DNA of 64,000 nucleotides from Virgibacillus dokdonensis (lineage in GTDB: Bacteria; Bacillota; Bacilli; Bacillales; Amphibacillaceae): NCBI RefSeq assembly GCF_900166595.1, contig NZ_LT745763.1, positions 3,161,333 to 3,225,332 of the forward strand. The letters run 5' to 3'. Position 1 is the first letter of the stretch, and each line of letters opens with the position of its first letter. Positions 1 through 64,000 of the stretch are shown here, piece after piece. The position numbers and the translations under genes were made by a program. The notes under the pieces were generated by a model, which worked only from the letters and a program-made list of their open reading frames with translations, did not search any database and was not told where the DNA came from.

Positions 1-242
1 TTTTACATAACCGTTGGCAAAGTCAAGAGTTTTCGAAACCATAAAATAAAGAGAAAGAGTTCCCTAGCTTCTTTCTAGCCTCAAAAATATTTCTCTTTAA
101 AAAGACTTAGTGCTCTTTGTTAATTTTTTCATAAATTCTTCCAATCATTTCATTTGTCTTTGATGAATCGATACCTCTTCTTACAGCTGTTTCAATAACA
201 ACATAGAGTATGAAATAAAAGATTATGCTACATATTATAAAT
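1..242. other. Flank of IS4 element, no gene seen
   Basis: AT-rich sequence with no coding region I can support. Its last nine bases (234-242, ATTATAAAT) are the left copy of the IS4 target-site duplication. Confidence 0.6.
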
Positions 243-1643
243 CACTAGCGTTGCATAAAATTGGTTTGAAAATTCAGTAATCATTTGCACAAGATTTTTT
301 GCCAATAAGACATTACCTAAGCAAAGGTGGGCTGTCCATTTGGAAAAATTATACAATTAAACTGTTAGCAACAACGACAGTGTATGTATTTACGGAATAG
401 ATCTATCGTCAAATCTGCGGATCCAGATGTACGCAGGTTTCCACAGCACTTTATTTAACCAGCGGCTAATTCGGAGTAAGGACTTCTTACTCCTCATCTC
501 TAACTGGATAAGTACATGTAAACAGTAAGCAATGAGCGCAAGGAAGATTTGATTTTGAATGGCAGTTTCGCTCATACCATAAAAGTGTTTGATCTCTACA
601 TGCTGTTTGAGCCATTTGAAAAATAGCTCTATGGCCCACCGTTGACGGTAAATTTCACTAATCTCTTCGGAATTTAGATCGAAACGGTTAGTAATTAATC
701 GCAAAATGTTCCCCTTTGTATCCACTACTTCAAGTAGACGGAATACATTCTCTGTGCGATTTTGCGTCGAACCGATGTAAACCATCTTGTCGGATAAAGC
801 TGTAGCATCTTTAGGTACAGAAAATGATTCTACTTCACGAATGACGGCGTTTTTCTTTAGTCTGGACACGAAAAAGTAGCCTTCATCCGTCATTCGGTCA
901 AATCGTTCATAGTCAACATATCCACGGTCAAACACATACATGGCTTCTTTGTCATCTACGAGAACTTCCAGTTGATTTCTGTCATGTTCTTTGGCTGTTG
1001 TAATCACAGTTTTTTCAGGATAGACGGTGCCCTTATCCATAAATACAAGTCGTAAATGTAGCTTAACTCCTGCTTTTGTTTTACGGAATTTCGCCCACTT
1101 ATGATTCGTTAAGTTTAATGGAAGCGTGCTAGAATCAATGATTTTTAATGGCATGTATTTCCCATTTTTAAATTGGAGACCTTTGATTTTGTATGCAAGA
1201 TCAAAGAATAAATGGGAAAGGATGGCTGGATTCATTTCATTGTTCTTCCTTGAAAGTTGCGATGGGCTAATCGATTCAAACCCCAATACTTTCTGAAGTT
1301 CACCATCTATTAGTGCATCGCTCATCTCTTCCAAGCTCTCAAATCCTTGTAATTGAGCAAGCAACAGCAACTTTATATACGCTTCCGTTGTCAGTTTTTT
1401 TGTGTAGTAATCTTGTTTATTTTCTTCTACTTGTTCATATAGTTTTTTCGTATTTATAGGTGAAACCCATTTACCAAATGATGATTTTAGTGTATTCTTG
1501 TCCATGCAGTTATCCTTTACTTTTGGATTTGGACAGGAACCACCTGTACTTCCATTGTAAAGGATTTTTTTGTTGTATGAACACTAATTTTTGAACATTT
1601 TTAGTATTTTTAATCATCAGATTTAATTAATGCAACGCTAGTG
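243..1643 (-). mobile_element. Intact IS4-family insertion sequence
   Basis: The element is about 1401 bp. Its ends are inverted repeats CACTAGCGTTGCAT (243-256) and ATGCAACGCTAGTG (1630-1643), a perfect 14-bp match. It is flanked by a direct repeat ATTATAAAT (234-242 and 1644-1652), a 9-bp target duplication. It holds one full-length transposase gene on the minus strand. Perfect ends, an intact duplication and an uninterrupted transposase suggest a recent insertion. Similarity to IS4Bsu1-type elements is my recollection of size and organisation, not a database match. Confidence 0.93.
390..1505 (-). CDS. IS4-family transposase
   Basis: A 371-residue DDE transposase that would cut and paste the surrounding element. 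The N-terminal third matches the IS4 N-domain style (LTTEAYIKLLLLAQLQGFESLEEM is its most telling stretch, residues about 39-62). The first catalytic Asp is in the segment KIIDSSTLPL. The YREK-like signature appears as EISEIYRQRWAIELFFKWLK near residues 283-302, with the catalytic Glu in ELFFK. No frameshift is visible. The start codon lies about 140 bp inside the right inverted repeat, as is usual for a single-gene IS. Confidence 0.93.
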   Translation of the reverse strand: MDKNTLKSSFGKWVSPINTKKLYEQVEENKQDYYTKKLTTEAYIKLLLLAQLQGFESLEEMSDALIDGELQKVLGFESISPSQLSRKNNEMNPAILSHLFFDLAYKIKGLQFKNGKYMPLKIIDSSTLPLNLTNHKWAKFRKTKAGVKLHLRLVFMDKGTVYPEKTVITTAKEHDRNQLEVLVDDKEAMYVFDRGYVDYERFDRMTDEGYFFVSRLKKNAVIREVESFSVPKDATALSDKMVYIGSTQNRTENVFRLLEVVDTKGNILRLITNRFDLNSEEISEIYRQRWAIELFFKWLKQHVEIKHFYGMSETAIQNQIFLALIAYCLHVLIQLEMRSKKSLLRISRWLNKVLWKPAYIWIRRFDDRSIP

Positions 1644-1652
1644 ATTATAAAT

Positions 1653-2031
1653 AAACTTAATGATATTTCCATTCTTACACCTCAAATAATTTTCTACTAC
1701 AAACACTTTATCATAATTATTCAAATAATCAAATAAGATTATGAGGTATGTATCTCTTTTTATCTTACAAGGATAAAGTTATTGTTGTACTTGGGAATTA
1801 TTTTAAGTTTTAAACCAACTGTGTGTTGTACTTCTTACTGACAATAGCATGCTCCACCCACATCTAAAATATCAATTTCCTTAAATTCACACATTTAACA
1901 ATCTATACAACGATGGGTTGAAATCTAAACATTTATCTGTAAGGTTTAATCACCAAAAGTAAATAAGGCGCATACGGAGTAAGGAGTAAAATCGTGCGTC
2001 AAAAGCTAGAGCAAAACAACATTGGCATGCA
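1653..2031. other. Intergenic, no gene seen
   Basis: About 380 bases of AT-rich sequence between the IS4 target duplication and the end of the serine-hydrolase pseudogene. I see no convincing coding frame, RNA gene or repeat here. Confidence 0.5.
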
Positions 2032-2750
2032 TCACATACAACCGCCATTTTCAATATCGAAGCAAAACTTACCAAATCAACTATTGTAGAAAAACAAGCC
2101 TGCATATCCACTTACTCCTCCCATGGAATGCGCGTTATCATCATGAACGATACCTCGTTTATACCCACCTATGCACCCGTTATACTCCGTTGCTGCATAG
2201 CGTTTCGGTCATTTCCAAAGGTAGAAAAATTTTTCTTTCTACAAAGGATTCAAAATATTCCACAGTTTTTCCTCCACTAAATTGTAAAGAATCATAGAGT
2301 TAAGGTCGCTATATAACACTTCTTTATTTAACGTATATGTCATTTTTTCCTTGCAAATTTGCTCAAGTACTTCCTCCCCCCCAAGTCCTTCTTTATAAAA
2401 GTGGCGATGTGCTGCTAATCCTGATGTGTGCGCTAGTACATGCCCTAGTCGAATGCTTTCTTTTCCATTTTGTGCAAATAAAGGGTGAAAAAAGCTAACC
2501 AAGTCATCCAAACGCACTTCTCCATTATCGACTAACTTTAAAAAGGCGGTAAAGTGGCAACTACTTTGGTAAGGGAGGTGAGATCAAACATTGTATTGAG
2601 TTGCAACGGAGCTTGGGTTGGATAAACCACGCGATTACCTATCGCTTCCTTGAGCACTACTTCATTTTGATAAGAAACTTGTATAACGACAGCAGGTATA
2701 TGCTTCAGGTCCATTTCTTTTTGCAGAACATCTAAAACTACTTGTCTCAT
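2032..2750 (-). pseudogene. Broken class C beta-lactamase-like serine hydrolase
   Basis: Relic of a serine hydrolase of the AmpC/PBP4* family, the family that includes B. subtilis YbbE in the equivalent cell-wall recycling cluster. The N-terminal piece (2538-2750) has the nucleophile motif SLTK (SxxK). The frame then shifts: CCTTTTTAAAG at about 2541-2551 looks like T6 reduced to T5. A second piece (2239-2517) continues with RLDDLVSF, HTSGL and the YSDLN (YxN) motif. A third stretch down to 2032 still reads HDDNAHSMGGVSGYAGLFF, the family C-terminal signature, but is separated by stops. Its start ATG overlaps the stop of the upstream GNAT gene (ATGA), so the two were coupled. It has at least three lesions and is surely non-functional as read. 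Confidence 0.88.
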
Positions 2751-3718
2751 GAATCGCCTCCTGATTCCAATAGCTTTTTAAATGAGGTATAGCTTTTCCA
2801 AACCTCATAACCTAGCTTTTTATAAAAATCTACTAGTCCCGTCCAATCAATAACAATCTTTTGTATACCCCGGTTTCGCAGTTCAGCAATTCCCGCTTCC
2901 ACTACTGCCAAACCATAGCCTTGCCCACGTTCTAAAGCATCGATACCTAATGGCCCTACGCCACCAAGTGCTGTTTCAAATAACGGAGCCCAGTAGACAT
3001 TTTGAGCAATAATGGGTGAATTGGGATCGTTAATTCGACAAAATCCAATGAGTCGTCCACGTTTTCTCATGACGACAAATTCACGACCTGTTCCACCAAA
3101 TTCAAAATACTTTATTGCTTCATATTCCCATCTGCCTGGAAAACAACGATGTAAAAAAGCTAAGAAATTCTTCTTTTCCCTTGTATGAAGTACAGAAAAA
3201 TCGATTTCTGGAAAGTCAGGCTTTGTAACTGTGGTGGTCTTATTGTACGTTTTTAATAAATCATGCTCCGTTCCATATGCTTTATACCCTGTTGCCAAAA
3301 ACCACTGTTTTGTTTGTTCATTATGGATTGGAATACCCGGAAAGTAATGCCAAGGATCACGGCCTAGCAAAATTTGCTGTATTCCTTGCTTATGTAAAAC
3401 TTCTTCTGCATGTTCAAGCAACTTTGTCCCAATCCCTTTATTTCTATATCGATGATCTACGAGAAGCACTTGAATCCAGCCTGTTGTTTTAGACATTTGC
3501 ACCTGAATCTTTTCCTGCCACACTTTCACAATAATGAAACCGATAACATCATTGTCATTATTTAAGACAATCCATGAACTATCACGACACACATTTTTAT
3601 CTTGAACGCTATTTTGTTTAAAAAGGGAATCACGCATTGGGAATGCAAGCCCTAACTCCCGATTCCACAGATTTATCAACTTTTCAACATAAGTTTCGTC
3701 CCAAGCTACTGTTTTCAT
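2747..3718 (-). CDS. Two-domain GNAT N-acetyltransferase
   Basis: A 323-residue protein with two GNAT acetyltransferase folds. The first (about residues 1-150) carries an acetyl-CoA pyrophosphate-loop pattern in VDHRYRNKGIGTKLLEHA. The second (about 170-315) has a similar but weaker loop in ALERGQGYGLAVVEAG and ends YKKLGYEVWKSYTSF. No substrate can be read from sequence. It sits between the kinase relic and the serine hydrolase in a MurR/NagZ/NamZ neighbourhood, as the unrelated-length YbbJ does in B. subtilis, so a role in amino-sugar or muropeptide metabolism is plausible but inferred. The gene appears intact. Confidence 0.85.
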   Translation of the reverse strand: MKTVAWDETYVEKLINLWNRELGLAFPMRDSLFKQNSVQDKNVCRDSSWIVLNNDNDVIGFIIVKVWQEKIQVQMSKTTGWIQVLLVDHRYRNKGIGTKLLEHAEEVLHKQGIQQILLGRDPWHYFPGIPIHNEQTKQWFLATGYKAYGTEHDLLKTYNKTTTVTKPDFPEIDFSVLHTREKKNFLAFLHRCFPGRWEYEAIKYFEFGGTGREFVVMRKRGRLIGFCRINDPNSPIIAQNVYWAPLFETALGGVGPLGIDALERGQGYGLAVVEAGIAELRNRGIQKIVIDWTGLVDFYKKLGYEVWKSYTSFKKLLESGGDS

Positions 3719-3744
3719 CTCATCAGCTTCTTTCTCGATTGATG

Positions 3745-4048
3745 GTAGTTCTCTACAAATGCAACCGCATCAATGACGACATTTTTTACTTTTAAGACGG
3801 CGAACCACCCCTAACGACAGGCTCCACTTTTTGCAAGACTAGCTGTACATCCCTTTCCTGTGTAGCAATTGATCTGAAATAAATCAATCTAGCTAAATAT
3901 ACCACCTGCTAAAACAATAGGAATTGGCTCTGCTTGATTAGAAACATGTTTTAACTAGAAGTAGATTCTCCCATTCCTAATTCGTCCACATTCACGCCCT
4001 GCCCTTTGCTTTCGCCCCTCCGCCATCAATACCTAAAAAACACATCAT
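3745..4048 (-). pseudogene. Remnant of BadF/BadG-type amino-sugar kinase
   Basis: The minus strand starts with MMCFLGIDGGGAKAK, the phosphate-1 loop of the BadF/BadG/BcrA/BcrD ATPase family that includes N-acetylglucosamine and N-acetylmuramate kinases (NagK/MurK). Shortly downstream, in other frames, come NQAEPIPIVLAGGIFS and QLVLQKVEPVVRGGSPS, which match the C-terminal part of such kinases. Only about 300 bp remain of an expected 900-1000 bp, with stops and frame changes, so the middle has been deleted. Its place beside murR supports a former amino-sugar kinase. Confidence 0.7.
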
Positions 4049-4210
4049 AATCGCCCCCATGAGAAAAACTTGGCTTGTCAACAAGTCATATGACAAAAGT
4101 CTTCTTTGTTTTTCTTCTACCATCAAAACTAAAATTTTACTTTCCTGTAGTAAAATGAAAGGATTAACCCTTCATGAGCTAACCCTCCATCTACCATTCA
4201 AATTATATTT

Positions 4211-5068
4211 TCACCATTGCCATTTAAGGAAATCAACCGCATCCCTCGTTGCCCCTAAATGCTTGACACTATCCTCATATTGTAACGAAGCAACACACAT
4301 AAAGAGGATGTCAATAACTTGCAATTGGGCAACCCTAGAAGATGTAGCTCCGCTTCGAAAAGTTGGTTCATTTGTCGCTGACGTATATAAATTGATCTTC
4401 GCTTGATCGCCTACATTCGAACTTCCATACTTGGTTAAACTAATCGTCGTAGCTTGATTTTCATTTGCTAATTGTAATATTTTCGTGATCTCTTGCGTTT
4501 CCCCTGAAAAAGAAATACCTACCACCACATCGTCCGCTGAAGTATTTGCCACGAGCGTTGCAGCCATATGCATATCTTTAAAAGCATATACTGTTTTATC
4601 AATGCGTAAAAATTTATGCTGGGCATCTTCTGCAGCAATACTGGAAGCACCTACCCCAATAAAATGGATCTGCCTAGCTTCTCTCAGTGCATCGACTGCT
4701 TTTTGTAGCTCCTCTGTATTCAATAAATCAGCTGTTTCCCTAATAGTTTGAATGGAGTTATCGGTCATTTTTTTAATAATAGAACTTGCCGATTCATTCG
4801 GTTGGATATCTTGGTAGCCTACATGATCATCTGGCTTTTGTAAATCGCCAGCAATCCTTAATTTTAAATCTTGAAATCCTTTCAAATGAAGTGATTTACA
4901 TAAACGTATGACTGCTGCACCACTCGTAGAACTCCGCTTTCCTAACTCATTTGCTGTTAGCGAAATCGATTCTTGTGGATGATCTAAAATATAAGCTGCA
5001 ATCTTTTTTTCAGAAGGAGGTAATTTTTCCAACATCTCCGTTAATATAATTAAACCACCATTTGTCAT
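4211..5068 (-). CDS. murR: MurR/RpiR-family transcriptional regulator
   Basis: A 285-residue RpiR-family regulator. The N-terminal HTH (about residues 1-77) reads LPPSEKKIAAYILDHPQ then SLTANELGKRSSTSGAAVIR. The C-terminal SIS sugar-phosphate-binding domain (about 110-260) includes IHFIGVGASSIAAEDAQHK and DVVVGISFSGETQE. In B. subtilis the homologue MurR represses the MurNAc recycling operon and responds to MurNAc-6-phosphate. The neighbours NamZ, NagZ and the amino-sugar kinase relic support the same role here. The symbol is assigned by family and context, not by alignment. The gene is intact. Confidence 0.87.
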   Translation of the reverse strand: MTNGGLIILTEMLEKLPPSEKKIAAYILDHPQESISLTANELGKRSSTSGAAVIRLCKSLHLKGFQDLKLRIAGDLQKPDDHVGYQDIQPNESASSIIKKMTDNSIQTIRETADLLNTEELQKAVDALREARQIHFIGVGASSIAAEDAQHKFLRIDKTVYAFKDMHMAATLVANTSADDVVVGISFSGETQEITKILQLANENQATTISLTKYGSSNVGDQAKINLYTSATNEPTFRSGATSSRVAQLQVIDILFMCVASLQYEDSVKHLGATRDAVDFLKWQW

Positions 5069-5256
5069 GCTATCAACTCACTTTGTATTTTATTTCTTTT
5101 TTCACTATAGTAGTTTTATCGTATAAGCAAAACGACGTCACCATATCAATTTGGCTATAAACCAGTTTTTTCTAATCTTCATTGTATAAGGATAGCCCAC
5201 GTTATAATAGGAATTTATGCTCCAGCATAGTTAGTGTTTACGTAGGTCGAAACCAC

Positions 5257-6405
5257 TTATTGGTATAAAAGATACGGTTCTCTTACTTGTCGAAAAGATT
5301 CCAATTCATCTTCACAAGCATTTACAAACACCTTTGCCTTTTCTTCTAAAATAAATTGTCTGAGCGATTTTGTTCCAGCTAATAAATCGAAAAAGTATTT
5401 ATTGTTTTCATTCGTTATAAATGAAAATGCATCTGGGTAAAGTGAAGCTACAATTTCAAGTAATAGGATACCTGTTACTACAGAGTTTAACAGATGACGA
5501 TCTTCTATATGAAGTTGAACGCCTCCACATAATTGATTCTTATATTTTTGATAAAAAGGTGTAAACGATGTCGGTCTGGCTAGCACACCAGGGATGTTTC
5601 TTTGATTAAAAGCGCTAGCTAATATTTGCCCATCTATAAACGGAGCACCAATAACTTCAAATGGTTTCGTTGTACCTCTACCTTATGATAAATTCGTCCC
5701 TTCAACGAGACAAGTCCCCGGATACAGCATACTCATATCCAGTGTCGGCGTGTTGGGAGAAGGTGGCACCCAGAATAGACCAGTCTGATCAAAGTACATC
5801 GTTCTCCTCCAACCAACCATATGAATCACCGTCAATTCACAATAATAACCAAATACATGTTTAAATAAAACAGCAAGTTCGCCAACTGTCATGCCATGCC
5901 TATTCGGAATTGGCAAGAGCCCAACAAAAGAACGAACATCTTCTTCTACTACATTACCTTCCATTTTTATACCGCCGATTGGATTAGGTCGATCCAGCAC
6001 GACAACATGCTTTCCTTCTTCCATACACGCTTCCATCACGTATGCCATCGTATAAATAAATGTATAATACCGCGAACCAATATCTTGTAAATCAAAAACA
6101 ATGACATCTACAGGTTCAAGCATCTCTTTTGTCGGTTTTCTAGTCGTTCCATAAAGACTATACACTGGTAGCCCCGTATAAGGATCAACAGTTGAAGTAA
6201 CCTTTTCCCCTTCTTTAGCGTCCCCTCGTATACCATGTTCAGGAGCATAGAGTGCAGTAAGTTTAATATGTGGGTGATGGTAAAATAAATCAATAGCAGG
6301 AATTAACTGTTGATTCACCCCCGTCATATTCGTTACTAGACCAATTTTTTGATGTTTAAACTGCTTGTATGCTGTTTCTAAAAACACTTCCAACCCGAGC
6401 TTCAT
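5257..6405 (-). pseudogene. namZ: NamZ (DUF1343) exo-muramidase with one nonsense codon
   Basis: Encodes the YbbC/NamZ family (DUF1343), whose B. subtilis member is an exo-beta-N-acetylmuramidase that removes terminal MurNAc from peptidoglycan fragments. The start MKLGLEVFLE at 6405 has a GGGGAC ribosome site 8 nt upstream; a longer start at 6426 is possible. Conserved stretches include IGLVTNMTGVNQ, LYAPEHGIRGDA, DLQDIGSRYYTFIYTM, VLDRPNPIGG and MLYPGTCLVEGTNLS. The next codon is TAA (plus-strand 5683-5685) where the family has Glu (NLSEGRGT). The same frame then stays open to 5257, reading GRGTTKPFEVIGAPF and onward. So this is one G-to-T nonsense change in an otherwise full-length gene of about 380 codons: either a very young pseudogene or a base error. 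Confidence 0.9.
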
Positions 6406-6496
6406 ATAAAGTGTCCCCACTTTCATCTCTATCTGGAAGATAAAGTAAAATCATGTTCAATCTCCTGCACTTTAGCAATACGATCTACCTTTTTTA

Positions 6497-8089
6497 TTAT
6501 GGAAATATCGTTACAGGAGATGTACCACTTACTTTCTCCTTGCCAAAAACTGCTCCCGCTGCTACCTGTAAAGCGGGATAAGTAAATTCATATGTGTTGA
6601 TATATGCTTTCACTTGTGGGATATACCGCAAGTCATAGGGGCTTCGCATGGCAATAACGACAAATGACAACTGAGCTTGCGCTAACTTTTCAACTAGCGT
6701 TACCTGCTTACTACCTATCGTAATGGTCAACGTACCAACAAAAATAAAGTCATAATGATGTGCTTTAGCAACGATTTCTTCTATATCAAGTGCTGTCATA
6801 TCATCCGTGACATCTATCTTGTCAACTTCTTTATGATAGCTCTTTACTGCTTCATCTAGCGCATGTGTCGTATGCCGTTTATCTTCCACCCCCATCGTCC
6901 CTCCATCGTTTGGCCAAAGGACAAGCACGCGATCCTTTTCCTTTAAGGAAACCGGGATAACGTTTTCATTTTTAACAACCGTTATACTTTCCTTATACAT
7001 TTGATAAGCTATCTCCTCGTGTTGTTTACAGTTTATAACTTTTGGAACCGCCTCTTCACCCACAAGCTGGATATCATCCCAATGTAAGTATTTTTCCTTT
7101 AGGGAGTCTATTCGTCTAATGGATTGCGTAATAAAACTTCGATCTAACTCATTTGCTTCTATTAACTGAATGATTTTTTGAATCGTATCTTGTTGTTTGT
7201 TAGCTGTATGAGAAATTATAAGTAAATCAACACCAGCTTTGATAGCCTCCACGGCACTCTGTTCTGTCCCAACTCCATTGGCAATTGCACGCATCTCCAA
7301 ACAGTCTGTCGTTACAACGCCGTCAAATGCTAATTCCGTTCTTAATAATTCAGTAATGACCTTTTTAGATAATGTAGCTGGAACACCTTGCTTTGATTCA
7401 ATAGCTGGAAAATACACATGTGCGGACATCACCGTATCAGCGCCAGCGTCTATACTTGTTTGAAAAGGTAGTAGCTCAACTTTTTTTAATCGTTCCTTAT
7501 GATGAGAAATAACGGGTAAATCAAGATGGGAGTCCACATTTGTATCACCATGACCAGGGAAATGTTTTAATGTCGTTATCACGCCACCATCTTGCATTCC
7601 TTGCATCATTTGCCTACCAAAATCTGCGACCATTTCAGCTGACTCTCCAAAAGAGCGGACACCAATAACAGGGTTATCTGGATTATTATTCACATCCAAA
7701 ACAGGTGCAAGATTCCAATTAATCCCCAGTGCTTTTAGTTCCTTCGCAGTTGCTAGCCCGATGTGATAGGCATTCTTAGGATTATTCGTGGCACCTAACG
7801 CCATTGCTCCAGGAAATATTGTTGTTCCTTCACCTAAACGACGAACGACCCCATTTTCTTGATCTACACATATAAGTAACGGATGGGTATAGCCTGCTTT
7901 TTTTGCTTCTTTTTGCAAGTCTGTCGTAAGGCGAAGCACCTCTTCCGGTGTACCGATATTTCTACTAAAAAGGATCATACCGCCAATATGGTATTGATGC
8001 ATCATTCTCCTAATATAGTCAGGAACTTCCTTACCCGGAAAACCAATAACCAATAATTTTCCTACTTCTTTCACAAGGCTTTTATTCAT
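6497..8089 (-). CDS. nagZ: NagZ-type GH3 beta-N-acetylglucosaminidase
   Basis: A glycoside hydrolase family 3 enzyme of about 530 residues that removes GlcNAc from GlcNAc-MurNAc fragments. The NagZ loop bearing the catalytic His is clear: KHFPGHGDTNVDSHLDLPVI. The nucleophile Asp lies in FDGVVTTDCLEMRAI. A C-terminal GH3 alpha/beta sandwich follows from about residue 360. No signal peptide is seen, unlike the secreted B. subtilis NagZ, so a cytoplasmic or leaderless enzyme is likely. The start at 8089 (ATGAATAAAAGC) is preferred because AGAGGGTG lies 6 nt upstream; the GTG at 8098 is inside that ribosome site. The gene ends about 90 bp before namZ on the same strand. Confidence 0.93.
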   Translation of the reverse strand: MNKSLVKEVGKLLVIGFPGKEVPDYIRRMMHQYHIGGMILFSRNIGTPEEVLRLTTDLQKEAKKAGYTHPLLICVDQENGVVRRLGEGTTIFPGAMALGATNNPKNAYHIGLATAKELKALGINWNLAPVLDVNNNPDNPVIGVRSFGESAEMVADFGRQMMQGMQDGGVITTLKHFPGHGDTNVDSHLDLPVISHHKERLKKVELLPFQTSIDAGADTVMSAHVYFPAIESKQGVPATLSKKVITELLRTELAFDGVVTTDCLEMRAIANGVGTEQSAVEAIKAGVDLLIISHTANKQQDTIQKIIQLIEANELDRSFITQSIRRIDSLKEKYLHWDDIQLVGEEAVPKVINCKQHEEIAYQMYKESITVVKNENVIPVSLKEKDRVLVLWPNDGGTMGVEDKRHTTHALDEAVKSYHKEVDKIDVTDDMTALDIEEIVAKAHHYDFIFVGTLTITIGSKQVTLVEKLAQAQLSFVVIAMRSPYDLRYIPQVKAYINTYEFTYPALQVAAGAVFGKEKVSGTSPVTIFP

Positions 8090-8098
8090 GGAAAACAC

Positions 8099-8639
8099 CC
8101 TCTGGTATAAGTATATTTAGGCGCTGCTATTTGCCTATTATTTCTAACATTTTATTTGTTTCCTAATCAAGATTGTATACGTGTTTGAATCCGTCGATTT
8201 TCACTACAGGCGGACGCTTTCTTCAAGGCTGCTTGAGCCTCTTCACTCGCAAAAGCCAAGCTTATGCTGTTCTCAAAAGAGGAACCACCTTGCATCCAAG
8301 GGACTGATTACCTGCTCCTATTATTACTAGCTATCCATTTCTTGGAGGTTTATGAGATGTTTCTAGATAATGATCTTCGGATTATTTAAAACAATTCTTG
8401 CTTCTTGTAGGTGTAGCCACATTATAAAGACTCTTTCCCAGTGTACGTACGGACTTCATATACGTAAACTGTACACCTTGGTCATTCAAACTTGGATGTA
8501 GCACTTTTTAAACAAACCGCTTGTGCAAAAGATTTTTTCTTCTCTTTTATATTAGCATATTTATCCGCTTACCAAAACTTTATTTTATTTTTTAAAAAAT
8601 ATTCCGATTTAACATTTCAATTATTGTCCTGCTATCCTT
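8099..8639. other. Intergenic with degenerate Bacillaceae-type repeat
   Basis: No gene is supported. Around 8200-8300 there is a less AT-rich stretch containing CTACAGGCGGACGCTTTC and, further on, GCTTGAGCCTC. It resembles a GC-rich repeat often seen between Bacillaceae genes, here apparently a degenerate copy; that resemblance is from memory. The rest is AT-rich with no visible signal. Confidence 0.4.
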
Positions 8640-10517
8640 CTACAATGGACTAGCACTAACAATTCTATGATAGAGATTTCTTCCTAAAGATCCCGCAGGC
8701 ATTTGGTAAGGCCCGTCGAAATAAAGACGATCTTCTGCTAACTCTTCTATTACAACAATTTCATCTGCCAACCACTTTTTGATACGATATTGAACCGTAT
8801 CCAAACGTGTAATCACTCCACCATATCGTATTTCAATGATTTCCCATCCAAACGGCTTATTCATAGAAAACCATAAATCTCTATGTGTATCTCTTAATTC
8901 AATGAGTTCCTCCTGTAACACTTTTATTTGCTCTAAATACATTTGCATATTCTCTTTATGAACGGTGTCGTATGCCTGTTTGATATGTATCCCGAGTTCT
9001 GCCTTGGTACTTAATACTCTCGCCAACTGCTCATAAAAGGCAAATAGAGAAAAAAACGTTGGATTGCGTTCTTTTGCTTGTGTTAATTGCGGGATCATTT
9101 GTTCATAATGTTTGCCTAAAGATAGCCCTTTAATATTTTCATCATATAAGCCGAGCAAAATATCTTGCCACAACAAAAATTTAGAAGGATTTGACGCATG
9201 TAAATTATTTTCCGAAACACCAGGCGTTTCATCAAATTGATGTAAAACCATAAAATCGTTATAATTAGCACCTACACAGCACGCGAATCTCGCTTGCCAT
9301 GTTTTAGCATGAACGACTTGATGATACGTATGCTCTGCAAAAAGTTGTAGCATTGGCAATGCGGTTGTCATTGGCGTTTCAGCCCCGTTATCTCCCCACA
9401 TTGTAGCAAAAACTTCCTTTACTCCTTCTTTTTTACATGCTGTTAAGGCTGCTTCTGTCGTTTGTATAGCTTTTCCATAGTTTGGAGCAATACCATTCCA
9501 AGTCCAAACCCCACCTGCAAATACTGAATTTGGTTTCAGAACTTGATGTCTTTTTATAAACGTTTGATAGAATGCTTGATCGGTATGATAGTAGTCCCAA
9601 TAAACGAGCTGAACATCAGGAATAGACGCCACTACATCATCAGGTATCTCTGCTTCCAGGTCATAATATCCACCAGTTTTTGATCCAAGTCGAAAATACA
9701 TATCACTCCAAAGCATTGGTTTTAAGCCAAGCTTTTCTGTCATGGCAACAACTGCTTGCAAATGTTTAGTCATAATCGCAAATCGCTGTTCATAACCATT
9801 TCTTTCTAAATATTTTCCGAGTCCTAACTGATGTGCTTCATCCATCCCGATATGTATTCGATTCGATTGAAATGGCTTGGAAGCAGCCGTTATCATCGCC
9901 TCGATAAAGGCATATGTTTTCGCCTCCCCTACAAGTAAAATATCCGCTGTATCCTTCATCTCTCCAGCATAATTCCACTTTAACGCTTCTGTTAAATGAG
10001 CTAGCGTCTGAATACATGGGATCATCTCTATCCCAAGGGTAGCAGCATATTGATCGCATGCTTTCAACTCATCCTCTGTATACCTCCCACGCATATAACC
10101 AAAATAGGGGTATTCTTCTACTTCATACGTATCTTCTGTATAAATCATCAGCACATTTAATCCCATTACTGCCATTTTTCGTAGCATGGCTTTCATTTCT
10201 GATACACGCATTACCGCATTTCTCGAAGCATCTAGCATAGCTCCGCTGCTATCGAATTGGGCTTCTTCTACCAATTCAAATTCTTGCTTTAGTTGGTACT
10301 GCTCCAGCCACAAACCTAACGCTCTAAAAAAATGAATCGGCTTTTCAAAACAGATTTGTCCGCTATACTGGTTTTTGGAAATATAAATAGAACCTTTCCT
10401 CTGTTGAACGTGAATTGGGAAACCATTGATATCATCTATTACAAACCCTAATTCTGTGGCAAGTATTTTTAATCCATCATGTACAACGCTTACGTCACCA
10501 ACAAACTTTATCTTCAT
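8640..10517 (-). CDS. GH20 beta-N-acetylhexosaminidase (GcnA-like)
   Basis: A 625-residue family-20 hexosaminidase that would release terminal GlcNAc/GalNAc. The catalytic Asp-Glu pair is in IHIGMDEAHQ (about residues 222-231). The TIM-barrel start is visible as SSGAMLDASRNAVM and the substrate wall as ATMWGDNGAE. No signal peptide is present, so it is probably cytoplasmic. Length and lack of a leader resemble streptococcal GcnA, a recollection rather than an alignment. GGGAGAGAGGATAG lies just upstream of the ATG. It is transcribed toward nagZ with a 540-bp gap, so it is probably a separate unit feeding the same pathway. The gene is intact. Confidence 0.9.
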   Translation of the reverse strand: MKIKFVGDVSVVHDGLKILATELGFVIDDINGFPIHVQQRKGSIYISKNQYSGQICFEKPIHFFRALGLWLEQYQLKQEFELVEEAQFDSSGAMLDASRNAVMRVSEMKAMLRKMAVMGLNVLMIYTEDTYEVEEYPYFGYMRGRYTEDELKACDQYAATLGIEMIPCIQTLAHLTEALKWNYAGEMKDTADILLVGEAKTYAFIEAMITAASKPFQSNRIHIGMDEAHQLGLGKYLERNGYEQRFAIMTKHLQAVVAMTEKLGLKPMLWSDMYFRLGSKTGGYYDLEAEIPDDVVASIPDVQLVYWDYYHTDQAFYQTFIKRHQVLKPNSVFAGGVWTWNGIAPNYGKAIQTTEAALTACKKEGVKEVFATMWGDNGAETPMTTALPMLQLFAEHTYHQVVHAKTWQARFACCVGANYNDFMVLHQFDETPGVSENNLHASNPSKFLLWQDILLGLYDENIKGLSLGKHYEQMIPQLTQAKERNPTFFSLFAFYEQLARVLSTKAELGIHIKQAYDTVHKENMQMYLEQIKVLQEELIELRDTHRDLWFSMNKPFGWEIIEIRYGGVITRLDTVQYRIKKWLADEIVVIEELAEDRLYFDGPYQMPAGSLGRNLYHRIVSASPL

Positions 10518-10920
10518 ATCTATCCTCTCTCCCTTGGTAAGATAAAGTAAATGACTGCATCATCTGGTTATCAATTACTATTATCATATCACAAACAAAA
10601 GGCGGATGAAATAAATATTTAGAAATATTTTATTTTTCTGTAACTTGATTTCATTGTTTGAAGATGTTTGCCTAAAGATTGTACAATTCATTCTTTTACA
10701 CGTTCAAACTGATTTTGTGTTCACTAAACTCGCTTGCAGTGCGTGGCAGATTAGATGGTACTATCTTCATGCATGAAATGACGCTTTTTTTATAAAGTGA
10801 AACTTCCATGCGCAGTGCTATTACTACTTGGCATGACTTATTATTTGAACTATCATATAATATTTTTAGATAAAATATGGTTTATTGGAGAACTTTTTTA
10901 AGAAACGAAATTAAAAATTA
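10518..10920. other. Intergenic before CRISPR leader 1
   Basis: About 400 bp. It must hold the promoter for the hexosaminidase on the minus strand and the outer part of the array 1 leader on the plus strand. I see no gene and no GATAA-N5-TTATC operator of the kind found beside leader 3. Confidence 0.45.
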
Positions 10921-11090
10921 GGTGCGAACCCCAAGTGCACATGAAAACCCCGGGAGATTCGCACCAAAAATCACTTGCTTTTTTGGTGATTTTTATAATA
11001 AAGTTGAGAGTAACTAATCATATTTGAGATTTCTAATCTAAAAATGGACTGTTTTTGATTGTTTTTGTTAATTTTTAGGAAGAAATCGCA
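10921..11090 (+). promoter_or_regulatory. CRISPR leader 1 with conserved hairpin
   Basis: A leader of about 170 nt directly upstream of the first repeat of array 1. It opens with a hairpin (10921-10965) whose outer arms are GGTGCGAA and TTCGCACC, enclosing CCCC and a G-rich arm. The hairpin end is 125 nt from the first repeat. The inner leader is AT-rich (CTAAAAATGGACTGTTTTTG) and ends in AAATCGCA just before GTCGCACC. The same organisation recurs at 19598, 22465 and 29239. Repeat orientation (3' end ATTGAAAT) and leader position agree on plus-strand transcription. Confidence 0.85.
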
Positions 11091-12789
11091 GTCGCACCTT
11101 GTATAGGTGCGTGGATTGAAATTACTTCGTTTGCTTCTGTATTATCTTTTTGCGTTAGTCGCACCTTGTATAGGTGCGTGGATTGAAATTTCACGGCGGC
11201 GGTCTTCTTCGCCGGGTCGTTGGTGTCGCACCTTGTATAGGTGCGTGGATTGAAATATGATAATGATGACATAAAAGACCAAAATGAGTTGTCGCACCTT
11301 GTATAGGTGCGTGGATTGAAATGTATAAAGCTACTACCATCAGCATTGCCACCGAAAGTCGCACCTTGTATAGGTGCGTGGATTGAAATCACCTGCATCA
11401 AATGAATAGCCGCCGCTTTTACCGTCGCACCTTGTATAGGTGCGTGGATTGAAATTTCTTTTACTAGTTTTTGTTGGCTTTTTGGTAAAAGTCGCACCTT
11501 GTATAGGTGCGTGGATTGAAATTCGCATTATTGTCATTGATAAAAATTAAATTTTTAGTCGCACCTTGTATAGGTGCGTGGATTGAAATCGTTGCTTGCG
11601 GAAACGTATGCGTCGATTATAACGGTCGCACCTTGTATAGGTGCGTGGATTGAAATCGAATTATAGGGATTACCATAATTGAAAGACTTAGTGTCGCACC
11701 TTGTATAGGTGCGTGGATTGAAATTTATCCGCTTATACCCCTTACGTATGCTTGATTCGTCGCACCTTGTATAGGTGCGTGGATTGAAATGGTCTCCGTA
11801 CTCTCCAGACATCGTTAAGACTACGTGTCGCACCTTGTATAGGTGCGTGGATTGAAATTACTGCACGTCTGTAACCGTCCGTGTTATCCCAAAGTCGCAC
11901 CTTGTATAGGTGCGTGGATTGAAATTTGGAGACGAAAATCTAAACTCTAGAGAGTTTAGGTCGCACCTTGTATAGGTGCGTGGATTGAAATCGTTAAAAA
12001 AGCCCTGTCTATGGTTATTTCCAAGGTCGCACCTTGTATAGGTGCGTGGATTGAAATAACGACATTAATGCATTTCTTAAAAGCAAGCGGAGTCGCACCT
12101 TGTATAGGTGCGTGGATTGAAATGGAAAATGATAATAAACAGGAAGGTAGGAGATATAGTCGCACCTTGTATAGGTGCGTGGATTGAAATGTCACCATAA
12201 TTTGACTTCATCATCCCCCGTGTTTCGTCGCACCTTGTATAGGTGCGTGGATTGAAATCAACTATTTGCACGCGGTTATCATCGCCAAGTCCTAGTCGCA
12301 CCTTGTATAGGTGCGTGGATTGAAATCTCATCAGACATGTCATAATCACGATTATATTGGTCGCACCTTGTATAGGTGCGTGGATTGAAATTCGATAGTT
12401 TTAATGGTCTTATTGACCTTAAAAGTCGCACCTTGTATAGGTGCGTGGATTGAAATACAATTATTTGGGCTTTCTTCACCCCTACTCCTTTGTCGCACCT
12501 TGTATAGGTGCGTGGATTGAAATATGTTGCTCAAAGTATCTACTAGAATTGTTCCCCGTCGCACCTTGTATAGGTGCGTGGATTGAAATCATCCACGCCA
12601 CGCACCATTTGCAAAGGCTCTAAGTCGCACCTTGTATAGGTGCGTGGATTTAAATCGCATCCTCAATTACTACCTCACCATCGTCACAAGTCGCACCTTA
12701 TATAGGTGCGTGGATTGAAATTGTTTGAACATGGAAAGTAATTGATTTAAATCCTGTCGCACCTTGTATAGGTGTGTGTAAATTGAAAT
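11091..12789 (+). CRISPR. CRISPR array 1, type I-C-like, 26 repeats
   Basis: I count 26 repeats of about 32 bp with 25 spacers of 33-37 bp, at 11091, 11158, 11225, 11291 and so on to 12756. The repeat begins GTCGCACCTTGTATAGG and ends TGCGTGGATTGAAAT. It forms the stem CGCACCT/AGGTGCG with loop TGTAT. The ATTGAAAT tail and 32-bp length are typical of type I-C (Cas5d-processed) repeats. Leader-distal repeats decay: 12624 has a G-to-T in the tail, 12690 carries the TATAT loop of array 3, and 12756 has a longer, altered tail. A fragment at 12819-12838 (GTAGCATCTTGTATT then AAAAT) may be a 27th, internally deleted repeat. No cas gene is in the window. Confidence 0.98.
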
Positions 12790-12887
12790 ATAGCTCAATA
12801 GCGCCCTTACCTCGTGGAGTAGCATCTTGTATTAAAATCAACCTATCGTAGTCCTTCTTCGTCTAATAGTTACAAGGAGGAAATACT

Positions 12888-13112
12888 ATGAAAGAACAAA
12901 TTAATTATTTGATTTTCTCAATACTGACATTCGTTGGTTTTACGTTGATGTTTCCTGAGATGGGTAATGTAACTAAAACCATATATTTTGCATTCATTAT
13001 ATGGACCTTCATACTCATCATAAATTTAATAAGAATAATAATGAAGAATAAAAAACATCTTAGCTATTTTAATTACTTAATTGGCTTCCAAAATATAAGT
13101 CACATGAAATAA
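12888..13112 (+). CDS. Small membrane protein after array 1
   Basis: A 74-residue protein of unknown function with two hydrophobic segments (about residues 7-22 and 31-51) and a basic stretch after the second (IRIIMKNKKH). AAGGAGG lies 8 nt before the ATG, a strong ribosome site, so this is likely a real gene. It begins about 100 bp past the last CRISPR repeat on the same strand. A large hairpin overlaps its stop codon. I recognise no family. Confidence 0.65.
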   Translation: MKEQINYLIFSILTFVGFTLMFPEMGNVTKTIYFAFIIWTFILIINLIRIIMKNKKHLSYFNYLIGFQNISHMK

Positions 13113-13133
13113 GTTATATTTCATGTGACTTAT
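13095..13133. terminator. 16-bp perfect inverted repeat at gene end
   Basis: The arms ATAAGTCACATGAAAT and ATTTCATGTGACTTAT pair perfectly around a 7-nt loop that contains the stop region of the small membrane gene. There is no strong T-tract, so it may terminate weakly in both directions or stabilise a transcript end between convergent genes. Confidence 0.55.
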
Positions 13134-13228
13134 CATCAAATAATCAATAAAACTGCATACCATTAATGACTCTTAAGAAAAAAACCATTAAGCCAAAGGT
13201 AGTTGGTACCTAATTACCCTCATACATA

Positions 13229-13960
13229 TCATCTTAACAAAGGAATACGGTCTCTATATAGCTCCATTTGCTTTAGATTTTTATCATCCGAACCATCCAT
13301 ATTCGCACTTACAAGTAATGGAGGTCTTTCATCGCGGCGTAAAAGTTCTTCTATCGTCATACTAATAAGCGTTTGGACAAGCACTATCCCTACAACAGAT
13401 GAAGATGGTCCATACCGTGGTTCTAAACCTGGAGATTTTAAAAATGCGTCTCCTACTTCGCCATAATTATCGAAAGCTAAATCAGTTAATTCAAATAACC
13501 GCTTACCACTTTCATGGCGTGATTTTACTGATTTGCTATGTTCAAATGAAGATATTGATATGGTATATACATTTTTTTGTTTCATATAAAAAGTAGCTTC
13601 AATAGGAAAAACATTCCTCCCTGAATTAGAAACAACCAAAAACACATCGTAACCACGAATATCTACACCTTCTAATAACACTTCCGCATAACCAGATAAC
13701 CTTTCCATTCGAGTGCTTTTTGTAGCTCCCTCATGTAGCATAAATCCAGAATCAAGAATAGGATTAACGAATAACGCTCCACCTGCCCGATAAAAGATTT
13801 CCTCCGCTATCATATGTGAATGCCCCGTTCCCAGCACATGTAAAACGCCACCCTGCTTCACACAATCCGCAATTAAACTTGAAGCTTGTTCCAATTGATT
13901 CGTTTGCTTACTAATTGCTCTATGTAGCTTATTCATTACTCCCTCTACATAGCCATGCAT
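13229..13960 (-). CDS. SIS-domain sugar isomerase-like protein (UPF0309)
   Basis: A 243-residue single SIS-domain protein of the UPF0309 type. The domain is visible as GGVLHVLGTGHSHMIAEEIFYRAGG (shown only in part by LGTGHSHMIAEE) and DVFLVVSNSGRNVFPIE, the latter being the phosphosugar-binding Ser-rich loop. It is the last gene of the PTS operon and would act on the phosphorylated sugar after import; the exact isomerase or binding role is inferred. GAGGAGGAG lies upstream of the ATG at 13960. Spacing to the EIIA pseudogene is about 55 bp on the same strand. The gene is intact. Confidence 0.82.
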   Translation of the reverse strand: MHGYVEGVMNKLHRAISKQTNQLEQASSLIADCVKQGGVLHVLGTGHSHMIAEEIFYRAGGALFVNPILDSGFMLHEGATKSTRMERLSGYAEVLLEGVDIRGYDVFLVVSNSGRNVFPIEATFYMKQKNVYTISISSFEHSKSVKSRHESGKRLFELTDLAFDNYGEVGDAFLKSPGLEPRYGPSSSVVGIVLVQTLISMTIEELLRRDERPPLLVSANMDGSDDKNLKQMELYRDRIPLLR

Positions 13961-14014
13961 ATATACATCTCCTCCTCGAAAGCAACAAAAGTGCTTCTAT
14001 TACTTCCCTTTGAA

Positions 14015-14406
14015 TCATTCTTTAGGCAAAATTTTAATTCCACTTATACCAGCTTGAATAGCAGTTTGCTTTAATTCACTTAATGTAGCGTTCTCCCTAG
14101 TAAATAAAACTTCCAACACCATAGAAATATTAGCACCAGCCACTACAGCACCTGCAATTTTTCTTTCTTGCAAAATGCACTTATTTTAAATGGAGTTCCT
14201 CCCACAATATCCGTCAGAAACAAAATATTAGTGACATTATTCATGCTATCAAGATAATGCTCTAATTTCTCTCTTAAATCACTAGGTTCATCGCTCTCCA
14301 AAAAATCAACATACTTAACTTCATGCTGCTCACCAGCAATTAATTGAATGGTTGATTTCACGCCGCTAGCATAAAACCCATGACCAGTAATGACCACTCC
14401 TGTCAT
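14015..14406 (-). pseudogene. PTS mannose-family EIIA, frameshifted
   Basis: EIIA component of a mannose/sorbose/N-acetylgalactosamine-type PTS. The start MTGVVITGHGFYASG at 14406 has AGGAGG 8 nt upstream; the phosphorylated His is in TGHGFY. The frame reads LTDIVGGTPFKISAF and then goes wrong at GCATTTTGC (about 14165-14175). Adding one T restores LQERKIAGAVVAGANISMVLE and on to a stop at 14015 (GIKILPKE), giving the normal length of about 131 residues. So a single T5-to-T4 homopolymer deletion breaks it. As read, the product stops at about residue 87, after the active His. It may be a recent mutation, a programmed slip or a sequencing error. Confidence 0.88.
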
Positions 14407-14475
14407 ACATTTGCCTCCTATTTTCTTTAAAATATATTGAAATAAAATCACACTTCTTACTCAAAGTGCCCTCGT

Positions 14476-15303
14476 TTATAAAAATCCAAAATACTTACCT
14501 ACTAATCCCAAAAGTACAATAATACCTATAAGTTTAATTGGAGAAAAACCCTTTCGTAACAACATATATAGTAACAACGTAAAACCAAAGGGCAATAAAT
14601 TAGGCATAATTTGGTCTAATAAATCTTCTTGTATCTTTATCTCCGCTTCACCTGCTGTTGCTTTTAAAGGAGTTTGAATACTAACGTAAGAAGCAATTAA
14701 AGCTCCTACTACCGTAATACCGACAATCGTAGCTGCATGTGCAATATCTTTCGTACCGGATTTTAGTTTTTGCATGGCATTTATTCCTGATCGGTAGCCA
14801 AAATAGATGCCTCCGAAACGGATAAGAAAATGCACCGCATTAAAACTAAGCAAGAAAATAATTGGACCAGCCACATTCCCTTCCATTGCTAATGACACGC
14901 CAATCCCCGCACAAATTGGAAGTAATGTAAGCCAGATTAGCGCATCACCGATTCCTCCGAAAGGTCCCATCATTGCTACTTTTACTGCACGGATAGAGTT
15001 TCCATCTTGTTTCTTTTCTTCCATAGCAGCAATCATCCCAAGAATAATGGTAGAAATAAATGTATGGCTATTAAAGAAATCTAAATGCCGTTGCATTTTC
15101 TCTGAAAGTTCTTTTTTGCTCTTCGAAACACGCTCCAAAGCTGGAAGTATACTGTAAAGCCATCCCCCTGCCTGCATTCTTTCGTAGTTAAATGAACTTT
15201 GCAAAAAGAAAGAACGGAAGGCCATTTTAAATAAATCATATTTAGTGATTACTTTTTGCATCCTATTTTCTTCCACTTGCTCCTTTTTCACATCAGATAC
15301 CAT
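14476..15303 (-). CDS. PTS mannose-family EIID membrane component
   Basis: EIID of the mannose-family PTS, about 275 residues from the start MVSDVKKEQ at 15303, chosen because AAAGGAG lies 9 nt upstream. Signature stretches are KMAFRSFFLQSSFNYERMQAGG and MMGPFGGIGDALIWLTLLP, with C-terminal membrane segments. It overlaps the end of the EIIC gene by 11 bp, so the two are translationally coupled and form one membrane permease. The gene is intact. Confidence 0.92.
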   Translation of the reverse strand: MVSDVKKEQVEENRMQKVITKYDLFKMAFRSFFLQSSFNYERMQAGGWLYSILPALERVSKSKKELSEKMQRHLDFFNSHTFISTIILGMIAAMEEKKQDGNSIRAVKVAMMGPFGGIGDALIWLTLLPICAGIGVSLAMEGNVAGPIIFLLSFNAVHFLIRFGGIYFGYRSGINAMQKLKSGTKDIAHAATIVGITVVGALIASYVSIQTPLKATAGEAEIKIQEDLLDQIMPNLLPFGFTLLLYMLLRKGFSPIKLIGIIVLLGLVGKYFGFL

Positions 15304-16045
15304 TCGTTGTCGTCTCCTTTCGCTCTGTACTCTTTCGGAAATAATCGTACATTGCAATTGCAATAGCAATAATGGCAATACCTATTAACGACAATTCAAA
15401 ATATGTCACTAAAACAAAACCTATCAAAAGAAACGGAATATATTGCTGCTTCAGCATAATATGAAGTAACATAGCAAATCCAACTGCGGGCATCATTCCC
15501 CCAGCCACACTTAAACCATCAAGTATCCAAGAAGGCAAACTTTCTAAAGCAGTTCTAGCGGAATCAACACCTAAATAAATTGGTAAAAAAGCAACGATGA
15601 AATTAAATAAAAATAATACAGGCAACTGCGAAAGACTAAGCCATTTTATTTTTCTTACATTACCTGCTACTGCAAGCTGATCAAATTTATGCATAATTGG
15701 AGAATATACCGTAAACAACAAAGTGATCGCACCTTGAACAGCAACCGCAAACGGTACAGCTACACTCACCGCTACCTTTGGATCTTGATCTAATAAAATA
15801 GCGAATGCAGTCCCGATTATACCGCCAATTACAACATTTGGCGGCTGCGCTCCTCCAATTGATACAAGTCCCATCCATATTAATTCTAGCGTTGCTCCTG
15901 TAATTAACCCTGTCTCCATATCTCCTAGAATAATTCCAACAACAACCCCGGTAACAATCGGTCTGTGTAAATGGGTTTGAAAATTAAATTGATCAATTCC
16001 AGCTATTCCAGCCCATATAGAAATAAGGATAGCTTTTATTAACAT
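15293..16045 (-). CDS. PTS mannose-family EIIC membrane component
   Basis: EIIC permease of 250 residues with several membrane segments. Family marks are HRPIVTGVVVGIILGDMETG and LELIWMGLVSIGGAQPPN, both conserved in the AgaW/ManY/SorA group. With EIID it forms the sugar channel. It lies 19 bp after EIIB and overlaps EIID. The substrate cannot be read from sequence. The amino-sugar neighbourhood and the ceramidase-like hydrolase suggest an N-acylated amino sugar or its conjugate, which is inference. Confidence 0.92.
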   Translation of the reverse strand: MLIKAILISIWAGIAGIDQFNFQTHLHRPIVTGVVVGIILGDMETGLITGATLELIWMGLVSIGGAQPPNVVIGGIIGTAFAILLDQDPKVAVSVAVPFAVAVQGAITLLFTVYSPIMHKFDQLAVAGNVRKIKWLSLSQLPVLFLFNFIVAFLPIYLGVDSARTALESLPSWILDGLSVAGGMMPAVGFAMLLHIMLKQQYIPFLLIGFVLVTYFELSLIGIAIIAIAIAMYDYFRKSTERKETTTNGI

Positions 16046-16064
16046 GCAATTTCACATCCCTTCA

Positions 16065-16538
16065 TTATAATAAGCCAACAATGTCATATCCCCGTTCTTC
16101 TGGTACACGCTGAATCGTTTGTTTAACACCCATTTCTGCTATTTTTCTTATACACGCTCTGTCTGCTTCATTAATGGCAACGGATTTAGCAATTTGCTTC
16201 TTCCCATCTTCGTAGTGAAGATTGCCAATGTTAATCTCTTTAATTTCTAGGCCTCCTTCAATTAATTTCAATGCATCCTGAATATATCTGACAACAACTA
16301 GTAACTTTTGCTGTGCGGATGCTTGTGGTAATTTAAGAATGGCTTCTTCTATAGAAAAATAACGGGTTTCAATTCCTGACGATACCGCCATATCCATTAA
16401 GCTTTGCTGAAACGTATCATTAGCAACTTCATCATTAACTACAACAATCATATTTGCTCGTAAATAATTCACCCAACCAACAGCAACTTGTCCATGAATT
16501 AATCTATAATCAACTCTTGTTAACAATATATTAGCCAT
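16065..16538 (-). CDS. PTS mannose-family EIIB component
   Basis: Cytoplasmic EIIB phosphotransfer protein of about 157 residues. The start MANILLTRVDYR at 16538 has GGAGAG about 10 nt upstream. The phosphorylated His is in VDYRLIHGQVAVGW (His at about residue 15). The C-terminus VPEERGYDIVGLL is normal for the family. The start overlaps the end of the ceramidase-like gene by 8 bp, implying coupling. The gene is intact. Confidence 0.93.
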   Translation of the reverse strand: MANILLTRVDYRLIHGQVAVGWVNYLRANMIVVVNDEVANDTFQQSLMDMAVSSGIETRYFSIEEAILKLPQASAQQKLLVVVRYIQDALKLIEGGLEIKEINIGNLHYEDGKKQIAKSVAINEADRACIRKIAEMGVKQTIQRVPEERGYDIVGLL

Positions 16539-17847
16539 CCTTACACTCTCCTTCATTCGCAAATAAGTACAAATATTCTCTTACAGCTTGCTTTATCTTA
16601 TCTTCCGATTCAGGGGCTAACAACGTCGTATATGCTTCATAGTCTCTTTTCTCCCAGTATTTTTTTGGAACAATGTATCCGATTTGATCGTTTGTATTTC
16701 CTGCAAATAATAATGGGAAATCAAAATAGGTAGCAATCTCCTCTCCCGATTCGAAATAGAATTCGCCTGGTATACCAACAAACACAATATGTTTAATCCG
16801 AAACAGTTGAATCACTGTCGTAATATCATTTACTTTTTTTACATTTTTGACTATTTGCAGTAAACAATTAGCCCCTTCTATTTGTGACGCTATTCTGCGT
16901 AATTCTCCCACAGAAACTTTATCTTGTTTCTCGCTATATATAGCCTGTAATTTTTTTAACTCCTGTTTAATCGTTTTTTCATCAGGTATATCTCGCATTT
17001 GTAAAGTAATTGGATATAACGCTGCTCTTACAATTGGCCGCTCTATAGCTGTTGCACTTTCTGAAGTTTGAATTACCTTTTGTGCTAATTTCCCACCTAT
17101 ACGCTCTATTTCTTGAAAAGTGGATGCTTTTCGCGTAAAGCGTGTACTAATATCTGCTGATGGACCATTTATAAACATGGCACAGTTTACATCCGAACGC
17201 TCCTCTAAAACTTTGCTCACTTCACCGGGGAAATCAGCGCTAATATATACGTTATTAGCGTTTAAAATGGTTGGGTGGCATGCAAAATGATACATTATTG
17301 CCTTTTCTCCTTGTTTATTCGTAAACGTAATAACGCTTACTTTATGATCATAGCTAGCTTCTAAATTGTTACGATTGGTAGCTATTCCTTCTGCAACCCC
17401 CTCCCCAAACTTAACCTCACATATCTCTAAATTTTTTAATGCATAATCAATAGCTGCTAATATTTGGTTATGTTGATGGTCTACAATTGACTTTGTATAT
17501 GGTAAATAGCCATTCAGATACGGATGAGCAGTTGCAAGTAAAGAACTCTCATCAAATATGCCTCCGGGGCCTGAGTGGGTATGGGTTGCATGAACAAACA
17601 CATGATGTTTAGGTATGGAAAAGTTCTCCCAAATCCTTTTTGTTAATAATTTCACATAGCGAGAATCAATGCCTACTAAATCAAGATTTATCATAATAAA
17701 TAAGTCATTTTCATTCGAAAATACAAATACTCGCGTGTAAAGAGGATCATGAATTCCTGCTGCTTTTCTTTCCTTCATATAACCTGCTAAGTTTGTACCT
17801 ATTTGAGGGGTAATTTCTTTCTTTGCTGTTCCACAGTGAAGCGGCAT
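16531..17847 (-). CDS. Neutral ceramidase-like amidohydrolase
   Basis: A 438-residue protein of the neutral/alkaline non-lysosomal ceramidase N-domain family, zinc amidases that also occur as sugar-locus hydrolases in bacteria. Metal-ligand-type motifs are HATHTHSGPGG (about residues 85-95) and YHFACHPTILNANN (about 188-201). SADFPGEVSKVLEE follows. There is no signal peptide, so it acts in the cytoplasm. It is first in a PTS operon, so it probably de-acylates or otherwise hydrolyses the imported phosphorylated compound; ceramide itself is unlikely as substrate here. The gene is intact. Confidence 0.8.
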   Translation of the reverse strand: MPLHCGTAKKEITPQIGTNLAGYMKERKAAGIHDPLYTRVFVFSNENDLFIMINLDLVGIDSRYVKLLTKRIWENFSIPKHHVFVHATHTHSGPGGIFDESSLLATAHPYLNGYLPYTKSIVDHQHNQILAAIDYALKNLEICEVKFGEGVAEGIATNRNNLEASYDHKVSVITFTNKQGEKAIMYHFACHPTILNANNVYISADFPGEVSKVLEERSDVNCAMFINGPSADISTRFTRKASTFQEIERIGGKLAQKVIQTSESATAIERPIVRAALYPITLQMRDIPDEKTIKQELKKLQAIYSEKQDKVSVGELRRIASQIEGANCLLQIVKNVKKVNDITTVIQLFRIKHIVFVGIPGEFYFESGEEIATYFDFPLLFAGNTNDQIGYIVPKKYWEKRDYEAYTTLLAPESEDKIKQAVREYLYLFANEGECKDG

Positions 17848-18175
17848 ATAGTATTATAGCTCCTTTCATGATAATTAAATGTTAGTCATCGATTAAACAC
17901 CGAAAAAAGAAATGATTATTCTTCCTGTACTTAGCTCCAAGACAGCTTGTTTTTCCTTTGGAAAATATGTCCGGATAAAGTAACTCGACATCTACTTTAA
18001 AGAACGATCCATACTTTATTCATGTGTGTTGCCAATCAAGATAATTTTGTTAATTTTCAGTTAGTATCGACGCTAGGTCATTCAGCAACTACTTCTTGTT
18101 TATATATTTGTAGCTTTCTCCCCAACATACGCCTCCTTCCCTTTAATATTTTTTCGTACTATACACACTATAAAT

Positions 18176-18190
18176 GATAAATAAGTTATC
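18176..18190. promoter_or_regulatory. Isolated GATAA-N5-TTATC operator-like site
   Basis: GATAAATAAGTTATC fits the 15-bp pattern found three times between the divergent XRE genes near 28.6 kb. The flanks (ACTATAAATGATAA before, CGTCAAT after) also resemble the site at 28608. No regulator gene adjoins it, so it looks like a displaced or third relic copy of that intergenic region. Confidence 0.5.
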
Positions 18191-18270
18191 GTCAATATCT
18201 TTTTTGAAAATAATAGTATCATTTAAACTATCTTAAACTATATTGATATTGAGATGATAGATTTAAAGAA

Positions 18271-18490
18271 CAAAGGCTCGGGGCGCCCGGTTAGCAACGT
18301 AGCGAGTGGAACGAATCAATGAAAGTTTTAGGAATCATGCTCCTGCAACAGGAGTATACCGGCGCCCTCCCGCAAGCCCGTCTTTAGTCGGCCTTCCTTT
18401 TTAGAACGAACCGATGATGATTTAGCTTAAGGCAATGCAGTGAAGTCGAGTCGCCTAGTTGTTGGACGCTTGCGCCGGACGTGGCTAAAT
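18271..18490. repeat. GC-rich structured intergenic element
   Basis: A stretch of about 220 bp clearly richer in GC than its surroundings. It contains GGGCGCCC, a small hairpin CTCCTG-CAA-CAGGAG, and blocks such as CAACGTAGCGAGTGGAACGA. It has no open frame of interest. The composition and short hairpins suggest a dispersed repeat or a structured RNA. I do not recognise the family with certainty. Confidence 0.45.
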
Positions 18491-18554
18491 AAATTAGTTA
18501 GTTTATCCACAGCTGCAAAATTTGATAATTTCCTCTAATTTCCTAGACAAAAAC

Positions 18555-18594
18555 AAAAAATCATGCTCCCCTCCCATGTGGCACATGATTTTTT
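18555..18594. terminator. Bidirectional hairpin terminator-like element
   Basis: AAAAATCATG and CATGATTTTTT form a stem flanked by A and T runs on either side of a C-rich loop, so it could terminate in both directions. It lies between the structured element and the decayed XRE module. Confidence 0.55.
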
Positions 18595-18869
18595 AACGTT
18601 GTACCCTTTTCTTTTGAATAAGCAGTCTAAGAGGTTATCATAAATCGTTTAAACTAATAGAAAATAGATATATAGATTCACATGCTTATAACTCCTAGAA
18701 TCAATAGCTATTTGTTTTCCTCAACGTCATCTTCCTCTCATTTACCATTACTTCCATTAAAAATATTTGAAACGTTTTTCATCATTATTGCAGTATGGTT
18801 TATACTTTACTAATGTATCTTATCAAGCTTAACGTCTCTTTTTTTAATGCTTTTGACATAGTAATTAAA

Positions 18870-18945
18870 TACCTATTCTTTTGCTAATTCTTGTTAAAGT
18901 CAGTTAACGTTTCATTATAGTTGTATGAGTGCTTTTCGTCTCATT
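18870..18945 (-). pseudogene. Relic of divergent XRE regulator gene
   Basis: The plus-strand text CTTTTGCTAATTCTTGTT and, further on, GAGTGCTTTTCGTCTCATTAAC matches, with changes and small gaps, the start region of the minus-strand XRE gene at 28315-28554 (CTTTTGCTAATTCTTGTTG and AATGCTTTTCGTTCCATTAAC). Only the first codons remain recognisable. It occupies the same position relative to the plus-strand XRE gene as the intact copy does near 28.5 kb, showing that the whole module was duplicated and this half decayed. Confidence 0.65.
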
Positions 18946-18962
18946 AACTACCGCTTCTTTTA

Positions 18963-19065
18963 GATAACTTATTTATCGCAACCATTTATAAATAACCAAA
19001 TAATATACAAGATTTTATTGTAAGTATTTTTTGAAAACTTTATTATTATAGATAAACATTTTATC
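18963..19065. promoter_or_regulatory. XRE operator pair (GATAA-N5-TTATC)
   Basis: Two 15-bp sites, GATAACTTATTTATC (18963-18977) and GATAAACATTTTATC (19051-19065), lie upstream of the XRE gene at 19112. The second is identical to the site at 28655-28669, and the text after it (CGGTTGTCCGTTATAATAG) is the same in both loci. The symmetrical half-sites suit a dimeric XRE repressor. Binding is inferred. Confidence 0.6.
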
Positions 19066-19111
19066 GGTTGTCCGTTATAATAGAGGTAATTTGAGGTGAT
19101 GAGGTGATGAT

Positions 19112-19456
19112 GTGAAAAAGAACTCCCCTGTATTTGGAAATAGATTGAAATTTCTACGGAAGCAGAGGGGCTTAAAACAGGAAGAAGTTGCAAAGTCTCT
19201 TAACATTTCCCGTGCTAGGTATTCCCATTACGAGAACAATCATGTAGAGCCAGATATAGAAATGCTTAAAAACTTATCTCGTTTTTATAATGTAACCATT
19301 GATTACCTAGTAGGAAATGGTAATCAAAACAATGATAAAGATGAAGTTTTAGATATTGATCCAGAATTAAAACTTTGGTATAGGGATTTGCCAAGCAATG
19401 GAGAGAAAGATATGCTTCGGCTTAAAAAAATTTGGGATGTATTTAAAGAAGAATAA
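19112..19456 (+). CDS. XRE-family HTH regulator (copy 1)
   Basis: A 114-residue regulator with an N-terminal HTH (residues about 8-65: NRLKFLRKQRGLKQEEVAKS, then SRARYSHYENNHVEPD) and a short C-terminal tail ending LKKIWDVFKEE. The start is GTG, with GAGGTGAT just upstream (the motif is duplicated here and single in copy 2). It is nearly identical in sequence and length to the gene at 28708. Both are followed, 140-190 nt later, by a CRISPR leader hairpin on the same strand. It probably represses its own promoter through the GATAA-N5-TTATC sites. Confidence 0.85.
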   Translation: MKKNSPVFGNRLKFLRKQRGLKQEEVAKSLNISRARYSHYENNHVEPDIEMLKNLSRFYNVTIDYLVGNGNQNNDKDEVLDIDPELKLWYRDLPSNGEKDMLRLKKIWDVFKEE

Positions 19457-19597
19457 AACTGATTGGATTTTGTGTCAAAGTTGAGTTAAAAAAATTTCCT
19501 TTATATAATACGACAACGGATAACTAAAGCTTTCATGACCGCATTCTGAGTATACATTAATTTGTTCTAAATACAACAATTTTTACATAATATACTT

Positions 19598-19800
19598 GGT
19601 GCGATCCCCAAGTGCACATAAAACCCAGGGGGATTCGCACCAAAATCTACTTGCTTTTTTATTGGTTTTTGTATTAACATTGAAGATAATTAATAACATT
19701 TAAAATTTTCAACCTAAAAATGGACTGTTTTTGATTATTTTTGTTAGTTTTTTAGGGTGAACTCGCTACGTCGCACCTTGTATAGGTGCGTGTATTGAAT
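19598..19800 (+). CRISPR. Orphan CRISPR leader with one degenerate repeat
   Basis: A leader hairpin (19598-19641, GGTGCGAT...TTCGCACC) and inner leader match the other three copies. At 19770-19800 there is one repeat with damaged tail (GTGTATTGAAT instead of GTGGATTGAAAT) and the TGTAT loop of array 1. No second repeat follows. The last leader bases are also altered (CTCGCTAC in place of ATCGCA). This looks like an array collapsed to a single repeat, or a leader that never captured spacers after duplication. Confidence 0.8.
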
Positions 19801-19886
19801 ACTGCATAAACAACTTTTATGCTGTTAACAATACCATAAATTGAAGTGGTTTGTAGCTAAAAACTCATAAAGAAAGGATGATGAAT

Positions 19887-20162
19887 ATGCTTGTTTTATA
19901 TCCTTTAGTACAAGGAGTTTTTATAGGGGGCATTGTTGTAGCCTTAACCATCTTATTTGTCAAGGCCATTAAATATAAAATTGTTATTTATGCACCTAGC
20001 TCTCTAGCAATTGTTATTTCTCTTATAATGTTGGTGGAAGCGCATACTGCTGCATGTGCTGCTCCTAATTGTTATACTTCAATGATAAATACTATTACTT
20101 CTATTACTGTATTAATCTTTTCAATCCCCTCTTTCATTTGCGCCTATTTAAAAGTTGGTTAA
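19887..20162 (+). CDS. Small membrane protein after orphan leader
   Basis: About 91 residues from the ATG at 19887, preferred because AGAAAGG lies 9 nt upstream; ATGs at 19878 and 19881 overlap that site. Three hydrophobic segments are visible, with a short Cys-containing loop HTAACAAPNCYTSM between the second and third that could hold a disulfide. No family is recognised. It starts about 85 bp after the orphan CRISPR repeat. Confidence 0.6.
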   Translation: MLVLYPLVQGVFIGGIVVALTILFVKAIKYKIVIYAPSSLAIVISLIMLVEAHTAACAAPNCYTSMINTITSITVLIFSIPSFICAYLKVG

Positions 20163-20433
20163 GCTCTTGTTTTTTGTAATATCCCAACAGGAAGCTGCAT
20201 TAGCAAAGTAGTAAGCGAACCTGATCACGAAGCTCGTTGCTCACTGCTTACATTGACCATATATGCTAACTCAAGGCAATAGAATTCGTAAGGGCTCAGA
20301 AGCAATTAAAGTGGCTGTGACTGAGGGGTTTTTCTTATTAAAAAGCACCTTACTCTTCTATTTTTCGAAGCTAAGTACAGACTGGTTTCTTTAAATAGGT
20401 CGCACATTACATAAATATACTTATCTACTAACT

Positions 20434-20505
20434 AAAAAACCGCTAGTTATACAAGTTTGCCTTCCCACGCATAGCGTACTTAATCTATTGTTCTACAACT
20501 AGCGG
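20434..20505 (-). terminator. Possible terminator of glcD
   Basis: On the minus strand CCGCTAGTTGTA pairs with TATAACTAGCGG, followed by TTTTTT. The loop is long (about 45 nt), so this is weaker evidence than a classic hairpin, but it lies just downstream of the glcD stop. Confidence 0.4.
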
Positions 20506-20590
20506 CTCCTCATTTTTTTCAATACGATTGAACTATTTTCAATAAATGAATATATCCGCATACTTTTTTAACAAGCCCCCTAAAAAACAA

Positions 20591-21961
20591 TCAATTCAAA
20601 TCCGTGAAAATTTTACCAGGGTTAAAAATATGATGCGGATCTAGACTGTCTTTAATACTTTTCATCACTTGAAGAGCTGCGCCATGCTCTGCCAGTTGAT
20701 ATTTTGCTTTACCAACCCCAACGCCATGTTCACCAGTACATGTTCCACCACATGACAAAGCATAGGAAACAATTTGCTCATTCACCTCATTTGCTTTTGC
20801 AATATCTTCTGGATTCTGTGCATCAATCATCATTAATATATGATAATTACCATCGCCGACATGCCCAATGATACCTCCAGCAAGTCCTGAAGCATCCACA
20901 GCAGCTCTTCCTTGTGTAATAGCATTTGCCAAATTAGAGATTGGCACACAAACATCGGTTACCATCTGCTTTTTCCCAGGATAATGATGTAAAAAAGCGT
21001 ACGCAGTTTGATGTCGTGCTTCCCACAAACGATTTCTCCCTAGCGTATCTGCTTCAAATGCGAGATCTTGACATTGATGTTCCTCTAAAATTTCCGTAGT
21101 AAAATTCATATCCTCTTGGAGGCCCGCTTCATTTCCATGAAATTCTATAAAAATTGTCGGCTTTTCTAAATAATCCGTATTACTAAATAAATTGATGTGT
21201 TTCATCGATGATGCATCTACGAGTTCCACCCTAGCAACAGGAATGCCAGCTTGTAATATAGCAATAACTGCCCCCACTGCATTATCTAACGTAGTAAATG
21301 CCGCTCTTCCTGCCACCATTTTTTCTGGTATACCATGTACTTTTAACGTAAGTTCTGTAAAACAACCAAGCGTTCCTTCTGAACCAATAAATAATCCATT
21401 AAGATGTAATCCAGAAGAAGACTTCGCTGCCATATTCCCCGTATGAATAACGCTACCGTCTGCTAAGACAACTTGCAAATTCCTAACCTGATCTCGCATT
21501 ACACCATATTTAACAGATGTTGTGCCACTTGCATTTGTCGCTGCCATCCCTCCTAGAGTTGCATCGGCACCAGGATCAACAGAGAAAAATAAACCGTACT
21601 TTTTCAACTCTTTTTCCAATTGCTTTCGCGTCACACCTGGTTGCACCTTAACTAAAAAATCATCTGGTCGTACTTCCAAAATTTGATTCATTAAGGAGAA
21701 ATCAATCGTAATCCCTCCTTGATATGGAATAACACTCCCTTCCAGGCTCGTACCTAAACCAAAAGGCACTATCGGCACATTAAACTCCGAAGCCAGCTTC
21801 ACCACACGACTTACTTCTATTGTTGTTTTTGGAAAAACAACTACATTTGGTAAAGCAGGTGTATGGTAAGATTCATCTGCACTGTGCTGCTCTAATATCG
21901 TTTCATTATCACTTATACGATCTGATGGAAGTATCTGTTCTAATGCATTCATAAATATCAT
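20591..21961 (-). CDS. GlcD-type FAD-linked oxidase
   Basis: A 456-residue FAD-binding oxidase of the glycolate/D-lactate dehydrogenase (GlcD) family. The PCMH FAD domain is at the N-terminus: VVFPKTTIEVSRVVKLA, VPFGLGTSLEGSV and DPGADATLGGMAATNASGT. The C-terminal substrate domain has GHVGDGNYH, and the family end is TGEHGVGVGKAKY then HIFNPGKIF. It oxidises a 2-hydroxy acid, D-lactate or glycolate being most likely. It stands alone between CRISPR elements, with no GlcE/GlcF partner. GGAGAGAG precedes the ATG. Confidence 0.92.
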   Translation of the reverse strand: MIFMNALEQILPSDRISDNETILEQHSADESYHTPALPNVVVFPKTTIEVSRVVKLASEFNVPIVPFGLGTSLEGSVIPYQGGITIDFSLMNQILEVRPDDFLVKVQPGVTRKQLEKELKKYGLFFSVDPGADATLGGMAATNASGTTSVKYGVMRDQVRNLQVVLADGSVIHTGNMAAKSSSGLHLNGLFIGSEGTLGCFTELTLKVHGIPEKMVAGRAAFTTLDNAVGAVIAILQAGIPVARVELVDASSMKHINLFSNTDYLEKPTIFIEFHGNEAGLQEDMNFTTEILEEHQCQDLAFEADTLGRNRLWEARHQTAYAFLHHYPGKKQMVTDVCVPISNLANAITQGRAAVDASGLAGGIIGHVGDGNYHILMMIDAQNPEDIAKANEVNEQIVSYALSCGGTCTGEHGVGVGKAKYQLAEHGAALQVMKSIKDSLDPHHIFNPGKIFTDLN

Positions 21962-22464
21962 TTTCTACTCTCTCCATCCCACATTAATTTAAATAATTCA
22001 AAAATTAAACCTGTATGTAAACACATATTAGTTTCCCTTTAAATACTTAGAGGTTAACAGTAAAAAAATATCATCATTTACACAACAATACTTACAAGTG
22101 TGTTAAAAAAGCAATACTCTCCCCCCATAGGAAGACCTTATCATATTTATGAATTATTGAGAAGTTACCAATTATCCTAAAATTTCATGAACCCATTCCA
22201 TCCTTTTGTAAGAACAACACGGATAACCATGATGCTACTAAAAAGAAGAACAAGTAAATGTCAAAAAATATCGTTACTGTGATTTAAATAAAATTGCTAT
22301 AAGGAAGACACGTATAGTCAAGAATAAGTAATATTGACGTTACAAAAATTTGCAAGCTAGAAACTAAAAAACAGTATTGTACAATTATATTCATGAAATG
22401 ACTAATTATGAATTATGCCTTATAATGAATATAAAATTATTCATATCATTTCAGTTTACTTTTT
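21962..22464. other. Intergenic before CRISPR leader 2
   Basis: About 500 AT-rich bases with many stops in all frames. It should carry the glcD promoter. No XRE gene or GATAA-N5-TTATC site was found, unlike the region before leader 3. Confidence 0.45.
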
Positions 22465-22633
22465 AGTGCGAACCCCAAGTGCACATAAAAACCCTAGGGG
22501 ATTCGCACCAAAATTTAAGTAATATTACGGTAATATATGTAATATAATTCCATTTACACAAATTATTTGCGATTTCTAAGCTAAAAACGGGCTGTTTTTT
22601 ATGATTTTTTTAACTTTTTAGTGTAAAATCGCA
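22465..22633 (+). promoter_or_regulatory. CRISPR leader 2 with conserved hairpin
   Basis: The hairpin occupies 22465-22509 (AGTGCGAA...TTCGCACC, one mismatch at the base), ending 124 nt before the first repeat, as in leaders 1 and 3. The inner leader again has GCTAAAAACGGGCTGTTTTT and ends AAATCGCA. It is the most diverged of the four leaders in the stretch just after the hairpin. Confidence 0.83.
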
Positions 22634-23927
22634 GTCGCACCTAATATAGGTGCGTGGATTGAAATCTTTCAATGAATACTTTAAAGCGTGGATGAAAACA
22701 GTCGCACCTAATATAGGTGCGTGGATTGAAATTGCATTTAATCGCCCGTAATCTCGATTGCACAAAGCCGTCGCACCTAATATAGGTGCGTGGATTGAAA
22801 TTGCTTTGATTAAAATCATAAATAATTGAAGAGAATAGTCGCACCTAATATAGGTGCGTGGATTGAAATATTTTAAAACAACTCCTTTAAGGTTTTTTTA
22901 ACTGTCGCACCTAATATAGGTGCGTGGATTGAAATCTCGACTATGTGATCATCTAATTGCTTTTGCATGTGTCGCACCTAATATAGGTGCGTGGATTGAA
23001 ATATTTTGCTGTGCCAACGAAACTACACTCGACAATACGTGTCGCACCTAATATAGGTGCGTGGATTGAAATATCCTCAAATGAGGAAGGACAAGAAAAA
23101 CAGACGTCGCACCTAATATAGGTGCGTGGATTGAAATGCCGTTGTTATACGTATTTAAACCGATATTTAATCTTCGCACCTAATATAGGTGCGTGGATTG
23201 AAATCGTAACCGGGTTAACAAATTCACGAGCGAAACCAAGTCGCACCTAATATAGGTGCGTGGATTGAAATCGTGGCATGTCTTAATACTCCCTGAGCAA
23301 ATACTGCGTCGCACCTAATATAGGTGCGTGGATTGAAATGTAACAACTATCAAAAATTCGGTCGATTGTTATTGTCGCACCTAATATAGGTGCGTGGATT
23401 GAAATTCTTAAAGCTAAAATTGTTTTCTCGTCCATTTTTTAAGTCGCACCTAATATAGGTGCGTGGATTGAAATAGCTATCATCCAAGTAGATTGCAATA
23501 ATGAAAAAGGTCGCACCTAATATAGGTGCGTGGATTGAAATAAAACAAAAACAACAAGCTCCTGGAAACGAGAAAGTCGCACCTAATATAGGTGCGTGGA
23601 TTGAAATTTTGCCAGCCATGCCCGATTCCGCAACCGGGTTAGTCGCACCTAATATAGGTGCGTGGATTGAAATACACGATCATCATCATTAACACTGTAA
23701 AGTACTGGTCGCACCTAATATAGGTGCGTGGATTGAAATATCATGTAAATCTCTCCATACACCTGCTTTTCTTAGTCGCACCTAATATAGGTGCGTGGAT
23801 TGAAATTTACTTGCATTTACAAACATCTTATTAGATGCCGTCGCACCTAATATAGGTGCGTGGATTGAAATTGGCTTTCGAGCTTTTGATTGGACTAAAT
23901 TCCCATGTCGCACCTGATACAGGTGCG
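22634..23927 (+). CRISPR. CRISPR array 2, type I-C-like, 20 repeats
   Basis: Nineteen full 32-bp repeats (22634, 22701, 22770 and so on to 23840) plus a terminal half repeat at 23907-23927, with 19 spacers of about 33-38 bp. The repeat starts GTCGCACCTAATATAGG and ends TGCGTGGATTGAAAT; it differs from arrays 1 and 3 only in the loop (AATAT). The repeat at 23173 has T instead of G at its first base. The terminal repeat changes to CTGATACAGG and its tail is replaced by the reverse complement of the last spacer's end. No cas genes adjoin. Confidence 0.98.
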
Positions 23928-23937
23928 ACATGGGAAT
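23899..23937. terminator. Perfect 18-bp palindrome at array 2 end
   Basis: The left arm (23899-23916) includes the end of the last spacer and GTCGCACCTG. The right arm (23920-23937) is its exact reverse complement, with a 3-nt loop ATA. It lies between the plus-strand array and the minus-strand asparaginase gene, so it could stop transcription from both sides, although there is no T-run. The right arm replaces the normal repeat tail. Confidence 0.75.
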
Positions 23938-23951
23938 CATCACATAAAACT

Positions 23952-24944
23952 TCAATAATCATGAAACATCGCTTGTATTTCTGATAGGTCATCCGTCAGA
24001 GTAAGTGCTAACATTAACAATATTCTAGCTTTTTGCGGTGACAAGTTATCTGCGGTTATAAAAGGAAAAGTATCAAAACTTTCAATAGGGACAACCCGTC
24101 CTTCAAAGCACCGACTACTTCTAACCACTACTATTCCTTTTTGACAGGCTTTTTTTAGCGCCTTCTCCTCTTTTGGAGAACACCTTCCCGCCCCCGTCCC
24201 AGCTAACACAATTCCAGAATACTTCCCACTATCGACAATAAAATTAATAATATCTTCGTTTACACCAGCGTATGAATACACAATGGCCACCTCAGGTAAG
24301 TTTCTAACGTTGCTATTATCATTAAACACAGATTGAAAAGTATGCTTTCTAGTTGGATATCTATCATATAGCACGGTGTGTTCCGCACTTACATACCCTA
24401 GAGCCCCCGCTTTTCCTGATTGAAATGTTTCCAAACTATACGTATCTGTTTTGGATACTTCTCGTGCAGAATGAATTTCATTGTTAGCAACAACAAGAAC
24501 TCCTTTATCATACGATTGTTCATCTATTGCTACTTTAAAGGCTATCCACAAATTTTGTAACGCATCAGAACCAAGGGCGGTAAAAGGTCTTTGCGCCCCC
24601 ACAATTACTACTGGTTTTCCACTTTGAACCGTTAAATGCAAAAAGTAAGCCGTTTCTTCTAACGTGTTTGTTCCATGCGTAATGACAATCCCATCATAAT
24701 GCTCTTGATTAAGCAATTCATTAACAAGTCTTTTTAACTTTAGCCAATCAGAACTTTGCATTTTTGTACTACTCTTGTTAGCTAACTCGTACGCATCTAC
24801 TTGAGCTATATTCAAAACTTCTGGAACTTGTCGCAATAAATCTTCCCCCTTATAATAACCAGTCCGATAGTCTTTTAGGTCAAGTCGGTTCGCACCTTTA
24901 CCTGAAATAGTTCCCCCGCTTGCAATTAATTTTATTCTTTTCAT
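23952..24944 (-). CDS. L-asparaginase
   Basis: A 330-residue asparaginase that hydrolyses asparagine to aspartate and ammonia. The first catalytic Thr is in IKLIASGGTISGKG (about residues 4-17). The second catalytic motif is GIVITHGTNTLEETA (about 85-99, with Thr and the adjacent His-Gly-Thr). There is no signal peptide, so it is cytoplasmic. It lies 13 bp after tctA on the same strand, as the last gene of the transporter operon, which suggests that the imported substrate or a counter-substrate is asparagine or a related dicarboxylate. The gene is intact. Confidence 0.9.
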   Translation of the reverse strand: MKRIKLIASGGTISGKGANRLDLKDYRTGYYKGEDLLRQVPEVLNIAQVDAYELANKSSTKMQSSDWLKLKRLVNELLNQEHYDGIVITHGTNTLEETAYFLHLTVQSGKPVVIVGAQRPFTALGSDALQNLWIAFKVAIDEQSYDKGVLVVANNEIHSAREVSKTDTYSLETFQSGKAGALGYVSAEHTVLYDRYPTRKHTFQSVFNDNSNVRNLPEVAIVYSYAGVNEDIINFIVDSGKYSGIVLAGTGAGRCSPKEEKALKKACQKGIVVVRSSRCFEGRVVPIESFDTFPFITADNLSPQKARILLMLALTLTDDLSEIQAMFHDY

Positions 24945-24957
24945 TATTACCCCTCAC

Positions 24958-26439
24958 TCAAGTAATCGTCTTCTTTTTAAAAGCTGGAATAACAATAGAC
25001 AACAAAGCTACTATAAAGAGAGCCATTGCTATAGGACTTTCTAAAAAAATGCCCAAACCCCCTTCAGAAATAGTCAGTGACTGCCTCAAAGATTGCTCCA
25101 TCATTCCTCCCAAAATAAAACTTAAAATAAATGGTGGTGCTGGGAAACGCGCTAATCGCATTAAAAACCCAATAACCCCAAATATAAGTAATAAGTAAAT
25201 ATCAAATGTGTTAAAACTAATAGCATAGACGCCAAGCATACAAAAAGTAATTACTAGTGATATAAGAAGTGGTCTAGGAATAAGTAACAGCTTGGAAATA
25301 TACGGGATCAACGGCAAATTTAATATTAATAAGAAGACATTTCCGATATACATACTAGCAATAACGCCCCAAAACAAGGTCGGTTCATCCTCAAATAACA
25401 GAGGGCCAGGTTGCACTCCTAGCACAAGTAACGCTCCTAATAACACAGCTGTCGTACCTGATCCTGGAATTCCAAGACTTAATAACGGAACAAACGCGCC
25501 ACTGGTAGCTGCATTGTTAGCAGTTTCTGGAGCTGTTAATCCTTTTATGGAACCTTTCCCAAATTGCTCAGGTCTTCTCGATAATTTTTTCTCAATAATA
25601 TAACCAATAAAAGAAGCAATCGTTGCGCCAGCGCCCGGTAACACACCAATGATAAATCCAAGAAAAGATTGCCTTGTTGCTGGCCCTTTCATTTCTTTAA
25701 GATCCGATTTCGTCAGCTTGAGACTACCAATATTTTGGTGTATATCGTTCTTCTCTTTAAAAGAGTTAATGATTAAAAAGCAAATTTCAGCCAAAGCAAA
25801 CAAACCTAGAGCTATAACTAAAAATTCAATACCACTTAATAAATTTGTCATCCCAAACGTAAAACGAGGGGTTCCTGTTTGCGCATCAATCCCTACTGTG
25901 GCAAACATAAAACCAATCACTCCCGAAATAAACGCTTTCGCAAGAGAACCTTCTGATAAACTAGCAATAGCCGTTAGCGCTACTAACATTAAAGCAAAGT
26001 ACTCAGGCGGTCCAAATGCAATCGCCACTGAGGCAAGCATTGGAGCAAATAACATGAGTAATACAATTCCTACCGTTCCACCAATAAAAGAAGAAATAGC
26101 TGCAATGGCAAGTGCTTTTCCCGCTTTTCCTTGTTTCGCTAATGGATGACCATCAAAAGCTGTGGCTACTGTTCCAGATATACCTGGAGCATTTAACAAA
26201 ATCGATGATGTAGAACCTCCAAATACAGCGCCGTAATAAACTCCCGCCATCATAACAAGAGCAATAGTAGGATCAAACCCATAAGATATAGGAATCATGA
26301 CCGCAATTGCCGAAATTGGACCTAATCCCGGTAACATACCAATAAAAGTACCTGCCAACACACCAATAAAAACAAAAATAATCCCTTCTACACTAAAAGC
26401 AACCTGAAAACCTGATAGTAATCCTTCCAAACCTCCCAT
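24958..26439 (-). CDS. Tripartite tricarboxylate transporter, TctA
   Basis: A 493-residue large membrane subunit of the TTT family. The conserved repeats are visible: GTFIGMLPGLGPISAIAVMIP near the N-terminus and GVLPGAGATIASFIGYIIEK in the second half, plus GVYYGAVFGGSTSSILLNAPG and SLGIPGSGTTAVLLGA. About ten to twelve membrane segments are present. It works with TctB and the lipoprotein TctC encoded just upstream; all three are on the same strand with short gaps. The gene is intact. Confidence 0.93.
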   Translation of the reverse strand: MGGLEGLLSGFQVAFSVEGIIFVFIGVLAGTFIGMLPGLGPISAIAVMIPISYGFDPTIALVMMAGVYYGAVFGGSTSSILLNAPGISGTVATAFDGHPLAKQGKAGKALAIAAISSFIGGTVGIVLLMLFAPMLASVAIAFGPPEYFALMLVALTAIASLSEGSLAKAFISGVIGFMFATVGIDAQTGTPRFTFGMTNLLSGIEFLVIALGLFALAEICFLIINSFKEKNDIHQNIGSLKLTKSDLKEMKGPATRQSFLGFIIGVLPGAGATIASFIGYIIEKKLSRRPEQFGKGSIKGLTAPETANNAATSGAFVPLLSLGIPGSGTTAVLLGALLVLGVQPGPLLFEDEPTLFWGVIASMYIGNVFLLILNLPLIPYISKLLLIPRPLLISLVITFCMLGVYAISFNTFDIYLLLIFGVIGFLMRLARFPAPPFILSFILGGMMEQSLRQSLTISEGGLGIFLESPIAMALFIVALLSIVIPAFKKKTIT

Positions 26440-26451
26440 AATAACCTCCCT

Positions 26452-26901
26452 CTAAAAAGGCATAACCCCTTGCGGCAATCGAATTTGTAATGCGCTCGTA
26501 AATAAAAGATAAAATGTTAATGGTACGAGAATAGCTATAACAGCATTAATTACATGTTTTCTATAACCTAATAAGTACGAGCAAAAGAATATGAAGAAAG
26601 TGCTTACAATTAAAAACCCTAAACTCTCTAAAAAACTAGCATAAAGAACGATGAGCAAAAACACACCAAGTAATTTCAGCAAATCAGTCTTATTTATATT
26701 TAATTTGTCATTTTCAGCGTCCCCTTTTCCGAAAAATAAGATAGTGGAAAGAACTAGTAATAATATTCCTAAAATTATTGGCAAAGCATTCGAATCTATT
26801 GGTACATAAGCATAGGACGGCAATCTATAGGCAAAGAAGAGATATAAAATAGCTATGCACCAAAGAAGCACTGCAATTTTTCTATTTAATGTTTTTAACA
26901 T
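26452..26901 (-). CDS. Tripartite tricarboxylate transporter, TctB
   Basis: A 149-residue small membrane subunit with four hydrophobic segments, typical in length and layout for TctB. Family-like features are the ALPIILGILLLVLS segment and the C-terminal RLPQGVMPF. It lies 12 bp before tctA and after tctC in the same operon. Confidence 0.87.
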   Translation of the reverse strand: MLKTLNRKIAVLLWCIAILYLFFAYRLPSYAYVPIDSNALPIILGILLLVLSTILFFGKGDAENDKLNINKTDLLKLLGVFLLIVLYASFLESLGFLIVSTFFIFFCSYLLGYRKHVINAVIAILVPLTFYLLFTSALQIRLPQGVMPF

Positions 26902-26928
26902 GTTTATAGATCAACTCCCATCTTGCCC

Positions 26929-27930
26929 TCATTCATTTTTTAATATTCCTAGCTCATCCAGTAATTGTTCAGACTCTTCTTTCTGTTCATCTAAAAAATC
27001 TTTGTACTCTTCTCCATACATGAACATTTCATCCCAACCATACTGCTTTCGAATTTCTTTCCATGCTTCTGACTCATTTAATTCTTTAAACTTAGACACA
27101 TAAAAATCTATGGCGTTTTCGTCAGTATCAGGTGGTGCAAAAAAACCTCGCCAATTCACAAAATAGGAGTCAATCCCCTGTTCTTGAACCGTTGGAAATT
27201 CAGAAATAACTTCTCCCTCTAATCGCTCTTCTGAAGTGACTCCAAGCACCTTGATTTTCCCAGCCTTTGCTTGTTCAATGGTTTCCGCAACACCAGTTGA
27301 ATAAACATCAGCACTTCCGTTCAATAAAGCTGTTAATGTTCCTCCATCTTGCTCAGATACATATTTAATTTTTTTAATATCTACTCCAGCTTCCTTGGCA
27401 ATTTTCACAAATTGAATATGATCCATACTCCCAGGAGAAGATGCGCCAATGATTGTAACGGATGAAGGGTCTTTCTTCATATCTTCAAATAAATCGTTTA
27501 AATTCTCCCATTTTGAATCTGCCCTTACTGCAAAAGCACCATAATCAGCAATTACATTGGCAATTGGCGTAAAATCATTATGATCATACTGAGATTGACC
27601 ATTTAATGGCACATCAATAATTGGAGGGGAAGCGATAAACATGTGATGCGGATTTCCTGCTTTCTCAGCTACATAAGCCCAACCAACAGCACCCCCTCCA
27701 CCAGGTTTATTTACTACGCCAATATCTTGCTCTATTATCCCTTCTTCCTCAAATATTTTGGCAGCCATTCTCGCAGTTGTATCCCAGCCACCCCCAGCAC
27801 CAGCAGGAGCGACAACCTCAATCGATTCTTTTGGAGACCATTCCCCACTAACCGCTTTATTATTATTAGAACAAGCGATTAAAGTAACCATGCTTACAAA
27901 CACTAAAATCAAACCCCATTTTTTTCCCAA
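26929..27930 (-). CDS. Tripartite tricarboxylate transporter, TctC lipoprotein
   Basis: Extracytoplasmic solute-binding protein of the Bug/TctC family. I choose the TTG start at 27930 (MGKKWGLILVFVSMVTLIAC) because GAAAGGGTG lies upstream and it begins a clean lipoprotein signal peptide with lipobox TLIAC. Family marks are IEVVAPAGAGGGWDTTARMAA, VNKPGGGGAVGWAYVA and NWRGFFAPPDT. It captures the substrate outside the cell for TctAB. It is the first gene of the tctCBA-asparaginase operon. Confidence 0.9.
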   Translation of the reverse strand: MGKKWGLILVFVSMVTLIACSNNNKAVSGEWSPKESIEVVAPAGAGGGWDTTARMAAKIFEEEGIIEQDIGVVNKPGGGGAVGWAYVAEKAGNPHHMFIASPPIIDVPLNGQSQYDHNDFTPIANVIADYGAFAVRADSKWENLNDLFEDMKKDPSSVTIIGASSPGSMDHIQFVKIAKEAGVDIKKIKYVSEQDGGTLTALLNGSADVYSTGVAETIEQAKAGKIKVLGVTSEERLEGEVISEFPTVQEQGIDSYFVNWRGFFAPPDTDENAIDFYVSKFKELNESEAWKEIRKQYGWDEMFMYGEEYKDFLDEQKEESEQLLDELGILKNE

Positions 27931-28058
27931 CGTAATCACCCTTTCATTTTTGTATAACAAACTCGCCTGTAAGTGCTATTCATAGTAGAATCATTTGTTC
28001 ATAGAGATACAAAAACTATCATGCCTTCACCCAAAAAAGTAGTTGAAAATAGATAATT

Positions 28059-28172
28059 CCCAAAAAGGTCGATTTTTAAAAAATCATATTTTCAAAACAC
28101 CGTATATAGTTGCTTGTTCAATAAATGGAATACTATATGCCGACATGAAATAATCTAATGACCTTTTTGGGG
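28059..28172. promoter_or_regulatory. Spaced inverted repeat upstream of tctC
   Basis: CCCAAAAAGGTC (28059-28070) and GACCTTTTTGGG (28160-28171) are perfect inverted copies about 90 bp apart, in the region upstream of the tct operon. They may be paired regulator-binding sites. No regulator for this operon is adjacent. The rest of 27931-28314 shows no gene. Confidence 0.45.
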
Positions 28173-28314
28173 TAAGAATCAATCAAACTTTTATCGCGCT
28201 ATTGAAACAGTCACTTTTTAGGTGCACTAATCAATTCAAATTTTATTTGACTTGCTAGTAACCCCGTTGTGCATTGCATAATATTCATTTATATATTTCA
28301 ATTTTTATAAGGAA

Positions 28315-28554
28315 TTAGATCACTTCTTTATCATTTTGTTTTTCCTTATCAATAGCATAAAAAATATCTGGAAAAAGTTTTTTTATATCTTCGTTGAAAA
28401 ATAATTCATACTTCACCATTGTATCTCGACCAGGATCAGCATCTCCTTTTTCTATTTTTCTAACATAGATAGTTGAAATACCCAATTCTTTTGCTAATTC
28501 TTGTTGAGTCAATTGATGCTTTTTTCTGAGCTGTGTAAATGCTTTTCGTTCCAT
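28315..28554 (-). CDS. XRE-family HTH regulator, divergent
   Basis: A 79-residue protein that is almost entirely an HTH_3 domain: FTQLRKKHQLTQQELAKELG, then STIYVRKIEKGDADPGRD. It is read away from the plus-strand XRE gene at 28708, with three shared operator sites between them. A decayed copy lies at 18870-18945. Small divergent XRE pairs of this kind resemble phage-type switches; no phage genes are nearby. Confidence 0.83.
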   Translation of the reverse strand: MERKAFTQLRKKHQLTQQELAKELGISTIYVRKIEKGDADPGRDTMVKYELFFNEDIKKLFPDIFYAIDKEKQNDKEVI

Positions 28555-28574
28555 TAACTATTCTCCCTCCATTT

Positions 28575-28669
28575 GATAACTTTTTTATCATTACAAATAC
28601 TATAAAAGATAAACTAATTATCGTCAATGATTTTTAGAAAATTTTATTATCATAGATAAACATTTTATC
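28575..28669. promoter_or_regulatory. Three GATAA-N5-TTATC operators
   Basis: Three 15-bp sites of one pattern: GATAACTTTTTTATC (28575-28589), GATAAACTAATTATC (28608-28622) and GATAAACATTTTATC (28655-28669). They lie between divergent XRE genes, an arrangement expected for shared autoregulation. TATAAT at about 28680 follows the third site and precedes the GTG start of copy 2. Confidence 0.65.
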
Positions 28670-28707
28670 GGTTGTCCGTTATAATAGAGGTAATTTGAGG
28701 TGATCAT

Positions 28708-29052
28708 GTGAAAAAGAACTCTCCTGTATTTGGAAATAGATTGAAATTTCTACGGAAGCAAAGAGATTTAAAACAGGAAGATGTTGCAAAATCTCTGGGT
28801 ATTTCTCGTGCTAGATATTCCCATTACGAGAACAATCATGTAGAGCCAGATATAGAAATGCTTAAAAATTTATCACAATTTTATAATGTAAGTATTGATT
28901 ACTTGGTAGGAAATAGCATTAAAAACAAGAATAAAGATGAAGTTTTAAATATTGATCCAGAATTAGAACTCTGGTACAAAGAATTACCAAGCAATGGAGA
29001 GGAGGATATGCGTCGTCTTAAAAAAATTTGGGATGTTTTTAAAGAGGAATAA
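28708..29052 (+). CDS. XRE-family HTH regulator (copy 2)
   Basis: A 114-residue near-twin of the gene at 19112, differing at a modest number of positions (for example RDLKQEDVAKSLGI against RGLKQEEVAKSLNI). The HTH is at residues about 8-65 and the tail ends LKKIWDVFKEE. It starts with GTG after GAGGTGATCAT. The stop is 186 nt before the hairpin of CRISPR leader 3, and the intervening sequence is also conserved with copy 1. Confidence 0.86.
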   Translation: MKKNSPVFGNRLKFLRKQRDLKQEDVAKSLGISRARYSHYENNHVEPDIEMLKNLSQFYNVSIDYLVGNSIKNKNKDEVLNIDPELELWYKELPSNGEEDMRRLKKIWDVFKEE

Positions 29053-29238
29053 AATTGGTGTTGTAAAGCTTTCTTCATTTTAGAGTGTATAAGAAATTTT
29101 TCTATTGGAGTTTGGTTTCAAAAAGGCGTTCAGAAATTTGCTTTATATAATACGTCAACAGATAACTAAAACTTTCATGACCGCCTTTTGTGTATTCATT
29201 AATTGTTCTAAATACAAAAATTTTTACATAATATACTT

Positions 29239-29408
29239 GGTGCGAACCCCAAGTGCACATAAAAACCCAGGGGGATTCGCACCAAAATCCGCTTGCTTTT
29301 TTGATGATTTTTGTAATAATATTGAAGATAATTAGTAATATTTAAGATTTTCAACCTAAAAATGGACTGTTTTTGATTATTTTTGTTAGTTTTTAGGATA
29401 AAATCGCA
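29239..29408 (+). promoter_or_regulatory. CRISPR leader 3 with conserved hairpin
   Basis: The hairpin at 29239-29283 has perfect outer arms GGTGCGAA/TTCGCACC and an inner CCCC/GGGG pairing. It ends 125 nt before the first repeat. Homology with the orphan leader extends at least 100 nt further upstream (AACTAAA.CTTTCATGACCGC and TTTTTACATAATATACTTGG). Confidence 0.85.
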
Positions 29409-30241
29409 GTCGCACCTTATATAGGTGCGTGGATTGAAATTCTTTTATATCACTCTACATCCACAATAATATTAGGTCGCACCTTATATAGGTGCGTGGA
29501 TTGAAATTGATGGACTTTGACCACTAACAAAAAATCGTTTTTGTCGCACCTTATATAGGTGCGTGGATTGAAATCTTAGATAAAAGATGAATATGTCGTG
29601 CCAAATAAGTCGCACCTTATATAGGTGCGTGGATTGAAATATATCCTCATCAAGATCAAATAATTGATACAATTGTCGCACCTTATATAGGTGCGTGGAT
29701 TGAAATAACAACTTACCGTACATTTCTGTCAGCTGGCCAGTCGGTCGCACCTTATATAGGTGCGTGGATTGAAATAAATTGTGCTCTTACCATTTCTACT
29801 ATTGCAACGTCGTCGCACCTTATATAGGTGCGTGGATTGAAATAATCACTCTATATCCGTAATACCTTGGTGGTGCAAGTCGCACCTTATATAGGTGCAT
29901 GGATTGAAATAAATATCAATTCGTCATGAATAGTCCCCCAAAGCGAGTCGCACCTTATATAGGTGCGTGGATTGAAATGTAGAGATTACAACACCAACGC
30001 ACCAAGTTATTAGTCGCACCTTATATAGGTGCGTGGATTGAAATTTTAATGTTTTCTTTGGCGTTTTCGCATTATATGAGTCGCACCTTATATAGGTGCG
30101 TGGATTGAAATTTGCAATAAACAAAATGAAAACAACTAATCAAGTTGTCGCACCTTATATAGGTGCGTGGATTGAAATAAATATTATGGAATATTTTACT
30201 GATAATGACCTAGTCGCACCTTATATAGGTGCGATGGAAAT
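29409..30241 (+). CRISPR. CRISPR array 3, type I-C-like, 13 repeats
   Basis: Twelve full 32-bp repeats (29409, 29476, 29543 and so on to 30147) plus a shortened terminal repeat at 30213-30241, giving 12 spacers. The repeat starts GTCGCACCTTATATAGG; the loop is TATAT. The repeat at 29879 has GTGCATGG instead of GTGCGTGG. The last repeat has lost bases in its tail (GTGCGATGGAAAT), marking the leader-distal end. No cas genes adjoin. Confidence 0.98.
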
Positions 30242-30479
30242 TACAGCTGGTATAATAGCCATTTTTACCTTAAAATAATTCAGAATTATCCACCATATCC
30301 TTTATTGAAGATGTTTGTAACTTCCCCCTATAAATTTGTAGTTGCCACTAATAAACCAAAGTTTTTAGTGATCAAGTATTAAAAACATACCTATACATAA
30401 TTTGAAAACTTGCAGGTGTTTCTTAGCCATGTATAGAAGTCTACTATAATAAAAGAGTTAAGGGGAAAGGCGAGTTTTA

Positions 30480-30690
30480 TTATTGAGACAAGAACTATAA
30501 CTGGGTTATTTACATTTGTTTTATTAATGTGCATTTCAATGGCGAATATTAAGATTTGAAGCACCAAATTGGAAAGGAACATTTTTTTAAGTTCAATGTT
30601 AGAGGATATCCTGACGGTGATAACGGAAAAGCCGAATTGTATCTAAGCAAGACAACGTATTCTTTAAATTCAGTAAGCACGAGATGGTAT
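30480..30690 (+). pseudogene. Relic of a small secreted protein
   Basis: Plus-strand frames read LFTFVLLMCISMAN, a signal-peptide-like segment, then APNWKGTFF and NVRGYPDGDNGKAELYLSKT in other frames, then a stop. The pieces look like one small secreted protein broken by frameshifts. No family is named. Confidence 0.35.
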
Positions 30691-30738
30691 GATTAATTAT
30701 ACTTGTAGCATAGGCATAACATATTAAGGGGTGATTCA

Positions 30739-30957
30739 TTTGAAAAAGTATGCCAACCTTATACCAGTTTGCTTAGAGAATTGATGAATACGCTCTGCTA
30801 ATTCTCCACGATAAAAAGACTCCCCGTAGCTATCTGCTATTTCCTGTAATGTCGTTTCATGGTTTGGTGCGTACCATATTTCACCTGCTGCAGGTGCTTT
30901 TCCTTTAGGTGCAAAAGTTGTAAACCATTCTTTAAATAAATCATCTGTCAGTTTCCG
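30739..30957 (-). pseudogene. Gamma-glutamyltransferase fragment
   Basis: The minus strand reads FKEWFTTFAPKGKAPAAGEI, then WYAPNHETTLQEIADSYGES and FYRGELAERIHQFSKQTGI. This matches the region of gamma-glutamyltransferases after the N-terminal domain (tL..ia..G...FY.GelA). Only about 70 codons are present, with neither start nor catalytic Thr region, so it is a fragment dropped in opposite orientation between plus-strand remnants. Confidence 0.7.
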
Positions 30958-30972
30958 TTTATAAAAGAGCAA

Positions 30973-31326
30973 GTACCAACATCTGGTGAAATCATTGTAC
31001 ATTCAGATAAATATGAAATGATACCAGGAGATTATGTGTCTAAAGGAGAGCCAGAAATACAGTCTGTAGATACTCCCTCCGTATTGGAACTTTCCGAAGA
31101 ATTTGAAACACTTACGGTCAATAAAAATAGTAGTATAGAAATTATCGTTAAAGAAAATCCATCACTTACTGTTTTTCAGTGGAACGAAGATGAACAAACA
31201 AAAGAAGTTGCTCTTAAAGACAATAAACTAAATGTCCCACAAAAAGAAGGAATTTATATTTATGAAGTGAAAGCCAAGTGGGAAAACGGGGAGGCATCGT
31301 TTATATTTGATGTAGAAGTTAAATGA
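30973..31326 (+). pseudogene. 3' part of an unknown beta-rich protein
   Basis: The frame reads VPTSGEIIVHSDKYEMIPGD and continues open to 31326; an ATG at 31018 could start a 102-residue product but no good ribosome site is seen before it. The sequence is acidic and alternates polar and hydrophobic residues (for example KEGIYIYEVKAKWENGEASF), suggesting a secreted beta-sandwich C-terminal domain. The 5' end appears replaced by the gamma-glutamyltransferase fragment. A TTG start with GGGGTG upstream at about 30739 may be the original beginning. Confidence 0.5.
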
Positions 31327-31466
31327 CCAAGTACTATCATAAAGCAGTAAAAGCAAATATCTTGTTAATAACTCGCACCCGGATAAAAAAACATCTACTA
31401 CTCAACAAAGTTAGATTATTTTTAACAAACAGGAATGACTAGCGAAGGAAAAATATTAGGAAAATT

Positions 31467-31508
31467 TGGCTGTCGCCAATTCTAATAGCGACAACCTTTG
31501 TTTTTCTT
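31467..31508 (+). terminator. Rho-independent terminator
   Basis: GGCTGTCGC pairs with GCGACAACC (one G-U), followed by TTTGTTTTTCTT, on the plus strand after the preceding gene remnant. Confidence 0.65.
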
Positions 31509-31540
31509 ATACTATCATCCACGAATGCTTTCTACAGTTC

Positions 31541-31563
31541 AAAAAACCGCACAAGATGTGCGG
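31541..31563 (-). terminator. Rho-independent terminator of citM
   Basis: On the minus strand CCGCACA-TCT-TGTGCGG is followed by TTTTTT, seven bases after the citM stop. Confidence 0.85.
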
Positions 31564-31569
31564 CATATT

Positions 31570-32901
31570 TTAAACAGTAATTAATCCAATAGCTACGGTG
31601 CTTGCTAAGAGAACAATACTAAGCCCCCATAGCCAAAACAGGGAATAACGAATATGACGTCCCATTTCCAAGCCTGCCAATCCCAGAGCCAACCAGACTG
31701 CTGGTGAAAATGGACTAATAAACGTTCCAACAATATTGCCAACAATCATCGCATAACCAGTAGATAGAGAATCAATCCCAAAGCCAGTTGCAATTTGTTC
31801 GACTACTGGCATTAATGCGAAATAATACGCATCCGTGCTTAACAACAAATCAAATGGAACACCAAAGAATCCGATAATTAAATGAATATACGGCGCAATG
31901 AATGCTGGGATTACTTTGACCACATCTTCTGCAATCGCATTCAACATTCCCGTACCAGTTAAAATCCCTAAGAAGGTTCCAGCTGCTAGTATAATTGTCG
32001 CCATCATTAAGGCATTTGGAGCATGAGCGCGAATGCGATCCATTTGATCTTCCATGTTTGGATAATTTAGCGGTAGCGCTAAGCTTACCCCAATCATAAA
32101 TACAAGCCCTGCTGGGATAATGCCCCATACTAATGTCCCTACAACGGCAACGGCTAATAAAACGTTAAGCCAAAATTTCCAAGCAACAGTTTCTGACGCT
32201 TTGTTTATAGTTTCTGACGTAGCGTCTACGTTGGTTACATCAGGCTCCATAGCTGCCGCCGCTTCTACGGATCCGTATGCTTTCGTAATCCGCCTTTTTT
32301 CCCGATATCCAAGAACAATCGCTAAAGCAATCATAAGTACAAGTCCAATGGCTTGAACAGGTATTAACGGTCTCCATAATTCCGTGACATCCATATTTAA
32401 CACAGAAGCCGACCTGCCCAACGGCCCTGCCCATGGTAACATATTCATAATGCTTGCGCTTCCTGCAATCAATAGCAGAAGTAAATATGGATTCATCTTT
32501 AACTTTTTATAAAGCGGCAACAATGCTGGTATGGTAATAAGAAATGTAGATGCCCCAGACCCATCTAATTGAGCAATGGCAGCAATAAAAACACTACCAA
32601 CACTAATTGCGATGACATTCCCCTGCGATACAGTAATCATCCCTCGAATTAATGGATCAAATAATCCAACATCTTGCATAATACCGAAAAAAAGAATCGC
32701 AAAAATAAACATAATTGCAACATGTACAACATCGGCAATCCCATCATTAAAAAATGTTCCGATGTCTTCTAGACCAAATCCAGCAATGACTGCAGCTATG
32801 ATAGGTGTCAACACTAATGCTATAATTGGCGCCACACGTCCGCTAATTAATAATAGTACAATGATGATAATCGTCAAAAATCCATTGATACTTAAAACTC
32901 C
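31570..32901 (-). CDS. citM: Citrate-metal symporter, CitMHS family
   Basis: A membrane transporter of about 443 residues in the CitMHS family, which imports citrate complexed to divalent metal. The start MGVLSINGFLT at 32901 has AAGGGGGAT 7 nt upstream. Family features are AIMFIFAILFFGIMQDVGLFDP, AIAQLDGSGASTFLITIPALLPLY and a central acidic loop (about residues 210-240) between two six-helix halves. It is preceded by a CitT/CitS-like two-component pair on the same strand, the arrangement that controls citM in B. subtilis. The symbol is based on family and context; metal preference is not readable. Confidence 0.88.
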   Translation of the reverse strand, partial: GVLSINGFLTIIIIVLLLISGRVAPIIALVLTPIIAAVIAGFGLEDIGTFFNDGIADVVHVAIMFIFAILFFGIMQDVGLFDPLIRGMITVSQGNVIAISVGSVFIAAIAQLDGSGASTFLITIPALLPLYKKLKMNPYLLLLLIAGSASIMNMLPWAGPLGRSASVLNMDVTELWRPLIPVQAIGLVLMIALAIVLGYREKRRITKAYGSVEAAAAMEPDVTNVDATSETINKASETVAWKFWLNVLLAVAVVGTLVWGIIPAGLVFMIGVSLALPLNYPNMEDQMDRIRAHAPNALMMATIILAAGTFLGILTGTGMLNAIAEDVVKVIPAFIAPYIHLIIGFFGVPFDLLLSTDAYYFALMPVVEQIATGFGIDSLSTGYAMIVGNIVGTFISPFSPAVWLALGLAGLEMGRHIRYSLFWLWGLSIVLLASTVAIGLITV

Positions 32902-33094
32902 CATGATATCCCCCTTCTGCATAGCAAAGCGGTATGTAAAACCCCAAAGTCACGCAAATGTTATCTTCTAACGTTTTCTCAACTAGTTTTATGAGAAACA
33001 ATGCTTTTCACGATAAAAGTTATCGAAAAGTATTAGATTAGTAATTAAAATATCACGGAATGTAAGCGGTTAAAATATTGTGTCGATAAGTATT

Positions 33095-33835
33095 TTAACT
33101 ATTATTTGTTTCATTTTGTTCATAAGTTTCACAAAGGACATAACGCCTTTCTGGTCTGCCTACATTTCCATACAGCAGTGTTGTCTTAATCTTTTTTAAG
33201 GAAACGAGATACTCTAAGTATCTTCTGGCAGTTGATCGGCTCGTCCCAATTTGTTCACTTAACTCCATAGCTGTAATTCCTTTTACCTTTTTAGTTTGAA
33301 ATAGATTGGTAACTTCATCTAACGTAATTGAATCAATTCCTTTAGGCAACTGACCATGCGTTTTTTTGGTAGGAGAGAAACCCCCAATCTGTCTTTCCAT
33401 CAGATCATCGATTTCATGCTGTTCTAAAACTTCTTTCGACATCAAAAAGCGCCGCCTTTGTTGATACTGCTTCAACATCTTTGTAAACCGCTCTGCATCC
33501 ACAGGCTTAATGATATAATCAATCACGCCACCACGTAGCACTTCCTCAATGACGTTTTTTTCTATCGCAGCGGAGATTACCACAATATCTACTCGTTTAC
33601 AGTGGGTACGCAATTGCCAAAAAAGTTCCAATCCTTCTACATCTGGGATATAGATATCCAATAATATGAGATCTATTTCTGTCCCTGGCTGCCGCAAATA
33701 ATGATAAGCTTCTTCGGCTGTTTTGACACTTTTTACAACCTGATACCCATCTACTTGTTCCACAAATTGTTGATTGATCGCTGCAACGCGAAAATCATCT
33801 TCAATAATTAGTACCTGTATCCCCTGTTTGTCCAT
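33095..33835 (-). CDS. citT: CitT/DctR-type response regulator
   Basis: A 246-residue response regulator. The receiver domain has VLIIEDDFRVAAI with the acidic pocket, phospho-Asp in LILLDIYIPDVEGL (about residue 58) and the conserved Lys in DYIIKPVDAERF. The C-terminal HTH (about 170-235) reads GITAMELSEQIGTSRSTARRYLEYL, typical of the CitB/DctR group. It overlaps the kinase gene by 35 bp and would activate citM when citrate is sensed. Confidence 0.9.
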   Translation of the reverse strand: MDKQGIQVLIIEDDFRVAAINQQFVEQVDGYQVVKSVKTAEEAYHYLRQPGTEIDLILLDIYIPDVEGLELFWQLRTHCKRVDIVVISAAIEKNVIEEVLRGGVIDYIIKPVDAERFTKMLKQYQQRRRFLMSKEVLEQHEIDDLMERQIGGFSPTKKTHGQLPKGIDSITLDEVTNLFQTKKVKGITAMELSEQIGTSRSTARRYLEYLVSLKKIKTTLLYGNVGRPERRYVLCETYEQNETNNS

Positions 33836-35477
33836 GCCTTTCCCATCCCCCTTTCGGCATAATAATGATAAAACGAGCCCCTCCTAATTCGCCTTCTTCC
33901 ACTAAGATTTTTCCTCCTACACGATCTACAAAATGTTTACTTAACGCTAAACCAACACCACGATGGTCGCCATTTTTGGTCGTATAACCTTGTTCAAAAA
34001 TATAATCCATATCCTGATGTGAAAGTCCGCTTCCCGAATCATCCACCTCTACAATGACATCTTCACCAATATCTGTAAATAGAACCGTCATGTTACGATT
34101 CGATTTTGCTTCCTTTTTCACAGACTCGATAGCATTCTCAAGCAAATTACCGACCGCTGTTAAAAACGCCCGTTGCTTTTCTCCAACAAAACTAGTAGAA
34201 AGCTGGCTATCTGGATCAATCGTCATCGTAACGCCAAGTTCGCTAGCTTGATCCCATTTCCCTTGAAGCAACCCTTGAACCATTGGATCAGCTACTTGTT
34301 GCAGTAAAAATCGCGAAAGTGTCCCTTGGGTTTTGTTTTCTTGCTTTATATAAGCGATCGCTTCTTCCTGCTTATCTAGCTGTAACAAACCTAGAATAGT
34401 ATGCAATTTATTAGAAAATTCATGCGTTTGTGCACGTTGGGCATTGGCATATTGTTTCATTTGCGATAACTCTTTTGTAATGCTTTCCAGCTCCGTTTTT
34501 TTACGAAATGTAGTAACCGCCCCAATGATAGTATGTTGATGAAAGATAGGCATTCGGTTCGTCAAAACAATGACATCACCAAGGATCATCTCTTTATTAA
34601 AATGCTTCTCACCTGTTTTCAAAACATCAAATAACCCCGTATGAGGTAAAAATTCATCAACACTTTTCCCTACATACGACCTTCTATCTATTTCTCGCTC
34701 GAATAAAATAGTTTGCGCAGCAACGTTCATCATCATCATTTTCCCTTGGTTATCCACAGCAATAATTCCTTCATGTGTAGACTGTAAAATGGCCTCCTTT
34801 TGCAATAATAGTTGAGTGATTTCCTCAGGCTCCATTCCCGATAATAATTTTTTTAAATAGGTAGCAATCAGAATAGCGCCTATAACCCCTATGAAAAGAA
34901 TACCAAACAGCATTAACCAAACAGATCTGCTTTGCTCCTCAATAATATGTTGCACTTCTTCATTTAAGAAGCCAACCGATACCACACCAATAATTTCTCC
35001 ACGCTTATCTCTAATAGGTGTTTTTCCGCGAATGGATAACCCTAACGATCCTTCACGCTTTGAGATATATGACTGTCCTTCTTCTAAGGCACGAGCATTA
35101 TCCCCACCAACCATTGGCTTTCCAATTTTTTTCGGGTCTGGATGTGCATAACGAATGCCTTCCTTATTTCCTATAACTATAAACTCTGCTCCAATATTTT
35201 GTTGAAGGGGTCCGACAATATTTTCCATGACCGTTTCCGGACGCTCTAACTCAAAAGCATCGCGTACACTTGGCATATTCGCGACACTTTTAGATACGCT
35301 TAACGCCCGCTTTGCTATTTGATCTTCCATCGTTGTTGCTATAAATGAGCGAAGAAACAATCCAAAAATAACAAACATCCCTATAAGCAAGATACTTATA
35401 AGCATGATCATTTTCACCTTTAAACTGAAATATCGTTTATTAGCAATAATATCTTTCTTCTTATGTAGAATAAACAT
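33801..35477 (-). CDS. citS: CitS/DcuS-type sensor histidine kinase
   Basis: A sensor kinase of about 558 residues from MFILHKKKD at 35477; MKKGVKMF at 35495 is an alternative. It has two membrane segments (about residues 20-40 and 185-207) around an extracellular Cache/PAS domain with the ligand motif HPDPKKIGKPMVGGD. A cytoplasmic PAS follows, then the phospho-acceptor His in AQTHEFSNKLHTILGLL, and HATPase motifs LENAIESVKK, DSGSGLS and HRGVGLALSKHFV. This is the CitA/DcuS family that senses citrate or C4-dicarboxylates. It is coupled to citT by overlap. Confidence 0.9.
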   Translation of the reverse strand: MFILHKKKDIIANKRYFSLKVKMIMLISILLIGMFVIFGLFLRSFIATTMEDQIAKRALSVSKSVANMPSVRDAFELERPETVMENIVGPLQQNIGAEFIVIGNKEGIRYAHPDPKKIGKPMVGGDNARALEEGQSYISKREGSLGLSIRGKTPIRDKRGEIIGVVSVGFLNEEVQHIIEEQSRSVWLMLFGILFIGVIGAILIATYLKKLLSGMEPEEITQLLLQKEAILQSTHEGIIAVDNQGKMMMMNVAAQTILFEREIDRRSYVGKSVDEFLPHTGLFDVLKTGEKHFNKEMILGDVIVLTNRMPIFHQHTIIGAVTTFRKKTELESITKELSQMKQYANAQRAQTHEFSNKLHTILGLLQLDKQEEAIAYIKQENKTQGTLSRFLLQQVADPMVQGLLQGKWDQASELGVTMTIDPDSQLSTSFVGEKQRAFLTAVGNLLENAIESVKKEAKSNRNMTVLFTDIGEDVIVEVDDSGSGLSHQDMDYIFEQGYTTKNGDHRGVGLALSKHFVDRVGGKILVEEGELGGARFIIIMPKGGWERHGQTGDTGTNY

Positions 35478-35760
35478 CTTTACGCCCTTTTTCATCCTCT
35501 CTCTTACTAGTATAATGACATGTTTATGATAGGAAGAAAGAATTTGCTTTAACGAACCGATTGTAGACAGGATAAAAAGAAAAATGGATGCTACTGTGAG
35601 CAAAATCTTCTCCCTTCGCTTCTTTCGTCATATGACGATATACTCATTTTTCAAAAAAATCCCTCTCTTCACTTTCATTTGCTCATAGTCAACTATATAC
35701 TATACATAACTGAAAATATGGGTCATATTGGTAAATGTCCTATTTATCGGAGGCTAAAAT

Positions 35761-36420
35761 GTGAAGAAGCAACGATACATTTTTTTGCTACTGTTATTCA
35801 TAATTTTCTTAGGAGGTTGTCAAATGGAAAGTGAGAAAACAAAGAAACCTTCCGAAATGAACCCCGAAGACCTGCCTGATGTAAGAGCATTTCAAGATGA
35901 ATTTACCCGAGGTTTTTTACAATCGACAGAAGAAACAAGACCTGGCTATTATCCATTTTTGTCCGGGACGGGGAAGTATGAAATGGATTTTCCTGAAGGT
36001 GGAATTATTGGAGAAAGGGCTTATTCCCTGAAGAAGGATCAATTCGAAAGTTATTTGATTGGAATTCAGAGTTCATTGTTTGAATCATCTATAAATATAA
36101 CATATACAGAGGAAAAAGAAGGAAATGAACAAATCACGTTAGACATGCTAAGAAGGAGCACTAATGAAGACTTAAAATTTAAAAAAGAAGAACTACAAAA
36201 CACACGCCTATATACAGCGCCATTAAATGAATATGGTGATATTGGATTTGTGAGCTACATACAAAATTTGAATGGTATAGGAGGAATTCAATTGACTTAT
36301 GTGTCAGAATGCGTCAAAGAGAATGAAAAATGCTCGAAAAACATTGAAAAACAAAAGCTTGTAATATTAGATTGGATAAAATCAATACACTTTATTAAAA
36401 AAGAAAACGAAAGCGAATGA
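35761..36420 (+). CDS. Lipoprotein, unknown function
   Basis: A 219-residue lipoprotein. The signal peptide KKQRYIFLLLLFIIFLGGC ends in lipobox LGGC, so it is anchored to the outer face of the membrane. The mature part is acidic, with no motif I recognise. It starts with GTG, with CGGAGG 8 nt upstream. Its stop overlaps the start of the next gene (ATGA), so the two are coupled. By position it may be an accessory or protective partner of the downstream lipase-like protein. Confidence 0.75.
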   Translation: MKKQRYIFLLLLFIIFLGGCQMESEKTKKPSEMNPEDLPDVRAFQDEFTRGFLQSTEETRPGYYPFLSGTGKYEMDFPEGGIIGERAYSLKKDQFESYLIGIQSSLFESSINITYTEEKEGNEQITLDMLRRSTNEDLKFKKEELQNTRLYTAPLNEYGDIGFVSYIQNLNGIGGIQLTYVSECVKENEKCSKNIEKQKLVILDWIKSIHFIKKENESE

Positions 36421-38276
36421 TATTGATGCCTAAGAAAGCAACTGCTGGAGATACATTTCAGTTAAGATTAATAGATTTAGAATATAAAGGTTTATCCAAG
36501 AAGGAAATGACTAAACGAATTAAACAAATATATTTAGAAGAATATGGAGATAAACTTAATGCAGAAATTGAAATATACCAATCTTCTGAAGCAACTACTT
36601 TAACACAAAATTCAGGATATGACGGAACCGCGGTTTATCTTAAAAGACATAATGAAAATGATAAGCTTTTTATTATTTCCCAAGGCTCTAAAGATAAAGT
36701 TGATTGGAATTATAATATAAAAGCCATGTTAGCTGGGAAAAATTATTCACAGGCGCAAGATACTCACAAATTTACAGAAGAAGTTATAAATACATTTGGG
36801 ATAGATAAAATAAGAGAAAAACCTAATATTGTAGGATTATCACATTCACTAGCCCATAATAATAATACAACAGCTCACTTAGTCTATGGCACATTCGATG
36901 AAGTGTATAGTGTGAATGGAGCCCAAACTAATTATTATCAACTTTATTCAGCTGATAATAATTTTGCAAATAAAATAAGAAATCAATTTTTCATCTCTCG
37001 TTCAGATCCAAATTCCATCTACAACATAGACCCAAACCAACTCCGTCAATTCGCGGAAAACTACTATAAAGACAAAGCAAAAAATATCCACCAAATCATC
37101 TCAAAGGATGATCCACTTTATGCTGCAAGTGCTGTGCGTGGCTTCTTCACGCTTGGGAATGTTGAAATGGTGGACACAAATCCTAACTATCCAGGATTGC
37201 GATCACTAGTAGAGGATATTCCAGATGAAGTAATACAGGACTTTCAAGAACTAGCCATCCAGTACACCACTGCTTCTAATCAAGGTGGGATAAACGGAGC
37301 TATGCAAGATATTTTGGGCGTTAATATGGATGTTGTAAATAAAATCGATGATACATTTGATATACTTAAAACGTATACAACAGATCAAGCTGAAATTGAT
37401 GAAATGATTCGTCAATTAGATAAAAAAGTGCCAGGACTACTTCAACAAGTAAAAACAATTACAAGTAATTCTGATTTAATTTTTGGTAGATTAGAAGATG
37501 CAGGATATATATCAAATGCACAAAAGCAACTTATTGGTAAAGAATTCTCCAACATAGAAACAGAACTAGAAGGGATTCAAGAGACATTATCTAGCATAGT
37601 AGATGTGCGAGGCACTGGGAACTTTATCACACAAATCGGCGGGGACATTGCAGCAGCGCTAAAAGTAAAGGGACATATTAACGCGATCAAAGATAGTCTC
37701 AAAGTGTTAAATCAAGAAGATCTTCTGAAGGTTTTAGATGAGTTAAAGGCTAGCCATAGTATTATGGAAGTTTTAAGTGGTTTGTCGCATGGTAAAAAAT
37801 CCTATTTAGGAACAGATATGCTTTTTACTACCAATCATGGGAATAAAGAAATAAAAGTGAATATTTCAGCCGCTTTGCGTATGTATCAAGAAGGGAAAAC
37901 CGTTTTAGAAGAAAAGCTATCTAAGATTCGTCAGTTTCAAGCAGCAATAGATAGAGAAATTCCCAAATCCTATGACAGAAACAAATATAAAGTGATGCGC
38001 AAAATAGATGACATAGAGGCAAATCCTAGTGTATATACACATATTCTTAGAAAGCATCTTTACTTTTCACGATTAGATAAAAAAGTAAGGCGGATTCAAG
38101 TCCACGACGTATTTTTTCCATTAGAACATACGAACCTAGATGAAGAAATATACGAACTAAAGCAAAGTGTACAAAAAAGCTATACATATATTGAAAATTA
38201 TCGCAAAGCCATCGAAGATTTGTTTACGGAAGAAAAAGAAGTCGCTACTTTATTTCGGTTAGTAGAGGGAGAATGA
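36417..38276 (+). CDS. Lipase-like DUF6792-type protein with helical C-terminus
   Basis: A 619-residue protein. The N-terminal part (about 1-230) looks like an alpha/beta-hydrolase-like domain: YDGTAVYLKRHNENDKLFII is followed by an LSHSLAHNNN stretch where lipases have the nucleophile elbow (GxSxG), here GLSHS. The second half (about 270-600) is strongly helical with coiled-coil character. I recall Bacillus proteins annotated DUF6792 with this arrangement, and it is reminiscent of long secreted toxins that carry helical targeting regions. No signal peptide is present. It is coupled to the lipoprotein upstream and lies 1 bp before the small helical gene downstream. Confidence 0.65.
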   Translation: MILMPKKATAGDTFQLRLIDLEYKGLSKKEMTKRIKQIYLEEYGDKLNAEIEIYQSSEATTLTQNSGYDGTAVYLKRHNENDKLFIISQGSKDKVDWNYNIKAMLAGKNYSQAQDTHKFTEEVINTFGIDKIREKPNIVGLSHSLAHNNNTTAHLVYGTFDEVYSVNGAQTNYYQLYSADNNFANKIRNQFFISRSDPNSIYNIDPNQLRQFAENYYKDKAKNIHQIISKDDPLYAASAVRGFFTLGNVEMVDTNPNYPGLRSLVEDIPDEVIQDFQELAIQYTTASNQGGINGAMQDILGVNMDVVNKIDDTFDILKTYTTDQAEIDEMIRQLDKKVPGLLQQVKTITSNSDLIFGRLEDAGYISNAQKQLIGKEFSNIETELEGIQETLSSIVDVRGTGNFITQIGGDIAAALKVKGHINAIKDSLKVLNQEDLLKVLDELKASHSIMEVLSGLSHGKKSYLGTDMLFTTNHGNKEIKVNISAALRMYQEGKTVLEEKLSKIRQFQAAIDREIPKSYDRNKYKVMRKIDDIEANPSVYTHILRKHLYFSRLDKKVRRIQVHDVFFPLEHTNLDEEIYELKQSVQKSYTYIENYRKAIEDLFTEEKEVATLFRLVEGE

Positions 38277-38277
38277 C

Positions 38278-38616
38278 ATGAAAGATATAGAATCAATTAC
38301 AGTAACAGAAAAAATTGTTGCAAGTGAGAATCTCATGCATAAGAAACAAATTCTACGTAACTATACAGAGGACATATTTAAAATCGATAAGACTTTTTTC
38401 AATCTCATGGATGATATTATTGTTAATGAGGATCAAAAAGGTGAAATTGTAGAAGCAATGAAAGAAGAAACAAAAAAGTTAACGACGTACAATCGTAATT
38501 TACTAGAACACATCGATAAACGTATGAATAAGATTGTGCAAAGGCTAGATGAACAAGTCGATGAAATAAAAAGCCAACGCATGACCATTACCTATGAAAA
38601 TACACCGTCTGCGTAA
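38278..38616 (+). CDS. Small helical protein, possible partner of lipase-like protein
   Basis: A 112-residue protein that is mostly alpha-helical with a coiled-coil stretch (NLLEHIDKRMNKIVQRLDEQ). It has no signal peptide or membrane segment. It begins one base after the stop of the lipase-like gene, with GGGAGAATGAC as ribosome site. Size and position fit a chaperone or co-secreted helical partner as seen in type VII effector operons, but no WXG or LXG motif is present, so that is speculation. Confidence 0.6.
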   Translation: MKDIESITVTEKIVASENLMHKKQILRNYTEDIFKIDKTFFNLMDDIIVNEDQKGEIVEAMKEETKKLTTYNRNLLEHIDKRMNKIVQRLDEQVDEIKSQRMTITYENTPSA

Positions 38617-38830
38617 CGATGCACTCCAGCCTGTGGTAGAAAGGCAAATTATTCTCCCCCTATCAGTCATCATCCCCCACCCTCACTGGAACATATATCT
38701 ATAGGGCTGTCAGCTCCCGCTTTTGCATATGTGAACGAGCAGCGCAAGAACAGCCCCCTAAATATTTACCTATTCAACTGCTTTTATTGATTTGGGGAAA
38801 TGAATATGGCTTCACCACTGATAATCGTGG

Positions 38831-39301
38831 TCATCTGTTTGTTTGCGGACTTAACCGTTGAACTAACTGCTCGCTTTCTATTTTTTCTGCATGCTCACGT
38901 TCTTTCCGATGACCTGACCGTTTAATACATTCACATTCCTTTTTCGTGCCCCAACTTAACAGACGTATCATTTCAGCAAATCCGAATTTATATAATATAA
39001 CACATGTTTTTTCAGAATACTTCCCAATACAAGGTGTAAAATCAGCTTCAAAAGTTGCTCGATGAAACCCAATAAATCCTAAAAATTCATTCGTTTCCTT
39101 TTCTTCCACAGCAAAAAGTCCATATCCATTCGCTTTGATCTTATCTACGATTAATGTGTAAAAAGCCTTTGTTTCTTCGGTTGATAATGTTTTAGGAAAA
39201 TACTGCATCACGTTTTCATCCGCATTTAGTGCCGAAAACGGAACTATATCTGTTTCATCCCAGTCACGCAATCTTAATCTGGACGCCTCTACATAAATCA
39301 T
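38831..39301 (-). pseudogene. RimJ/RimL-type GNAT, degenerate C-terminus
   Basis: The N-terminal half matches the ribosomal-protein-type acetyltransferases (EASRLRLRDWDETDIVPFSA, then FLGFIGFHRATFEADFTPCI). After that the expected acetyl-CoA loop (GxGxAxEA) is absent, and the remaining residues (KTCVILYKFGFAEMIRLL and on) look like displaced-frame translation with an internal deletion. The start at 39301 has GAGGTGGAAA upstream. It is probably inactive. Confidence 0.65.
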
Positions 39302-39561
39302 TTTCCACCTCATTTCTTTTAATATCATACAATTTTAATACAAAATCCCCTATTAATCGATACAAAAAACAGCGGAAAAGTAAAACACTCTTCCACTGAT
39401 CCTTCCTTTTTCCAGCAAACTTACTTACCATACTAATTAATCATCTGTCATCGTCTTTTTAAAGCAATGTACATGAACAAAGCTGCTGCCAAAACCCAAC
39501 CATTAATGATTGCTAGCACCCCTATAATGACCACTTATACATAAACGCATGCCGCTCCTTT
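39302..39561. other. Intergenic between GNAT relic and rpsN
   Basis: No gene is supported. AT-rich, with an A/T-flanked stretch near 39480-39540 that might encode a tiny hydrophobic peptide on the minus strand, but without a clear start. Confidence 0.35.
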
Positions 39562-39831
39562 TTACCAACTCGACTTTTTCACACCTGGAATCTGACCTTT
39601 ATGTGCATATTCCCTAAAAGCAATTCGAGACATTTTAAACTGTCTCATATATCCGCGAGGTCTCCCAGTAATCGCACACCTTCCTGTTAAACGTGTAGGG
39701 GAAGAATTCCGAGGAAGTTTTCTAAGTGCCTCATAATCTCCTTTTTCTTTTAATTCTTTTCGTAATTCAGCATATTTTGCTACCATTTGTTGTCTTTTTT
39801 TCTCTTTTGCAATTTTTGATTTTTTTGCCAT
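39562..39831 (-). CDS. rpsN: Zinc-independent ribosomal protein S14
   Basis: An 89-residue S14 of the long, zinc-free form: [15 protein letters not shown] at the start, then [19 protein letters not shown] and IPGVKKSSW at the end. It lacks the CxxC-CxxC zinc ribbon of the short form. Bacilli use it to replace zinc-binding S14 during zinc starvation. The start at 39831 has AGGTGAG upstream. A Zur box lies 130 bp upstream. It is the only apparently healthy gene of the zinc-limitation locus here. Confidence 0.95.
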
Positions 39832-39960
39832 TAATCTCACCTATTTCTATTATTTTTAAAATCAAATTCAAAAATTATTGTTTTGTCTAGTTTTATCAGC
39901 TTAACTTACCGTAGCATCTCAACGGACTACCATTTTCTCTAACTTAGATTTCCTAAGTAT

Positions 39961-39981
39961 AAATTGTAAGCCTTACGATTT
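39961..39981. promoter_or_regulatory. Zur box upstream of rpsN
   Basis: AAATTGTAA-GCC-TTACGATTT matches the 9-3-9 palindrome of the Bacillus Zur operator (AAATCGTAA-N3-TTACGATTT) with one change. It lies upstream of the alternative S14 gene, a classic Zur target. Confidence 0.85.
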
Positions 39982-40095
39982 GAAGTTTAAAAAAATTTAT
40001 TTTACGATACATGCACGAAACTGCATTTAAGTTTTTCTTTATCGAGATTCTTCCTAATACATACAAGCTCACTTTTACGTTGTTCATTGCCCCTA

Positions 40096-40967
40096 TTATT
40101 TTTCTTCCCCTGCAAAAATCATATGAACGCCTTGAAAAATAAATCGTCTATCTAACCCATCTATGTTTAATATCCCTTTATAACGATATAGGTTTTCTCC
40201 TTGCAGTTGAACAAGATAAGAAAACCACATGTTGAGTTTCCTTAAATTAAGCGGTCTTGATTCCTGTAAGGAGAAGATGTTACTTTCTCATCATGATGAC
40301 CTTGATCTGAGGAATAGGAATTTAACGTAAATTTTTCATGCAGATTATAAGAAAAAATATTTCCTACTCTATACAAATCTACCTGACTGTTTACACATAA
40401 ATATGTAAAAGCAGTAGGATTGATTCCATCCAAACGAGTTATTAGCTTTTTTAAAACATTTTTCGTTACTAAATCTGTTTTGTTTACAACAATTACATCT
40501 GCAAAAGCAATTTGACTTCATGCTTCATCCTTTTGGTCTAAATGATAAGAAATATGTTTAGCATTAACAAAGGTACAAACACTGTCGATAACGTATTCTT
40601 CCACCATGCTCTCATCCATCAAGAAGGTTTGCACAATTGGCGCAGGATTTGCTAATCCAGTTGTCTCTATCACTATTCTGTCAAACTCAATCATGTTCTG
40701 TATCCTTGAGAAAGAAAGCATATCGAATGCAGCAATTACATCTTTACGAACATTACAGCAGATACAACCGCTATTCATTTCGATGATTTCTTCTTTGTTT
40801 TTTTCAATGAGCTGATCGTCTATACCAATATCACCAAATCCAATTTACACTAACTGCCATCTTTTCGTTCGTTTGCTCTAGAAGATGATTCAAGATGATT
40901 TAAGAAAGGTTGTTTTTCCTGATCCTAAATATCCAGTCACAATAGTCACAGGAGTTCTCATCTCCAT
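40096..40967 (-). pseudogene. CobW-family zinc metallochaperone GTPase, broken
   Basis: A COG0523/CobW GTPase, the family of Zur-regulated zinc chaperones such as YciC. It begins MRTPVTIVTGYLGSGKTTFL (Walker A). Then a tandem copy of AATCATCTTG (about 40887-40906) and further changes near 40850 break the frame. The next piece reads MNSGCICCNVRKDV, the CxCC metal site, to a TGA nonsense codon at 40518-40520 (DEA-stop-SQIAFAD). VIVVNKTDLVTK then continues in the same frame. Another shift near 40245 leads to KGILNIDG and FQGVHMIFAG, the CobW_C end, stopping at 40096. At least four lesions are present. Confidence 0.9.
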
Positions 40968-41076
40968 TTACTTTAGCATCCTCCCTTCCTCTCTTTATTA
41001 AAGATGGACATAGATAGTAGATGTCTGCCTAAAACTAATGGCGTACGCTCTGATCGAGTAGAGGAGATTCTTTAAA

Positions 41077-42498
41077 ATGGGCAATGTTCAAGGTTTTTCA
41101 AGAGATCAAATAAGTTTTCAATTACTGTCTTTAGATGAAATGATTGATAAGGAAAATCCTGTTCGAGAATTGATGCTTTCGTCGAATCACTCTGCTTGGT
41201 CGATATGGGAATTAAAGAATATAAAAAACATAATCCTGGACAACAACCGTATGAGAGAAAAGATTTATTAAAGTTGTTCATCTATGGATACTTTAACAAG
41301 ATCAGATCTTCTCGTTTTTTAGAGACAGAATGTAAAAGAAATATCGAGTTAATGTGGTTAGTAAATGGAATACGTCCTGATCACGGAACTATTTCATTAT
41401 TTCTAAAGGAAAACCGTAAAGGCTTTAAGAAAGTTATGCGCACTTTTACATGCTTACTTAAAGGATGGGGATTAATTGATGGCAAGCTCATTGCCATTGA
41501 TGGAACAAAAATACGAGCACAAAATAGTGAGAGAAATTACATTACTTCAAATGGATTAACAAATAAGATGAATTATATTGATGAAAAGATTGAACACTAC
41601 CTCCAACAACTAAAACGAATAGCACAGGAGGATGAATTAACAGAAGAGAACGTTTCATCTATCGAATCGAAAATTGATAAATATCAAAAGAAAAAAGAAC
41701 ATCTAATAGAAATAAAAAAGAAAATGAATGAAGAAGAAAAGAACCATTGACAACTACAGATCCCGAATCTAGAGCTATGAAAAATAACGGGAAAATAGAT
41801 GTAGCTTACAATATGCAATCTTCTGTCGATAATAAGCATAAACTGATTGTCACTTTAGATGTAGTAAACGATGTAAATGACAGAGTCAACTATCCCCGAT
41901 GGTTTCAAAAACAAATGAAATATTATCAAAAAACAAAGACAGAGTCATAGTAGCTGATACAGGATATTATAATGCAAAAGAAATAAAAGATTGTTTAGAT
42001 GACGGAAACACTTTGTATTTAAAACCTCAAAAAAAGAAAAGTATGTCAGGAGAGCCTACTTATTCAAAAGATAATTTTCAGTATCAAAAAGAAACAGATA
42101 CTTATCGTTGTCCTCAAGGACAAGAACTTCCTTACATGGAAAACACGTCTAAAAATGGTTTGAAGTACAAAAGGTATATTGGAGGAGATGTTTGTTTATC
42201 TTGTCCTGTATATAGTTTATGTACAAAAGCTAAAAGAGGAAAAAATATTCAACGCTGGGAACATGAAGAACTTCTCGAAAAATTGAAAGAAGATACTGAA
42301 GCCAATAATGAAATTTATAAAAAACGATCACAAATTGTGGAACATCCTTTTGGAACCATTAAGCGATCCTTTGGTTATACTTTTTTTCTAGGGAAAGGGC
42401 TGGATTCTGTGAACGCGGAAGCGGCTCTAATTGGTGTTGCCTATAATTTCAAAAGACTAACGAAAATCAAAAAATTTCGGATATTGTGGAGCTATTAG
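41077..42498 (+). pseudogene. IS1182-family transposase, frameshifted
   Basis: The remnant reads FSRDQISFQLLSLDEMIDKENPVR, then in another frame VDMGIKEYKKHNPGQQPYERKDLLKLFIYG and LIDGKLIAIDGTKIRAQNS (DDE Asp), then TTDPESRAMKNNGKIDVAYN, then VIVADTGYYNAKEI and a zinc-finger-like CPQG...CPVYSLC block, ending VEHPFGTIKRSFG. Frame breaks occur near 41170 (likely one lost T), near 41747 and near 41900. The order is that of IS1182-type transposases. It is inactive as read. I could not fix the terminal repeats. Confidence 0.88.
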
Positions 42499-42609
42499 TA
42501 GCTTAACCACACCGAAACTCTTTGTTAATTTCAATATTAGAAGTTTTGCAAGCAAAATGAAGAAAAAAAGTACGTTTGAGTGCTGAAAATTGAATATTTG
42601 TTAGACAGT

Positions 42610-42650
42610 CTGACGTACGGTTCCGTATACGGCGGTTCAATAGTTTCAAA
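42610..42650 (-). mobile_element. Group II intron inner fragment
   Basis: On the minus strand GAACCGCCGTATACGGAACC and the following CGTACGT are the sequence found just after the reverse-transcriptase ORF of many bacterial group II introns, leading toward domain V. It is cut off right after this point. It has the same orientation as the 5' intron part at 44366-44674. Confidence 0.6.
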
Positions 42651-42658
42651 CTGGTATT

Positions 42659-44365
42659 GGGTCTTACGCAATGTTGGTGAATGGCAACCTATGGCAATGT
42701 GACTAGATATGATTATTTTATTAATATAATTATTTTGTGGTATGCAATACACGGATATTCAAAACTAGCGCGTCCATACATCATCCGTTTAATCATTTTT
42801 AGTCGATTAACATGACCTTCTTCGACAAATCCATTGCTTTCCTCAAATGAACATGCATGGAGAGTAGACGGAAAATCGACAAGTAAGCGATCGATGAATG
42901 CTTTAGTTAGAGAATCCTCACGACTTTTTTCAAACAGGACAATTTCCCGTAATTGTTCTTTATCCCGGTTTTAAGCCGCCTCTCGAAAGCCTTGAATGAA
43001 AGCAAAATAGGGGCGTAGTTCTGGATATCTTTTAAGAATAATATAAACGAACGCCTTGTCTTTTTCTTTTGTAGAATACCTCCATTGCCATAAAGCTCGA
43101 CGAATTTCATTTCTTGTGTAATAGCTTGATGGCTGAAGTGTTTGTCCCTGTTTTCGTTTTCTGGGAATCTCGGTAACTAGCACTCGTACAGAACTATAGG
43201 GACCTTTATATCCCTGTTCGGTGATGGTATTGTAAATTTCCTGAACAGTACGTCCATTTTTTTCTAAGGTGAAAACAGTTTCAGTCCAGTCATTAATCGG
43301 TTTTGAACGTTTTTTCCGTTCGCCTGTGTCTGGCTTTTTCTTTTAAGAGATCTGCCTTTACAGTTCGCCAATCCATATTCATCGTTGTCGCGATATGTCG
43401 GATGGAGTGTCCTTCCCCTTTTAACTTTTTGACTTGGATAGCTCGTTCCCATTTTTGCTTTGCATTTTGTTCTCTTCGCTTTTCCTGTTTCGTTAATGGT
43501 AGTGGAGAAGATGATGGAGACGGTTTATTCTCTTTCAATATCCGCGTGGGAAGCACTTTTTTTATAATCTGATTATGCAACGTCCATAGATTTTGAATAA
43601 GATGAAAACGGTCATGTATTTGGATGGCCTGCGGGAAAACCTCATTAATTGCTTCTCTAAAAAGGGCGAACCGATCTCTCGATATTCTTTGGATGACAGT
43701 ATTGTATTGCGCCAACCATGTCTTAAGTGTTTCAGCTGTTCGATCGGGTAATAAGTCAATGGGATGAGATGTTTGAGGATCGCAAATAATAACCCCATAC
43801 TTGTGTCGCCGTTTGAAAGCAAAATCATCAATACCAACGAAAGGGACTCTCCTTTTTTGGCAGAGGTGTTTTGTAGATAAGAAGCAATAAAGAATCATGG
43901 CTAACCGGCATACCTAATGTCCGGCACACTTTTTCTGCCTGCATTGCATTCGTTGAAAATGCAACCTCTCAAAGAGCATTTTCCAGTCGCTGAGTACGTC
44001 TGCGATAAGGAGCTATCCAAGGTAGTCGTTCTGTAAATACTTGTCTCTCACATTTGCTATTTTTGCAGAACCATTTATAAGATTTTACATGAATAAAAAC
44101 TTTACGTTCTTCTATAGGGAGATCTGAAATCTTACGCATATAGGAGCTATGACGATTAAAAGAACGCTTGCCGCATGTTGGGCATAGGGCGGAAGACGAA
44201 CAACAAACTCCATTCGATCAGATTCCTCTAATACCGATTCAACCTTAAGAAAGGGATCTAGTCGTTTCAGAACATTTTTCATGAGAATCACGCCCTTTTT
44301 CCTTTTGGTTGTTATATTCCCGTTTTATTGTCAAATAACACCCACCAAAAGTGCGTAAGAACCAT
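42659..44365 (-). mobile_element. ISL3-family element, degenerate
   Basis: The ends are imperfect inverted repeats: GGGTCTTACGCAATGTTGGTG at 42659 (first 20 bases considered) and, reversed, GGTTCTTACGCACTTTTGGTG ending at 44365. Inside, on the minus strand, is an ISL3 transposase in pieces: a CxxC-type N-terminal zinc finger (about 44100-44280), then VPFVGIDDFAFKRRHKYGV and IDLLPDRTAETLKTWLAQY, then FPQAIQIHDRFHLIQNL (DDE region) and QEKRREQNAKQKWERAIQ. Several frameshifts and stops make it inactive. It sits inside the group II intron remnant. Confidence 0.82.
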
Positions 44366-44674
44366 TTTATCATTGATATTTATAAGCTCTCACTGCACCC
44401 TCACAAGACCTCCTCCGGTAAGAGCGGAAACTTTCCTCCCATGTAACTGCTAGATCTACTGTATAGGTTTCGCAGTATTGGACTTTGTCTTGTTGTGCAG
44501 ACTTATCCGACCTAATTCAGCCTTCTATCTAGTTCTGTTCGTCAGTTCAGGAGTTTGCGTCCAGCTTCCTTTATCCATTACCTCACGACAACCACCTTGC
44601 CTTTCGCTAACAGTTCCTACTGCCAAGCCTGTAGTGGACTCTCACCACCAAGTTTCCACCCATGCAGGGCGCAC
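44366..44674 (-). mobile_element. Group II intron 5' end
   Basis: On the minus strand, starting at 44674, the sequence GTGCGCCCTGCATGGGTGG matches the GTGYG 5' end of bacterial group II introns. It is followed by domain I features such as GGTGGTGAGAGTCCACTAC and GGCTTGGCAGTAGGAAC. No reverse-transcriptase gene is left: the intron body is interrupted at the ISL3 right end (44365). The 5' exon is the Zur-box promoter region. Confidence 0.8.
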
Positions 44675-44680
44675 CCAAAT

Positions 44681-44709
44681 GAACAAATCGTAATAGTTAC
44701 GATTTGTTC
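44681..44709. promoter_or_regulatory. Perfect, orphaned Zur box
   Basis: AAATCGTAA-TAG-TTACGATTT (44685-44705) is a perfect 9-3-9 Zur palindrome, and symmetry extends to 13-bp arms (GAACAAATCGTAA / TTACGATTTGTTC). No intact gene follows on either side. On the minus strand it is followed at once by the group II intron 5' end, then ISL3, IS1182 and finally the cobW pseudogene, which it probably once controlled. Confidence 0.9.
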
Positions 44710-45057
44710 ATTGCTACTTACTTTAACATGAAACATGTAATGAGCAAACTATAAAAAAATAAAACGAGGTTTACTTCATAATACAAGACATATTCAGAAA
44801 TCCTAGCCCCTGGCCTCTCAAGCCAAACCAATAAAAAACAGTAGCAATATAAAACGCTGCTGTTTAGACACGCTGGAACATGGAAAACTTAATAAGGGGT
44901 ATCGTCAGGAAAATGCGAATTTACAACGCTAAGCACATTTTTGAGACGATTCCCACCATTTTTAACAATGTTAAGAAAGTTTCAATGATCTTAATGAATC
45001 TAATGAGACTGCTTTTTCCAAGTGAAAATGATATTCTCCTAGCAAATTAATATGTTC

Positions 45058-45350
45058 CTAGCCTAAAGGAGACATGTGGTACAATAATTTTTCATTAAAG
45101 CTACCTGTTTGTTTTTTATATTTAACTGCTTTTGTTAGATGTAAAGTATTCCAAGCACTTATGGCATTGATAATTATGTTTAAAGCACTGGCTCGTTGTA
45201 ATTGATGCTGTATGGTTCGTTCCCTAAGCTCTCCTTGTTTTCCAAAGAAAATAGCTCTTGCCAGCCCATTCTGGCTACTCCTTTATTCAATCCTTTTTGT
45301 GTTTTCCTTCTTAAAGATTCATCCGAAATATAATTTCGGAACAAAGACAC
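45058..45350 (-). pseudogene. Tn3-family transposase C-terminal fragment
   Basis: The minus strand reads SLFRNYISDESLRRKTQKGLNKG, then in other frames a stretch like IINAISAWNTLHLTKAVKYKK and KLLYHMSPLG followed by a stop. This is the C-terminus of a Tn3 transposase, where the order is normally SxxLIRHYISDEELRRRTQKGLNKGEARN. It is frameshifted and lacks the N-terminal 900 residues. Confidence 0.8.
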
Positions 45351-45625
45351 GGTGCCTTGATAGCTATTGAACGGAAACAACCATTAGAACCTTTAATACA
45401 TTCAGAAACTTCAATCTCAGCAAAGGTGTCACATGCCTTGTTAGAATCTATATTTTATCCAGGCAGCATTCTACATGACGAAGCAGTGTTGAAAGAAATA
45501 AAATTGTCTCTGCAGGCATCCTTTTATCCCTACAAGATACCACAGAAAAAATCTCGGGATGAGACATAGCAGTCGTTGGATTATCTGAACAGAGCGATGC
45601 CATTGTATCCACCCGGTGGGGTTAA
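45351..45625 (+). pseudogene. Diadenylate cyclase (DisA_N) fragment
   Basis: The plus strand reads GALIAIERKQPLEPLIHSET, then AKVSHALLESIFYPGSILHDEAV, matching the DAC domain of CdaS/CdaA c-di-AMP synthases. The catalytic DGA motif is HDEA here, so it is damaged. After a frameshift GMRH and then AVVGLSEQSDAIV continue the domain (RHR region). The 5' end is cut by the Tn3 fragment. CdaS, the sporulation-type enzyme, is a likely parent because of sequence style, but that is uncertain. Confidence 0.75.
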
Positions 45626-45709
45626 TTTACAAGAGACTGTTATGCTCCTTTAAACGACCAATCCTTTTCCAACTTCCACTTTCAATAATTTTCTTTAATT
45701 CATTTGGCA

Positions 45710-45886
45710 TTATTTCTTATCGTCCGAATTGCCTTTATAAAAAATATTTGTGCCAATATATAATAAAATTATTGATGAAATTACTATGATAACCCATAAT
45801 AGGGACACAATGTACTTAAAGGATAAAAGAAAAAATGTCATCCCGATAATAATAAAAGCTAATCCTATCAAACGATGATTCGTCAT
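45710..45886 (-). CDS. 58-residue two-helix membrane protein
   Basis: A short gene: MTNHRLIGLAFIIIGMTFFL continues with a second hydrophobic segment and a charged end GNSDDKK. GGGAGGATC lies upstream of the ATG. It has no recognised family. It lies about 660 bp beyond the last RiPP gene on the same strand, so it is probably independent of that cluster, although small membrane proteins near bacteriocin genes can be immunity proteins. Confidence 0.6.
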   Translation of the reverse strand: MTNHRLIGLAFIIIGMTFFLLSFKYIVSLLWVIIVISSIILLYIGTNIFYKGNSDDKK

Positions 45887-46370
45887 AAATATGATCCTCC
45901 CTTTTCAACATGATATACTTTACCACAGATTTTTTTAATAAAAGACCATATAACTATTATAGATGAAACCCTCCCTGATTATTACAAATGGTTTATTATT
46001 AAATAACAGTGAAAACTCTGCAACTAACAAATGTCTATTCCATCTCTTGAAATCACAAATTTCTTAAAAAGTGAGACAAACAAAATCCCCGGGCAAACAA
46101 GAAAAGCGTGAAAAGCCAAGCTTATCTCAATTTTCTTCTTTCACAAAAGGTACTTTTTATAAAACAATCTCCATTTAACCTTAAGACATCACCATATTTT
46201 CTGCTTCGTCTCGGTTAGAGTTTTATGCTATATGACAATCCAAGGAAGTACCACACCACTTCAATCTCGTTGGAATGTAAATACATTTTTCAACAAATCA
46301 TAATCAGAATCTATTTTTTATCTTTCAAAACCCTCGCTCTACTAAGATTGAAATGATAAGCTTTATCAAT
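45887..46370. other. Intergenic at downstream edge of RiPP cluster
   Basis: About 480 bases without a supported gene. GC content is low and no clear hairpin terminator for the cluster was found near 46300-46370. Confidence 0.4.
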
Positions 46371-47219
46371 TTAGGAAGCCTTCACAGTTTTGTTTCTGTT
46401 TAATTTTCTAGTATATAGTAGTAGTGCTATTGATGAGAAGCTCAAAATAATCATTGAAATCACTCCTGCCTCAGACCCAAATTCACCGGCATGTAAAAGT
46501 TCATTTTGACTCACTTTAAATTTCAGCAGACTAGTTGCTTCTCTACCACTTACGGCAAATCCAAATACAGTTCCCTCACTTAAATTCCACATTGCATGAA
46601 ACGATATAGGCAATAATAGTGAGCCTTTATAGTCAAGTAAAAGAGCCATAAGTATTCCAAAAATAGTTAGTCCAATAAATGCCGAAAAGGAATACCCCGG
46701 GTTGAAGAGATGTGCTAAAGAAAATAATGCAGCCTGTAAAAGTATTGCTACACTAACTGGTAAGTATTTTTTCAAGTGATTATAAAGAAAGCCTCGAAAT
46801 AAAAATTCTTCTACCAATCCTACGCAGGTGTGAATGATCATTCCAGGAGCAAATCCAAACAAAATCCAATATGGAACACTATTTGATAGTCTTACTAGCT
46901 CTGCCCCAGTCAACATGTAGGTTACAATAATAAGTGTTTGAACTGTTAATGCCATGAAAAAGCCATTTAATATTTGTAAACTATTTCGCTGGGTTGTATC
47001 AAGTCCTAAACTCCTTAAATAGGTTATATCTCTATACCATATTATAAAAAAACCAAATAAGCCTAATAACTGACCAATTCTTTGGAATATTGATATTAAT
47101 AACTCAGAATTTAAAATTAATCCTATACTACCAAACATAAAAGCAACTATTTGGGAGAAGATAAAGGCAAAAACAACGAATAAAACATATTCCGACAATT
47201 GTCTATTAATACTATTCAT
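46371..47219 (-). CDS. CPBP-family intramembrane protease homologue
   Basis: A 282-residue membrane protein of the CPBP (Abi, CAAX-protease-like) family with about seven membrane segments. The EExxxR motif is in GLVEEFLFRGFLYNHL (about residues 139-154), the FxxxH motif in ALFSLAHLF and the HxxxN/D motif in FHAMWNLSEG. CPBP proteins in bacteriocin loci often give self-immunity. It is last in the RiPP gene set, 107 bp after the permease gene. It may be immunity or a processing factor; the two cannot be separated from sequence. Confidence 0.85.
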   Translation of the reverse strand: MNSINRQLSEYVLFVVFAFIFSQIVAFMFGSIGLILNSELLISIFQRIGQLLGLFGFFIIWYRDITYLRSLGLDTTQRNSLQILNGFFMALTVQTLIIVTYMLTGAELVRLSNSVPYWILFGFAPGMIIHTCVGLVEEFLFRGFLYNHLKKYLPVSVAILLQAALFSLAHLFNPGYSFSAFIGLTIFGILMALLLDYKGSLLLPISFHAMWNLSEGTVFGFAVSGREATSLLKFKVSQNELLHAGEFGSEAGVISMIILSFSSIALLLYTRKLNRNKTVKAS

Positions 47220-47326
47220 ATTATCACTCTTCTAACTCTTAATTTACATCACAATCCGATCTAGTTTATTCTCAAATTGATTTCCATTCTAACGTAACGA
47301 TAATCCATTTATGACCTTAGGTCTCA

Positions 47327-48079
47327 TTAGCGCCATTTAAACGTAACCTTACCAATATAAAATAGTACAATAGTGGAACCAAAGAGTACTAATATATTAA
47401 TATAAGCTGGAAACATAGGTGAAAAACTATCAAACATGACAGTACGAAGTAAATCCCCAAAGTAAGTAAAGGGTGAAATCATCGCTATTTTTTCAAAAAT
47501 ATCGGGAAATATTGTTAATGGAAGCAGCACACCACTTAACATTAATACTGGAGCTGAAATACCTCCTAATAATGCGCCAGAAACCTCTACTGAATTAAAT
47601 ATGCTACCGAAAATAAATCCAAGAGGTAAAATAAGGCACATTCCAAGTAAGGAAGCCCCATAAAATGGGATGAGGTGCTTTAGTTGGATGACCTGTATAA
47701 TAAATCCAACACTAAAAAAAAGGGTTATTTGAATAATTGATATGATAAATCGGATAGTTATCTGTGATAATAGAAACTCTCCCTTCGATAAAGGCGTCAC
47801 TTGAAATAACTTTAAAGTTCCCTTCTTCCTTAATTCAATCAAGGGAGTTGTCGTACCAAAAAGCCCTGTTGACAAGAGTGCAAATATTAAAACACCCGGA
47901 AACATAAACTCAATAAAGCTTAATTCCATCGATTCTGAATTAGGGATAAGCATTCCCATCAAACCAAACATAATTAAGAAGGTCACAGGAAAAATAATTA
48001 TAAAAAAAGCTGTTTTAAAATCTCTCATGATCTCCAAATATCCTGTCTTTACAAGTTTCACAAAGGATGTATTTTTCAT
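47327..48079 (-). CDS. ABC-2 type permease of RiPP cluster
   Basis: A 250-residue ABC-2 membrane subunit with six hydrophobic segments. ELRKKGTLKLFQVTPLSKGEF is the typical cytoplasmic coupling loop, and PLGFIFGSIF and LSGVLLPLTIFPDIF are family-like. Its start overlaps the end of the ATPase gene (ATGA). With that ATPase it forms a two-part exporter, for product secretion and/or self-protection. Confidence 0.87.
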   Translation of the reverse strand: MKNTSFVKLVKTGYLEIMRDFKTAFFIIIFPVTFLIMFGLMGMLIPNSESMELSFIEFMFPGVLIFALLSTGLFGTTTPLIELRKKGTLKLFQVTPLSKGEFLLSQITIRFIISIIQITLFFSVGFIIQVIQLKHLIPFYGASLLGMCLILPLGFIFGSIFNSVEVSGALLGGISAPVLMLSGVLLPLTIFPDIFEKIAMISPFTYFGDLLRTVMFDSFSPMFPAYINILVLFGSTIVLFYIGKVTFKWR

Positions 48080-48828
48080 TTTTCTTTACTACCCTCCAAT
48101 TTTTGTGTTGTTATATTAATAAAAGCATTTTCCAAAGTATAATTATCTTTCCTTGCAAACTTTTGAATGAAAGAAGTCGTATTGTCCGTATCCAAAACGG
48201 TTTTGTCATGCAATATTGAAATTCTATCACACAATCTTTCTGCTTCTTCCATATGATGTGTAGTTATCAAAATTGCTTTACCCTCTTTTTTTAAATACTC
48301 TAAAATATCCCACATTAATAACCTAATATGAACATCTAATCCTGCTGTAGGTTCATCTAGTAAAAGGATTTCTGGATCGCCAATTAAAGCAACGCCTATA
48401 TTGACCCTTTGTCTCTGTCCTTGTGATAATTCTCTGATTTGTTTGTCTTTTACATTAATTAAATCGAGTTTGGTCAACAATTCCTTCACAGGAATACTTT
48501 TTTTATAAAGGCTACCAAATAGTTCCAGTATTTCTTGAATGGTTTGTCTCTCAAATAAGGAATATTCCTGTAATTGGATCCCAATATATTCTTTTATTTC
48601 CTTAGCCGAGAGTTTCTTTTGCTCTTTATTATAAATGGATATATCACCTGAATCTGGTTGTCTAAGCCCTACTAAACTTTCAATTAAAGTGGTTTTACCT
48701 GCCCCATTACGCCCTAATACCCCTAAGATTTCACCTCGGTACATTGTTAGATTAACATCTTGAATCGCCAAGACATTATCATAAGACTTTTTTAAGTCAT
48801 TTACGGATAAAACAACTTCATTATTCAT
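48076..48828 (-). CDS. ABC transporter ATPase of RiPP cluster
   Basis: A 250-residue ABC ATPase. Walker A is LGRNGAGKTTLIESL, the signature LSQGQRQRVNIGVAL, and Walker B LLLDEPTAGLD with the switch His in ITTHHMEEA. It overlaps the permease gene by 4 bp and the elimination-enzyme gene by 8 bp, so it is co-expressed with the maturation genes. No peptidase C39 domain is present, so leader removal is left to another enzyme. Confidence 0.92.
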   Translation of the reverse strand: MNNEVVLSVNDLKKSYDNVLAIQDVNLTMYRGEILGVLGRNGAGKTTLIESLVGLRQPDSGDISIYNKEQKKLSAKEIKEYIGIQLQEYSLFERQTIQEILELFGSLYKKSIPVKELLTKLDLINVKDKQIRELSQGQRQRVNIGVALIGDPEILLLDEPTAGLDVHIRLLMWDILEYLKKEGKAILITTHHMEEAERLCDRISILHDKTVLDTDNTTSFIQKFARKDNYTLENAFINITTQKLEGSKEK

Positions 48829-49747
48829 TTGATATCAACTCTTCTCCTTTAAATAAGCGTCCAGACTCTTCGTCATATAAAGGTTTTAACAAAGCAGCAA
48901 GGTACGCCTCCTCAACAGGCCAAATACCTAAACGATTATTCATCATATGAATATAATGAAAACATAATTCCTCTATGGGTTGTGGAACCTTTTGATCACT
49001 TATAACTCGTTCTACTACTTTATTAATATCTTTCGCAAACTCCTCTATTTTTCTAATTAGAACCTCTGGCAAGGAATCTTTAATTAACTTTGTAGTCTCT
49101 ATTCGTTTCTGACCTGCTTTAAGGAAGCTATCTCTGTACATCAATCCTTTATCAGAATAATTGGCCCCAATCCAATAACTTATATAATTCATTAAAAAAG
49201 AGCTCACTTTATTTTGTTCGAGGCATGTATTCATGAATTCCGCCATAGTTAAAAGCCCAATGGTATACCGGTCAATTCTATCTTTATTTATATAATGCAT
49301 GAAATCTAATGTTAAATTGCTTGAAATCTCAAAAATATCCTCCGCATAGGTTACCCCAATACTTCCACCGTACTTTTCAATTTCGGGTTCATATATGTCC
49401 AATTCATAAAAACAGTCATTCAAACCGCTACTATTTTCCACATCTTCTAAAGGCAATATTCTCTCCTTCGTTGTGATGTTGACCTCTAATACCTCTGGTA
49501 GCTTTTTCTCCAAATCTTCTTCTATATAATTACAAACAAAATCTAAATCCTCATTATATACTTGCAATCTAAGCCTAATGTGATTACCAGTCTCATCAAT
49601 AAATTTTATAAAAAACCACTTTTGAACTTTTTCATTTGATTTTAATTCTTTATATAACTTCGACATAATATTTTCTACAAAATAATCAATATATTTTTCT
49701 TCTGGAAAGTATATTTTGTAATACACCCATTCTAAGTTTTGGTTCAT
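48821..49747 (-). CDS. SpaB_C / thiopeptide-type elimination enzyme
   Basis: About 308 residues from MNQNLEWVYYK at 49747 (AAAGGATG upstream). This is the SpaB_C, thiopeptide-type domain. WFFIKFIDETGNHIRLRLQ (about residues 44-62) holds the Arg-rich strand; IEKYGGSIGV and HYIHMMNNRLGI are the other two family motifs. In split LanB systems this protein removes glutamate from glutamylated Ser/Thr to give dehydroalanine/dehydrobutyrine. The [4+2] pyridine synthases share the fold. Because the elimination-type motifs are present and only one such gene exists, I favour elimination. Confidence 0.85.
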   Translation of the reverse strand: MNQNLEWVYYKIYFPEEKYIDYFVENIMSKLYKELKSNEKVQKWFFIKFIDETGNHIRLRLQVYNEDLDFVCNYIEEDLEKKLPEVLEVNITTKERILPLEDVENSSGLNDCFYELDIYEPEIEKYGGSIGVTYAEDIFEISSNLTLDFMHYINKDRIDRYTIGLLTMAEFMNTCLEQNKVSSFLMNYISYWIGANYSDKGLMYRDSFLKAGQKRIETTKLIKDSLPEVLIRKIEEFAKDINKVVERVISDQKVPQPIEELCFHYIHMMNNRLGIWPVEEAYLAALLKPLYDEESGRLFKGEELISNE

Positions 49748-49912
49748 TTGAATTATCATCCTTTCTCTGTGCTCAAAGCACTAATATTCATACAATTTTT
49801 CCCTTAAAAAGAATAGAAACATTTAAGGTTGAAAATACAGCACGTGAAAGCGAAAAAATCCGTCTCCTTATTCCGTATTCAATTTCACCTTCAATAAGTA
49901 CATGTTTTCAGT

Positions 49913-52393
49913 TTATTCTGTCCTGTTAAGACTCATAAGCTCTGTGTTTAAGGGCTGACCTGATGTATTAGTATAAAAAGCTTCATCAGAAGATGGTAGA
50001 GCCTCTGTAAAAATCACATATTCTATGTCATGATTTTTCTTCTTTTTAAGAACCTCTAAACAATAAGGATTACAAAAATTCATCCACATTGGTTTTCTAA
50101 TCATTGAATCACCTATATAATAAGTACTCATATAAGTTTCTAATGGGATCCCATGTTTCAGTCGAAAGTCATTAACTTTTATAAAATAATCGACCTCAGA
50201 TTCGTTATGATGCTTCATAGGTAATTCACTGAAAGGAATTTCCCATTGAGCGCGCTTATAAATGATATTCCCTTCCTGTTCTCGCGGGACAAAAGATATT
50301 TGATCCACTTTCTTCTCTTTGTTCTCCCAAGGTCTGGGATTGATCCCTATATTGGTATTAGCTGTCCATGGATTTACTAATGTTAATAAAATATTTGCTG
50401 GACCATTAAGTAAATGTTGAGGAATAGTTCCCAAGTATACTGGGGAAATAATCTGTCCCTCATCATCAAGAATATCCAATGTGTGATTATAAGAATTATA
50501 AGAAATCCTTAGTTTGGTAATATCTATATTTTTTCTACCGGTATGATATGATAACTCTGCAATACTGTCCACGGCATCTTTTAACACATTAAAGTTTTCC
50601 TGAAGGTTAGACCAATCCCCACCTGTAGTAAACTCTGCGACATTCCCTTCGTAGAATGTTGTTTCTATCCAGTCTCTAAGGGACTTTTGATATGCTTCTC
50701 CTAACAAAGGAACAAAACGTGAAAAAATATTACCCATCCCTGTTGAAACTTTATTCACAACAATATCGTATCCCTTTTCTGATACGTTGTTAGGAACTAT
50801 TTGGAAGTAAATAGTAGATGTTGGTTTAGCAATAGAATTTCTCTCAGGTTTATTTTCTGCCTCCCCTTCCCGTACTTTTTGATAGGAGTCTTGCACCATC
50901 TCGAAATAATTGAGATTATCATGTCCACTAGCATAAATAGTGAAAATAAAGCTTAATAGATTACAGGTGCCATCCTCTCCATATTCTTTTAAAAAATAAT
51001 CAACAATCTCTTGGTACATTGGCAAAATCTGCATATCAGAGGAGACTTTTTCATGAATTTTCTTCAGTTGTTCTTCTATATCTTCAGGTAAACTCACGTT
51101 TGTGTTGGAAGAGCGGACATCTTCATAAATCATATTCGTATCGTTTATCCAATATGGCTTTTTTATATCCAGTATAGTAAAAATGTTATTAACATGCTTC
51201 CTAAGTTTAATAACGTTATTTAACCTTTGATTGACATCTATTTCATAGTCCTTTAACTCCTCAATTAGTCTGTCAATAATAGAAAAGACTTGAATAAGTT
51301 CGTCATGATCCACCTTGTTTTCTATTAAAAAATCCTTCATGTAATGAAATATTCTTTCATCTCGAATATCCCATGGAATCATCGGTCTTAAAACTTTTGA
51401 AGATAAAAGTTGTCTAATAATAAAGGTTGATTTACTACCTAATCTTTCTTTTATTTCACTTATTTTATAAGTCTCCCTTTCATAGTGTTCGACTAAACCA
51501 TTATAAATTTTCACAATATTACTATTCTTTAAAACATCTTTAGTCTTCCAGGGAAAACCATCAGAATGCTTATAAGAACTCTTTATAAAGTATGTATGAT
51601 CCCCAACTTTAACTTGAGGGTTAAATTTAAACATAAATAAGTTTTTATAATAAAGTGCAAATGATTCGACAATAGTAGATATAATTGATCTATTTAACTT
51701 TAATGAACTTTTATGCGACGATTCACAAACGGAACTTGATTTTTCTTCTATTGGTATATACTTCAACTGTGTCAGTGCACTGAATGGACTTGTTTTAAGC
51801 GCACTTCTTTGTAAATAGGTAAAAGTAGTATTAGATAAAATAGACTTGTAATTATATAAATCCTTTTTGTCTTTTAGGATCGCTTGCGCAAAATCTTCAC
51901 TTGCAAGAACAATACCTTTCATCATATCGTTAACGTCTTCACTATTCATCAAGTTTAATAAATTATTACTGATACTCTCTATTTCTAGGTTATAGACAGA
52001 ATTAGCTTCTATCATGATATGTTTGAAATCGTTATATTGTGTTAAGTGATTTTGTAATGTAGCCTTTTCATTAGCCGATAATAGCTGATCTAATCTGTAG
52101 ATATAGTCCATCTTTAAATCCAAAGATCTTCCATTATATATATCTCTATTCAACTTTAATATATACCTTCTTAATGTATTATCTTTTATTTGAGGAACGC
52201 TCTTGTACAGAATATCATTAACTTCCGGCATGGCATGTTGTATCTCTTGTTTTAGGTTATATATTTTCTGATGTAAAGAGTTTGTTTCTTGTAAGTTTAA
52301 TTGTTCCATAAAATAAGAAGGTACCGAGGCTATTCTTCCTAAAAGAAAATTGGCTGTACTGACTCTTTCTTTTAGATTAATATTACCCATCAT
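49913..52393 (-). CDS. Split LanB: lantibiotic dehydratase glutamylation protein
   Basis: An 826-residue protein of the Lant_dehydr_N family. In split class I dehydratases (TbtB/GodF type) this subunit uses glutamyl-tRNA to glutamylate Ser and Thr in the precursor core. Visible features include SALKTSPFSALTQLKYI, the conserved block SPVYLGTIPQHLLNGPANIL and the Arg-rich INPRPWENKEKKVDQISFVP. It lacks a C-terminal SpaB_C domain, which is supplied by the separate gene at 48821. GGAG lies before the ATG. The gene is intact. Confidence 0.9.
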   Translation of the reverse strand: MMGNINLKERVSTANFLLGRIASVPSYFMEQLNLQETNSLHQKIYNLKQEIQHAMPEVNDILYKSVPQIKDNTLRRYILKLNRDIYNGRSLDLKMDYIYRLDQLLSANEKATLQNHLTQYNDFKHIMIEANSVYNLEIESISNNLLNLMNSEDVNDMMKGIVLASEDFAQAILKDKKDLYNYKSILSNTTFTYLQRSALKTSPFSALTQLKYIPIEEKSSSVCESSHKSSLKLNRSIISTIVESFALYYKNLFMFKFNPQVKVGDHTYFIKSSYKHSDGFPWKTKDVLKNSNIVKIYNGLVEHYERETYKISEIKERLGSKSTFIIRQLLSSKVLRPMIPWDIRDERIFHYMKDFLIENKVDHDELIQVFSIIDRLIEELKDYEIDVNQRLNNVIKLRKHVNNIFTILDIKKPYWINDTNMIYEDVRSSNTNVSLPEDIEEQLKKIHEKVSSDMQILPMYQEIVDYFLKEYGEDGTCNLLSFIFTIYASGHDNLNYFEMVQDSYQKVREGEAENKPERNSIAKPTSTIYFQIVPNNVSEKGYDIVVNKVSTGMGNIFSRFVPLLGEAYQKSLRDWIETTFYEGNVAEFTTGGDWSNLQENFNVLKDAVDSIAELSYHTGRKNIDITKLRISYNSYNHTLDILDDEGQIISPVYLGTIPQHLLNGPANILLTLVNPWTANTNIGINPRPWENKEKKVDQISFVPREQEGNIIYKRAQWEIPFSELPMKHHNESEVDYFIKVNDFRLKHGIPLETYMSTYYIGDSMIRKPMWMNFCNPYCLEVLKKKKNHDIEYVIFTEALPSSDEAFYTNTSGQPLNTELMSLNRTE

Positions 52394-52498
52394 ATATTTT
52401 TCTCCTTTTTGATTAGCAGTTATAAATCACTAAAAATGTTTTACGAAGATGAGAGGAAACAATTTCAGCATAAAAATTATAACTTTCTCAAAAGATTC

Positions 52499-53635
52499 TC
52501 AAAATAAATTCTTACTTATACTAGTAACATAAAATAATAATAAAGTACTTATAAAAACCATCAAATACAATGAAGCTACTACTGAATAACTTATATATAT
52601 AACTTCTTTTCTCTTTGACATACTATTTAGATATTGTGGTTTTTCTTTATTCAACAAAATAGATTTCAAATATTGAAAGCTATTTCTTCTTAAATTCATA
52701 TCTTTCGTTAAACTTTCAATAAACCGATATAAGTCACTCGGAAGCAATAAATTTGTATTTATTAAAAAAACAAAGATTTGAATCCCCATAATATAATATG
52801 CTATATCCTGTAGCTGACCACCTTGTGTCATAATAATTGTGACCGTTATCGATAAAGAAATGAGATCAAAAAGTGGACCAGCTATCGAAATAATTGCTCT
52901 CGATTTCCGAGGCAACTTATATGTATCTGTTAAATCTAAATATGCAACTGGAAGAATATAATATAATAACCCCACACCTATCTCCCTAATATCTCCTCCA
53001 AGTACCTTACAAGTAAATGCATGCGATAACTCATGTAACAGTAAATGCATCAAAATCCAAGGCGCTATATAAAACAGTAACGAAGCACTGGGAGGGCGAA
53101 TTTCAGGATTAAAATTGAAGAAAGCGTATATTAAGTACGAGAGTAAAACTATAAATAAAACACCAATAAAGTACAGCGTGATCTTACTAGGGCTTTTGGC
53201 CTCTCTATTCTTTCTTTTAAAGAATAAGTCCATCATGTTATTGATTTTATAGGTACCTAATTTGACTACGCGAAACTTAGAGCTTTTTTCTCCTTTTGAA
53301 TGAATTTCGTTTGTTGTTTCAAATCCCTTGTATACAATTAAGCCCTTTCCAACAAGCTGTTTAATAAATAAATGTAATTGTTTCTCAACTTGCACATCAT
53401 TATATTTGTCATGTTTTTCACAAAATTGAGTTACAAGTTCTTCAGCCGTCGAGCATTGCTTTTCTAACAACCTAAATAATTCAACGGCGGAATTTCCAAT
53501 TTGATAATACTTCTTTGCAACTTTTGAATATAACAAGTACTCGTTACCATTATGGATGAGAGTCACATCCGGATTAATCATTAATTGATTCATGGTTTTC
53601 TTAGTTTCATTAGATACTTCATGCTCGTGAAGCAT
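52499..53635 (-). CDS. PqqD-like domain fused to M50-type metalloprotease
   Basis: A 378-residue protein. The N-terminal 105 residues are a PqqD-like winged-helix domain (KKYYQIGNSAVELFRLLEKQ then VGKGLIVYKG) that could bind the leader peptide. The rest is a membrane M50-type zinc protease with HELSHAF (HExxH) at about residue 200, a likely third ligand Asp in LDLTDTYKLP, and four to six membrane segments. It may cut the leader from the modified precursors or act in immunity. AAGGAGGTGA precedes the ATG. The placement directly after the precursor genes supports a processing role. Confidence 0.82.
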   Translation of the reverse strand: MLHEHEVSNETKKTMNQLMINPDVTLIHNGNEYLLYSKVAKKYYQIGNSAVELFRLLEKQCSTAEELVTQFCEKHDKYNDVQVEKQLHLFIKQLVGKGLIVYKGFETTNEIHSKGEKSSKFRVVKLGTYKINNMMDLFFKRKNREAKSPSKITLYFIGVLFIVLLSYLIYAFFNFNPEIRPPSASLLFYIAPWILMHLLLHELSHAFTCKVLGGDIREIGVGLLYYILPVAYLDLTDTYKLPRKSRAIISIAGPLFDLISLSITVTIIMTQGGQLQDIAYYIMGIQIFVFLINTNLLLPSDLYRFIESLTKDMNLRRNSFQYLKSILLNKEKPQYLNSMSKRKEVIYISYSVVASLYLMVFISTLLLFYVTSISKNLF

Positions 53636-53660
53636 ATAGGTTCACCTCCTTAATATTTAG

Positions 53661-53690
53661 ATAAAAGGGAAGATCAAAAATCTCCCCTCT
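53661..53690 (-). terminator. Attenuator-like hairpin after precursor genes
   Basis: On the minus strand AGGGGAGAT-TTTTG-ATCTTCCCT (one G-U pair) is followed by TTTTAT. A weak terminator between precursor genes and maturation genes is common in RiPP operons, where it makes precursor mRNA more abundant. Confidence 0.6.
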
Positions 53691-53695
53691 ACTAT

Positions 53696-53875
53696 TTAAC
53701 CAGCGGTTGAGTACGAACTTCCTGTACTGAAAGATGATCCTGCACACGCTGCACAGAAGGCACACGCAACCGTTGCAGCTACGCCTGTATAATTAATGGA
53801 TTCTGGCAATTCCTCGGCATAGAGCGTTAGTTTTTCGACCTTCTCTCCATTCATATCTTTGTTGGTATACGACAT
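53696..53875 (-). CDS. RiPP precursor peptide C (Ala/Ser/Cys core)
   Basis: A 59-residue precursor starting MSYTNKDMNG at 53875 (GAGGAGG 9 nt upstream). The leader ends with the shared block LTLYAEELPESINYTG. The core that follows, VAATVACAFCAACAGSSFST and then GSSYSTAG, has three Cys in an Ala-rich first half and a Ser/Thr-rich tail. The Cys residues would become thiazoles and some Ser/Thr dehydroamino acids or oxazoles. It is third in order of transcription after precursors A and B. Confidence 0.87.
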   Translation of the reverse strand: MSYTNKDMNGEKVEKLTLYAEELPESINYTGVAATVACAFCAACAGSSFSTGSSYSTAG

Positions 53876-53907
53876 TTTATACATCCTCCTCAATTTAAGT
53901 TCATCTA

Positions 53908-54081
53908 TTATCCGCTAGCACAGGCTCCAGTTGATGCACATGATGCTGTCGCTGGACAACTAAAACAAGCAAAACTAGCCGCGGACCCCCAACAACTAGC
54001 TATTCCAGTATAGTTTATTTTTTCTGGAAGCTCCTCAGCAAATAGTTCTAAATCTAATTCCTTTTTTATCTTATCATTCAT
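53908..54081 (-). CDS. RiPP precursor peptide B (Cys-rich core)
   Basis: A 57-residue precursor from MNDKIKKELD at 54081 (GGGAGGTG upstream). Its leader has LELFAEELPEKINYTG. The core starts at IASCWGSAASFACFSCPATA and goes on SCASTGACASG: five Cys and nine Ser/Thr in about 32 residues, with repeated SC/AC pairs suited to azole formation. It is the most heterocycle-ready of the three. It contains Trp and two Phe, useful for mass-spectrometric identification. Confidence 0.88.
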   Translation of the reverse strand: MNDKIKKELDLELFAEELPEKINYTGIASCWGSAASFACFSCPATASCASTGACASG

Positions 54082-54127
54082 CCTAAACACCTCCCATCTT
54101 ACATCTAATTCACACAACAACTTGTTA

Positions 54128-54307
54128 TTACCAGCTTAAAGATGCTGCACTGGATTGCGTACTCATTGTTGTACCTGGACAAGATGCACTAGATATTGTT
54201 GAGTTGGTTGATGCTGTTGATGGTGAAACAGCTGAATATTGGGATAAGTCCGGTAACTCTTCGGCATAAAGCTCTAACTTTAATTTTTCGTCAACTATCT
54301 TTTCCAT
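54128..54307 (-). CDS. RiPP precursor peptide A (Ser/Thr-rich core)
   Basis: A 59-residue precursor from MEKIVDEKLK at 54307 (GGGAGGGAGG upstream). The leader has LELYAEELPDLSQYSA. The core AVSPSTASTNSTISSASCPG then TTMSTQSSAASLSW has about 18 Ser/Thr in 34 residues but only one Cys. It should depend mainly on the dehydratase pair and on Ser/Thr cyclisation. Its core is quite unlike B and C although the leaders match. Confidence 0.87.
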   Translation of the reverse strand: MEKIVDEKLKLELYAEELPDLSQYSAVSPSTASTNSTISSASCPGTTMSTQSSAASLSW

Positions 54308-54408
54308 TTCCCTCCCTCCCTTCACTAAGTATTTTCAATGTTTTTCAATATATATAGTTAAATTCATGGATGTACATTTTAAGGTTTTTTATGATAAATT
54401 TGGTAAAC

Positions 54409-55092
54409 TTACACAGTATATCCAAATGCAAATGCTAGTACTTGGTACTGCCGGTATCCATCAATACCACTAATTTGGTAGAATAATCTAGGATTAAACC
54501 CAGCATAAACCGTTCCTTCATAACCTAAAGATAGGCTATACAGCCAAGAATAATAAAGAATGCTCCCGGATTGAATTAACATATCCTTATAGCCTCTCAA
54601 AGATGGGCTACTTTCCTTTAGAAATTCCTCTAATTTTGCAACTAATACTATGTTGGCTGGAGCTTCTGAAAACTCTTTTTGCAGAAATAACTTTTGTATT
54701 TTTTCCTCTTCTACTTCCTCTTTTTTTATTATAGATTTAGAATTTACATCATATAAGTAAATATGATTATTGGAGATACTTTTATCATCTGTATTCCTTA
54801 TGAGTACATATTGATCAAACATATTTGGGTTTTTAAAACTATTAGAGATAAAATGATAATTGTTGTATAAAATATTTAAAAGATCGTGTAACTTTACTGG
54901 TTTTTCATTAAAGAATCGTACAGACCGTCTTTTTGATAATATATCCTCAATGGACGTTCCCTCTTCAGCCAGATGTAAAATGCTTGTACGATCAAACTCT
55001 TGCTTTGTTTTAGTTGGATCTACCTTTATCATACTTTTATTTATAATATCTCCAACTATCTGTTCTGGAGCAGTACCTTTAAATGTGATCAT
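54409..55092 (-). CDS. SagB-like dehydrogenase, second half
   Basis: A protein of about 227 residues with a nitroreductase/SagB fold. ILSKRRSVRFFNEKPVKLHD is the N-terminal FMN-phosphate-binding motif, and GYEGTVYAGFNPRLFYQISG plus the end VLAFAFGYTV are typical of the C-terminal part. It would oxidise azolines to azoles with FMN. The start ATG at 55092 has AAGGTGGGTG upstream and overlaps the previous gene by 14 bp. That previous gene carries another SagB-like domain, so the pair may form one split tandem dehydrogenase. Confidence 0.82.
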   Translation of the reverse strand: MITFKGTAPEQIVGDIINKSMIKVDPTKTKQEFDRTSILHLAEEGTSIEDILSKRRSVRFFNEKPVKLHDLLNILYNNYHFISNSFKNPNMFDQYVLIRNTDDKSISNNHIYLYDVNSKSIIKKEEVEEEKIQKLFLQKEFSEAPANIVLVAKLEEFLKESSPSLRGYKDMLIQSGSILYYSWLYSLSLGYEGTVYAGFNPRLFYQISGIDGYRQYQVLAFAFGYTV

Positions 55093-56773
55093 TTTTATCA
55101 CCCACCTTAATTGTTAATACAACAGTTATAATTTCATTTAAATTATCAATCCCTAGGGCCTGTCCCACCTTTTCTTCATTGACATGAATCTCCCCTACCC
55201 CTAAATTTAGATAGTGAGCGACAGTTCGAAATTGTGTTAATGCAACTCCCGCATCAAAATGTATAACTTTATATGCAAAATCATAGTATTTTTGCGCAAC
55301 CTTTGAAAAATCTCCAGTTAAAATAACATATCCCAATGTGTTCGACATATCCTCAGTGCAATGAGTCTCTAATTCATCTATTACATGATTTGGTAATGTA
55401 GCCAAACAATGATTAGATTCTTGATAGAAATATGTTCCAATTCCTAAATCTTCTATTCTTTTATTAACAAAGTAGACATTTTCTGATCCGAGATTCCCCC
55501 CAGTAGGCGTCCAACGTTTTGCTTTACCTTCTTTATACTCTACACTTTCTCTATTAAATCCAACTGTATAAAGAAATAACTTCGCTAGATTGTCTGTAGA
55601 ATAGGTATTTTTTTCTCGTGTGGAATTTAAATCAGGCAATTTTTCATTATTTTTTAAAGGTCTTTTCGGAGCACTATAATACCCCTTAGACTCTTTAGCA
55701 AGCGCTAAGTTACTAGTTTTATAATGATTTTGATGGTCCTTTGGATTCAATAAGTCGGGAGGAGGAAAAGCTATTTTACTTTCCAACTCTATAATTTTAT
55801 TAAATATAGCTGGCGACCCTTTTTTTACGTCGCATTGTTCACAATAAGGTTGTTTAACGATATAATGAAATTCTCCGGTGAGGTGCTTAATATTAATGAT
55901 CTTTACGCCTTGGTGAATTTTCGAAGGGGATATTCTGCTGATAAAATTTATGAGATCGATGATAACTGTTGAAGCGCTTGCTGACATAAAATGAATATTT
56001 TCATTTGAATTCGTGTGATCCTTTTCTATATTGATTTGGTTTAAGTAACAATGAAAGCAAAGAGAGTCCTTCTTGCAAAAGTACGGCCCTATAAACACAT
56101 ATGGACTGTTATTTACAATCAGAATCCATGGAATCTCCCGCTTTCTCATTTGTTTATCAAATTCCATGAATTGATCAAGGTCTTCGATATTATTACAAAT
56201 ACCTATACCAATTCTACTCATGCCCTCAACATCACTAGTGTCCGTATATTCAGTGTACTGTCTATATCGAATTGGATATTTAGCTAACTCCTCCAAATAT
56301 TCCTCTATGTCACTATCCGTTGAATGAATGATTAATTCTGTACTTTTCAAGATTTCCATTGCCTCTGCCGCAGTTGTATTAAAACGTGTCTGATCCAAGT
56401 GTCGCTCGAAATATTTACTTAATGCTGTATCCTGCTGATTATTTTGTCTGCCTTGTATAAGACCGCGACTATATAACAATGCTATGGCATCATACTTCGT
56501 TTCTACCGTGTGCTCAGGTAAAATATGTTCCAAATCTTCCAGTGTTTTTTTACCATCTAATTGTTTTAATAATGTGGGCAAAAATTCTTTCGTCAACCTC
56601 CCCCTTAAAACTTGCTTTTGATTGACCCCATCAAAAATCACTCCATTTTCGATAGGTACTTGTACTGTATTCGTTGGAAAATAAGGAAGTTTTGGGAGCT
56701 GAAACTGCGGGTCATGTCTTACTGCCTTACCGATATCCTTTGCCGCTATTTTTTGTATTGTTTTCAAATTCAT
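55079..56773 (-). CDS. Fusion: peptide clamp / E1-like / SagB-like domain
   Basis: A 564-residue three-part protein. Residues about 25-110 (PIENGVIFDGVNQKQVLRGR then LYSRGLIQGRQ) look like a PqqD-type RiPP recognition element. Residues about 110-350 are an E1/ThiF-like cyclodehydratase partner with paired Cys: CFHCYLNQ and PYCEQCDVKKG. Residues about 365-560 are a SagB-type dehydrogenase domain: FLYTVGFNRESVEY, RWTPTGGNLGSENVYFVNKR, LGIGTYFYQES and HFDAGVALTQFRTVAHYLNLGVG. It would bind leaders, present cores to YcaO, and help oxidation. AAAGGATGAG precedes the ATG. Confidence 0.83.
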   Translation of the reverse strand: MNLKTIQKIAAKDIGKAVRHDPQFQLPKLPYFPTNTVQVPIENGVIFDGVNQKQVLRGRLTKEFLPTLLKQLDGKKTLEDLEHILPEHTVETKYDAIALLYSRGLIQGRQNNQQDTALSKYFERHLDQTRFNTTAAEAMEILKSTELIIHSTDSDIEEYLEELAKYPIRYRQYTEYTDTSDVEGMSRIGIGICNNIEDLDQFMEFDKQMRKREIPWILIVNNSPYVFIGPYFCKKDSLCFHCYLNQINIEKDHTNSNENIHFMSASASTVIIDLINFISRISPSKIHQGVKIINIKHLTGEFHYIVKQPYCEQCDVKKGSPAIFNKIIELESKIAFPPPDLLNPKDHQNHYKTSNLALAKESKGYYSAPKRPLKNNEKLPDLNSTREKNTYSTDNLAKLFLYTVGFNRESVEYKEGKAKRWTPTGGNLGSENVYFVNKRIEDLGIGTYFYQESNHCLATLPNHVIDELETHCTEDMSNTLGYVILTGDFSKVAQKYYDFAYKVIHFDAGVALTQFRTVAHYLNLGVGEIHVNEEKVGQALGIDNLNEIITVVLTIKVGDKNDHI

Positions 56774-56785
56774 CTCATCCTTTAT

Positions 56786-57400
56786 TTAATTAAATAATTC
56801 CTCTTGAATATGAATATACCCTCTTGTTTTTTCTTCTCTTCCTAAACCACACCTTGGACATCCATGTACTCCTATCACCTGGGATGAAATTGGTTCTCTT
56901 GTTACTAAGTTTAGTTGTATAACTTGTCCACGAACATCTGAGAAACAATTGGATAAATTACCTAATAACCAGGATGCTAAAAAACTAGGTTCTGATGGGT
57001 GATAACCGGTAGAAAATGTTTGGAGATTGTGATCATAAAATTGCCACACCTCTTTTAATACTTGAGAAACTGGTGAATGCTGCAATATTCGATCAATATA
57101 ACAATGATAACAAGCGTCTTCTGCACTTCTCCAAATGGGTCCAATAATTACATTAGGCTGATCAATTATAATTGGAACAAATATCTTTTTTTCTTTGTAA
57201 CTATAATCGCTTATTTTCTTACAAAAGGACACGCAAGGGTTATCTGATATAACTACTATTAACTCCGCTGCTTCTAAGTCTGGATTATTTAAAATAATTG
57301 CTTCACTTATCTCGATTGAAGTAGTTGTTGAAATATTTTTTTTCAATATTTGAGATACTTCTTTAGATAAGGGACCATTAGTAAACATATGAATATTCAT
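56786..57400 (-). CDS. E1-like (ocin-ThiF-like) cyclodehydratase partner
   Basis: A 204-residue protein that resembles the E1-like domain of the fusion protein next door but lacks the N-terminal recognition element. It has the same kind of paired Cys: DACYHCYIDRIL and HGCPRCGLG, likely a zinc site, and FVPIIIDQPNVIIGPIWRS. A second, small E1-like protein beside a fusion protein is unusual. It may form the YcaO-partner heterodimer. AGGAGG precedes the ATG and the gene follows ycaO by 11 bp. Confidence 0.78.
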   Translation of the reverse strand: MNIHMFTNGPLSKEVSQILKKNISTTTSIEISEAIILNNPDLEAAELIVVISDNPCVSFCKKISDYSYKEKKIFVPIIIDQPNVIIGPIWRSAEDACYHCYIDRILQHSPVSQVLKEVWQFYDHNLQTFSTGYHPSEPSFLASWLLGNLSNCFSDVRGQVIQLNLVTREPISSQVIGVHGCPRCGLGREEKTRGYIHIQEELFN

Positions 57401-57411
57401 CTAAATGCCTC

Positions 57412-58719
57412 CTATGCAAATGGACTCGGATTCGAATTTATTGAAGACTCTTTTCTATCCCCAAGTCCTAAATTTATTGCTGCATCGTATACTCTATTAT
57501 GCCCCAAGTATCTTGCTCTGTGCACAAAGGATAAGGGCTGTAACCCTGGTATAATAACCTTGACAGTTCTAAATCCACACCTAAGCGCCTCATCTGTAGT
57601 AAGATCCACTACAAAAACCTCTAAATTTTTTTCTTTTAGTTTGTTAATTAAAAAGGATAGCTCCATAGCTGAAGATTCTTTCGATAAATTCTTCATATCT
57701 AATAAATTAATCTCTTCCCTCGAACTAGTTAAAAAATCAAACTCTTTCATTTTATCTGGTTTCCCCATATAAAGAGCACCATCAAAGACATCCCTAAAAT
57801 GATCTATATTTGATGTTTTGGGGAACCTATTTTGTAATGCATACTTTACTGAAGCTGTTTCACGGGTAATTTTTGTATAAGCTTTTAAAGGGTCTAAGTC
57901 TGTAGTACACATGACGATGGTTGAAATTTTATCATTGTATGGAGAGAACTGGATTGAATAAATTGTCGGTACACCAATATCAGTTGTAGCATCTAAATAA
58001 TATGTTTTAAGATAATCAATTTTTTCATTTTGCACATAGAACTTTTGGGCCCATTTTGGTAATTTATTATAATCTACCTGTATTCTCCGCCATGAGATTT
58101 TATGTAACCATGTTAATGAAATTGCATCCCGCTCTATGACTTCATTGATTCCATTTATTATAGCTTGATTATATGTTGTATGAGTTGCGGTTCCAGTTGA
58201 GATTGGTAAATAGAACTCTTCTGCACGACTTTTAAAGGGGATGAATAAATAAGCCATAATTGCTGGAATCCATATAGGTCGCTCTTGAGTTAAGGACATT
58301 CCTTTTACCCAACGAATTTTCTCATTTTTATCTGGTTTTCTTACTGGACAATATGGACTGGCTAATTCTTGTTCAGAACATATCGGGACTGTATCTAGAT
58401 TTAATGCTTCTTCTCCCAACTCATTGGCCGTAGCAAAAATAAATTGATCTTCTGTATAAACAGCATTACAGTACCTTTCAAGCGCCTCTGCATATGCCTT
58501 AAGCCTAGCCTCTTCTCTGTCGACATCCCCTCCCGCCCCTGGTAACTCCATTGGCATGCCATAATTATTATTTTTTAGCCTGGCGATGTTACTTAAATTT
58601 CCTGAATCACATCCAAACATTATATATTGTGGTTCCCCGGGTGTGTTAGGAAGTTCGTATGCTCCTGTAAGTAGTCCACCTAATGGTTGAGCTAGTGCAT
58701 CAATCTTCATTTCATTCAT
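57412..58719 (-). CDS. YcaO-family azoline-forming cyclodehydratase
   Basis: A 435-residue stand-alone YcaO protein, ATP-dependent, which turns Cys/Ser/Thr in the core into thiazolines/oxazolines. ATP-binding motifs are REEARLKAYAEALERYCNAV (about residues 68-87) and GINEVIERDAISLTWLH (about 190-206). GCDSGNLSNIARLKNN and the C-terminus SNPSPFA (a Pro-containing tail as in azoline-forming YcaOs, though not a strict PxPxP) are other marks. It is the first gene of the RiPP operon, followed closely by both E1-like genes. Confidence 0.92.
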   Translation of the reverse strand: MNEMKIDALAQPLGGLLTGAYELPNTPGEPQYIMFGCDSGNLSNIARLKNNNYGMPMELPGAGGDVDREEARLKAYAEALERYCNAVYTEDQFIFATANELGEEALNLDTVPICSEQELASPYCPVRKPDKNEKIRWVKGMSLTQERPIWIPAIMAYLFIPFKSRAEEFYLPISTGTATHTTYNQAIINGINEVIERDAISLTWLHKISWRRIQVDYNKLPKWAQKFYVQNEKIDYLKTYYLDATTDIGVPTIYSIQFSPYNDKISTIVMCTTDLDPLKAYTKITRETASVKYALQNRFPKTSNIDHFRDVFDGALYMGKPDKMKEFDFLTSSREEINLLDMKNLSKESSAMELSFLINKLKEKNLEVFVVDLTTDEALRCGFRTVKVIIPGLQPLSFVHRARYLGHNRVYDAAINLGLGDRKESSINSNPSPFA

Positions 58720-58871
58720 GTCCTCTATCTCCTTTACCTTTAATAAACTAGCTTGTTCCTTATAATATTAAACCCAAGTGTTAGATCCCTATATTCGTAT
58801 TACTAGAACTATAAACTAAATATCCCGCCAGTAGGTTATTGCACTCCTGAATTATCTGAAAATTTCGTTAG

Positions 58872-59138
58872 TCACATCATATGCCCGATAAGGTTTATTG
58901 TCAATGACTTATAGCTGTTTTTCTGTTTACACTTCTCTTCTATATCTGTATCTTCCGAAATTTCAATCCCTAATCGATCACAGAGTAACTGGAGAATTTC
59001 AGGACTTGCATTCGTCTTTTGATTCTCTATTTTTGATAGATAGGACAAGGAAACGATACCCTCCGATAATTCTTCTTGTGTCATCTTGCATTTCAATCGG
59101 TGCAATTTAATAAATGAGCCAATATGCACTAGATTCAC
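58872..59138 (-). CDS. Truncated RNPP/Rgg-like XRE regulator
   Basis: An 88-residue protein starting with GTG. It has an XRE HTH at residues about 5-60: IGSFIKLHRLKCKMTQEELS, then SLSYLSKIENQKTNASPEIL. This HTH style belongs to long TPR-containing RNPP regulators (PlcR/NprR type), which are normally about 300-450 residues and bind signal peptides. Here the TPR part is missing, as the frame stops soon after. It lies just upstream of ycaO on the same strand, so it may still act as a minimal repressor or be a broken quorum sensor. Confidence 0.7.
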   Translation of the reverse strand: MNLVHIGSFIKLHRLKCKMTQEELSEGIVSLSYLSKIENQKTNASPEILQLLCDRLGIEISEDTDIEEKCKQKNSYKSLTINLIGHMM

Positions 59139-59366
59139 CCGCTATCCTTAAACTAATAACCTTTCTAGTTATATTATACCATTAATTCAGAAAAATCATA
59201 TTGGTAAAATAATCTGATTTTAGCGTGTTTTCTGAGCTGAATTACACTAATAATTTGTTGATTTTCTTCAAACAGGAAAATATGTGTCAGTGGGGAAGAT
59301 AGCTCTCTACTTTTTATATTAGAATTTATCGCTAGTTCATCAATAATTATTTCCTCTTGTAACAAA

Positions 59367-59401
59367 AATTTCTTGTTTTATTTCAAATAAAACAAGAAAT
59401 T
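59367..59401. terminator. Perfect 17-bp AT-rich palindrome
   Basis: AATTTCTTGTTTTATTT and AAATAAAACAAGAAATT are perfect inverted copies around one C. It lies 62 bp before a small membrane gene. It may be a bidirectional terminator or an operator; without a G-C-rich stem a terminator role is uncertain. Confidence 0.5.
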
Positions 59402-59463
59402 GGAAGCATTTACTTATTTTCTTTTTGCTTATGTTATTTTGTCTAAAAGAAGGAGGTATTTTT

Positions 59464-59631
59464 ATGAGTAGAGTTTTAGTAGCGGTAGTTTCGCCAATCG
59501 TACTTTTTTCCTTATTCTTTATCTTTGGCTTTATCATTAATCCAAGCAATGCTTTTAGACAGGAGGCAATCTCACCTATTGTAGACTTATTTGTTATTTA
59601 TATAATTTCACTCCTATTTTTCTTAATCTAG
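59464..59631 (+). CDS. 55-residue hydrophobic peptide
   Basis: A short plus-strand gene: MSRVLVAVVSPIVLFSLFFI then FGFIINPSN, with a second hydrophobic stretch near the end. AAGGAGG lies 8 nt before the ATG. It has two membrane segments. It could be a membrane immunity or signalling peptide near the RiPP cluster; there is no recognised family. The opposite strand reading in this area (59174-59365) is not convincing. Confidence 0.55.
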   Translation: MSRVLVAVVSPIVLFSLFFIFGFIINPSNAFRQEAISPIVDLFVIYIISLLFFLI

Positions 59632-60172
59632 AGCTACTTTGTCTACCTTATTAGATAAACTAAAAGGAATAAGGTTCATAAATTATACAATTGCTGTTTT
59701 TTAGAGTATAGAAGTTATTTTGAATTTCAAATGGTAGAAGCGCAAAACCTATTTAGATATGCTTTAGCTGGAATCAGTTTTTACTTATCACTGTTATTTT
59801 TGGAGAAACTCTTAACTATATGTTAGGTATACTAGTTGATAATATAATTATAAAGCGATTGTATTTGAAACTTGTCCAATCAATTGTTCACTTTATTTCA
59901 TATTTAGGATGGTCTAATAAAAAATTATAAATGCCCATTTAAGTACGTACAAAAATGCTTTTATTTGCGTAAAATAAGCGTGAGGAATAACATAAAAACT
60001 CATGGTTAGCAGAGGATTTCATACGTCACGTTAATTAATAGCTACAGCTTTCCCCATAGAGGATTGGAAAAAGCTGTATAAATTACGAATGAGCTAGTAT
60101 GTTCATATTCCTTTTCATCGCTGTTTCAAGAAACATTTCACCTATCTATACGGGAAATAATGCATACAACCA
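59632..60172. other. Intergenic with possible relic
   Basis: About 540 bases with no intact gene. Around 59735-59825 a plus-strand stretch reads FRYALAGISFYLSLLFLEKL, which may be the remnant of a membrane protein, but it has no start or continuation. Confidence 0.35.
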
Positions 60173-60829
60173 TTAAACAGATACACTAAAACCATTGTTC
60201 TTTTCTTCCGTTGATTGCTCCCCATTTTCCTTTATTTGTTCTTGAATCGTTTGGAGCTTCTCTTCTAACTTTATTAATTTTTCTTGCTTTCTTTCACTAT
60301 AAATTCCTCTATTTGCATCTAGCTTCATTTCGCTTTCAAGCGTGGTTTTTTCCCGCTCTAGCCCTTTGAAAACATGATTCATTTTTTGCGTTTGATCTAA
60401 CGCAAAGGCTTGGGTAAATAACTGTTCTTCCTCCGATTGTGGAGTCTCATTCTTCTTTACATCTTTTTCCTTCCCAAGTGCTTTCTCTTGCTCTTTCATC
60501 TGCTGTTTAACAATTTTACTGTCAAGTTCAGCAATTTGCTTCTCAAATTCCTTCAACTGCTCTTGAATGCTTGTAATATCTTTTCCAGCTTCAAGTGTTT
60601 TCTCCGTCAAATTCTGCTTCATCTCCACTAGAGATTCACGATGTTTCATCAAGTTTTCGATTAGGGAATTCTTCTGTTGTCCCTTACTACCATTGAATAA
60701 TTGGAGCGACTGACTGCTAATATACACACCGTCTTGCTTGGTATTGGATAAATTAGTATGAGAAGCAGCTGGAATAGATTTTGTAAAAAAAGGTACACTA
60801 ACTCGCATTTCATTACTATGAATCGTCAC
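60173..60829 (-). CDS. Coiled-coil protein, unknown function
   Basis: A 218-residue protein, very rich in Glu, Lys and Gln, with long coiled-coil stretches (about residues 55-120 and 150-205). There is no signal peptide and no membrane segment. It starts with GTG with GGGGAGG upstream. No family is recognised; nothing links it to its neighbours. Confidence 0.7.
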   Translation of the reverse strand: MTIHSNEMRVSVPFFTKSIPAASHTNLSNTKQDGVYISSQSLQLFNGSKGQQKNSLIENLMKHRESLVEMKQNLTEKTLEAGKDITSIQEQLKEFEKQIAELDSKIVKQQMKEQEKALGKEKDVKKNETPQSEEEQLFTQAFALDQTQKMNHVFKGLEREKTTLESEMKLDANRGIYSERKQEKLIKLEEKLQTIQEQIKENGEQSTEEKNNGFSVSV

Positions 60830-61234
60830 TTTTGTTCCTCCCCTCTCTTTTAGTATCGGGAGGTCTTTTTAAAAGTAAAGACAAGTGACACCTTTTAACA
60901 TAGCATCAAGCTCATCCATAGAGGTTTTTTGTCAAGTTACCTTGGCTATAAACGATGAGCTTTAGATACTTATTTCTCGGAGACTAGATAATAAATATGC
61001 AATACATCCATTTTAATCCCCTATCCGTACTAAAGTGAATAAGTGAATCGTCAAGCAATGTGTTTTCATCTTCCCTGATTGTTAGTAACACAAGGATATG
61101 GCACAAAGGCCTCTGAACGCGAGATTTAGATCAGTTATTTTACAAGCTCAACCTTCCCATTCTTGAAATGGGAGTCTTACAGCACTATATTTCCAAAAAC
61201 AATCATGTTATCAAACAAACCTCTGTTCAAACAC
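60830..61234. other. Intergenic, no gene seen
   Basis: About 400 bases without a supported coding region or structure between the coiled-coil gene and the amino-acid permease relic. Confidence 0.4.
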
Positions 61235-62665
61235 TCATCTTCCTACATTTATTTTTCTTTCGTTTTCTTCCCCTAGCACCAAATATCTTAATTCCGTCTC
61301 AGGTATCGCATGATATTCTTTTCGCTTCAGTAGATAAAAGCTTAATCCAAGTACAATCCAAATGACTAGTGCTACTCTAGATTCTATCCCCAAAAATGCC
61401 GGCGAACCTGGCGCTAATAATAATCCAATAAATACCAAACTAAATAATGCACCTGTTAAAGCAAACAATTTTTTTACTGGGGCTACCTGTTTCTGAGGAT
61501 CTCTTGCTTTATTTGACCATTGTAATAAAGAATAAGCTGTGAAACAGGTGTAAAAATATGCGATGGACACGCCTAAGAAGACATATCTACCACCCATAGC
61601 AATACTTCACGACCAAACCATGGCACGGAGCTAGCATAGCAATGATGACGGTGAAAATGATTCCTGCATATGGTGTTTGGTACTTCGGATGCAGCTTTGA
61701 GAATATTTGAGGTAATCTCTTGGCACGATACATCGAAAATAATAAACGACTTGTCGAAATCATAAATCCATTTAAGCCAGTAAATATTCCCATACTTAGC
61801 GCAACTGTTAAAATAATCAGACCTATGACACGAAGTTCCTGCTTAATAACAGCTCCTTTCCCCCAAATAAGTTGTCCGTTAACAACATCTAGCCAAGGCA
61901 TTGGCATGGCAGTGGTTATTACCATAAGGCTATAAATGAATGCCGCAGCAGTCAAAGCAAAAATAATCAGCACGAACGCTTTCTTGAATGAAAAATTAAA
62001 CTCTTCTGCAACCTGTGGCACATTATCAAACCCTACATACGCCCATGGAGCAATGGTGACAATAGAAATGATGGCTCCAAAAGAACTTAATTCCGGGTGA
62101 AATACAGGCTATTTTCGAAACCAGATATTGGTGACATGCTAAATACAACAAGGATACTTGTAATCATAACAAAACAGAAGATAAACTGTGCGCTACCAGT
62201 CAATCCTGTTCCACGGATATTAAAATAGGCAAAAACAAGTAAGGCGGTCGTGGCAATAAGAATTTCGGTAACATACACATCCCAACCGCCTATTTCATAC
62301 AATTTATACGTTTGTACAAAAGAAGGAAATACATATTTAAACATTAATGCTAACGCAAATGCATTTAATGCAACAATACATATATACCCTAACGTAAGAA
62401 ACCATCCACTTATAAAAGCATGCGTTCGCCCTAAACCGATAAATGCATAAGCAAATCCACCACCCGAAACAGGGTAGTGCTTAATCAAAAAACCATAACT
62501 TACAGAAATCACCATCATCAATAAGGCGCCAATAACCATTCCAATAACCACACCAAGTGGGCCTGCTTGCCCCATCCAGTTGGTTGGTTGTACAAATGCC
62601 CCCCAACCAACGGACGAACCTAACGCCATTGCCAACACCCAATGCGGTTTCATTGTCTTTTTCAA
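61235..62665 (-). pseudogene. APC-family amino-acid permease, frameshifted
   Basis: The N-terminal part (62087-62665) reads WVLAMALGSSVGWGAFVQP and HYPVSGGGFAYAF, the APC-superfamily start. The frame then shifts near 62095; FHPELSSFGAIISIV and APWAYVGFDNVPQVAEEFNF continue. Another break near 61615 moves the frame to PWFGREVLLWVVDMSS, and a third near 61585 restores GVSIAYFYTCFTAYSLLQWS to the C-terminus. Together they make a normal permease of about 475 residues with twelve membrane segments. Each break looks like a one-base indel. Confidence 0.88.
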
Positions 62666-62821
62666 CGTTGTTCTCTCTTTCCTATTCGTCTCCCGCGTAT
62701 ATCTATGTCTCCCTGTTGTTTATCAACATGTTGCATTCCTTCATTGTCTTAACTTGCGTTTATGAAAGAGGGAAAGCCGTTCATCGAATATGACCTTCGA
62801 CTACCATTACTTCATTTGATC

Positions 62822-63739
62822 CTAAACTCCTGCTATCATATCATGAACTTTAGCAACTTCTTCAGCTGGGACTTGATAATAATAAATACCGCCAATGTTC
62901 GTGCCGCTTCCTTGCATCATGTAGCTGTTCACATTTTTTCGTACGTCCTTATACCCGAATAACAAATCTTGCATATCATCAAAATCCATATTTGTTGCCA
63001 TGTTGTTACCTAGTACATCAATTACGCCATTAATTTTATTCACAGAGCCAACGCTTGCACCCTTATTAATAATTCCTTCAATTACTTTGCGTTGTCGTTC
63101 TGTACGTCCGAAATCACCTGCTGGGTCTTGCTTACGCATACGGACAAAATGCGTCGTTTTATCGCCATCCATTTCTACAGGCCCTTTGGTAAAGTGATAA
63201 TTGCCGTCATCCCATTCAACTTCATTATCGACATGAATCGTTCCTAATTGATCGACAAGTTCCTCTAAACCTTCCATATTCATACGTACATAGTAATCTA
63301 AATCAATATCAAGGAAGTTCTCCACTGTAGCTACAGACATATCCGCCCCACCAAAAGCATAGGCGTGATTAATCTTATCTTGGACACCTTTCCCAACAAT
63401 CGTCGTTCTTGTATCACGTGGTATGCTTACCAATTGCATGGTATCTTCTTTTGGATTTAACGAAAGCACCATTAATGCATCTGAACGGCCACGATCGCCG
63501 CCTCGTTGATCGACACCAAGCAACAAGATATTCAATGGTTCTGTCGCCTTAATTTTCTTCTTTGCTACTTTTGTATCAATGGTATCTACTGGTTCATTAA
63601 TTTTGTCATTTACAGTCGACTTTGCATTATTGTAAATCGAAAATGCATACGCACCCCCGCCAAGTACAAGAATTAAGATAATCGCAAGCGGGATTTTTAG
63701 CCATAGCTTACGAGATTTTTTGCGTTCACTTCGTTTCAT
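62822..63739 (-). CDS. LCP-family cell-wall ligase (LytR-CpsA-Psr)
   Basis: A 305-residue LCP protein that transfers teichoic acid or similar polymers from lipid carrier to peptidoglycan. One N-terminal membrane segment (LKIPLAIILILVLGGGAYAF) is followed by the LCP domain: NILLLGVDQRGGDRGRSDALMV, QLVSIPRDTRTTI, KINHAYAFGG and HFVRMRKQDPAGDFGRTERQ, with the Arg and Asp residues that bind the lipid pyrophosphate. It is TagU/LytR-like. The gene is intact. Confidence 0.93.
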   Translation of the reverse strand: MKRSERKKSRKLWLKIPLAIILILVLGGGAYAFSIYNNAKSTVNDKINEPVDTIDTKVAKKKIKATEPLNILLLGVDQRGGDRGRSDALMVLSLNPKEDTMQLVSIPRDTRTTIVGKGVQDKINHAYAFGGADMSVATVENFLDIDLDYYVRMNMEGLEELVDQLGTIHVDNEVEWDDGNYHFTKGPVEMDGDKTTHFVRMRKQDPAGDFGRTERQRKVIEGIINKGASVGSVNKINGVIDVLGNNMATNMDFDDMQDLLFGYKDVRKNVNSYMMQGSGTNIGGIYYYQVPAEEVAKVHDMIAGV

Positions 63740-64000
63740 CTGTTTTCACCTATCCATTTCTTTTCTATATTTTCAGTTATTAATTTGTTATATACAACTA
63801 CTATAATCCTACTTAAAAAGTATACCATAGTTCGTCAAATACAAATGACCTAATGACAACGCTGAGGCTGTTATTAGGTCTATAAGCATAAAACAGCCCA
63901 CACCTATTACCTAGAAAGGGGATATTTTATGCTTACATTCACTTGTCTTTTAGAATATTACCACCTAGATGTCCTAAGATTATTGTGTGTATTTTTACGC
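63740..64000. other. Right edge, hairpin but no gene
   Basis: It contains the LCP gene promoter region and, at about 63847-63880, arms GACCTAAT and ATTAGGTC that could form a hairpin. No gene is supported before the window ends. Confidence 0.4.

Follow-up and report, generated by a model that had tools for sequence, protein, structure and literature searches.

A Virgibacillus dokdonensis gene cluster predicted to make three linear azole-containing peptides of the goadsporin/spongiicolazolicin type

Goadsporin, the product of the god cluster of Streptomyces sp. TP-A0584, acquires azoles and Dha through a cyclodehydratase, an FMN dehydrogenase and a split LanB (as described in PMC5303826), the chemistry that is also predicted for the locus presented here. 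In that account azole formation needs an X-(S/T/C)-X context and Dha formation needs an azole to follow. PMC4603692 attributes no [4+2] enzyme to goadsporin, which the present locus resembles in this respect. The spongiicolazolicins are listed among bacteriocins in one review (PMC7616364), and assays showed no antibacterial activity according to another (PMC8838263).

The locus lies in a 64,000-nt stretch of Virgibacillus dokdonensis DNA (hereafter the window). A first-pass annotation made from the letters of the sequence had described it as a complete RiPP cluster combining azole and dehydroamino-acid chemistry, goadsporin-like or thiopeptide-related, from a Bacillaceae host. The host is indeed close to Virgibacillus, with an LCP protein sharing 96% identity with its V. 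dokdonensis counterpart, and every gene listed between 46371 and 59138 proved open, on the minus strand and correctly placed (Table 1). The tight spacing was likewise found: in the stretch that begins with YcaO and ends with the second SagB gene, neighbours lie -23 to +12 nt apart, and elsewhere gaps reach at most 153 nt. The intact gene set and the family assignments agree with a complete cluster, while the likeness to goadsporin is borne out by the LanB N-domain protein (LanB-N), whose closest solved relative is a goadsporin enzyme. The left flank carries ISL3, Tn3 and group II intron remnants and the right flank a broken permease. Our preferred reading, to which we give a probability of roughly 0.72 for all steps from leader binding to export taken as a whole, is that the cluster yields three linear azole-containing peptides of the goadsporin/spongiicolazolicin type. 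Judging from sequence, three different small peptides are predicted to become linear, heavily modified and possibly antibacterial molecules.

Table 1. Features of the cluster, in window coordinates
Feature	Position	Strand	Evidence
88-aa HTH_3 protein, candidate regulator directly upstream	58872..59138	-	PF01381 6.7e-13
YcaO (D protein), 435 aa, predicted azoline-forming cyclodehydratase	57412..58719	-	TIGR03604 1.4e-96; PF02624 7e-57
Short E1-like protein, 204 aa, presumed YcaO partner	56786..57400	-	TIGR03603 2.4e-9; TIGR03882 3.2e-7
RRE/E1-like + SagB fusion, 564 aa, predicted leader-binding scaffold and half of dehydrogenase	55079..56773	-	TIGR03605 4.3e-26
Second SagB-type protein (SagB2), 230 aa, predicted other half of dehydrogenase	54409..55101	-	PF00881 5.3e-9
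Precursor A1, 59 aa, ...LYAEELPDLSQYS / AVSPSTAS...SLSW (putative cleavage point)	54128..54307	-	NF033482 4.2e-8
Precursor A2, 57 aa, ...LFAEELPEKINYT / GIASCWGSA...ACASG (putative cleavage point)	53908..54081	-	NF033482 4.5e-5
Precursor A3, 62 or 59 aa, ...LYAEELPESINYT / GVAATV...SSYSTAG (putative cleavage point)	53696..53884	-	NF033482 1.3e-7
Hairpin + U-run between A3 and M50 gene, candidate attenuator	53636..53700	-	fold -16.6 kcal/mol
378-aa M50 intramembrane metalloprotease (HELSH) with a PqqD-like domain, presumed to remove leaders	52499..53635	-	PF02163 1.4e-11; PF05402 3.6e-6
LanB N-domain protein (LanB-N), 826 aa, predicted glutamyl-tRNA-dependent Ser/Thr glutamylation	49913..52393	-	Lant_dehydr_N 4e-7; PDB 9jhq
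LanB C-domain protein (LanB-C), 312 aa, predicted glutamate elimination to Dha/Dhb	48821..49759	-	PF14028 4e-39; TIGR03891 2e-32
ABC transporter ATPase, predicted export and/or immunity	48076..48828	-	PF00005 1.7e-33 (ABC_tran)
ABC-2 permease, predicted export and/or immunity	47327..48079	-	PF01061 1.6e-17 (ABC2_membrane)
CPBP (Rce1-like) membrane protease, putative self-protection or processing	46371..47219	-	PF02517 6.5e-19

The YcaO gene is the sole PF02624 match in the whole genome. The short E1-like protein aligns only to positions 149-296 of the 319 of TIGR03603, with a score below the cut-off, and gave neither a Pfam match nor a PDB sequence match; its N-terminal RRE part seems to be missing. 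The fusion protein is above the cut-off of TIGR03605 and below that of TIGR03882 (9e-5). Its profile matches MusD, TruD, LynD and PbtF in the N-terminal part and 3eo7 and McbC in the C-terminal part, and its AF2 model (pLDDT 80, pTM 0.67) retrieves TruD, LynD-type heterocyclases, MccB, ThcOx and McbC with Foldseek. Family, profile and Foldseek searches thus all point to a YcaO cyclodehydratase with an E1-like/RRE partner. The RRE of the fusion would bind the leader common to the precursors (L-x-L-Y/F-AEELPE), and YcaO with the E1-like proteins would cyclise the middle residue of X-(C/S/T)-X triplets.

The SagB part of the fusion and the separate SagB2 would act as one FMN heterodimer that converts azolines to azoles. 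SagB2 likely starts at ATG 55092. Its AF2 model (pLDDT 81) has a nitroreductase fold and its profile matches the second half of 3eo7; an FMN azoline dehydrogenase (SagB) is therefore recognized by both sequence and fold. PTGGN occurs in 29/30 fusions and KY in all 30, whereas G-x-x-F/Y-A-G is carried by 30/30 SagB2 proteins and 0/30 fusions. In the solved structure 3eo7 both motif types are present, split over its two domains. SagB2 is found by profile search in 38 of the 39 fusion loci and is joined to the fusion protein in two (L030 and L040). Single-sequence searches missed it in 10 of the 39; nine were recovered by the profile, and in the remaining locus (L017) the contig stops inside the fusion. 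A strict Arg-motif pattern matched the window SagB2 only, and a looser one was ambiguous (21/30 SagB2, 6/30 fusions), so the argument for a heterodimer relies on the PTGG/KY and FAG motifs, 3eo7, co-occurrence and the natural fusions. A lone PTGG match in the SagB2 of the Streptomyces pacificus locus discussed below lies outside the matched region. The complementary motifs, the 38/39 co-occurrence and the two natural fusions suggest that the two SagB domains form an obligate heterodimer. If so, this pairing would explain why these clusters keep a fusion plus a second nitroreductase, and reconstitution of the dehydrogenase would need both proteins.

LanB-N scores 29.1 bits against a Lant_dehydr_N cut-off of 28. 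Its top PDB relative is 9jhq ("Goadsporin biosynthetic protein", 1.8e-44), presumably GodF, followed by 6ec7 (1.5e-9), with no further PDB match up to E=10. The LanB-C profile recovers full-length LanB proteins (5ehk 2e-16, 9g04 4e-14, NisB 3e-13), and its residues R62, R64, H271, N275 and R276 are invariant in 11/11 aligned rows. This invariance is taken from the 11-row alignment; an NRL pattern was found in 28/28 proteins but also, by chance, in locus L073. By sequence, the cluster encodes a split LanB in two proteins, one for glutamylation and one for elimination. This pair would dehydrate Ser/Thr directly before an azole, giving Dha-azole-X units.

The same LanB-C bears on whether the cluster could make a thiopeptide, with this single Lant_dehydr_C protein as pyridine synthase and formation of a macrocycle. 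TIGR03891 is named for thiopeptide biosynthesis, and the precursors match NF033482 (NCBIfam "thiocillin family RiPP"), A1 and A3 above the cut-off and A2 just below (23.6 vs 25 bits), although these matches may reflect composition and spacing. However, the LanB-C profile performs far better on full LanB proteins than on the pyridine synthases TsrE (4e-4) and TbtD (0.13), and LanB-C keeps the RxR motif and the His. Moreover, were it a pyridine synthase, no elimination protein would be left to provide Dha for the cycloaddition: PF14028 has one match in the genome, which is elimination-like, and a whole-genome search that could miss a divergent enzyme revealed no second gene. Neither the profile nor this search thus found a [4+2] pyridine synthase of TbtD type, and the thiopeptide reading, rejected on these grounds, is extremely unlikely. 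The "thiopeptide-related" label of the first-pass annotation holds for enzyme ancestry but not for a pyridine synthase, in the cluster or as a second PF14028 gene in the genome. With a single elimination-type LanB-C no pyridine ring would form, and the products are expected to be linear peptides with azoles and Dha/Dhb. PF04738 gave zero matches in the own genome and missed even the known LanB-N gene; its silence was therefore not used, and family searches of the genome are fallible to this extent. A dehydrazole reading was also rejected, since none of the ten cluster proteins matched the LanM-type DUF4135 up to E=0.1.

Ribosome-binding-site spacing favours starts at ATG 54307 for A1, 54081 for A2 and either 53884 (62 aa) or 53875 (59 aa) for A3. 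The spacing of C/S/T triplets departs from shuffles in A2 (p=0.004) and A3 (p=0.021) and not significantly in A1 (p=0.061); across the family p<0.05 is reached in 35/84, all p-values being uncorrected. The PqqD-M50 protein would cut the leaders near Y/F-[S/T] / [A/G]. Were the leaders to end at Y-T/S, unmodified cores would have [M+H]+ values of 3263.47 (A1, 34 aa), 2903.16 (A2, 32 aa) and 2605.10 (A3, 29 aa), falling to 2973.15, 2650.88 and 2444.89 if all triplet middles became azoles and the Ser/Thr before each were dehydrated; a shifted frame with up to 4 Dha may apply to the second half of A3. It matches the daptide HExxH family NF041824 (5e-22, below cut-off), and the HExxH pattern is kept in 32/32 relatives carrying the gene. 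The ABC transporter would export the peptides and, like the CPBP protein, may protect the producer. Across 40 loci CPBP has a strong match in L001 only (1e-51) and a weak one in L010 (4e-4). These functions matter for the view that the peptides are signals or morphogens and not bacteriocins. Goadsporin has a second role as an inducer of secondary metabolism and morphogenesis (as stated in PMC5303826), and the spongiicolazolicins are without reported antibacterial activity in PMC8838263, but the operon pairs an ABC exporter with a CPBP protein, which looks like export and immunity, and the signalling view is unlikely; the cluster products may be antibacterial.

A promoter-like match (11/12) is found at 58904-58876, while such sites in total show no excess over shuffles (61 vs 64.1). 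The hairpin that follows A3 does not reach significance in the window (z -1.3) and is absent from the terminator-like sites; the equivalent site in L001 folds at -26.2 kcal/mol (z -4.9). A silent or decaying cluster without product would be in keeping with the mobile-element remnants adjoining it on the left, the broken permease on the right and an HTH ORF of merely 88 aa. However, the biosynthetic genes are all open, most with plausible ribosome-binding sites, which makes decay quite unlikely.

All seven core enzymes were found in 21 of 40 relatives by single-sequence search and in 25 of the 40 loci once the profile had added the second SagB in four more, so their grouping exceeds chance. YcaO alone gave 55 pattern matches in genome contigs of close relatives and 85 in viral contigs, none of them a relative, and no match in phages. 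In the same family, LanB-N was found in the own genome and, weakly, in one other (G101) among 159; the locus of the latter (L073) has no fusion match and was excluded from the LanB-type set. A LanB-N protein search returned three proteins, the window's own among them. With the fusion alignment 62 of 398 genomes passed in a class-wide search, full-length matches occurring only in the own genome and G342 and the remaining ones among those listed spanning the SagB part only; an order-wide search retrieved 1/397, the own genome.

The three unlike cores, singled out in the first-pass annotation, are the most informative feature and turned out to be recurrent core types. In seven selected loci with three precursors each, drawn from two phyla, the types follow the order 1-2-3 in 18/21 pairs, a value equalled by no alternative among 46,656 orderings of these loci. 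Counterparts of A1 occur in L001, L021 and L072. Three or more precursors occur in 18 loci, of which 7 break the window order (L007, L008, L015, L024, L026, L028, L034); two of these, L015 and L034, have an additional type-3 gene in slot 1. Matches to the core types are weak in L009 and L013. Detected precursors range from one to five over 28 clusters, and six have one (L025, L029, L030, L032, L040, L041), so the enzymes do not require a set of three peptides. The reappearance of these three kinds, identically ordered, in some bacteria that are only very distantly related suggests that they belong together.

Bacteriocins made of several components have been described for lanthipeptides and for unmodified peptides, and precursors sharing one machinery are known from the prochlorosins. 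The three core types may be kept together because they act jointly, which is plausible but on balance doubtful. The peptides could instead be three independent bacteriocins made by one machinery against different competitors without cooperation, to which we give slightly less than an even chance. The variable number of precursors, the unordered arrays or those with duplicated types, and a shared leader sufficient for enzyme sharing are all compatible with independence, but a freely diversifying library would not yield the same types and order in two phyla. Tentatively, the conserved trio with members in Bacillota and Actinomycetota may represent dissimilar cores made by one machine and needed together, on an asymmetric synthetase whose duplicated SagB (perhaps also E1-like) subunits would each have lost some of their functions and work only as heterodimers. 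Joint action, if real, would be unprecedented for azole peptides, among which keyword-searched open-access literature surfaced no multi-component bacteriocin, and might explain the reported inactivity of the spongiicolazolicins, if these were assayed singly.

The first-pass annotation could name no matching system. However, the same core set is found in the spongiicolazolicin producer Streptomyces pacificus CWH03 (L026): YcaO, short E1-like protein, E1-SagB fusion, second SagB, PqqD-M50, LanB-N and LanB-C, the enzymes being 22-42% identical. It also has several precursors with acidic leaders. Its four precursors cannot be sorted into the three types of the window, and its 21.6-kb locus gives no ABC or CPBP match, whereas the window has both. 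One precursor has a 29-residue end that fits the length given for spongiicolazolicin A in PMC8838263; strain name and length together suggest that this locus makes spongiicolazolicin. Goadsporin differs in its one precursor gene and fused cyclodehydratase (Cox 2015, PMC4603692), in its leader, which is probably cut off by a peptidase-bearing ABC transporter instead of an M50 protease, and in N-acetylation by GodH thereafter (both in PMC5303826), the present cluster having no acetyltransferase. The coryneazolisin TOMM clusters, as presented by Cox 2015 (PMC4603692), share lanthipeptide-like dehydratases and the lack of a [4+2] enzyme but have two D proteins and nearly invariant precursors, unlike other TOMMs. 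In dehydrazoles Ser preceding azoles is dehydrated, as proposed here, by a LanM-type enzyme instead of a tRNA-dependent split LanB (Pei 2023, PMC10676384). The Anoxybacillus amylolyticus plasmid pDSM15939_1 (NZ_CP015439) has a response-regulator gene upstream, and its A1 and A2 are separated by about 1.8 kb, but its gene order from YcaO to CPBP is identical, its three precursor types match those of the window and its ten enzymes and transport genes are 32-56% identical. Goadsporin-type chemistry would extend to several Bacillota, with a machinery of known type and a three-peptide set whose ordered recurrence appears to go further.

The gene list of the first-pass annotation is correct: the thirteen genes running from YcaO to CPBP are open on the minus strand and profile searches recovered the expected families. 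The Bacillaceae host it proposed is also borne out, the LCP protein sharing 96% identity with its Virgibacillus dokdonensis counterpart. The surrounding genome comprises 4.6 Mb in 15 contigs. G+C content is 0.32-0.34 in the cluster, 0.37-0.39 in the 4 kb on the right and 0.32-0.40 in the remaining window; composition by itself thus tells little. Neighboring features are tabulated below; the amino-acid permease seems to be a pseudogene or to reflect sequencing frameshifts.

Coordinates of features in the window and in related loci
Sequence	Position	Strand	Feature	Remark
Window	36417-38276	plus	619-aa open reading frame	219-aa lipoprotein-like ORF ahead
Window	43293-45347		Mobile-element debris	Adjoins the cluster
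Window	within 43293-45347		ISL3 transposase pieces	Mobile-element debris
Window	44423-44592		Group II intron D1-D4 match	
Window	~44892-45347		Tn3-family transposase remnant	Copies on Listeria and Lysinibacillus plasmids at ~87% identity
Window	46371 (CPBP), 58719 (YcaO)	minus	RiPP cluster	
Window	61235-62665	minus	Amino-acid permease	Apparently split across three reading frames; AA_permease match in two of three pieces
L001 (Anoxybacillus plasmid)	17877-26484		Surroundings of the related cluster	comX gene with neighboring regulators; a sporulation-killing-factor (skfA/skfB) cluster
L030 (Nonomuraea)	9947-12478		SagB2 as C-terminus of fusion protein	Single open frame, 843 residues
L040 (Nonomuraea)	9944-12472		SagB2 as C-terminus of fusion protein	Single open frame, 842 residues

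Forty related loci were assembled: 37 from a genome scan with an alignment of the fusion protein (RRE/E1-like plus SagB), the Anoxybacillus plasmid and two further genomes. YcaO and the fusion occur together in 39 of them, largely by construction of the set, and are joined by both LanB proteins (LanB-N, predicted glutamylation; LanB-C, predicted elimination) in 27. All seven core genes (these four, the short E1-like protein E1b, the separate SagB2 and the PqqD-M50 protease) were found in 21 of the 40 by single-sequence search and in 25 when SagB2 was sought by profile; 17 of the 21 also carry both ABC genes. An E1b match is absent from L025 and L032, and a LanB match from 12 of the 40 loci, at least one of which (L017) lies on an early-ending stretch. 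In the YcaO and fusion tree the bacilli form one clade (support 0.97), with Sphaerimonospora L021 well outside it. Four Actinoplanes loci (L006, L010, L011 and L014) have YcaO, E1, fusion, SagB2 and M50 and no LanB match; precursor candidates in the last three contain Gly/Cys-rich repeats and are perhaps azole-only peptides. Actinobacterial loci L035-L039, with YcaO, E1-like protein, fusion and SagB2 (by profile) and no M50 or LanB match, are another branch of the fusion family. In L036 and L037 the precursor candidates are short and have CGKPP close to their ends.

Among the 28 LanB-type clusters, window included, at least two precursors were detected in 22 and at least three in 20 (the rows of six loci were filled in manually using a looser scan, one false L028 row was removed and the third L072 precursor was added from a targeted look). 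Cores were compared by aligning the last 32 residues. The best partners of the window precursors A1, A2 and A3 are precursors 1, 2 and 3, respectively, in all seven loci that had exactly three before the L072 addition. For 18 loci with three or more, the window order is kept in 11 and not in 7; total core scores exceed those of shuffled cores by 11.2 s.d. in L001, 9.7 s.d. in L021 and 5.0-9.2 s.d. in the other 16. Identity order is found in 21 of 28 pairs of three-precursor loci. With one such locus per clade, chosen by us, it is found in 12 of 15 pairs, a value reached by the natural order alone among 7,776; adding L072 afterwards gives 18/21, again unique among 46,656. Core lengths of 26, 28 and 36 give 11/15 for the same per-clade set. 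Correspondence of the core types to those of the window is clear for L001, L021 and L072 and weaker for L009 and L013. Cluster enzymes of the compared loci are 22-56% identical to those of the window. Given this recurrence of core types and order, the trio either predates the divergence of these clusters or has travelled as a unit.

The two SagB domains differ in their motifs. The fusion domain carries PTGGN in 29/30 sequences and KY in 30/30, while G-x-x-F/Y-A-G is present in 30/30 SagB2 and 0/30 fusions, and the matched SagB2 region lacks PTGG in all 30. The solved structure 3eo7 holds two nitroreductase domains on one chain: the first is the best match to the fusion (PSAGG and no RRSxR in the aligned part), and the second matches SagB2 (KRRSTR, no PSGG). 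Models of both window proteins show nitroreductase domains (mean pLDDT 80 for the fusion, 81 for SagB2). Partly because a profile detects SagB2 in 38 of the 39 loci with a fusion (the sequence of the remaining one stops inside the fusion gene) and because natural gene fusions exist in the two Nonomuraea loci, the two domains likely form an obligate heterodimer (about three chances in four). By analogy with the McbBCD synthetase, which is among the structural matches, the two E1-like proteins may also pair.

Azoles are expected from YcaO, E1-like proteins and SagB. Up to E=10, LanB-N has two PDB relatives, 9jhq (1.8e-44; entitled 'Goadsporin biosynthetic protein', presumably GodF) and 6ec7 (1.5e-9). 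Built from 11 sequences, a LanB-C profile matches three full-length LanB proteins, 5ehk (MibB; 2e-16), 9g04 (4e-14) and NisB (3e-13), and barely matches TsrE (4e-4) or TbtD (0.13). R62, R64, H271, N275 and R276 are invariant in all 11 alignment rows, His271 aligning with the His within NisB IHVHNNRL. The genome search returned one PF14028 and one YcaO match, using a tool that, given PF04738, failed to detect LanB-N of the window itself. Linear azole/Dha peptides are the best reading of the predicted products.

PMC5303826 states that goadsporin enzymes require X-(S/T/C)-X for azole formation and that Dha at S4 and S14 depends on the azoles following them. Nostatin A is described in PMC11583998 as built of Dha/azole/unmodified tripeptide units, a pattern closely resembled by that of the spongiicolazolicins and goadsporin. 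Judged by sequence, the window cores can be divided into putative units of this type: A2 parses as SCW GSA ASF ACF SCP ATA SCA STG ACA, and A3 as ATV ACA FCA ACA followed, given a one-residue frame shift, by SSF/STG/SSY/STA units. Best-frame C/S/T occupancy against 1000 shuffles gives p=0.061 (A1), 0.004 (A2) and 0.021 (A3); of 84 precursors, 35 have p<0.05 and 8 p<0.01, these being related sequences with uncorrected p-values.

Locus L026 comes from Streptomyces pacificus CWH03, which PMC8838263 names as the spongiicolazolicin strain. One of its four precursors has a 29-residue end after LPEEYS, the length reported there for spongiicolazolicin A, to which it is assigned by strain and length alone. 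No description of such an ordered trio or of a split SagB pair surfaced in the text reached by keyword searches of open-access PMC. The cluster belongs to the goadsporin/spongiicolazolicin kind, as a variant with an ordered precursor trio, an M50/CPBP processing and export set and a bacillus host.
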